Assembly (NCBI GenBank): GCA_030550625.1
Contig: JAUQOZ010000043.1
Span: 1-33,471 of the forward strand
From: Chloroflexota bacterium
GTDB lineage: Bacteria > Chloroflexota > Chloroflexia > Chloroflexales > Chloroflexaceae
Direction of reading: 5' to 3'
DNA: 33,471 nucleotides
In this document: piece after piece, positions 1-33,471 of the stretch
Numbering within the stretch: position 1 is the first letter of the stretch
How the letters are laid out: every line of letters starts with the position of its first letter
Program-made: the position numbers and the translations under genes
The notes under the pieces: generated by a model
The model's database searches: none
The model's input: only the letters and a program-made list of their open reading frames with translations
Told to the model about the DNA's origin: nothing

Positions 1-120
1 TGGAATGCGGCAGTGGTACTGCCGCACTCCATAGCACTGGCGTGAGTGTAGCGGCAGTGGTACTGCCGCACTCCATAGCACCGGCGTGAGTGTAGGGCAG
101 TGGTACTGCTGCACTCCATA
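1..120. repeat. 44-bp tandem palindromic repeat, three units, behind leuS
   Basis: Three units with a 44-bp period share TACTGCCGCACTCCATAGCA (units at 17, 61 and 105). The first unit is a near-perfect hairpin: 14-nt arms at 1-14 and 18-31 with one mismatch. The second and third have shortened left arms. The array ends just after the leuS stop codon, so it could fold at the 3' end of the leuS mRNA and act as a terminator or stability element (inference). The same palindrome occurs twice at 27674-27767. Confidence 0.85.
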
Positions 121-128
121 GCGACGAA

Positions 129-3128
<3,000 letters not shown>

Positions 3129-3263
3129 ACGATTCAATACCTCTTGAGGTGAGCATGCGAAAACGGATCAAATCGTCAATTGGGCCATCACTAAGGCCAT
3201 CAAGGCTAGGGTCGGCCATGCGCTCACCTCCTTTCACGGTGCAAAAGCGAAGCATCTTGCTGC

Positions 3264-3274
3264 ATTATAGCAAA
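3264..3274 (-). promoter_or_regulatory. Extended -10 promoter of leuS
   Basis: On the minus strand the sequence reads TTTGCTATAAT, a perfect -10 hexamer with the TGn extension. No good -35 is seen at 16-18 bp. Transcription would start near 3257, leaving about 38 nt before the small upstream ORF and about 130 nt before leuS. Confidence 0.6.
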
Positions 3275-3496
3275 AAAAGGCGCAGAGGGGGCAAAGACGG
3301 TCAACGCAAAGACGCAGTAGAGCCGGACGGCTGTCCGGCTCCGCAAAGACGCAGAGGATGGTAAACGCAAAGACGCAAAGGTCGCGAAGGTCGCAGAGAT
3401 ATGTATGAATGTTGGGGCAAGCGCGCTCATTGGCTTCCCCACAAAAACCTTTTCGTTCTTCGCGCCTTTGCGTTTAGACTCTTTGCGTTCTGTGCG
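3275..3496. repeat. GCAAAG-type inverted intergenic element, copy A
   Basis: The gap holds strings such as AACGCAAAGACGCAAAGG on one side (3275-3400) and the complement CGCCTTTGCG on the other (3455-3496), so the ends can pair. A separate palindrome, GAGCCGGAC then GTCCGGCTC, is embedded at 3320-3341. It lies between hypE and leuS. No coding potential is apparent beyond chance frames through the repeats. Confidence 0.8.
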
Positions 3497-3497
3497 T

Positions 3498-4553
3498 TTA
3501 ACAAATGCGCGGCAGTTGTTCGCCGACGAGGGTGTCAACCACGCGCATCCCGCCGATGCCGGTGCGAGCCACGACCACGCCGGGGTGGTCGGCGGTGGCG
3601 TAGCCGATCAGGGCAGCGTCGCGGCCTAGCGGGTGGGCGCGCATGGCGGCCAGCAAGCGCTCGGCGTCGTCACGCGCGACGAAGGCGATGAGTTTGCCCT
3701 CGTTGGCAATGTGGAGCGGATCCATGCCGAGCAGTTCGCAAGCGGCTTGGACGGCGGGCGGTACCGGAACGTCGCGCTCGACGATTTCGATGCCGAGCTG
3801 GGCATCGGCGGCGATCTCGTTGAGCGCGGCGGCGACGCCGCCACGGGTGGGGTCGCGAAGGGTGTGGATGCGGGCGCCGCTGGCGAGCATGGCGCTGACA
3901 AGGCCATGCAGTGCGGCGGTGTCAGAGACGACCGGTGCGCCGAATTCGATCCCTTCGCGCACGCTAAGGATGGCGACGCCGTGCAGGCCAATCGGCCCGC
4001 TGACGATGATCGCATCGCCGGGACGGGCTTGTTCTGGGCCGATATTCACGCCTGCCGGGATGAGGCCGAAGCCGGTGGTGGTAATGAACACACCGTCGCC
4101 GTGACCGCGATCGACCACCTTGGTGTCGCCAGCGATGAGGGTAACGCCGGCCTGCTGGGCAGCGCGACCCATACTCTCGGCAATCACACCGAGTTGGTCG
4201 AGCGGCATCCCCTCTTCGAGAATGAAACTGACGGTCAAGGCCAGTGGCTGCGCTCCCATCATAGCAATATCGTTGATAGTGCCGTTGACCGCCAGTTCGC
4301 CGATGTTGCCGCCGGGGAAAAAGAGTGGACGCACGACGAAACTGTCGGTAGAGATGGCTAGCCGCGCGCCGCCGATCTCGATGCGGGCAGCGTCGGCGAG
4401 CGGGCCGCGCGGGCCGCCGAACGCGGGCAGGAAGAGATGGCTAATCAGTTCAGCCGAGAGCTTGCCGCCGGCGCCGTGACCCATCACGATGGCCGGATAG
4501 TCGCGCAACGGCGCCGGGCAGACCCAGTTGCTAAAGTCGAGTGGTGCGGTCAT
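3498..4553 (-). CDS. hypE: Hydrogenase maturation factor HypE
   Basis: HypE uses ATP to dehydrate a carbamoyl group on its C-terminal cysteine to thiocyanate, which becomes a CN ligand of the NiFe active-site iron. The 351-residue protein belongs to the PurM/AIR-synthase-like family. It shows the glycine-rich GHGAGGK segment near the N-terminus, the FFPGGNIGELAVNGT block, and the diagnostic C-terminal end PRIC with the terminal Cys351. The ATG at 4553 has AAGGA 9 nt upstream, whereas the TTG nine bases earlier overlaps that site. It is the last gene of the hydrogenase locus. Partners are HypF (carbamoyl donor) and HypC/HypD, all encoded nearby. Confidence 0.96.
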   Translation of the reverse strand: MTAPLDFSNWVCPAPLRDYPAIVMGHGAGGKLSAELISHLFLPAFGGPRGPLADAARIEIGGARLAISTDSFVVRPLFFPGGNIGELAVNGTINDIAMMGAQPLALTVSFILEEGMPLDQLGVIAESMGRAAQQAGVTLIAGDTKVVDRGHGDGVFITTTGFGLIPAGVNIGPEQARPGDAIIVSGPIGLHGVAILSVREGIEFGAPVVSDTAALHGLVSAMLASGARIHTLRDPTRGGVAAALNEIAADAQLGIEIVERDVPVPPAVQAACELLGMDPLHIANEGKLIAFVARDDAERLLAAMRAHPLGRDAALIGYATADHPGVVVARTGIGGMRVVDTLVGEQLPRIC

Positions 4554-4570
4554 AGGGTGCAATCCTTACA

Positions 4571-5015
4571 GTCAGGCGCAGAGGGGGCAAAGGCGCAAAG
4601 ATTTTTAACGCAAAGACGCGAAGGGCGCAAAGGACGCAGAGGTTTGGGATGGGATGGTGTTGTTAGGACGGTGGTTTGTGGACACGACATCGTGTTCATC
4701 TTTATCATATACAAGGCAAGGGTGCCAACGTACTCGTACCGAATCCATCCAAATCCATAGCGTCTCTGCGCCTTTGCGGAGTTAGATAGTTGTCCGGCTC
4801 CGCAAAGGGCGCAAAGGATGATAAACGCAAAGGCGCGAAGGGCGCAAAGGACGCAGAGGTTTGGGATGGGATGGTGTTGTTAGGACGGTGGTTTGTGGAC
4901 GCGAGATCGTATTCATCTTTTCGTATACAGGGCAAGGGCATGACCACACTTATACCGAATCCATCCAATGCGGAGCCGGACAGCCGTCCGGCTCTACTGA
5001 TGCTCGCTTTGCGCC
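4571..5015. repeat. Two tandem copies (B, C) of the GCAAAG-type element
   Basis: The hypE-hypD gap is filled by two similar units. Each starts with a GCGCAAAGG-rich stretch (4571-4642 and 4800-4858), followed by a spacer of about 115-120 bp that is clearly duplicated: 4643-4757 resembles 4858-4968, both beginning AGGTTTGGGATGGGATGGTG. Each ends with reverse-oriented CTTTGCG motifs or the GAGCCGGA...TCCGGCTC palindrome (4973-4993). I see no gene here. Confidence 0.8.
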
Positions 5016-6137
<1,122 letters not shown>

Positions 6138-6159
6138 CACGTGCTCTCCTCAATAGTTA

Positions 6160-6312
6160 GACGCAAAGGGGGCAAAGGCGCGAAGGTTGTTAACGCAAAG
6201 GCGCAAAGAACGCGAAGTTTTTCTATTATGGTGGTACAAGTGTAGTGACAGACTCACCTTTTAGCGCCTTTGCGTCTTTGCGTGTAGAATCTCTGCGCCT
6301 TTGCGCCTCTCC
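6160..6312. repeat. GCAAAG-type inverted element, copy D
   Basis: GCAAAGGCGCAAAG-type motifs at 6161-6220 face complementary CTTTGCG motifs at 6260-6306, with a spacer of about 40 bp. It lies in the hypD-hypC gap and would form a long imperfect stem in the operon transcript. Confidence 0.8.
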
Positions 6313-6313
6313 C

Positions 6314-6580
6314 TCATACGGGTTCGGGCGATTCATCGGGATTCAATTCCTCTTCAAGCACGCCGAGCGACTGGAAGAGAGCGAGCGTTTCGCGCGCCGA
6401 TTCCTCATCGAGGCGAGTAATAGCAAAACCTACATGCACGATCGTGTAATCGCCAACTTGCAGATCGGGCAGGTAGGCGAGACAAACTTCTTTGACGATG
6501 CCGTTGAAATCGACCTTGCCCATCCGGGTGAGGCCGTTGTCGTAGATTTCGACGATGCGACCGGGAATGCCGAGACACAT
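6314..6580 (-). CDS. hypC: Hydrogenase maturation chaperone HypC
   Basis: This small chaperone carries the iron with HypD and then binds the large-subunit precursor. The 88-residue protein begins MCLGIPGRI. Removal of Met1 exposes Cys2, the functional residue of the family, so the start must be the ATG at 6580 and not the TTG two codons upstream. AAAGGA lies 7 nt before this ATG. The core VDFNGIVKEVCLAYLPDLQVGDY block and an acidic proline-containing C-terminus are visible. It follows the NHL-repeat gene in the operon. Confidence 0.95.
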   Translation of the reverse strand: MCLGIPGRIVEIYDNGLTRMGKVDFNGIVKEVCLAYLPDLQVGDYTIVHVGFAITRLDEESARETLALFQSLGVLEEELNPDESPEPV

Positions 6581-6600
6581 ACGCAATTCCTTTCAACATG

Positions 6601-6760
6601 TAAAGGCGCAACGTGAGCAGAGACGCAAAGATTGTTAACGCAAAGGCGCAGAGAACGCGAAGGTTTTTTAACGCAAAGGCGCTAAGAACGCGAAGGGCGC
6701 AAAGGTTTTGTATGTGGCTGGATCGTGAGCGTTGGCAACTGTAGCGTCCTTTGCGGTTTG
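6601..6760. repeat. GCAAAG-type element, copy E
   Basis: Direct repeats of AACGCAAAGGCGCAGAGAAC type at 6601-6708, with only a short opposing CCTTTGCGG at 6746-6755. It lies between the NHL-repeat gene and hypC. Confidence 0.75.
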
Positions 6761-6766
6761 CCTACC

Positions 6767-7870
6767 TTACACCTCCCAAATCAAGACCCGATTATTGCCT
6801 GAGTCAGCGATCGCCAGCCACTGGCGATGCGCGCAGAGACCATACGGCCAGCAGAGCGTATCGGGGCCGACGGCTTGCCAGCGGTTTTCGCCGCTATCGG
6901 CAAAATTGTACTGGCCGTAGACCGCTTGCGCCGGCAGACCGGCTCCGGCACGCGGGATGGGTTGCCACAGCAGCACGCGATTGTTGGCAGTGTCGGCCAC
7001 GAACAACCGGTCGCCAGCACAGGCTACCGCATACGGAAAGCGGAGCCGGTGCGCTCCCTGCGGCACGTACGGTTGTTCAAATGCGCTCTGCATATCTTGC
7101 TGACCTAACACCAGATCGGCGGGTCGATCAATCGTTGGCGGCGGCGTCCACCCCAACACGCGATGGTTGCCGGCATCAGCGACATACAACGTCTTGCCAT
7201 CGCCGGCGACAGCGTGCGGCCAGCGAAAACTGTTGGCTGCCGGCGGGCCGCCGCGATTTTCAGCGTTGCTGCACGGATCGGGCTGGCCGAGAATCAGGTC
7301 GGGCGGCTGGCCGCGTTCCGGCAACCCATGCCATCCCAGCACCCGCCGGTTGCCAGTATCGGCAATATAAAACCAGCCGTTGATCCATGCCACGCCATAC
7401 GGCCAATAGAGCGTCTGCGGGCCAGCCGCACCGCCACGGTTTGGCTCGATATCAAGTAGCGAATCTTGCCCGATCACGCTATCAGGCGGCACGCCGGATC
7501 GATCTGGAATGCGATGCCAACATAATACACGATGATGCCACGCATCGGCAAGGTAGATTCTTCCTTCCGCAACCGTTACCCCGGTGGGCAGATGGAAGCC
7601 ATTGGCGGGGCCATAACCGGCAGCGCGGGGGCCTTCGTGGAAGAAATCGGGTTGGCCGAGCACGACATCAGCCGGTTGGTGATCGTGCGCTGGAAACCCG
7701 TGCCAGATCAAGACGCGATGGTTGCCCGAATCAACGACGATCAGCCGCTCGTCGTCGAGATAGACGCCACGCGGCGCATAGAGATGAGCCGGGGTCGGAT
7801 TGGCCGCCGGCAGCGCCAAGCCACCCGGCGCCGGCGCGCCCAACCAACGAACTGTCTTGCTTGCGATCAT
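6767..7870 (-). CDS. NHL-repeat beta-propeller protein of the hydrogenase locus
   Basis: The 367-residue protein contains six copies of a blade ending of the form (V/I/L)xxADxxNxRVLxW, for example VVDSGNHRVLIW near the N-terminus and IADSGNNRVLIWEV at the very C-terminus. It should fold as a six-bladed NHL propeller. No signal peptide or membrane segment is seen, so it is probably cytoplasmic. The start is the ATG at 7870, which overlaps the stop of the NifU-Rieske gene as ATGA, indicating translational coupling. NHL proteins are known companions of some high-affinity [NiFe]-hydrogenase clusters. Their role there is not known to me; a protein-protein or membrane docking platform is an inference. 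Confidence 0.85.
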   Translation of the reverse strand: MIASKTVRWLGAPAPGGLALPAANPTPAHLYAPRGVYLDDERLIVVDSGNHRVLIWHGFPAHDHQPADVVLGQPDFFHEGPRAAGYGPANGFHLPTGVTVAEGRIYLADAWHHRVLCWHRIPDRSGVPPDSVIGQDSLLDIEPNRGGAAGPQTLYWPYGVAWINGWFYIADTGNRRVLGWHGLPERGQPPDLILGQPDPCSNAENRGGPPAANSFRWPHAVAGDGKTLYVADAGNHRVLGWTPPPTIDRPADLVLGQQDMQSAFEQPYVPQGAHRLRFPYAVACAGDRLFVADTANNRVLLWQPIPRAGAGLPAQAVYGQYNFADSGENRWQAVGPDTLCWPYGLCAHRQWLAIADSGNNRVLIWEV

Positions 7871-8730
7871 TGCGGTCGTACCCAAATCATGCCATCAACA
7901 ACCCGGAGCGGGAACGGCTCAAGCTGCGCTTGCGGCGCAGTGAGGCATTCGCCGCTCTGCACATCGAAACAGAATCCATGCCACGGACAGGTCAGCGTGC
8001 CAGCGTCAGGATCAAGCATTCCGCCATCGAGCGGGCGACCCTGATGGGCGCAGGCGTTGCGGTAGGCGCTCAGCCGGTTGGCTAAATTGACGATCAGCAC
8101 ACTGCCGCGTTCGGTGGCGAAACTCACCATGTGGCCGGGCGGCACCTCGGTGACGGCTGGACCGCGCACCCACCCCTTCTCGGCTGCCGGCGCTTCCTGC
8201 GCTTCGGCGCGGAGGATCGCCGGCGTCGCTTGATCGTTCACCACCTCAAGGCGAGTGATTTCCGGCACCTCGCGCAACAGCGCCTCTTCGACGTGTTTGC
8301 GTAAGGTAAAGGCCGAGAGCGAACAGCCGTTGCACGAGCCATGCAAGCGCACGTAAGCCACGCCGTCGCGCACATCAACCAATTCGGCATCGCCGCCGTG
8401 CGATTGCATATAGGGGCGCGCGCCGTCGAGCACGCGGCGGGCGCGGGTGAGCGGGTCAGCGCGCACGATGCCGTGCATCACCAGCAGCGCGTAGACGGCG
8501 GGATCTTCGACCAGTTCGAGCAGCAGCTCTTTGCCGCGCGGATCTTGCTTGAGCCGGCGAACGATCGTGGTGAGGGCCAGTTTGTGAAAAGCCTCGATGG
8601 CCTGTTTCAACTCGGTAGCAGCAGCTTGCGCCGCCGGTTCGAGTTTGGCGACAGCGGCCACCGCGGCATCAACCCGCGCGGCGGCCTGTTCGAGTTCGTC
8701 AGCAGTTGTGAGCGATTGGGTCATAGGCAT
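7867..8730 (-). CDS. NifU-domain / Rieske [2Fe-2S] fusion protein
   Basis: A 287-residue two-domain protein. Residues about 1-75 are helical. Residues about 91-165 match the NifU C-terminal Fe-S scaffold, with the CxxC at Cys133 and Cys136 (SCNGC). Residues about 186-285 form a Rieske ferredoxin domain with ligands Cys227-x-His229 and Cys248-x-x-His251 (CAHQG, CPWHGF). No transmembrane helix or signal is seen. It may supply clusters to the hydrogenase small subunit, carry electrons from it, or both (inference). It is coupled to the NHL gene by an ATGA overlap. Two ATGs lie two codons apart. A GAG precedes the second by 6 nt, so the start may be 8724. Confidence 0.9.
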   Translation of the reverse strand: MPMTQSLTTADELEQAAARVDAAVAAVAKLEPAAQAAATELKQAIEAFHKLALTTIVRRLKQDPRGKELLLELVEDPAVYALLVMHGIVRADPLTRARRVLDGARPYMQSHGGDAELVDVRDGVAYVRLHGSCNGCSLSAFTLRKHVEEALLREVPEITRLEVVNDQATPAILRAEAQEAPAAEKGWVRGPAVTEVPPGHMVSFATERGSVLIVNLANRLSAYRNACAHQGRPLDGGMLDPDAGTLTCPWHGFCFDVQSGECLTAPQAQLEPFPLRVVDGMIWVRPQ

Positions 8731-8785
8731 CTCGATAGGTTGTTATCTAGCCGCAGCGAGCGCGGAGGAGGCTTTAACCCGATTG

Positions 8786-9148
8786 CTAGCCGCCATACCC
8801 GATCATCTGCTCAAGCGCCTCTTCGCTGCGCAGGGCCAACAGCTCGGCGAACGCTTGGCGCGCCATCGTTTGCAGCATCGCTTCAATCTTGCCTGCCGGC
8901 GGTGAAGGCAACGAGCGTCCGCTCAACGCTTGCAAGACGAAACATGCTCCCGCCGGATTATCGAGCAAAAAATCTTGAAAGATCGCCGTGACAAACCGAT
9001 CAAGCCAAATGCCCTCGCCGTGCGGATCGGCGCGCAAGCGGGCTAACGCCGCTTCAGGGCCGGCGCAGCGCTCGACGATCCGCTCAACGAAGCGTTCCGT
9101 GGCCATCATCAGCAGCAGATCAAATTGTTGGCGTTGGTATGCTTCCAT
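8786..9148 (-). CDS. Conserved-looking 120-aa protein of unknown function in the hydrogenase operon
   Basis: The frame remains open far upstream, but the upstream part is translated repeat DNA, so the start is placed at the ATG at 9148 (MEAYQRQQFD). The 120-residue product is predicted mainly helical and has no signal peptide or metal motif. It has a basic and acidic helix, ATERFVERIVERC, and a leucine-rich C-terminus. I do not recognise the family. It sits 55 bp upstream of the NifU-Rieske gene in the same orientation, so it is probably co-transcribed and linked to hydrogenase maturation or electron transfer (inference). Confidence 0.7.
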   Translation of the reverse strand: MEAYQRQQFDLLLMMATERFVERIVERCAGPEAALARLRADPHGEGIWLDRFVTAIFQDFLLDNPAGACFVLQALSGRSLPSPPAGKIEAMLQTMARQAFAELLALRSEEALEQMIGYGG

Positions 9149-9164
9149 ACTCTTCTCGACAGCA

Positions 9165-9390
9165 AGACGCAAAGCGGGCAAAGGTGCTAACGCAAAGACG
9201 CAAAGCGAGCAAAGGCGCAGAGATTTTGAAACGCAAAGACGCGAAGGGCGCGAAGGTGCGCAAAGGTTTTGGGTTTGGATGTTGGTCAATCAGTACGGCT
9301 TGTAGTAAAACCATAAAAATCTTTGCGATCTTTACACCTTTACGTTGATCATCCCTGCGTCATTGAGAGCCGGACAGCCGTCCGGCTCTA
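9165..9390. repeat. GCAAAG-type element, copy F, with GAGCCGGAC palindrome
   Basis: AACGCAAAGACGCAAAGCG-type motifs at 9165-9265 face CTTTGCG- and CTTTACG-type motifs at 9321-9345. A perfect GAGCCGGAC...GTCCGGCTC palindrome follows at 9366-9387. It occupies the gap between the TPR gene and the 120-aa gene. The remaining bases to 9441 hold nothing recognisable. Confidence 0.75.
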
Positions 9391-9441
9391 CATGGGCCGT
9401 TGCCCTCGTTGTGCCTACTGGAACCGGACGGACATCTGGTT

Positions 9442-10665
9442 TTACTTCCCGACCGCCTCGTGCTGATCGATGTTCGCCAGCAACTCGCGCACCGTTATGA
9501 TCGCCGGCTCATCGCCGATCTGAGCAAAGAGTTGCTCGGCTTGCAGCAACCGTTCGCGGGCTTCGGCGAAGATGCCAAGATGGGCGAGGGCATTGCCCAG
9601 ATTGGCTAGAATACGGGCATAGCCAGCCGGGTCAGCAATCGGATCGCGCCGCTGCAACAAGTCTTCGTAAATCGCCACCGCTTCGAGCAGATGTTCGGCT
9701 GGGCGGGCCGAGTGAACATATTGCAGCGCGTTCGCCAAATTGAGGCGAGTACTTGTCCACTCATGAGGATGCTGATCGGGATCATAGACGCTGAGCGCGG
9801 CGCGCAGCGCCTGCACTGCAATCGCGCCGCGCAACCGGTCGCCGGCTTCGGTCATCGGCATCGCAAGGTAGGCCAGCGCCAGATTGTTTTGGATGAAAGC
9901 GAACTCCAGCGGGTGGGTCTCGCGCTGATAGTAGCGAAGCGCCTCTTGGTAGCAGCGCACAGCGGCTTGTAACGGCCCGCGCTGACCATTGGCATGCTCT
10001 TGCAGCAGTTGGCCTAGTTGCACCGCTGCGCGGGCGCGCACTTCTGAGAGACTTTCAGGTGGAATGTAGTCAATTGCTTGCTGCAACCAGCGTGTAATCA
10101 GCGCCAGATCGCCGCCATGCTGCATCGCCAGCTCGGCTCGGTTGAGCGCGATCTGGCCGGCCAGTGCGGGCGAGACGGGGGCAGCAGCCGCAATTGCCTC
10201 GGCAAAGTGCCGATCAGCGGCAGGAATGTCACCCTGCTCGATCGCTGCCGCCGCGTGCGCGACCAGCGCCAGCGCACGTACCTCGCCGGTTGCGCCATCG
10301 AGCGACGGCGGTTCGCGGCGATGGCCCATGGTAAACGCTGCGACCCCTTGCAAGCACGCCAATTCGCCCTCGAGCAGCGTGTGGAGCGTCAGGTCATCGG
10401 CAGGAGCGCCGGCCAATACGTAGCGGTTGTAACGGGTCACCAAATCATTGCTCGGCGGCAACGCCGCTAGCGCTTCCGTGACTTTGCCAGCCAGCGCGTG
10501 CGCGTAGAACTGCCATTCCGGCGGCCATTCAGCCGGGATTTCGCCGCGCAGCAGGGCGGCTAATGCCGGGCCGGCAGCGGGCTTGTCACTCGGCGGCAAG
10601 ACTAAATATCCGGCAGGAAGGGCAAAAATACCCAGTGGTTGAGGACGCACAGCAAGACGATTCAT
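9442..10665 (-). CDS. Tetratricopeptide-repeat-type protein of the hydrogenase operon
   Basis: A 407-residue, mostly helical protein. From about residue 125 onward it shows repeated A/L/Y-rich helix pairs of TPR type, for example AIEQGDIPAADRHFAEAIA, YQEALRYYQRE and NLGNALAHLGIFAEARERLL. The first 120 residues are not repetitive. No signal peptide or membrane helix is present. Its start overlaps the stop of the 108-aa gene as ATGA, so the two are translationally coupled. TPR proteins accompany several high-affinity hydrogenase clusters. A scaffold role in assembly is an inference. Confidence 0.85.
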   Translation of the reverse strand: MNRLAVRPQPLGIFALPAGYLVLPPSDKPAAGPALAALLRGEIPAEWPPEWQFYAHALAGKVTEALAALPPSNDLVTRYNRYVLAGAPADDLTLHTLLEGELACLQGVAAFTMGHRREPPSLDGATGEVRALALVAHAAAAIEQGDIPAADRHFAEAIAAAAPVSPALAGQIALNRAELAMQHGGDLALITRWLQQAIDYIPPESLSEVRARAAVQLGQLLQEHANGQRGPLQAAVRCYQEALRYYQRETHPLEFAFIQNNLALAYLAMPMTEAGDRLRGAIAVQALRAALSVYDPDQHPHEWTSTRLNLANALQYVHSARPAEHLLEAVAIYEDLLQRRDPIADPAGYARILANLGNALAHLGIFAEARERLLQAEQLFAQIGDEPAIITVRELLANIDQHEAVGK

Positions 10666-10988
10666 AACGTGTGCTCCGGTTCTGGCGACAAGGACATACG
10701 CAATGCGCCGTGATCATCATCCCACACGGCGCGGCGCGGGCCGGGCGGCGTTGCCGGCGGCAAAACTTCCCAAATCAAGACGCTACGGTCGCCGCGGGCA
10801 TTGCGTTGTTTCAACAACAAACCGCCGGCTGCCGGCCCGCGCAGCGGCGCCAACCAAATCTCGCCATCGCGCGGTAACGCCACTAGCAAATCAGCAGGAA
10901 AGTAGCGTTGGGCCAGCGCCGCTGGCAGATGCAAATAGCCTTGCGCCGTCAATTCAAGTAGCCAGCTCTCCATTGTTTCGGTCTTCAT
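10662..10988 (-). CDS. 108-aa protein of unknown function in the hydrogenase operon
   Basis: A short protein with alternating hydrophobic stretches and no cysteine. It includes ALAQRYFPADLLVALP and DRSVLIWEVLPP, which look like a small beta-rich domain. I do not recognise the family. It overlaps the 3' end of the protease gene upstream and is coupled by ATGA to the TPR gene downstream, so its place in the operon is firm. The start is uncertain: ATGs at 10988 and 10973 are both possible, and a TTG at 11006 is less likely. None has a clear ribosome binding site, which fits coupling to the upstream gene. Confidence 0.75.
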   Translation of the reverse strand: MKTETMESWLLELTAQGYLHLPAALAQRYFPADLLVALPRDGEIWLAPLRGPAAGGLLLKQRNARGDRSVLIWEVLPPATPPGPRRAVWDDDHGALRMSLSPEPEHTL

Positions 10989-11475
10989 CAACGATACGAT
11001 GGCCAAGGTACGGTTGCCATGGGTTACGGCTCAGGTGCTGGGCCAAATCCTCCAGCCGCGCGGCAACCGCTGGGCTCAGCGGCGCGCCGATGGTAAAGTC
11101 GCTCCCCTCGATCAAATACACCTGTACTGAGCGTGGGTACGCATCTTTGAGCAACCAGCGGCCAAACGCCAGCGCATGATCCCAGCGGAAAGCGTGCAGA
11201 TTGATGCCGGTCAGCGGCGGCAACTGCTCAACAACCGAACCCGGCACCGCGTAAATGGTGCCGGGTTCGGCGCCGGTGCGGGCGGCGTCAACCAAAATCA
11301 CGTTATCAATCCCGCGCATGCGAAACGCGACATCCATCCCGCTGGTGCCGGCATCGGCTACGCCAACGCCGGGTGGCAGGCCGATTTCAAGCAAGCGCCG
11401 CACCAATACCGGCCCAACCGCGTCGTCGCCGCGTAAGAGGTTGCCACAGCCGATGATCAGGAGTTGTTCAAGCAT
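10954..11475 (-). CDS. hupD: [NiFe]-hydrogenase maturation protease
   Basis: This endopeptidase of the HyaD/HybD/HupD family removes the C-terminal tail of the large subunit after nickel insertion. The 173-residue protein begins MLEQLLIIGCGNLLRGDD. Likely metal-sensing residues, by comparison with HybD Glu16, Asp62 and His93, are Asp17, Asp63 and His94. The frame extends 36 codons further upstream, but that part is translated repeat DNA, so the ATG at 11475 is used. It follows the large-subunit gene, its expected substrate, after a 364-bp repeat-filled gap. No clear ribosome binding site is seen. Confidence 0.93.
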   Translation of the reverse strand: MLEQLLIIGCGNLLRGDDAVGPVLVRRLLEIGLPPGVGVADAGTSGMDVAFRMRGIDNVILVDAARTGAEPGTIYAVPGSVVEQLPPLTGINLHAFRWDHALAFGRWLLKDAYPRSVQVYLIEGSDFTIGAPLSPAVAARLEDLAQHLSRNPWQPYLGHRIVDEDRNNGELAT

Positions 11476-11525
11476 GACATAATGATCTAGCGATAAGTCA
11501 AGATGTTTCCGTGCCACACCCCTCT

Positions 11526-11752
11526 TGTCATTGCGAGGGAGCGGCGGCGACCCGCCTTGCGGGGAGCCGCCCAACCGAAGCAATCTCCTCCTTCAGCGGA
11601 AAGGATGCCACTGCCGTACTCGCAGGGGATTGCTTCGCTCTGCTGCGCTACGCTCGCAATGACAGCCGGTGAGCGATAGGTGCCCCCTCAACAGTTCGTT
11701 CCCGCTCTCGTGGGGTTGCCGTGCCGCGCTGCGCGCGGCTCGCAATGACACA
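11526..11752. repeat. Nested inverted repeats of the TGTCATTGCGAG family
   Basis: TGTCATTGCGAG at 11526-11537 is the complement of CTCGCAATGACA at 11653-11664. Inside them CGAAGCAATC (near 11573) faces GATTGCTTCG (near 11629). A further CTCGCAATGACA lies at about 11740-11751. The unit is a mobile-looking intergenic palindrome, and a partial copy occurs at about 28490-28530. It fills the 364-bp gap between the large-subunit gene and the protease gene, which otherwise holds no gene. Confidence 0.85.
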
Positions 11753-11839
11753 TATCCCTCCAGCCTGAACAACGCGGGTTCGTCTGCGCCGGCGATTACC
11801 CCAACCACCGGCGCAGACGGCCTTGCGCGCTTGCCCCTG

Positions 11840-13477
11840 CTACGCGCCTTCACCAATGCGGAACCGCGCCAACTCTTTGCCGGTCTTTTCGTCGTAGGCA
11901 TGCACCGTACAGACGAGGCACGAGTCGTAGCTCCGCGCCACATGGCCGAGTTCGACCGGATCGTTGGGATCGGCAATCGGCGCGCCGAGGAAGGCTTGTT
12001 CCATCGGCCCATTGACATCGCGGCCATCGCGCGGCCCGATGTTCCACGCCGTCGGCGTCACCACCTGATAATTCTCGATCTTGCCATCCTTGAGCACGAT
12101 CCAGTCCGAGAGGCTGCCGCGAGCGGCTTCGGTTGAACCAAACCCGCGCCCTTCGGGCAGCTCCTTCGGCTTGATATAAAACTTCTCGTGCAGATTGATC
12201 TGGTCAAGCCACTTGCGCACCAGCTTGTAATACTTGGGCGCTTCGTGCATGCGGGCCATCACCCGCACCAACACACTCGGCCCAACCGTTGTCACCGCAT
12301 CGAGGAAGAGCGGGTCGTAGTCTTGCCAATCGGCAGCGCCGGGGCGGCCAGCAATCACCTGCCGGGCCAGCGGGCCGGCCTCGACCGGATGGCTGCCGAC
12401 GCTGGGGATGAGGTAGCGCGGCGCTTTGGCCCACGTGTACTTGCCCTGCCGGCGGCCAACTTCGGGATCGATCGGCTCGGTGCGCCCTTCAAACGGGTGC
12501 AGCGCATGGCTGCCCTCGTAGAACGAGTGGGTCACGTCTTCGCGCACGTTGGCCTGATCAAAATCGTAGAACTGGCCGTTGACATACACGCCGGAGCGCG
12601 CGATCAGCGCCGCGTTGCGGCCCTCGATCGTCGGGCGAGCATAGAGCTCGGGATGGAAATAGGTGCCGGTGGCGATGTAGTTATTCCAGCCAGCGCCATA
12701 CTTATCGAGACCAGCGGCCATCGCAAAGCGGATGAAGAAGCCGCAGTCAGAGTTGTAGTGGCGCTCGTTCTCGTGCATCCACTCCATCACGTCGGCCCAG
12801 CTCTTGTTCTGCATCCAGCGATCGACTGAGCAACCGAGCCACTTCTTCTCCAGCCACTCATCTTTCCAGTATTCGAGAATGGCGATAGCGCGGGTGACAT
12901 CGGCCAGCGTTGGCGCACACATCACACCGCCGGGGATCATGAAGCTGGAGTGGGGCCACTGGCCGCCGAAGATGGCGTAAATCTCGACCGGCTTATTCGA
13001 GAGGGTCACGCCGTGCTCATAGCTCGTGCCGACAAAGGGAGCAAACCGGCGCACCGCCTCATCGTATTCGGGCAGGTGAGCGTACTTCTTGTTGGTCAGG
13101 TCGATGGCGAACAGCGCATAGAACCAGCGCGGGATGCTTTGCAGCGTCTCGCAGGCTTGGGCGATATTGCGAATCAGGGTCGCATTGGGCGGCAACTCCG
13201 TTTGCCATGCCGTATCGAGCGCGTAGGCCGCCTTGGTCAAGTGGCTGCCGCCGCAGATGCCGCAGATGCGCGGCGTGACGATCAAGCCGGCCTGCGGATC
13301 TTTGCCCTTCAAAATAATCTCAAAGCCGCGAAACATCGAGGCCTCAGTCCATGCACTCGTCACAACCCCATCGCGGATTGTGACCCGCACGTCGAGGTCT
13401 CCCTCGACGCGGCCAAGCGGGCTGATGCGCAGATCGCGCCCGGTGATCGTTGCCGGATTCTCGATAATATTGACCAT
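11840..13477 (-). CDS. hhyL: [NiFe]-hydrogenase large subunit, group 1h (actinobacterial type)
   Basis: Catalytic subunit carrying the NiFe(CN)2CO centre and oxidising H2. The 545-residue protein has the N-terminal nickel motif RICGICGGSH (Cys72, Cys75) and the C-terminal motif DSCLVCTVH (Cys520, Cys523, His526). It has DSC instead of the common DPC. A 19-residue tail after His526 should be cut off by the protease encoded next. The GGQWPHSSFM and RGFGSTEAARGS blocks fit the group 1h family (formerly group 5), known for high-affinity, oxygen-tolerant oxidation of trace H2. GGGAGA lies 8 nt before the ATG. The gene begins 18 nt after the small-subunit stop. Confidence 0.95.
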   Translation of the reverse strand: MVNIIENPATITGRDLRISPLGRVEGDLDVRVTIRDGVVTSAWTEASMFRGFEIILKGKDPQAGLIVTPRICGICGGSHLTKAAYALDTAWQTELPPNATLIRNIAQACETLQSIPRWFYALFAIDLTNKKYAHLPEYDEAVRRFAPFVGTSYEHGVTLSNKPVEIYAIFGGQWPHSSFMIPGGVMCAPTLADVTRAIAILEYWKDEWLEKKWLGCSVDRWMQNKSWADVMEWMHENERHYNSDCGFFIRFAMAAGLDKYGAGWNNYIATGTYFHPELYARPTIEGRNAALIARSGVYVNGQFYDFDQANVREDVTHSFYEGSHALHPFEGRTEPIDPEVGRRQGKYTWAKAPRYLIPSVGSHPVEAGPLARQVIAGRPGAADWQDYDPLFLDAVTTVGPSVLVRVMARMHEAPKYYKLVRKWLDQINLHEKFYIKPKELPEGRGFGSTEAARGSLSDWIVLKDGKIENYQVVTPTAWNIGPRDGRDVNGPMEQAFLGAPIADPNDPVELGHVARSYDSCLVCTVHAYDEKTGKELARFRIGEGA

Positions 13478-13495
13478 TGCCAGCTTCTCCCTAGC

Positions 13496-14467
13496 TTATA
13501 CAACAAACATATCTTCTTTTGCCCACTTCGGCGCTGCCACCCGCGCCGCTGCCGCCAGTGCCATATAGCTGACCGGATCGGTGCCGGTTGGCACTTCCTT
13601 CGGAATCGCGCCACTGATCTTCTGCGTCTTGAAGACGGTGCCGGGGGCCAGATCGAAGAAGGGGAACTCTGGCTCGGTGCAGCCGGTGCAAGGCATACCG
13701 GCGCGAGTCTTCGACGACTGGCGATTCCAGAGGATGCGGTTGCAGGGCGAGCGGGTCATCGGGCCGCGGCAGCCAAACTCGTAGAAGAGACAGCCGGTGC
13801 GGGTACCCTGCCCAAATTCGAGCGTTGATTGCTTGTACTCAAAGAACTGCACGCGGGTGCAGCCGGTTTGGGTGAAGCTGGTAAAGAAGGTCTGCGGGCG
13901 TTGCAAATCATCGAGCGCGATGTCGGCAGCGCGGCCACTGGCGACGGCGACCAGAATCTGCGTCACCCAGTCGGGGTGGGCAGGGCAGCCGGGAATATTG
14001 ATCACCGGTAAGCCAGCCTTCGAGCGCCAGTTGGGGCCGAGGAAGCCGCCGAGTTCGCGCTTGTGGAATTGGAGACCGGTGGACTGGCTGGGGTTGGGGG
14101 CCATCGCCGGGATACCGCCCCAGCAGGCGCAATCGCCAATGGCAACCACAATGCTGGCCTGCGCAGCCAACTCGCGCACCCATTCTTGCATCGGGCGATC
14201 GGCGAACATGTTGTAGCGGCCAGTGCCGTTCGGCGCCTGTATCACCGATCCTTCAAAGACAAAGATATCGAGCGGGCGCGCGCCGCTGGCGCAATCGTGG
14301 AAAATCCGCTTTGCGTTTTCGCCCAACTCCATACCCAACGAAGGGTGCCAGAGGATCTCGATGCCGAAATCGGTCACCAGATCGCAGGCGCTGGGTTCCT
14401 CGGCGTTCAGGAACGACATCGTGTTGCCGCTACAGGCGCCACCCTGCAGCCAGAGCAATGTTGCCAT
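13496..14467 (-). CDS. hhyS: [NiFe]-hydrogenase small subunit, group 1h (actinobacterial type)
   Basis: Electron-transfer subunit with three Fe-S clusters. The 323-residue protein starts MATLLWLQGGACSGN. At the proximal cluster the usual CxGC is CSGN (Cys12, Asn15), so one normal cysteine ligand is missing. Group 1h enzymes are known to use three cysteines and one aspartate there. Other conserved cysteines are in GDCACWGG (113, 115), PGCPAH (161), and Cys203, 226, 233, 242, 260 and 263. There is no Tat signal and no C-terminal membrane anchor, so a cytoplasmic enzyme is likely. A strong site, AAGGAGG, precedes the ATG by about 7 nt. It is followed directly by the large subunit. Confidence 0.95.
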   Translation of the reverse strand: MATLLWLQGGACSGNTMSFLNAEEPSACDLVTDFGIEILWHPSLGMELGENAKRIFHDCASGARPLDIFVFEGSVIQAPNGTGRYNMFADRPMQEWVRELAAQASIVVAIGDCACWGGIPAMAPNPSQSTGLQFHKRELGGFLGPNWRSKAGLPVINIPGCPAHPDWVTQILVAVASGRAADIALDDLQRPQTFFTSFTQTGCTRVQFFEYKQSTLEFGQGTRTGCLFYEFGCRGPMTRSPCNRILWNRQSSKTRAGMPCTGCTEPEFPFFDLAPGTVFKTQKISGAIPKEVPTGTDPVSYMALAAAARVAAPKWAKEDMFVV

Positions 14468-14517
14468 CGAATCGCCTCCTTAATGGTCTTTCACACACAA
14501 CAAACCTTGGTCAAAAC

Positions 14518-14533
14518 GCAACCTTGAGGTTGC
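14518..14533 (-). terminator. Terminator-like hairpin between hypB and hhyS
   Basis: A perfect 6-bp stem with a 4-nt loop, read on the minus strand as GCAACC-TCAA-GGTTGC followed by GTTTTG. The short stem and weak T-run suggest partial termination or mRNA processing rather than a strong terminator. It could set different levels for the maturation genes and the structural genes (inference). Confidence 0.4.
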
Positions 14534-14556
14534 CGCACCACGCTTTTGTTCTCTAA

Positions 14557-15249
14557 TCAACCACTGGTACGCCGGTGCTCCCCTTGCGTCGTGATCCGCT
14601 CGCGCAGCCATGCCAGCCACTCGGCAAGACCACCTTCGCGGCGAGCCGAGGTAGCGATAATCGGCGCGAGCGGGTTGACCGCGCGGATATTTGCTTCGGC
14701 TTGCGCGCGATCAAACCCCACCGGCTCGGCCAGATCCATCTTGGTCAGCAGCACCGCATCAGCGGTCGCAAAGGTTGACGGATACTTCAGCGGTTTATCT
14801 TCGCCCTCGGTAGTTGACAACAAGACTACTCGCGTCGCCTCGCCGAGGTCGTAGCCTGATGGACAGACCAGATTGCCGACATTCTCGATAAACAGCAGAT
14901 CGAGCTCGTTCAAATCCCAACCTTCAAGATGGCGGGCAACGATGTCTGCCTCAAGATGGCACATATCGCCGGTTTGAATCTGGCGCACCAAACCGCCGCT
15001 GCGCGCCAGCCGGCGAGCATCGTTATCGGTGGCGAGGTCGCCGACCAACGCTGCGACCCGGTACTCGGCCAGCAGCGCGCGCATCGTCGCTTCGAGCAGG
15101 CTGGTCTTGCCAGCGCCGGGGCTCGAAAGCAGGTTAACCACAAACACACCAGCGGCGTGAAAGCGGCTGCGCAGCTCGGCGGCGAGTTGGTCGTTCTTGC
15201 TCAGCACACCCTGTCGAATTTCGATCAACCGTTTGGCTTCGTAGCTCAT
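14557..15249 (-). CDS. hypB: Nickel-insertion GTPase HypB
   Basis: G3E-family GTPase that, with HypA, delivers nickel to the large subunit. The 230-residue protein has the P-loop SSPGAGKTS (42-50), GDLATDND, the metal-site Cys97-His98 (MCHLEAD) and Cys129 (NLVCPSGYD), and the TKMD base-recognition motif. There is no histidine-rich N-terminal stretch, so it has no nickel-storage domain. The frame is open 42 codons further upstream over hypA, but the ATG at 15249 overlaps the hypA stop as ATGA and is the natural start. Confidence 0.95.
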   Translation of the reverse strand: MSYEAKRLIEIRQGVLSKNDQLAAELRSRFHAAGVFVVNLLSSPGAGKTSLLEATMRALLAEYRVAALVGDLATDNDARRLARSGGLVRQIQTGDMCHLEADIVARHLEGWDLNELDLLFIENVGNLVCPSGYDLGEATRVVLLSTTEGEDKPLKYPSTFATADAVLLTKMDLAEPVGFDRAQAEANIRAVNPLAPIIATSARREGGLAEWLAWLRERITTQGEHRRTSG

Positions 15250-15590
15250 GGCGTCTCCAATGCCACCAATTCCAATTCGCGCCCGTGAACGAGCTGGCCA
15301 GAGGGTTGGCCGCACTGCGGGCAACGGAACAAACGCGGGTTCGGTAAGGTCACTTCGGTGTTGCAGGTGGAGCAAAAGACCGTCACCGGCACCTCTTCGA
15401 TGATCAATTCAGCGTTCGCCAGCGGGGTGCCTTCAGCGGCAATCGCAAAACTAAACCGCAGCGCATCGGCGACCACGCCGGCCAGCGCGCCAATCCGCAA
15501 ATGAACGGCGCTGATCTCCTCAGCGCCGGCTTCGGCAGCGGCGGCGCTAGCGATATTCACAATGTTGTGCGCAATCGATAACTCGTGCAT
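15246..15590 (-). CDS. hypA: Nickel metallochaperone HypA
   Basis: Small metallochaperone that binds nickel through its N-terminal MHE motif and zinc through two CxxC pairs. The 114-residue protein begins MHELSIAHN, with His2 as the nickel ligand, so the start is fixed at 15590. The zinc-site cysteines are FCSTC (73, 76) and FRCPQC (90, 93). The upstream extension of the frame is translated repeat DNA. No good ribosome binding site is visible. It is coupled to hypB by an ATGA overlap. Confidence 0.95.
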   Translation of the reverse strand: MHELSIAHNIVNIASAAAAEAGAEEISAVHLRIGALAGVVADALRFSFAIAAEGTPLANAELIIEEVPVTVFCSTCNTEVTLPNPRLFRCPQCGQPSGQLVHGRELELVALETP

Positions 15591-15600
15591 AGGGTTAACG

Positions 15601-15790
15601 TACAGGCGCAAAGCGAGCAAAGACGGTTAACGCAAAGACGCAAAGCAAGCAAAGGCGCAAAGGGTTTAACGCAAAGGCGCAAAGGGCGCCAAGGACGCAG
15701 AGATTGTTGGGGTTTGGCTTAAGCATAGCGGTACTCTCCCTTTGCGCCTTAGCATCTTTGCGTTTGATTCTTTAGCGTCTTTGCGCTCCT
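15601..15790. repeat. GCAAAG-type inverted element, copy G
   Basis: The most symmetric copy. GCGCAAAGCGAGCAAAGACG-like motifs at 15603-15700 face CTTTGCG motifs at 15738-15788, with about 40 bp between. It fills the gap between the DUF1641-like gene and hypA from end to end. Confidence 0.82.
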
Positions 15791-16654
15791 TCACTTCAAC
15801 GAACTGCCAAACCGGCGGCCAAACTCGACGATCAGGCCGGCGGCGCGCTGTACGTCGGGATCGCGCAGCGCACGGAGCAGGCCAAAGAGACCGATGGGTT
15901 TTGGCGACTGGCGCAACGCCTCGCGGCTGGCGACGAAGGCGTCGCCGGCTTCGCCGACGAGTTGGACGGTATCGGGATGGAACACTCCCGAATCGAGCAG
16001 AGCATCGAACTCTTCGGAAGCGATAAACGGTTCGATCTTCTCGATCACGCGGATAAAGTTGGGCGCCACGGCCACGAGGCGCGGGAAGTAGGGCAAGAAG
16101 GCGATCAACGCATCGATGAGCTTGTCAGGTGTCACTGCGCTGGTTGCCATCACAGCGCGCAGCTCTTCGACCGAACTACGGATATTTTCGGTGAGTTCAT
16201 CGCCGCGGGCCAGCAGGTGATCGAGCGCGCTGACAAGGAAAGCGAGCAACTCGCTCTGGCCGAGCAGCCGGTCGAGCGCCGCGAGGGTTTGCGGTTTACT
16301 GAGGGTGACGAGCAAACGCTGAAAGGCCGGTTGGCTGGTGAGCATGGCGAGTTGCTCGACCGTATCGGTCAACTGCGGCAACGTGCGCGCCAGCCGCACC
16401 AGTTGGCCAGCGAGCTCGCCGCTCTCTGCTGGCAGCGCCGCGCGCAGTTCTTGCACACTAGCTGCCACATTATCGGCGATCACCTCGCCGCGTTGCAACA
16501 GGCTATCAACCGCGCCGGCGGAAAAAGCCAGCAACTCGGCGTGGTCAAGCAAGCGGTGTAACGCGGCAGCCGTCTGCGGTTCGTTCAGCCGGTCAAGTAA
16601 GGCGGCAGCGTTCAGCGGACGGTCGGCATACGTGGCGGCGCCATTGCTGCTCAT
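15791..16654 (-). CDS. DUF1641-like helical protein, first gene of the hydrogenase operon
   Basis: A 287-residue, cysteine-free, largely helical protein. It contains two similar halves (LNEPQTAAALHRLLDHAELL and LSKPQTLAALDRLLGQSELL), suggesting an internal duplication. The C-terminal FGLLRALRDPDVQRA segment resembles DUF1641, a family often encoded next to oxidoreductases, hydrogenases and formate dehydrogenases. No membrane segment is clear. The function is unknown; an adaptor or membrane-association role is an inference. AGGAG lies 4 nt before the ATG at 16654, so that start is preferred to the ATG at 16666, which lies upstream of this site. It is the promoter-proximal gene of the locus. 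Confidence 0.75.
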   Translation of the reverse strand: MSSNGAATYADRPLNAAALLDRLNEPQTAAALHRLLDHAELLAFSAGAVDSLLQRGEVIADNVAASVQELRAALPAESGELAGQLVRLARTLPQLTDTVEQLAMLTSQPAFQRLLVTLSKPQTLAALDRLLGQSELLAFLVSALDHLLARGDELTENIRSSVEELRAVMATSAVTPDKLIDALIAFLPYFPRLVAVAPNFIRVIEKIEPFIASEEFDALLDSGVFHPDTVQLVGEAGDAFVASREALRQSPKPIGLFGLLRALRDPDVQRAAGLIVEFGRRFGSSLK

Positions 16655-16782
16655 TGCGCTCCTCATGCAAGGGTGACAGTAGCGAAACCAAATTCACAAA
16701 CACATTGTGACGAGTGAAAGTCCGAAGTGAAGTTGTGGCGGCTTGGCCGATAGTGATGCGTAAAACGTGATTGTTGGTACGA

Positions 16783-16812
16783 ATTATAGCGGTCGCGAAT
16801 CGTTAACGTCAA
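16783..16812 (-). promoter_or_regulatory. Sigma-70 promoter of the hydrogenase operon
   Basis: On the minus strand TTGACG (16812-16807) is followed after 18 bp by a perfect TATAAT (16788-16783). Transcription should start near 16776, giving a 5' leader of about 120 nt before the DUF1641-like gene. This is the best full promoter match in the window. Confidence 0.7.
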
Positions 16813-16823
16813 GTGATAACTCC

Positions 16824-16838
16824 ATAACCTTTGGTTAT
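16824..16838. promoter_or_regulatory. Palindrome just upstream of the hydrogenase promoter
   Basis: ATAACC-TTT-GGTTAT, a perfect 6-bp inverted repeat ending about 12 bp upstream of the -35 box, in the divergent gap to hypF. A second inverted repeat, TCACA-N7-TGTGA, lies at 16694-16710, inside the operon leader. Either could bind a regulator (inference). The rest of the 349-bp gap shows no gene. Confidence 0.4.
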
Positions 16839-17003
16839 GATAGCGGTGCAAGTGTTCGGGATTATCTTGTGCAAAATGGGGATGCGTGCTACAGTGATAG
16901 CGCAAGTGACGTTGCATAAAGATGTTGGGATCGTAGTGACAGCCGGTGGAGTGGGAAGACGGCTAGCCACGATGCGCTTGTGCTTTAACCAGACATAATA
17001 ACG

Positions 17004-19346
17004 ATGGAACTAACGATAACCAACCCCCAGCAGCGGCGCTGGCGGGTGAATGTACGCGGGATTGTGCAGGGCGTCGGCTTCCGGCCTTTTGTGTTTGGCT
17101 TGGCGGAACGTTGGGGGCTGGCCGGTTTTGTGCGCAACGATAGCAATGGGGTGACGATTGAGATCGAGGGTGAGGAGGGCGCGTTGCACGAGTTTGTGAC
17201 GGCGTTGCAACGCGAAGCGCCACCGTTGGCCCGCATCGAGCAGGTGAGCGTTGAGCCGCTGGCGTTATTGGGAGAACGTGCGTTTGTGATCGCGGCCAGC
17301 CAAGCGCACGCTCAGCGCCGTACCCTGATCGCGCCCGATACCGCTACCTGTGCCGATTGTCTGCGCGAGATCACCGATCCCGCCGACCGGCGCTATCGCT
17401 ATGCTTTCACCAACTGCACCAACTGCGGCCCCCGTTTTACCATCGTGCTCGATGTGCCCTACGACCGCGCCAATACCACGATGCGCAGCTTTCCGCTCTG
17501 CGAACAGTGCCGGGCCGAGTATGATGATCCGCGCGATCGCCGGTTTCATGCCCAACCAACCGCATGCCCGGTATGCGGGCCGCAGGTGCGGTTTACGCGG
17601 GGAGTGGGGAGTGGGGAGATAGGGAGTGATCGTCTTGATCCGCTGGTAGCAACGGCGGCGGCTTTGGCGCAGGGTCAGATCGTGGCGATCAAGGGGTTGG
17701 GCGGCTACCATCTGGCGTGCGCCGCCGATGACGAAGCGGCGGTGAGCCGGTTGCGCCAGCGCAAGCAGCGCGAGGCGCGGCCATTGGCGTTGATGGCTCG
17801 TGATGAAGCGACGGCTGAGCAATTGTGCATCATCGATTCGGCAGCGCGTGCGTTGCTGACCAGTCCGGCCCGCCCGATTGTGCTGATGCCGCGCCGGCCT
17901 GATGCGCCGGTGGCGCCATCGGTTGCGCCGGGGATGCAGACGCTGGGAGTGATGTTGCCGTACACGCCATTGCACCATCTGCTGTTAACCGACTATGCGA
18001 CGACGGTGGGGCCGGGGCGGGTGGCGGCGATTGTGCTGACCAGCGGCAATCTGAGCGATGAGCCGATTGCGTATGAAGATGAAGATGCAGCGCAGCGTTT
18101 GGGGACAATCGCCGATGCCTTCCTGACCCACAACCGGCCTATCCACATGCGCTGCGACGATAGTGTGGCGCGCGTAGCTGCCGGTGGGCCGCTACTCATC
18201 CGCCGCTCGCGCGGGTATGCGCCCGCGCCGATCACGCTGGCTCACGAACTGCCCTGCCCGATCCTCGCCTGTGGCGGCCATCTCAAGAATACCTTCGCTC
18301 TTGCTCGCGGGCGCGAGGTCTTTCTGAGCCATCACATCGGCGATCTCGAAAATTTGCCTACGCTGCGCTCGTTCCACGAAGGGATTGCCCATTTTCAGCG
18401 GCTGTTTGATATCACGCCGGAGGTGGTGGCTTACGATCTGCACCCCGGCTATCTCGCCACTCAAGCGGCGCTGGCGATGCCGATCGCGCGCAAGATTGGC
18501 GTGCAGCATCACCATGCCCATATCGCGGCGGTGTTGGCCGAATACGGCCACGCCGGGCCGGTGATCGGGATTGCCGCCGATGGCAGCGGCTATGGGCCGG
18601 ACGGCACGGTGTGGGGGGGTGAGGTATTGGTAGCGACCTGCGCTGCCTACGAACGGGTGGGCCATCTGGGGTGGCTGGTCTTGCCCGGCGGTGAGCAGGC
18701 GGTGCGCCAGCCGTGGCGGGTGGCGGCGGCGGCGCTGGCCCAACTCTACGGCCCCGATTTCTGGCGGCTGGCGTTGCCGTTTACCCAGCAGCTCGATCAA
18801 GCGGCGTGGCAGGTGCTGGCCCGTATGATTGAACGGAACCTCAACAGTCCGCGCACCTCCAGCCTTGGCAGGCTCTTCGATGCCGCCGCTGCGCTGGCTG
18901 GGATGGGTCAGATTGCCCGTTACGAAGGCGAATTGGCCATTCTCTTCGAGCAGATTGCCGATCCGCAGCAGCCGCCCTACCCTATGCCGCTGCGCGAGCC
19001 GGTCACTGCCGGCGGGCCGTTCACGCTCGACGGGTTGGCGTTGTTGGCGGCGCTGGTTGATGATCTGCGGGCCGGCGTTGAACCAGCAGCGATCGCAGGC
19101 CGGGTGCATCACGGCGTGGCGCAGGCGCTCGTGGCGGCGTGCCGGCGAGTGCGCGACGAGCGCGGTCTTACGACTGTCGCCCTCAGCGGCGGCGTGTTTC
19201 AAAATGTCTTGCTGCTGGAGACACTGGCCGATGTGTTGCGAGCCGATGGCTTTACTGTGCTGATCCCGCGCCTTGCCCCGCCGAACGATGGCGGGTTGGC
19301 GTTGGGGCAGGTGGCGGTAGCCGGGGCGATTTGTGGGATGGAATAG
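17004..19346 (+). CDS. hypF: Carbamoyltransferase HypF
   Basis: HypF makes the thiocarboxamide on HypE from carbamoyl phosphate, the source of the CN ligands. The 780-residue protein has the full domain order: acylphosphatase (about 11-100, GIVQGVGFRPF), zinc-finger pairs CADC, CTNC, CEQC and CPVC (116-191), a YrdC-like domain (about 212-390), and a Kae1-like carbamoyltransferase domain with QHHHAHIAAVL and AADGSGYGPDG. A GGGGAGT simple repeat (17599-17628) encodes a few extra residues between the zinc-finger and YrdC domains. It is divergent from the operon holding hypABCDE. CATAAT lies just before the ATG and no ribosome binding site is seen. Confidence 0.96.
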   Translation: MELTITNPQQRRWRVNVRGIVQGVGFRPFVFGLAERWGLAGFVRNDSNGVTIEIEGEEGALHEFVTALQREAPPLARIEQVSVEPLALLGERAFVIAASQAHAQRRTLIAPDTATCADCLREITDPADRRYRYAFTNCTNCGPRFTIVLDVPYDRANTTMRSFPLCEQCRAEYDDPRDRRFHAQPTACPVCGPQVRFTRGVGSGEIGSDRLDPLVATAAALAQGQIVAIKGLGGYHLACAADDEAAVSRLRQRKQREARPLALMARDEATAEQLCIIDSAARALLTSPARPIVLMPRRPDAPVAPSVAPGMQTLGVMLPYTPLHHLLLTDYATTVGPGRVAAIVLTSGNLSDEPIAYEDEDAAQRLGTIADAFLTHNRPIHMRCDDSVARVAAGGPLLIRRSRGYAPAPITLAHELPCPILACGGHLKNTFALARGREVFLSHHIGDLENLPTLRSFHEGIAHFQRLFDITPEVVAYDLHPGYLATQAALAMPIARKIGVQHHHAHIAAVLAEYGHAGPVIGIAADGSGYGPDGTVWGGEVLVATCAAYERVGHLGWLVLPGGEQAVRQPWRVAAAALAQLYGPDFWRLALPFTQQLDQAAWQVLARMIERNLNSPRTSSLGRLFDAAAALAGMGQIARYEGELAILFEQIADPQQPPYPMPLREPVTAGGPFTLDGLALLAALVDDLRAGVEPAAIAGRVHHGVAQALVAACRRVRDERGLTTVALSGGVFQNVLLLETLADVLRADGFTVLIPRLAPPNDGGLALGQVAVAGAICGME

Positions 19347-19407
19347 CCACGAAAAGACACACAACGCACAAAAACCATGACATGTTTGTGTCTTTTTGTG
19401 GCTATTC
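19342..19407. terminator. Long hairpin behind hypF
   Basis: AATAGCCACGAAAAGACACA at 19342-19361 pairs with the complementary TGTGTCTTTTTGTGGCTATT at about 19388-19407, with roughly 25 nt between the arms. The stem includes the hypF stop codon. There is no long T-run afterwards. It may end or protect the hypF mRNA. The bases from 19408 to 19506 hold nothing recognisable. Confidence 0.55.
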
Positions 19408-19506
19408 CCCATCCCCTTACCCCGTCCACGGGTCGGGTAACATGGGATGCGGGGCGGCCTGCTTTCCGCTGCGTGCCGCTGCGACTCTGCGGTCAACCAC
19501 ACCGCC

Positions 19507-19642
19507 GTGCGGTACAATACTGGCATCTCGCTGAAAGGAGCATGCCGATGCCTGTGACTCTCGCCGAAGTGCAGCAACTGGCCGAACAGCTCACACCTGC
19601 TGAACAGGTCCAGCTCATTGCGCATCTGGCCCGGCGGTTAGC
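19507..19642 (+). repeat. Duplicated 5' module of the antitoxin genes, copy 1
   Basis: This 136-bp stretch is nearly identical to 20356-20492, with three substitutions and one single-base indel. It contains a TACAAT -10-like hexamer (19512-19517), the ribosome binding site AAAGGAG, and the first 31-32 codons of the antitoxin gene. Identity stops abruptly after the shared codons. Confidence 0.92.
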
Positions 19643-19826
19643 GGCTACACTGCCCGCCACACCTGCGCAAACCGGCGCCGGCGCCGATCCGTGGGCGAAA
19701 CTGGCGTCGTTTTGGCGTGAAATGGAAACGCTGGCGCCGTCTAGCCCTGATCCGTCCGAGCAATTGCTCGCCGATCGCCGCAGCCGCCAACAGATGATCG
19801 AGGGTTCTGACCATGTTCACGCTTGA
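19548..19826 (+). CDS. Putative antitoxin of a PIN-type toxin-antitoxin pair
   Basis: A 92-residue protein located just upstream of, and overlapping, a PIN-domain toxin gene. The N-terminal 31 residues (MPVTLAEVQQLAEQLTPAEQ onward) form a short helical segment shared almost exactly with the antitoxin at 20398. The C-terminal part is unrelated to that protein and includes DPSEQLLADRRSR, resembling toxin-wrapping antitoxin tails. AAAGGAG lies 7 nt before the chosen ATG; another in-frame ATG two codons upstream almost touches this site. The antitoxin role rests on context and size. Confidence 0.8.
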   Translation: MPVTLAEVQQLAEQLTPAEQVQLIAHLARRLAATLPATPAQTGAGADPWAKLASFWREMETLAPSSPDPSEQLLADRRSRQQMIEGSDHVHA

Positions 19827-20253
19827 TGCCAGTGTCTTGATGCGCCGGGTCAATGCAAAAGACCCGGCGGCGGTCGTGTGCGACGAGTTGCTGGAGGCGA
19901 TCCGGTTGAAAGCGATCCCTTTAGTCGAGCCTTTATTGGTGTTGCCGGAAGTAGCCGGCGCATTTAGCCGCTTCTTCCGCGATCCAATGCGGGGTCGGGT
20001 CTACGCCGACCTGTTGCGTGATCTGCCTAATACCACCTATGTCCCGCTCGATGCTGCATTAGCGCAAGCTGCCGCCGAGTTGGCCGCCGATCGCTTTCTG
20101 CGTGGCGCCGATGCAGTCTACGCGGCGGTTGCGCTACGCTATGGCGCAACACTGGTCAGCCTCGATGACGAGCATCATCGTTATCTGAGCGGGGTGATTA
20201 CCGTGCAAACGCCAGCGGCGGCGCTAGCAACAATTGTGGCCGAACCATTTTGA
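19813..20253 (+). CDS. PIN-domain toxin (VapC-like ribonuclease)
   Basis: A 146-residue PIN-domain protein, expected to be a magnesium-dependent ribonuclease that cuts RNA when free of its antitoxin. The acidic residues of the fold are present: Asp5 (LDASVL), Glu46 (LPEVAGA), Asp100 (GADAVYAA) and Asp118 (LVSLDDEH). It overlaps the antitoxin gene by 14 nt. The length is typical for VapC-like toxins. Confidence 0.9.
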   Translation: MFTLDASVLMRRVNAKDPAAVVCDELLEAIRLKAIPLVEPLLVLPEVAGAFSRFFRDPMRGRVYADLLRDLPNTTYVPLDAALAQAAAELAADRFLRGADAVYAAVALRYGATLVSLDDEHHRYLSGVITVQTPAAALATIVAEPF

Positions 20254-20355
20254 GCGTGATACTGCGCAGGTGCGGGGAGGGGGCGGTTTAATTGGTTGTG
20301 GTGCGGTTGCTGGTGTGGTCTTTGCTGACAATGATTGATCAGGGGTCGCACGTCT

Positions 20356-20492
20356 GTGCGCTACAATTACTGGCATCTCGCTGAAAGGAGCACGCCGATG
20401 CCTGTGACTCTCGCCGAAGTGCAGCAACTGGCCGAACAGCTCACACCTGCTGAACAGGCCCAGCTCATTGCGCATCTGGCCCGGCGGTTAGC
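20356..20492 (+). repeat. Duplicated 5' module of the antitoxin genes, copy 2
   Basis: This 137-bp stretch is the second copy of the module at 19507-19642, again spanning TACAAT (20362-20367 by position of the hexamer), AAAGGAG and the first 31 codons of a different antitoxin gene. One change (CATGCCG to CACGCCG) removes the extra upstream ATG found in copy 1. Confidence 0.92.
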
Positions 20493-20727
20493 TGAGACGA
20501 CGCTCATTGATTTTCCGCCCATTCCCGGTTATTCAACGGAAGACGTGCGATCATTGGCTCGCGAGGCGCTGGCTGTGAAATTGTACGCGCAAGGGTCAGT
20601 GAGCGCCGGTTGGGCAGCGCAAGCGCTTGGCATCTCGCGCCGGGCATTTCTCGATCTCTTAGGTGCGTATCGTGTACCTGAATTTGACGATCAGATTGAT
20701 GTAGCCGCCGAGGCCCGGCATGAATGA
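20398..20727 (+). CDS. UPF0175-family antitoxin with the shared N-terminal module
   Basis: A 109-residue protein. Residues 1-31 are the same helical module as the antitoxin at 19548. Residues about 48-95 match UPF0175, a small helix-turn-helix family paired with DUF3368 toxins: AVKLYAQGSVSAGWAAQALG then SRRAFLDLLGAYRVP. AAAGGAG lies 7 nt before the ATG. The last codons overlap the toxin gene by 8 nt. The HTH-like C-terminal part may bind its own promoter (known for similar antitoxins, inferred here). Confidence 0.88.
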   Translation: MPVTLAEVQQLAEQLTPAEQAQLIAHLARRLAETTLIDFPPIPGYSTEDVRSLAREALAVKLYAQGSVSAGWAAQALGISRRAFLDLLGAYRVPEFDDQIDVAAEARHE

Positions 20728-21178
20728 TGCGCCGGTTGTTTGCAATACCAGCCCGTTGATTAAGCTGGCTGGCGTAGGTTTGTTGCATTTGTTGCCGCAA
20801 CTCTACGGTGCCATTTTGGTGCCTGAACAGGTGCTTCACGAGTATACAGCCGGTATTGAGCCGGATAGTCCAGATCTTCAGGCTTTCCCATGGCTTGTAA
20901 CCAAACACGTCGCGATTGCCCCGTCGCTGCAAACATTGGCAGGTTTGGGATTAGGCGAAGCTGCTGCGATAAGTTTGGCGCTTGCCCAGCGTGCGCGTCT
21001 GATTCTGCTTGACGATAAACGTGCCCGGCGGATCGCCATTCAGCAGGGATTGGTCGTTGTTGGAACACTTGGCGTACTGGTGCGCGCTCGTTGGCAAGGT
21101 CAGCTTGCTGCGGTACGCCCGGTGTTAGATCTGATGATCGCGCAAGGCCGCTATATCAGTCCGGCCTTGCGCGCATAG
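20720..21178 (+). CDS. DUF3368-family PIN-like toxin
   Basis: A 152-residue protein with the family pattern NTSPLIKL at the N-terminus, GLGLGEAAAISLA in the middle, LILLDDKRARRIA, and VVGTLGVLVRA. These fit the PIN-like DUF3368 family, presumed ribonucleases. Asn9 stands where classic PIN proteins have the first aspartate, which is common in this family. Other acidic residues are Glu41, Glu80, Asp98 and Asp99. It overlaps its UPF0175 antitoxin. Confidence 0.88.
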   Translation: MNDAPVVCNTSPLIKLAGVGLLHLLPQLYGAILVPEQVLHEYTAGIEPDSPDLQAFPWLVTKHVAIAPSLQTLAGLGLGEAAAISLALAQRARLILLDDKRARRIAIQQGLVVVGTLGVLVRARWQGQLAAVRPVLDLMIAQGRYISPALRA

Positions 21179-21247
21179 GTCTTGCAGGCTGCCGGTGAGA
21201 GCGACGTCGATCAGTAATTGCTCGCATACAGTACCGGTAACCATATC

Positions 21248-23905
21248 ATGCACCGCCCTTCACCAGTCAAAAGCATCATGCGCATCGCCATCACTCCCTC
21301 AGCGCAGATCACGCATCACCTGCAGGTTGAGCAAATTACCAAACGCTTCTACGCTGAATGCAAACAGCATCTCGACGCCTTTCAGGCCGTTGTGCGCGGC
21401 ATTCCCGCCGCAAGCGACCGGCGCTGGTATGCTTCGGTGATGCTGAATCGCTTGCTGTTTATCGCTTTTCTGCAAGCGAAAGGCTGTTTGAACCAGAACC
21501 CCGATTATCTGCGCGAGCGGCTGGCGTGGAGCAGGGAGCATCTAGGGCCAGATCGCTACTATCGCGACGTGTTGCGCGCGCTGTTTTTCGAGGGCTTGGC
21601 TCGCCCGCCGGCCCAGCGCACCCCGGAAGTCCACCGGCTCCTTGGCACTATTCCCTATCTCAATGGCAGCTTGTTTGCGCCGCATCCCTTAGAGGAGCAG
21701 TATGGCGCGGCGCTGGATATTCCCGACAGCGCGTTTGAGCGGTTGTTTGCGTTTTTCAGCAGTTGGCAGTGGCATCTGAGCGAGCGGCCCGGCACGAGCG
21801 ATCGCGCGATCGACCCCGATGTGTTGGGGTATATCTTTGAGCAATACGTTAATCAAAAGCAGATGGGAGCCTACTATACCCGCGCTGACATCACCGGCTA
21901 CATCTGCCATGCGACCATCATCCCCGCGCTGTTCGACAGAGCTGGCTTATCGCTCGCGCCGCTCCGGTTGGCACAGACGATCAGGCGTTACCTCTACCCG
22001 GCGATGCTCCAAGAGGCGCCATTGCCAACCGAAACCGCCCGCGAGCAGGCGCAGCGGCGCGCGCGGGTGGCGGCGATTGAGGCTGCGGCAGCGGCGGGCC
22101 AGATCACGACGATCAATGACGCGGTGACGGCGAATCTCGATCTTGCAGCGTTGCTGCTCGATCTGATCCCGCTGCTCGATGCGCCCAAGGTGTACGCGCT
22201 CTACACTGCCTTGGCCGGCGATCCGGCACAGGGCCGGTTGCCGCTCAGCGTACTCGACCCGACCGCTGGTTCCGGCGCGTTTCTGGTGGCGGCGCTGCGA
22301 GTGCTCAAGCCGATTTACGCCGCCGTGCTCGACCGGATGGACGAGCTGATCGAGTTGAAGCAGACGGCGGGTTTGCCGTTGGGGGCAGTGGCGGCAGAAG
22401 CGGATGGGCATGCGAACCGGGACTACTTCATCACCAAGAGCATCGTCGTGCGCAACCTTTACGGCGTTGATCTGATGGCTGAAGCGGTTGAGATCTGCAA
22501 GTGGCGGTTGTTTCTCAGCATGGTGGCGGAACTCGACGATGCGCGCCAGATTGAACCGTTGCCAGACATCGAGTTCAACCTGCGGGCCGGCAATGCGCTG
22601 GTGGGGTATGCCCAGCCAGAGGAGATTGGCTTTGCTGAACCTGAGCTGCTAAATGAGATACAGGCTGTACAGCGCGAGCTGGCTACGTATCGCGACGCGC
22701 AGCTTCGCTTCAACCTCGATCCGGCGGAGGCGAGCGCCATGCGCCAGCGCCTGCGCGAACGGCTCAACCAACTCAATGCGCAGCTCGACCGCGATTTGGC
22801 GCAGAGCGGCCTGCTCTGGCGCTTGCCCGCCGGCGGCTACAATACCCAGCCGTTACACTGGTGTATCGCATTTCCTGACATCCTCGCCAGTGGCGGGTTT
22901 GAGGTGATTGTGGGCAATCCGCCATATGTCGCTTACAGCAACGTGCGGCATGAGTATCGAGTGGCGGGGTACACAACCGCAGATGGCGGCAACCTCTATG
23001 CGTTGGTGATCGAACGAGCGTTGAATTTGTTAGCGCCGCGAGGCCGCTTTGGCATGATCGTACCCATCGCCTCTATTTCGACAGAGGGCATGCGGTCGTT
23101 ACAGCGCCTCTACCGCGCCTATACCCAATGGCATAGCAACTACGCAGTGCGGCCCGGCAAACTCTTCGCCGGGGTTGATATGAACCTGACCATTACCCTG
23201 CTCCAGCGCACCGAAACCGAACCAACCGTGTACACCACATCCTACTACCGCTGGTTTAGCGGCGGGCATAGCGACCGGCCCTTCTTGTTTGAAAAGCTCG
23301 CATATTGCCGGTGGAACGGCATCGCGGGCCACGCGAATCCGTTGCCCAAGATTGGCGCGCCGATCGAGATTGATATTTTGACGAAAATGCATGCACATCA
23401 GCGCAAACTGAAAGATTTCGTGGTCGAAGATGGCGTGACGATCTATTACCATTCCGGCGGGCGATACTGGCGCAAAGCGTTACTGGAAAAACTATCGTCA
23501 CACTACAAACCAATAATGGTGCCTGAACGCATTCGTCCAGTGGTCGTTGCGTTATTGAACAGCCAACTCTTTTATTGGTATTGGATTATCAACTCAAATT
23601 GTATGGATGTGGTAGCGCGCGAAGTGTGGGAGCTGCCGGTATTTGATTTGGATCAAATTGACATAAATATATATCAAGATCTCGAACAAGCCCTACTGGC
23701 CACATACGCCGCGCACCGCACCACCCGGCTGCGGCAGGGGACGATCATTCAGACGAGCGAGATCAATGTGGATGTAGCGCAGGCGAAACCGATCCTTGAC
23801 CGGATTGACCGTGCGCTGGCGACGGATTACGGTTTCACCGATGCGGAGTTGGATTTTATCATCAATTACGACATCAAATACCGCATGGGCCGTGATAACC
23901 TGTAG
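21248..23905 (+). CDS. Eco57I-type adenine-specific DNA methyltransferase (type IIG-like)
   Basis: An 885-residue enzyme expected to methylate adenine N6 in a specific DNA sequence. It has motif I DPTAGSGAFL (about 337-346), the GVDLMAEAVEICK block and the catalytic NPPYVAY (about 556-562), followed by a target-recognition region. The N-terminal third contains YASVMLNRLLFIAF and FEQYVNQKQMGAYYT, typical of type IIG enzymes, but I see no clear PD-(D/E)XK nuclease motif. No restriction endonuclease gene is adjacent. It may be an orphan methyltransferase or have a divergent nuclease. The start is uncertain: TTG 21218, ATG 21248 and ATG 21278 all lack a ribosome binding site. Around 23500-23690 the base composition is noticeably more AT-rich. 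Confidence 0.9.
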   Translation: MHRPSPVKSIMRIAITPSAQITHHLQVEQITKRFYAECKQHLDAFQAVVRGIPAASDRRWYASVMLNRLLFIAFLQAKGCLNQNPDYLRERLAWSREHLGPDRYYRDVLRALFFEGLARPPAQRTPEVHRLLGTIPYLNGSLFAPHPLEEQYGAALDIPDSAFERLFAFFSSWQWHLSERPGTSDRAIDPDVLGYIFEQYVNQKQMGAYYTRADITGYICHATIIPALFDRAGLSLAPLRLAQTIRRYLYPAMLQEAPLPTETAREQAQRRARVAAIEAAAAAGQITTINDAVTANLDLAALLLDLIPLLDAPKVYALYTALAGDPAQGRLPLSVLDPTAGSGAFLVAALRVLKPIYAAVLDRMDELIELKQTAGLPLGAVAAEADGHANRDYFITKSIVVRNLYGVDLMAEAVEICKWRLFLSMVAELDDARQIEPLPDIEFNLRAGNALVGYAQPEEIGFAEPELLNEIQAVQRELATYRDAQLRFNLDPAEASAMRQRLRERLNQLNAQLDRDLAQSGLLWRLPAGGYNTQPLHWCIAFPDILASGGFEVIVGNPPYVAYSNVRHEYRVAGYTTADGGNLYALVIERALNLLAPRGRFGMIVPIASISTEGMRSLQRLYRAYTQWHSNYAVRPGKLFAGVDMNLTITLLQRTETEPTVYTTSYYRWFSGGHSDRPFLFEKLAYCRWNGIAGHANPLPKIGAPIEIDILTKMHAHQRKLKDFVVEDGVTIYYHSGGRYWRKALLEKLSSHYKPIMVPERIRPVVVALLNSQLFYWYWIINSNCMDVVAREVWELPVFDLDQIDINIYQDLEQALLATYAAHRTTRLRQGTIIQTSEINVDVAQAKPILDRIDRALATDYGFTDAELDFIINYDIKYRMGRDNL

Positions 23906-24045
23906 CGCCGCCCGGCGGTGCGGCTCCGCAGCAATGTGGTCGATGACAGGCAAACAGGTAGCGCCGCCCGGCGGTGCGGCCCCGGCGATGCGGTCAATGC
24001 CATGTAGACAGATAGCGCCGCCCGGCGGTGCGGCTTTACAAATGA
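23902..24045. repeat. Three GC-rich hairpin repeats behind the methyltransferase gene
   Basis: The core TAGCGCCGCCCGGCGGTGCG occurs at 23903, 23959 and 24013 (spacing 56 and 54 bp). Each can fold through CCGCC/GGCGG. The stop codon TAG of the methyltransferase gene is the first base triplet of the first copy, so the gene end lies within the repeat. From 24046 to 24102 nothing is recognised. Confidence 0.85.
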
Positions 24046-24102
24046 TTCATCGCGATGGTGACAAAACTGTCATCAGATTTCTTGCTTGACCCAACATTAC
24101 CT

Positions 24103-24133
24103 TAACACCGATTTCACGTTTTGCGTCTATTAT
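24103..24133 (+). promoter_or_regulatory. Possible promoter of the secreted nuclease gene
   Basis: TTAACA (24103-24108) and TATTAT (24128-24133) each match the sigma-70 consensus at five of six positions, but the 19-bp spacer is long. It would leave a leader of about 170 nt, in which I see no other feature. Confidence 0.3.
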
Positions 24134-24311
24134 TAGAGACACTTGATTGTTCAACCATTGCGACGTGGTGTACCTCGTTTGTATCCTCGCCTGCCCGCCG
24201 CATGGCCGTGTCGCCGTTGGAGTGTCGCCTTCGATTGTGGGGTTCCGCCGGCCACTGCGCGCCGGTGCGTTTGCCGGCGGAACTACGCGCTGAAGCAACG
24301 AGGTGGAGGGT

Positions 24312-27300
24312 ATGCGTTCTGCGTTTGGCGGGATTCGCCGTTGGGTGGTGTTGGTACTGGTTGTGGCGTTTGTCTTTGCGCCGCTAGGAGCCGGGTGGCC
24401 GGTGGCGCGCGCGGTAAGCGCCGATCTGGTGATTAGCCAAGTGTATGGCGGCGGTGGGAATAGTGGCGCGCCGTACACGAACGATTTTGTCGAGATTTTC
24501 AATCGCGGGACAACGACGGTTTCGCTGAGCGGGTTGTCGATCCAGTATGCTAGTGCGACCGGCACCGGCAATTTCGGCAGCAACCCGGTCGTGCTCTTGA
24601 GCGGTTCGCTCGCTCCCGGCCAGTATTATCTGGTGCAATTGGCCGGCGGCGCGACCGGCGCACCGTTGCCCGCGCCCGACGCGACTGGCGCGATCAACGC
24701 CAGCGCCAGCGCCGGCAAGTTCGCGTTGGTCAATAGCACCAGCGGCCTCGCCTGTAACGGCGGTTCGACGCCGTGTACGCCAGCGCAGTTGGCGCTGATT
24801 ATCGATCTGGTCGGCTACGGCAATGCGAACTTCTTTGAAGGTGCGCCGGCGCCAACCCTGAGCAATACCACGGCTGCGCTGCGCAACGGCAATGGGTGTG
24901 TCGAGACCGATAACAACGCGAACGATTTCAGCGCCGGGCCGCCCAATCCGCGCAATACCAGCAGTCCGGCGAACCCATGCAGTGCGCCGCCGCCACCGCC
25001 GCCGATGACGGGCAATTGTCCCGATGTGCCGAATGTGAGCCTGATCAGTCAGATTCAGGGCGCCACCGATATTTCGCCTTGCGTGGGTGAAGAGGTGTTG
25101 GTTGAAGGCGTGGTCGTGGGTGATTTTGAAGGGCCTTCGCCCAATCTGCGCGGATTCTATGTGCAAGAAGAGGTTGCCGATTGGGACGCCGACCCGCTGA
25201 CGTCAGAAGGTGTCTTTGTCTTCAACGGCAACAACAATAACGTGAGCCTTGGCGATCTGGTGCGGGTGCGCGGGACGGTGAGCGAATTTCAGGGCCAGAC
25301 CCAGATCAGCGCCGCGCAGATCACGATCGTTGGCAGCGGCACGGTTGATCCGGTCGATGTGACCATGCCCTTCCCCAGCGCCGATTATCTCGAACGCTAC
25401 GAGGGCATGCTGGTGCGCTTCCCGATGAAACTGGTCGTTACCGAGCACTTCCAGCTTGGCCGGTTTGGGCAGGTGGTGATGTCGGCGGAAGATCGCCTCT
25501 ACCAGCCGACTAGCCTCTACCCGCCGGGGCCGTTGGCGGCGGCGTTACAGGCAGCCAACGACTTGAACCGGATCATCGTGGATGATAACTTGCAAAACCA
25601 GAACCCCGACCCGATCCTGTTTGGACGCGGCGGTAATCCGCTCAGCGCGAGCAATACGCTGCGCGGCGGCGATAGCGTGACCGGGTTGATCGGGGTGATG
25701 ACCTACACGTGGGCCGGGAATGCGGCCAGCGGCAATGCCTATCGGGTGCGGCCAGTCGGTGATCTGAGCGATCTGTGGCCGGGGGGCGGCGTGCCGGCCT
25801 TTGTGGCCGAGAATCCGCGCCCAACTGCCCCGCCGAACGTTGGCGGCAGCATCACCGTGGTTGGGATGAATCTGCTCAACTACTTCAATACCTTCAGCGG
25901 CTGCACCAACGGTCTGACTGGCGGTGCAACCGATTGCCGCGGGGCCGAGAATGCGACCGAGTTTGCCCGCCAGACCGCCAAGACAGTCGCGGCGATCGTG
26001 GCTCTTAACCCCACCGTGCTGGGTGTGATCGAGATAGAGAATGACGGCTATGGCCCGAATAGCGCCATCGCTGATCTGGTTAACCGGCTCAACGCAGCGA
26101 CTGCGCCGGGGACGTATGCGTTTATTGATGTGGACGCGGCGACCGGGCAGGTGGATGCGTTAGGCAACGATGCGATCAAGGTTGGCATTATCTACCAGCC
26201 GGCGCTAGTCACGCCAGTTGGTCAGACTGCGGCGCTCAACACGCCGGCGTTTATCACCGGCGGCGATAGCGCGCCACGCAACCGGGCAGCGCTGGCGCAA
26301 GCGTTTGCCGAAAACGCCAGCGGCGGGCGGTTTGTGGTCACGGTCAACCACTTCAAGAGCAAGGGCAGCGCCTGCGATGCCCCCGATGCTGGCGATGGCC
26401 AAGGTAACTGCAACATCGTGCGCACCAATGCGGCCAACACGCTGGCGGCGTGGCTGGCGACCGACCCGACCGGCGTGAACGACCCGGATGTGTTGATCAT
26501 CGGCGACCTCAACAGCTACGCCAAAGAAGACCCCATCCGGGCGCTAGAGGCGCAAGGCTACGAGAACCTGATCGAGCGGTTTGGCGGCCCGAACGCCTAC
26601 TCGTATGTTTTCAACGGCCAGTGGGGCTACCTCGACTACGCGCTGGCCAACGCTAGCCTCAGCGCGCAGATCACGGGAGTGGCTGAATGGCACATCAACG
26701 CCGACGAGCCGCCGGTGCTCGATTACAACACCAACTTCAAGTCGGCGGGCCAGATCAGCAGCTTGTACGCACCCGACTTCTACCGCACCTCGGATCACGA
26801 TCCGGTGGTGGTCGGTCTCAACCTCGATGGCGTACCGCCGGTCACAGTAGCCAGCGTCAGCGGCCCGGTCAACCCGCTCTGCCCGGCTGACTGCTACGCT
26901 GGCAGCGCGACGGTGACGCTCAGCGCGAGCGATGATCGATCAGGCGTGGTAGAGATTTCCTACCGTGTGGATGGCGGCTCCTTCCAATCCTACACCGCAC
27001 CGTTTACCCTCAGCGGCGAGGGCCATTACACGGTCGAGTTCTTTGCCCGCGATGGCGCCGGCAACACCGAACCGGTGCAGAGCTTGATCGTGAAGGTGAG
27101 TCCCTTTCCGGCTCTACCTGCCCTTGATACGTTCGACCGGGCCAACGGTCGCTTGGGATCGAACTGGAGCGGCGCAACCCAGCTCGACCAATACCGGATC
27201 GCAGGCAATGCGGTGACGGTCGAGAAGGGCGGGTTGGCGCTGTGGCGGCCAACCGTGTTTGGGCCGGAGCAAGAAGCCTTCATGCGGTTGACCGCGATCA

Positions 27301-27668
27301 ACCCGAATGGCCAGCACCACACGCTGGCGTTGAAGGTGCGCGGAAGCGGCGGACGGAACGGCGCGCTGCTGGTGAGCTACGATGCGGTGAACCAGCAGGT
27401 CGTGGTTGAGGCGTTTGTGCCCGGCCAAGGTTTCGTGACCGTTGCTACCTATGCCGCCACCCTTACCGCTGGCGACACCCTCGGCGCGCGGGCGCGGGCC
27501 GATGGCACAGTCGAAGTCTTCGTGCGCTGCGAGCGGATCGGTGTTGCCGACACCCGGCCCGCCGCCGGCAACCGCTACGTAGGCACTGGCGGCCAGATCG
27601 GCGTCTGGTTCCACAACAGCGGCGGCGCCGGATTTGACGACTTCGGCGGCGGCGATCTCACGCCATAA
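24312..27668 (+). CDS. Secreted multidomain nuclease with lamin-tail and endonuclease/exonuclease/phosphatase domains
   Basis: A 1118-residue exported protein of the ExeM/NucH-like type. It has a signal peptide (hydrophobic 11-28, likely cleavage near ARA at 32-34), a lamin-tail domain (about 37-150, VYGGGGNSGAPYTNDFVEIFN), a short proline linker, and an OB-fold-like region (about 240-360). The endonuclease/exonuclease/phosphatase domain spans about 512-832, with GVIEIEND, VNHFKSKG, IGDLNSYAKEDP and SDHDPVVVGLN. Behind it are an Ig-like domain (about 837-926) and a C-terminal jelly-roll-like domain (935-1116). It likely degrades extracellular DNA for nutrients or biofilm turnover (inference). 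GAGG lies about 8 nt before the ATG, preferred over a GTG three codons upstream. Confidence 0.92.
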   Translation: MRSAFGGIRRWVVLVLVVAFVFAPLGAGWPVARAVSADLVISQVYGGGGNSGAPYTNDFVEIFNRGTTTVSLSGLSIQYASATGTGNFGSNPVVLLSGSLAPGQYYLVQLAGGATGAPLPAPDATGAINASASAGKFALVNSTSGLACNGGSTPCTPAQLALIIDLVGYGNANFFEGAPAPTLSNTTAALRNGNGCVETDNNANDFSAGPPNPRNTSSPANPCSAPPPPPPMTGNCPDVPNVSLISQIQGATDISPCVGEEVLVEGVVVGDFEGPSPNLRGFYVQEEVADWDADPLTSEGVFVFNGNNNNVSLGDLVRVRGTVSEFQGQTQISAAQITIVGSGTVDPVDVTMPFPSADYLERYEGMLVRFPMKLVVTEHFQLGRFGQVVMSAEDRLYQPTSLYPPGPLAAALQAANDLNRIIVDDNLQNQNPDPILFGRGGNPLSASNTLRGGDSVTGLIGVMTYTWAGNAASGNAYRVRPVGDLSDLWPGGGVPAFVAENPRPTAPPNVGGSITVVGMNLLNYFNTFSGCTNGLTGGATDCRGAENATEFARQTAKTVAAIVALNPTVLGVIEIENDGYGPNSAIADLVNRLNAATAPGTYAFIDVDAATGQVDALGNDAIKVGIIYQPALVTPVGQTAALNTPAFITGGDSAPRNRAALAQAFAENASGGRFVVTVNHFKSKGSACDAPDAGDGQGNCNIVRTNAANTLAAWLATDPTGVNDPDVLIIGDLNSYAKEDPIRALEAQGYENLIERFGGPNAYSYVFNGQWGYLDYALANASLSAQITGVAEWHINADEPPVLDYNTNFKSAGQISSLYAPDFYRTSDHDPVVVGLNLDGVPPVTVASVSGPVNPLCPADCYAGSATVTLSASDDRSGVVEISYRVDGGSFQSYTAPFTLSGEGHYTVEFFARDGAGNTEPVQSLIVKVSPFPALPALDTFDRANGRLGSNWSGATQLDQYRIAGNAVTVEKGGLALWRPTVFGPEQEAFMRLTAINPNGQHHTLALKVRGSGGRNGALLVSYDAVNQQVVVEAFVPGQGFVTVATYAATLTAGDTLGARARADGTVEVFVRCERIGVADTRPAAGNRYVGTGGQIGVWFHNSGGAGFDDFGGGDLTP

Positions 27669-27673
27669 CAATA

Positions 27674-27767
27674 TGGAGTGCGGCAGTTTGACTGCCGCAC
27701 TCCACAACGCGACCCAGCGGAGCGTAACATCTCGCTATGGAGTGCGGCAGTTTACTGCCGCATTCCA
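27674..27767. terminator. Two palindromic repeats between convergent genes
   Basis: TGGAGTGCGGCAGT (27674-27687) pairs perfectly with ACTGCCGCACTCCA (27691-27704) around a 3-nt loop. A second unit at 27738-27767 has a single mismatch. They are the same family as the repeats at 1-120. Lying between the convergent nuclease and peroxidase genes, they probably act as a bidirectional terminator (inference). Confidence 0.75.
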
Positions 27768-27799
27768 CAGGAGCAACCGCAATCCTCCCATCATTATCA

Positions 27800-28273
27800 T
27801 CACAACAACTCCACCACCTCGCGCTCAACCGCGCCAACGGTATCGGTCGGCGCAAAGCGGCGTACCACGCGACCATTGCGGTCAACCAGAAACTTCGTGA
27901 AATTCCACTTGATCTCGCCATCGGGGCTTAAACCCGGCTGTTGCTCTTTGAGATAAGCAAAGAGCGGATGGGTGTCTGGCCCATTCACATGGATCTTGGC
28001 AAATAATGGAAACGTCACTGCATAATTGCGGGTGCAGAAGGATTTGATCGTCGCTTCATCATCTGGTTCTTGGTTGAAATCGTTACTCGGAAAGCCGAGC
28101 ACCACCAACCCGCGCTCGCGATAACGCCGGTAGAGCGATTCGAGATCGCCGTACTGCGGCGTAAGCCCACAGTGGCTGGCAACGTTGACGATCAACAACA
28201 CCTTGCCGCGATACGTAGAGAGTGGTTGTAGTTCACCGTCAATGGTGTGAGCGGAAAATTCGTAGATACTCAT
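27800..28273 (-). CDS. Glutathione peroxidase family protein (cysteine type)
   Basis: A 157-residue thiol peroxidase of the GPx fold that reduces hydroperoxides, probably with thioredoxin as donor in bacteria. The active site NVASHCGLTPQY holds Cys35, with a normal TGT/TGC codon and not selenocysteine. The second motif is FPSNDFNQEP with Gln68; the usual FPCNQF cysteine is replaced by serine. KWNFTKFLV supplies the Trp and Asn of the tetrad. Cys80 might act as resolving cysteine. The start is the ATG at 28273; an upstream TTG would lie inside a palindrome close to the transcription start. Confidence 0.94.
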   Translation of the reverse strand: MSIYEFSAHTIDGELQPLSTYRGKVLLIVNVASHCGLTPQYGDLESLYRRYRERGLVVLGFPSNDFNQEPDDEATIKSFCTRNYAVTFPLFAKIHVNGPDTHPLFAYLKEQQPGLSPDGEIKWNFTKFLVDRNGRVVRRFAPTDTVGAVEREVVELL

Positions 28274-28320
28274 CGGCGTTGGCTTGAATGCTTGAAATTT
28301 CAAAAAAATGAACCTTAGGT

Positions 28321-28349
28321 AGTATGATCTGATTTCATGGAATTGTCAA
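28321..28349 (-). promoter_or_regulatory. Sigma-70 promoter of the glutathione peroxidase gene
   Basis: On the minus strand a perfect TTGACA (28349-28344) is followed after 17 bp by CATACT (28326-28321). Transcription should begin near 28314, giving a leader of about 40 nt. A perfect 12-bp palindrome, TTGAAATTTCAA (28292-28303), lies within this leader and could be an operator. Confidence 0.7.
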
Positions 28350-28488
28350 CCCGTCACGCCGGCGGGCAATGTGGTATGCTGATGACAATAGGTACAGGCA
28401 GCGCTCCCGCCGCCATGGAAGCTGGCTTCGCCGCTAGGGTCAGTGCATTGCTCTGCCCCGACGCGGCGCGCAAGGAGACGGTTGGGCT

Positions 28489-28530
28489 GTCATTGCGAGG
28501 GCGCGTAGCGTCCGAAGCAATCCCCCGCTG
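28489..28530. repeat. Partial copy of the TGTCATTGCGAG intergenic repeat
   Basis: TGTCATTGCGAGG followed by CGAAGCAATC matches the left half of the element at 11526-11664. It lies in the 411-bp divergent gap between the peroxidase and kinase genes. Apart from the peroxidase promoter and the kinase -10, I see nothing else there. Confidence 0.8.
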
Positions 28531-28672
28531 CAGCGGGCAGGATGCCTGAGCGTATCGCTCCCGCGCCTCTGCGTGCGGAGCGCAATAATAAGCGATGAGC
28601 AACGAGGATTGATCCCGCCGCGATTTGCTCATATCCAGACTAAGAAACTCTCACCAATGTACTCACATTCCG

Positions 28673-28678
28673 TATCAT
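28673..28678 (+). promoter_or_regulatory. -10 element of the histidine kinase gene
   Basis: TATCAT ends 6 nt before the kinase ATG, which would place the transcription start at or next to the start codon. No -35 match and no ribosome binding site is seen, consistent with a leaderless mRNA (inference). Confidence 0.4.
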
Positions 28679-28684
28679 AGACGC

Positions 28685-30238
28685 ATGACTGATATCAACG
28701 ACAAACTTGCCCAAACCACCCTTGCCTCTGCCCTTGACCAACCGCCGGCGGCGCCACTGCGCCGGCTGTGGTGGCAGCGTTTGCAACAGAGCTTGATCGC
28801 TGTCCCGTTTCGGGTGCGGTTGACCCTGCTCTACACCAGCCTCTTCTCGTTTGCGTTGCTGATTATCGGCATCGGTGTCCATTTCGCCGTCGCGCAAGCG
28901 CTCTACGCCGGCGTGCAAAGCGATTTGACCTCAGCGACGCAGCAGGTGCGGGCAATCCTCAATGCGGTTGGCTTACAAAGCATCCGGACACCGAGCGGGC
29001 AACTGCAACTCTACCTAGATCGTGATTTCATTCAACTTTTCACCAATCGCAATATTGGCGCGCAACTTTTTCGGCCTGATGGTACGTTGATGAGCAACAC
29101 TCCGAATCTCGAACCATATATGCTGCCGTTGCCACCGGAAGCGTTGCAATTAACCTCGATCAATACGAATGGGATCACCATTGTACGCGATGTCAACGGC
29201 GTACCGGTCAAATCGCTGATTACTCCGGTTGTCTTGCGTGATGGCCAGTTGCTCGGTTTCTTGCAAGTCTCCCGCCCGCTTGATGATGTAGCTGATACGT
29301 TGACGCTCTTGCAGCAAATTCTGCTTGGCGGCGGGATGATTGCCTTGATCGTGACCGGTATCGGCGCGATGTATCTGTCGAAACGAGCGTTGCGCCCAAT
29401 TGAGCAGATTACGTTGACGGCACAGAGCATTGTGCGAGCCGAGGATCTCGGTCGCCGGATTCCCGAACCGGCTCAGCGTGATGAGCTGCACCAATTGACC
29501 GTGACGATCAATGAGTTGTTATCGCGTCTCGAACAGCTCTTTTCCACGCAGCAGCGATTTGTCGCCGATGTCAGCCACGAGTTGCGCACACCCTTAACGG
29601 TGATGCAGGGCAATCTTGAAGTGCTCGAGCGTGGCGCCGGTGCTGACCCGGCTTTGCTCAAAGAGGTGATCGGCGATATGCGGCGCGAAACGGCGCGCTT
29701 GATTCGCATGGTGAATGATCTGCTGCTGCTCGCCCAAAGTGAGACGCATGTCGCGTTGCGCCACGAACCGGTTGAGCTTGACACCCTGCTGCTTGAGGTG
29801 TTTCGCGAGCTGCGCCCGCTGGCCGGCCAAGTGCGGTTACGGATCGGCGCTGAGGATCAGATATTGGTTTACGGCGATCGTGATCGGATTAAGCAAGCGT
29901 TGTTGAATTTAGGGGTGAATGCGCTGCAATACACACCGCCGGGTGGGTTAGTAGTGTTAGGTCTCGAACGCTACGAGCAGTTTGCCTGTCTAAGCGTGGC
30001 CGATACCGGCGTCGGCATCAGCGAAGCTGAACTTACCCATATTTTTGACCGCTTCTACCGGGTTGATCGCTCGCGTTCGCGCCACAGCGGCGGCGCCGGG
30101 TTGGGGTTGTCGATCGTGAAGTGGGTCGCCGAAGCGCACGGCGGCTATGTGACAGTGGCGAGCGAAGTGGGGCGCGGCAGCACGTTCGCCATCTATTTGC
30201 CGTTGCCCGAACCGGCTGCGTTGTCTATCGCAGAATAG
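28685..30238 (+). CDS. Membrane sensor histidine kinase
   Basis: A 517-residue sensor kinase. It has a cytoplasmic N-terminus, TM1 (about 46-72), an extracytoplasmic sensor region (about 73-208), TM2 (about 210-232) and a HAMP linker (about 232-285). The dimerisation domain carries the phospho-accepting His298 (VSHELRTPLTV), and the HATPase domain has NALQYTPP, ADTGVGIS and GGAGLGLSIVK. No response regulator gene lies next to it in the window, so its partner is unknown. The start is the ATG at 28685, just behind a -10 hexamer. It is followed after 15 nt by the phosphoesterase gene. Confidence 0.95.
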   Translation: MTDINDKLAQTTLASALDQPPAAPLRRLWWQRLQQSLIAVPFRVRLTLLYTSLFSFALLIIGIGVHFAVAQALYAGVQSDLTSATQQVRAILNAVGLQSIRTPSGQLQLYLDRDFIQLFTNRNIGAQLFRPDGTLMSNTPNLEPYMLPLPPEALQLTSINTNGITIVRDVNGVPVKSLITPVVLRDGQLLGFLQVSRPLDDVADTLTLLQQILLGGGMIALIVTGIGAMYLSKRALRPIEQITLTAQSIVRAEDLGRRIPEPAQRDELHQLTVTINELLSRLEQLFSTQQRFVADVSHELRTPLTVMQGNLEVLERGAGADPALLKEVIGDMRRETARLIRMVNDLLLLAQSETHVALRHEPVELDTLLLEVFRELRPLAGQVRLRIGAEDQILVYGDRDRIKQALLNLGVNALQYTPPGGLVVLGLERYEQFACLSVADTGVGISEAELTHIFDRFYRVDRSRSRHSGGAGLGLSIVKWVAEAHGGYVTVASEVGRGSTFAIYLPLPEPAALSIAE

Positions 30239-30253
30239 AGTACAATAGGCGGC

Positions 30254-30886
30254 ATGCGCACGCTTACGATCAGCGACGAAATCGTCCCTGCCGTCTACAG
30301 TCTCAATATCAAACAACGCTTCGCCGATGTCCAATTAGTGCTGGCTTGCGGTGATCTGCCGATCTATTACCTTGAGTTTGTGGTGACAATGCTCGGCCAG
30401 CCCTGTTTCTACGTCTGGGGTAATCACGACTCGCCAGAGGTGCAGGCTGATGGGCAGGTGGTCAGTTATGCTCGCGGCGCAGTCTGCGTGGAAGATCGGG
30501 TCGTCTGCCATCAAGGACTGTTGATCGGCGGTTTGGGCGGTTCGATCCGCTACAAGCCCGATGGCCATCACCAGTACACCGAAACGCAGATGATGCTGCG
30601 CGTGTGGCGGATGGCCCCCCGCTTATTGCTTAACCGGCTGCGCTATGGCCGCTATCTTGATGTCTTGCTGACCCATGCGCCGCCGCTTGGCATTCACAAC
30701 GGCCCCGATTACCCCCATCGCGGCTTTCGTGCTTTGCTGTTGCTGATGCAGTGGTTTCGCCCGCGCTACCTCATCCACGGCCATATCCATCTCTCGTATG
30801 GCTTTGGTCATGCCACCGAAACACAGGTGGGTGATACGCTCGTCATCAACACTGCCGGCTATCGGGTGCTGGATCTGGTAGTGTGA
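30254..30886 (+). CDS. Calcineurin-like metallophosphoesterase
   Basis: A 210-residue cytoplasmic phosphoesterase. Metal-binding motifs are CGDLP (32-36), GNHD (56-59), THAPP and HGHIH. The first motif, normally DxH, reads SDEIVP (Asp8, Glu9), so the histidine is missing and one metal site may be altered. The substrate is unknown. It starts 15 nt after the kinase stop in the same direction and is probably co-transcribed. TACAAT (30241-30246) lies 7 nt before the ATG, so a separate leaderless transcript is also possible. Confidence 0.9.
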   Translation: MRTLTISDEIVPAVYSLNIKQRFADVQLVLACGDLPIYYLEFVVTMLGQPCFYVWGNHDSPEVQADGQVVSYARGAVCVEDRVVCHQGLLIGGLGGSIRYKPDGHHQYTETQMMLRVWRMAPRLLLNRLRYGRYLDVLLTHAPPLGIHNGPDYPHRGFRALLLLMQWFRPRYLIHGHIHLSYGFGHATETQVGDTLVINTAGYRVLDLVV

Positions 30887-31058
30887 GAGGGGTGTTGTTT
30901 ACCGAGGGTTTGCTGCTATTGATGTGGGCGTAGGTGACAGCGCTGCGATGTTCTGCTTCCGCAGCAAGTTCCTTCGCATAGACGCTCATCGAGACAGGTC
31001 GCGACAACGTTGTGTACCGCTTTGTGGCTTTCTCACAGTTCTGACAGATAGTTCTTTG

Positions 31059-31077
31059 TGCAACTTTTTAGGTTGCA
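31059..31077. promoter_or_regulatory. Inverted repeat upstream of the ParB-like gene
   Basis: TGCAAC-N7-GTTGCA is a perfect 6-bp inverted repeat. Its right arm overlaps TTGCAA (31073-31078), a possible -35 with TACGCT 17 bp downstream (weak). It might be an operator. The rest of the 314-bp gap from 30887 to 31200 shows no gene. Confidence 0.35.
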
Positions 31078-31200
31078 ATCGCGTCTGACTCATGGTACGC
31101 TACCCGCGACAACGACCGCCGGCGTCGCCGGTCGCTTGCCGAGCGCGGTGTGTGTGCGCTGACCATCACTACATGATGATGAGGCCGAAAGGAGTGGCCG

Positions 31201-32115
31201 ATGTCAGCCATTCAAGCGATCGTTCATGATGAATTTACCCGCATTCGCCGCGACCAGATGCTGCGCGAACTGCTGGCGCTGATAACTCGCCGCCCTAACG
31301 AGCTGTTGCCGTTCGATGAGGTGCGGGCGCGGCTGAATGTGCGCGGGCAACATTATCTTGGCCATCAGACGGTTCCGCTCGATAAGATCATCGGCAGCGA
31401 GGGCCGGTACAGTGATTTCGACCGCCAGTTTGCGCCTCGACATAACGCTAATCGCTTTCGCTGGATGAGCATCGATCGCGCTCATCACGAAGGTACGCCC
31501 TTGCCGTCGGTCGAGTTGTATAAGCTGGGTGATATTTACTTTGTTAAAGACGGCCATCACCGTATCTCGGTGGCTCGCTTTCAGGGCCAGCGCGAGATTG
31601 ACGCAATTGTCACCGAGCTGGTGGTTGATGTACCGCTCGATACCAATCTCAGCCTGCGCGATCTGCTCTTGAAAGAGGAGTATAGCGATTTCCTCGAATG
31701 GACTGGTCTGGCCGATCTGCGTCCCGATCAGCGGATCGAGTTTAGCGAACCCGGCGGTTATCTCGATTTGGTGCGCCATATTAACGCCCATCGCTACTAT
31801 CTGGGCCAAGAGTTGGGGCGGCCAGTATCGCGCGAGGAGGCGGTAGCGAGTTGGTACGATAACGTCTACATGCCGGTCATCGAGGTTATCCGGTCACAGA
31901 ATGCGCTACGCTACTTCCCCGGTCGCACCGAGGCCGACCTCTACCGCTGGATCATGGATCACCGCTGGTATTTGCGTGAACGCAACGGTGGCGCCGATCC
32001 GGGGCCGTTGGTGGCCGCATCGGATTATGTGCGGCTTTTTGGCCGGCGCAGTTTGGCGGCGATTACCGATTGGCTGTTGGGCGCGTTGCGGGGGAAGCAA
32101 GCCGGTACAGTCTAA
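31201..32115 (+). CDS. ParB/sulfiredoxin-like domain protein of unknown role
   Basis: A 304-residue soluble protein. Residues about 45-145 resemble the ParB N-terminal/sulfiredoxin-like fold, with TVPLDKIIGSEGRY and VKDGHHRISVARFQG (DGHHR at 117-121), the part that binds or hydrolyses nucleotides in that superfamily. The C-terminal half is helical, with SWYDNVYMPVIEVIR and FPGRTEADLYRWIMDHRW, resembling DUF4032. There is no ParA gene or HTH domain nearby, so chromosome partitioning is unlikely. The function is unknown; nucleotide-dependent regulation is an inference. AAAGGAG lies 6 nt before the ATG. Confidence 0.82.
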   Translation: MSAIQAIVHDEFTRIRRDQMLRELLALITRRPNELLPFDEVRARLNVRGQHYLGHQTVPLDKIIGSEGRYSDFDRQFAPRHNANRFRWMSIDRAHHEGTPLPSVELYKLGDIYFVKDGHHRISVARFQGQREIDAIVTELVVDVPLDTNLSLRDLLLKEEYSDFLEWTGLADLRPDQRIEFSEPGGYLDLVRHINAHRYYLGQELGRPVSREEAVASWYDNVYMPVIEVIRSQNALRYFPGRTEADLYRWIMDHRWYLRERNGGADPGPLVAASDYVRLFGRRSLAAITDWLLGALRGKQAGTV

Positions 32116-32139
32116 GCGATCAACCTCTCTCAGCCACGG

Positions 32140-32168
32140 TTGCGCCGTTCCCGATCTGAAGCTATAAT
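32140..32168 (+). promoter_or_regulatory. Promoter of the terminal glycosyltransferase gene
   Basis: TTGCGC (32140-32145), 17 bp, then a perfect TATAAT (32163-32168). The -10 overlaps an ATG at 32167, so that ATG cannot be in the mRNA. The expected start, near 32175-32176, coincides with an in-frame GTG. Confidence 0.65.
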
Positions 32169-32175
32169 GCGCAGC

Positions 32176-33471
32176 GTGATTAGAACACTTGCGCGCCCAA
32201 CCTTTTCGTTCCAACCAGCTTTGTTGCTGCCAGTGGCGTTGACGCTCATCGCCATTGGTGTGTTATGGTTCTCGCCTATTCGCACATCACACGCTTGGCG
32301 CGTTGGTGAAGATCACGAACCGGTGCTGGTTGGGTTCCACGGTAACGAACAAAACGAAACCGATCTGTTCCGCTGGTCGCAACCGCAGGCGGCGTTGTTT
32401 CTCTATGGCTATCGCGGCGCGCCAGCATTGGTTGAGTTGCGCTTGGCTGCGCCGCGCCAGCCGGGTATGGCTCCAGCCCAAGCGGCATTTGCCTATCAAG
32501 ATGGCGACTTGGGTACTGTGACCCTAGCCGGATATTGGCGTCGCTATCGTTTGCTAGTGCCTACTGCCATCACCGGCGAGACGGTGCTGCGCTGGTCTAC
32601 CGAGCCATACATCGCGCTACCCGATGTGCGCGAGTTAGGAATAGCCTTGAGCGGAGTCAGGCAATGGCCGCTAGCTGATCGTCCGCCCTTGAGTGTCCAG
32701 ATTATCGCGTGGAGCATCTTGCCGTTGCTGGTATGGGTGGCTGGCATCGTGTGGCGGTGGCCGGTGTTTTGGCGTGACACGGGGGCGCTGTTGGCGCTCG
32801 CGCCGGCGCTCGGTTTGGCTCTGGTTCCGGCAACGGCTGAATACTGGTTGCCCACTGTGCCATGGCCATGGTGGCCGGGATTGCCGGTGCTCGTGTTAGC
32901 AGTATGGCCGGCGCTGGCAACTGGTTGGCGTGTGGTAACGCAATGGGCGGTTGTCCGGCCAATCGTGAGTTGGATAGGTCTAGCTGCGGCATTCGCAAGC
33001 TTGCTCGCCTTGCGGGCTGGCGCTCCAGCATGGGTGATGTTGCCGCTGGTTCTTGGCGGCGTTGGTTTGGCATGGCCGCTGACAACTGATTCTGAAGAGC
33101 GTTCGGCATGGCCAATCGGCGGCTTGCTCGCAGCAATGACGGTTGTGGCACTGGTAGTACGATTGGTCGCGCTCGATCAGATGCCGCCGGCACTCTGGCG
33201 CGACGAGGCGCGCCATGGTTTGCTCGCCTTGCAGATCTGGTCGGATCCGAGCTTTCGTCCGATCTATGTACCTGTATTCGCCGATCTGCCGGCGTTGCTC
33301 TTTTATCTGATGGCGCCGATCGTAGGCCTATTAGGCCCGGAAGCGTGGAGCGCCCGGCTGGTGAGTGCGGTGGCTGGCGCGTTGACGCCGCTGGCGCTCT
33401 ATTGGTTTGCTGCACCGGTGATTGGCCGGCGGGCAGCGGTGTTGGGTGCAGCCTTACTGGCGTGGGCCTCG
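32176..33471 (+). CDS. GT-C-type membrane glycosyltransferase, 3' end outside the window
   Basis: A partial membrane protein open to the end of the window, 432 codons visible. It has a hydrophobic helix near the N-terminus (LLLPVALTLIAIGVLWF), then about 110 residues likely outside the membrane, then many helices. The segment LWRDEARHG, followed by LALQIW, matches the first external loop of ArnT/PMT-like glycosyltransferases, where Asp-Glu is catalytic. It probably transfers a sugar from a polyprenyl carrier to a protein or glycan outside the membrane. An ATG at 32167 is in frame but lies inside the -10 box. The GTG at 32176 fits a leaderless start. Confidence 0.82.
   Translation, partial: MIRTLARPTFSFQPALLLPVALTLIAIGVLWFSPIRTSHAWRVGEDHEPVLVGFHGNEQNETDLFRWSQPQAALFLYGYRGAPALVELRLAAPRQPGMAPAQAAFAYQDGDLGTVTLAGYWRRYRLLVPTAITGETVLRWSTEPYIALPDVRELGIALSGVRQWPLADRPPLSVQIIAWSILPLLVWVAGIVWRWPVFWRDTGALLALAPALGLALVPATAEYWLPTVPWPWWPGLPVLVLAVWPALATGWRVVTQWAVVRPIVSWIGLAAAFASLLALRAGAPAWVMLPLVLGGVGLAWPLTTDSEERSAWPIGGLLAAMTVVALVVRLVALDQMPPALWRDEARHGLLALQIWSDPSFRPIYVPVFADLPALLFYLMAPIVGLLGPEAWSARLVSAVAGALTPLALYWFAAPVIGRRAAVLGAALLAWAS

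Follow-up and report, generated by a model that had tools for sequence, protein, structure and literature searches.

The gene at 7867-8730 (minus strand) of the window, the whole analyzed stretch of 33,471 nucleotides, is hucE of the group 2a (Huc) hydrogenase operon of a Chloroflexus, and its product, a fusion of Nfu and Rieske domains, is best read as a dedicated hydrogenase Fe-S assembly factor (probability of about 0.68), in preference to an electron relay. Huc, the hydrogenase partner of HucE, lets some bacteria live on trace H2 in air. The gene, the operon and the requirement for the gene are already in print, hucE and NHL-repeat genes being listed among those common beside hucL (PMC7784904) and the deletion having been described in Mycobacterium smegmatis (PMC6883350), so that the finding as such is ordinary. 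What is new here is the correction of the hydrogenase group, the in silico test of linkage, the recurrent losses of the C-terminal domain (C-domain), the predicted Rieske nature of this domain in HhyE, and the variation in the number of HucM repeats.

The hucE open reading frame is intact, spans exactly 7867-8730 and encodes 287 amino acids; translation probably starts at the second ATG (8724), the position at which the relatives begin with MTQ. The protein consists of a helical N-terminal domain (N-domain, approximately aa 9-90), an Nfu domain (aa 99-161) and a Rieske domain (aa 187-285). In the Pfam search, the latter two are matched above the respective cut-offs by PF01106 (NifU, aa 99-161, E = 1.7e-21) and PF00355 (Rieske, aa 187-270, E = 4.8e-15), and residues 1-84 yield no match. 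The CNGC motif of the Nfu domain (C133 and C136), read from the sequence, is encoded at 8334-8323, and the two Rieske ligand pairs, C227-A-H229 and C248-P-W-H251, recognized from sequence and conservation, at 8052-8044 and 7989-7978, respectively (all on the minus strand); the NifU-Rieske fusion reported by the first-pass annotation thus stands. The Rieske motif has the spacing CAH-x18-CPWH, and its second site, CxxH, is of the usual Rieske form and the same in most relatives. In the AlphaFold2 model, for which 48 family sequences were used (mean pLDDT 90.1), the N-domain is helical; the pTM of 0.52 implies that the relative placement of the domains is unreliable. A fold search places the Rieske part nearest to soluble oxygenase ferredoxins (Z 17.4, 1.4 Å over 100 residues), and by both Pfam and fold comparison this part is a soluble Rieske ferredoxin fold with 2Cys/2His ligation. 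The Nfu part is nearest to Arabidopsis CnfU (2z51; fold Z 12.1, sequence match E = 6.3e-16), with which it shares the Nfu fold and the CxxC motif. In Nfu proteins, a cluster is held between two chains, and a carrier role is predicted for HucE from motif and fold; unlike CnfU, HucE joins its Nfu domain to an N-domain specific to the family and to a Rieske domain.

The relatives of HucE range in identity from 94-97% down to approximately 30%. The four closest named loci (87-97% identity) all belong to Chloroflexus, and in the phylogenetic tree, which omits two E proteins (L146 and L161), the Chloroflexus rows fall within a 68-row HucE clade with a support of 100/100. The host, with a genome of 4.74 Mb in 395 contigs, is a Chloroflexus. 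All but one of the hydrogenase-related genes of the window lie on the minus strand. The start of the NHL-repeat beta-propeller gene (6767-7870) overlaps the hucE stop in an ATGA at 7870-7867; on the other side of hucE are found a small conserved cassette protein of 120 aa from its ATG (8786-9148), a TPR-like cassette protein with weak TPR matches (9442-10665) and a second small conserved cassette protein (10662-10988), neither small protein having a Pfam match. The coupling to an NHL propeller and the proximity of a TPR protein had been noticed in the first-pass annotation and are borne out. Beyond these genes are a hydrogenase maturation protease (10954-11475; TIGR00072, 3.3e-38), the genes for the large and small subunits of a group 2a [NiFe]-hydrogenase, hucL (11840-13477) and hucS (13496-14467), both identified by similarity, hypB (14557-15249; TIGR00073), hypA (15246-15620) and a homologue of hucM (DUF1641) with a duplicated scaffold domain (15791-16666). 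Below the NHL gene lie a gene for a protein of 88 aa that by eye starts with MCLGIPG, a motif from which we take it to be hypC (6314-6580), hypD, identified by Pfam (5016-6140), and a gene with AIRS domains that, from its position, is presumably hypE (3498-4562). The divergent plus-strand gene at 17004-19346 is assumed from its translation to be hypF; homologous loci carry an annotated hypF.

The first-pass annotation had assigned the operon to group 1h, an assignment that we reject. The small subunit matches the Huc chains 7uur and 7utd with E-values of 2.5e-189 and 3.7e-189, compared with 6e-34 for 5aa5, the enzyme of Cupriavidus necator H16 that is termed group 1h in PMC10017518; the large subunit matches 7uus and 7utd with 3e-278 and 6e-278, compared with 1.7e-39 for 5aa5. 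Both subunits are thus matched by the Huc complex with E < 1e-188, and for each of them the E-value of the group 1h enzyme is higher by over 150 orders of magnitude. A positive control behaves in the opposite manner: for the large subunit of the Sphaerobacter locus L092, the E-value is 0 with 5aa5 and 6e-36 with Huc, so that the operon belongs to group 2a. Group 1h small subunits contain [4Fe-4S] clusters with an Asp ligand. The small subunit motif of the window is CSGN: the proximal site has Asn15, as in group 2a, and not the Asp of group 1h (CDGD); Asn occupies this site in 50 of the 52 group 2a rows (the other two are gaps), and the nine group-1h-like rows have Asp (7) or Cys (2). Furthermore, the HucM homologue matches 7uus_Q (E = 7.3e-15) and 7utd_Q (E = 1.5e-8), and both of these PDB entries include a chain named Huc membrane adapter or membrane-associated subunit. 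The physiological electron acceptor, which had been called uncertain, is no longer so on this assignment, since Huc reduces menaquinone internally via HucS and HucM (PMC10017518) and HucM is encoded here. Chloroflexus aggregans has been reported to use a group 2a enzyme to oxidize H2 at sub-atmospheric concentrations (PMC7784904).

The linkage of hucE to hydrogenase genes is strict: the co-occurrence analysis proposed in the first-pass annotation, when run in silico on 80 loci and 301 genomes, found no copy of the gene away from hydrogenase genes, and the description of a hydrogenase-tied protein with two Fe-S domains is upheld. The 80 loci are the best of 136 found and, having been picked by similarity to HucE, lean to close relatives; 57 of them have a 2a HucL (59-99% identity), 10 a group-1h-like large subunit (24-26%) and 13 neither on the sequence available for the locus. 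Twelve of these 13 are of the HucE type and lie on contigs that start at most 3.4 kb upstream of the E gene; eight of the 12 genomes encode a 2a HucL elsewhere (68-84% identity), and four (L032, L062, L068 and L084) have no 2a HucL in the genome, yet the cassette neighbors are present. The thirteenth locus (L099) is a 3.2-kb contig from a genome without a HucL match.

The even draw of 301 genomes, taken from one phylum, is less biased than the 80-locus set; in the initial screen, no more than 12 candidates were scored for any genome. The N-domain and Nfu domain occur together in 37 of the 301 genomes, a count that leaves out G117, where a partial N-domain match lies beside a group-1h-like pair. 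The E proteins of 35 of these genomes adjoin a hydrogenase structural gene, and the other two are on contigs that end there. By eye, E and the small subunit share a contig and are no more than 6 kb apart in 29 of the 37; a large-subunit gene or fragment lies beside E in six of the remaining eight (G142, G219, G273, G098, G090 and G254), and the last two, at contig ends, are accompanied by hyp genes (G237) and by the huc cassette (G011, identical to L028). The small-subunit family PF14720 is present in 84 of the 301 genomes, among them 36 of the 37 with E (hypergeometric 4e-22, with relatedness ignored); in the one E-encoding genome without PF14720 (G142), HhyL is directly upstream at the contig start. 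E was found in none of the 28 genomes in which every small subunit has a score of over 100 bits and thus belongs to another hydrogenase type; of the other 56 genomes with PF14720, 36 have E. One genome with a HucL of 43-45% identity (G195) has no E on its 8.4-kb contig, and its hydrogenase probably belongs to another subgroup; a group 1h case (G173) has no E match. G268, which has a HucL of 83% identity and no E match, was rejected as a HucE-less genome, given that the N-terminus of hucE is followed there by a run of N, an assembly gap.

Homologous neighbors of hucE in the 57 group 2a loci, where some losses are due to contig ends, include the TPR protein (56 loci), HucS and the NHL protein (52 each), the 10662-10988 protein (50), HucM/DUF1641 (45) and the 8786-9148 protein (40). 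None of the 10 group-1h-like loci yielded, in the neighbor comparison, a homologue of the TPR protein, the NHL protein, either small protein or HucM. Plasmids of Thermus, Sulfobacillus and Mycobacterium intracellulare carry loci with the same gene order, one small protein lacking an annotated gene in the latter two, and related gene orders are found on plasmids of Mesorhizobium, Bradyrhizobium, Octadecabacter and Sphingopyxis; in pHG1 of C. necator, the gene for the hydrogenase large subunit is followed by one for a short protein of the NifU family (192 aa). All eight of the plasmid records examined, among 34 matching records, place the gene in a hydrogenase operon. The same gene series is listed for Parageobacillus in PMC12976888.

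The N-domain is kept throughout the family, and both cysteines of the Nfu CxxC are conserved in all 80 loci, the best of 136. The full set of Rieske ligands is found in 54 of the 57 group 2a loci. At two of the three exceptions (L088 and L089), the C-domain is absent, the NHL gene is immediately next and no separate Rieske ORF was found; HucL and HucS of L088 are full-length, and L089 starts inside HucL at a contig end. The third exception (L090) is cut by the contig end. In L082, whose genome encodes a HucL of 70% identity, the Rieske fold is kept (PF13806, 6.4e-8) and the second ligand pair is replaced by Gly and Asp. L088, L089 and L082 are apart within the 2a clade of the tree, so that these changes look like separate events.

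The C-domains of five HhyE-type proteins (L091-L095) all match the Pfam Rieske model (20.4-31.0 bits against a cut-off of 20.3), and some also give weak zinc-ribbon matches below the cut-off. The folds nearest to the L092 model (mean pLDDT 78.4, pTM 0.48) are Rieske ferredoxins, and the alignments place one CPxC of HhyE on the CxH of HucE and the second CPxC on CPWH. From these alignments and models, the HhyE C-domain is predicted to be a Rieske fold with four cysteines, for which we found no published statement in the open-licence PMC literature. Among 23 further E proteins of the phylum (L121, L141-L161 and L196), 22 of which have a group-1h-like large subunit on the sequence available, the C-domain has four cysteines in nine, is absent in 11, degenerate in two and cut by the contig end in one. 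None of the 33 group-1h-linked E proteins (one contig-cut) has the full Rieske set, and this ligand set is the mark of a 2a partner. In three of the 23 (L154, L160 and L161), the Nfu CxxC is not intact, which implies that not every relative can carry an Nfu cluster; L154 and L160 also lack the C-domain and thus seem unable to hold any cluster, although errors in the metagenome-assembled genomes are possible, and HhyL adjoins two of the three. In L196 (G098), one of the two degenerate cases, the first Rieske pair is lost and CPWH is retained, a possible intermediate between the two ligand forms.

HucE, then, is most likely to act in the assembly of Huc. The helical N-domain would dock the protein, either on the Huc small subunit or on an intermediate of assembly. 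HucS would receive an Fe-S unit from the Nfu CxxC, which would span two chains, and the Rieske domain might act as a donor or acceptor of redox equivalents while the three [3Fe-4S] clusters are built or repaired; in the finished enzyme, electrons would pass from HucS to the menaquinone held by HucM, with no involvement of HucE. In M. smegmatis, HucE is required for H2 uptake, and its deletion abolishes Huc activity even with nitroblue tetrazolium as the acceptor (PMC6883350). Purified Huc consists of HucL, HucS and HucM, contains three [3Fe-4S] clusters, with menaquinone positioned at the distal one, and passes electrons directly to this quinone (PMC10017518); the term HucE does not occur in the text of that paper. 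The assembly reading is also in line with the HucM homologue of the window, the missing C-domains of L088 and L089 and the lost second ligand pair of L082. Several observations sit less well with it: Rieske ligands in 54 of 57 group 2a loci are unexpected for a dispensable domain, HucE could be lost during purification, the CxxC is missing in the three group-1h-side proteins, and we found no published demonstration of transfer to HucS. A broader view, which we consider possible but rather doubtful, is that HucE and HhyE form one family of hydrogenase-specific Nfu carriers, in which the C-terminal Rieske fold would have one of two ligand sets according to the cluster type of the partner: 2Cys/2His where the small subunit is the all-[3Fe-4S] one of Huc, and four Cys where it is the Asp-containing one of group 1h; the domain would serve cluster assembly of the respective type rather than respiration and would have been repeatedly discarded.

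The authors of the mycobacterial study left both electron transfer and maturation possible for HucE and HhyE but favored the former, citing the co-migration of HhyE with HhyL and HhyS (Islam et al., 2019; PMC6883350). As an electron relay, the Rieske cluster of HucE would take electrons from the distal HucS cluster and pass them to menaquinone or another carrier, which would fit the CxH...CxxH pattern of the 54 loci, the soluble ferredoxin fold with electron-carrying oxygenase ferredoxins as best neighbors (Z 17.4), and the requirement for H2 uptake. However, the HucL-HucS-HucM complex reduces menaquinone unaided (PMC10017518), a HucM homologue is present here, and the loss of dye-linked activity in the deletion mutant is poorly explained by an absent downstream carrier (PMC6883350); moreover, the domain is missing from L088 and L089, with no separate Rieske ORF found, and the ligands are broken in L082. 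We therefore regard a relay as unlikely, and of the two roles offered by the first-pass annotation, electron relay or cluster delivery, the second is retained and the first is disfavored by Rieske losses with the hydrogenase persisting and by the dye result.

A primarily structural role of HucE, as chaperone or scaffold in the assembly of HucSL with HucM and with its clusters secondary, appears quite improbable. The retention of the N-domain across the family and the three relatives without an intact CxxC, two of them also without the C-domain and two seen beside HhyL, point this way, but these exceptions may be assembly errors, and the CxxC of all 80 loci and the Rieske ligands of most HucE proteins speak against it. 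A general Nfu protein encoded in the operon by chance is very hard to credit. HucE is indeed the only PF01106 protein found in the host genome; however, among the 19 genomes of the host's own family in the draw, an Nfu match is found in nine of the 10 with HucL, the gene of the tenth being interrupted by an N-run, and in none of the nine without HucL. The family thus seems not to need a general Nfu, and the Nfu domain may have entered it with the huc operon; the strict linkage to hydrogenase genes likewise argues against a chance association.

The nearest described counterpart of the assembly factor proposed here is HucE of M. smegmatis, MSMEG_2268 (PMC6883350), with which the protein of the window shares the NifU-like CxxC, the C-terminal Rieske motif and the position beside group 2a structural genes. 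The two are set side by side by description, membership following from architecture, gene order, hydrogenase group and the described motifs. The Rieske signature is printed in that paper as CxH(x15-18)CxxC, whereas the second site here is CxxH; the nearest named mycobacterial locus found is the huc operon on a plasmid of M. intracellulare, whose match to the N-domain and Nfu query has 54% identity and covers 78% of it. HhyE, MSMEG_2718, the partner of the group 1h enzyme (PMC6883350), shares the N-domain, the Nfu domain and, where present, the predicted Rieske-fold C-domain, which differs from that of HucE in having CxxC...CxxC instead of CxH...CxxH or is degenerate or missing. The natural variants, namely L088 and L089 without the C-domain, L082 with broken ligands and the four-cysteine HhyE proteins, make the role of HucE and HhyE testable without designed mutants and bear on the question of how the enzymes of the atmospheric hydrogen sink acquire their unusual clusters.

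Compared with the Huc complex of 7utd, 7uur and 7uus (PMC10017518), the HucM homologue of the window contains the scaffold domain of approximately 54 aa twice in tandem (aa 23-76 and 118-171); over 56 aa, the copies share 54% identity (E = 4e-16). In the 45 loci compared (L031 is incomplete), there is one copy in L088 and in the rows of the Actinomycetota and Bacillota, two in most Chloroflexota, Acidobacteriota and Planctomycetota, and three in L035 and L060. The Huc oligomer of M. smegmatis is held together by four HucM chains with one copy each (PMC10017518), and given the varying repeat number, the size of Huc may differ among phyla.

Within 3343-15753 of the window, the gaps between the operon genes contain 21 copies of GCAAAGNCGCAAAG with at most one mismatch (0.07 expected); with 116 exact copies genome-wide and none of the reversed control, this is a dispersed intergenic repeat. 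Beyond hypF, on the plus strand, 19377-21178 encodes two putative toxin-antitoxin pairs, in one of which a PIN-domain protein is paired with a protein that weakly matches DUF2934 and in the other UPF0175 with DUF3368, and 21218-23902 encodes a restriction-modification methylase of the Eco57I/MmeI type.
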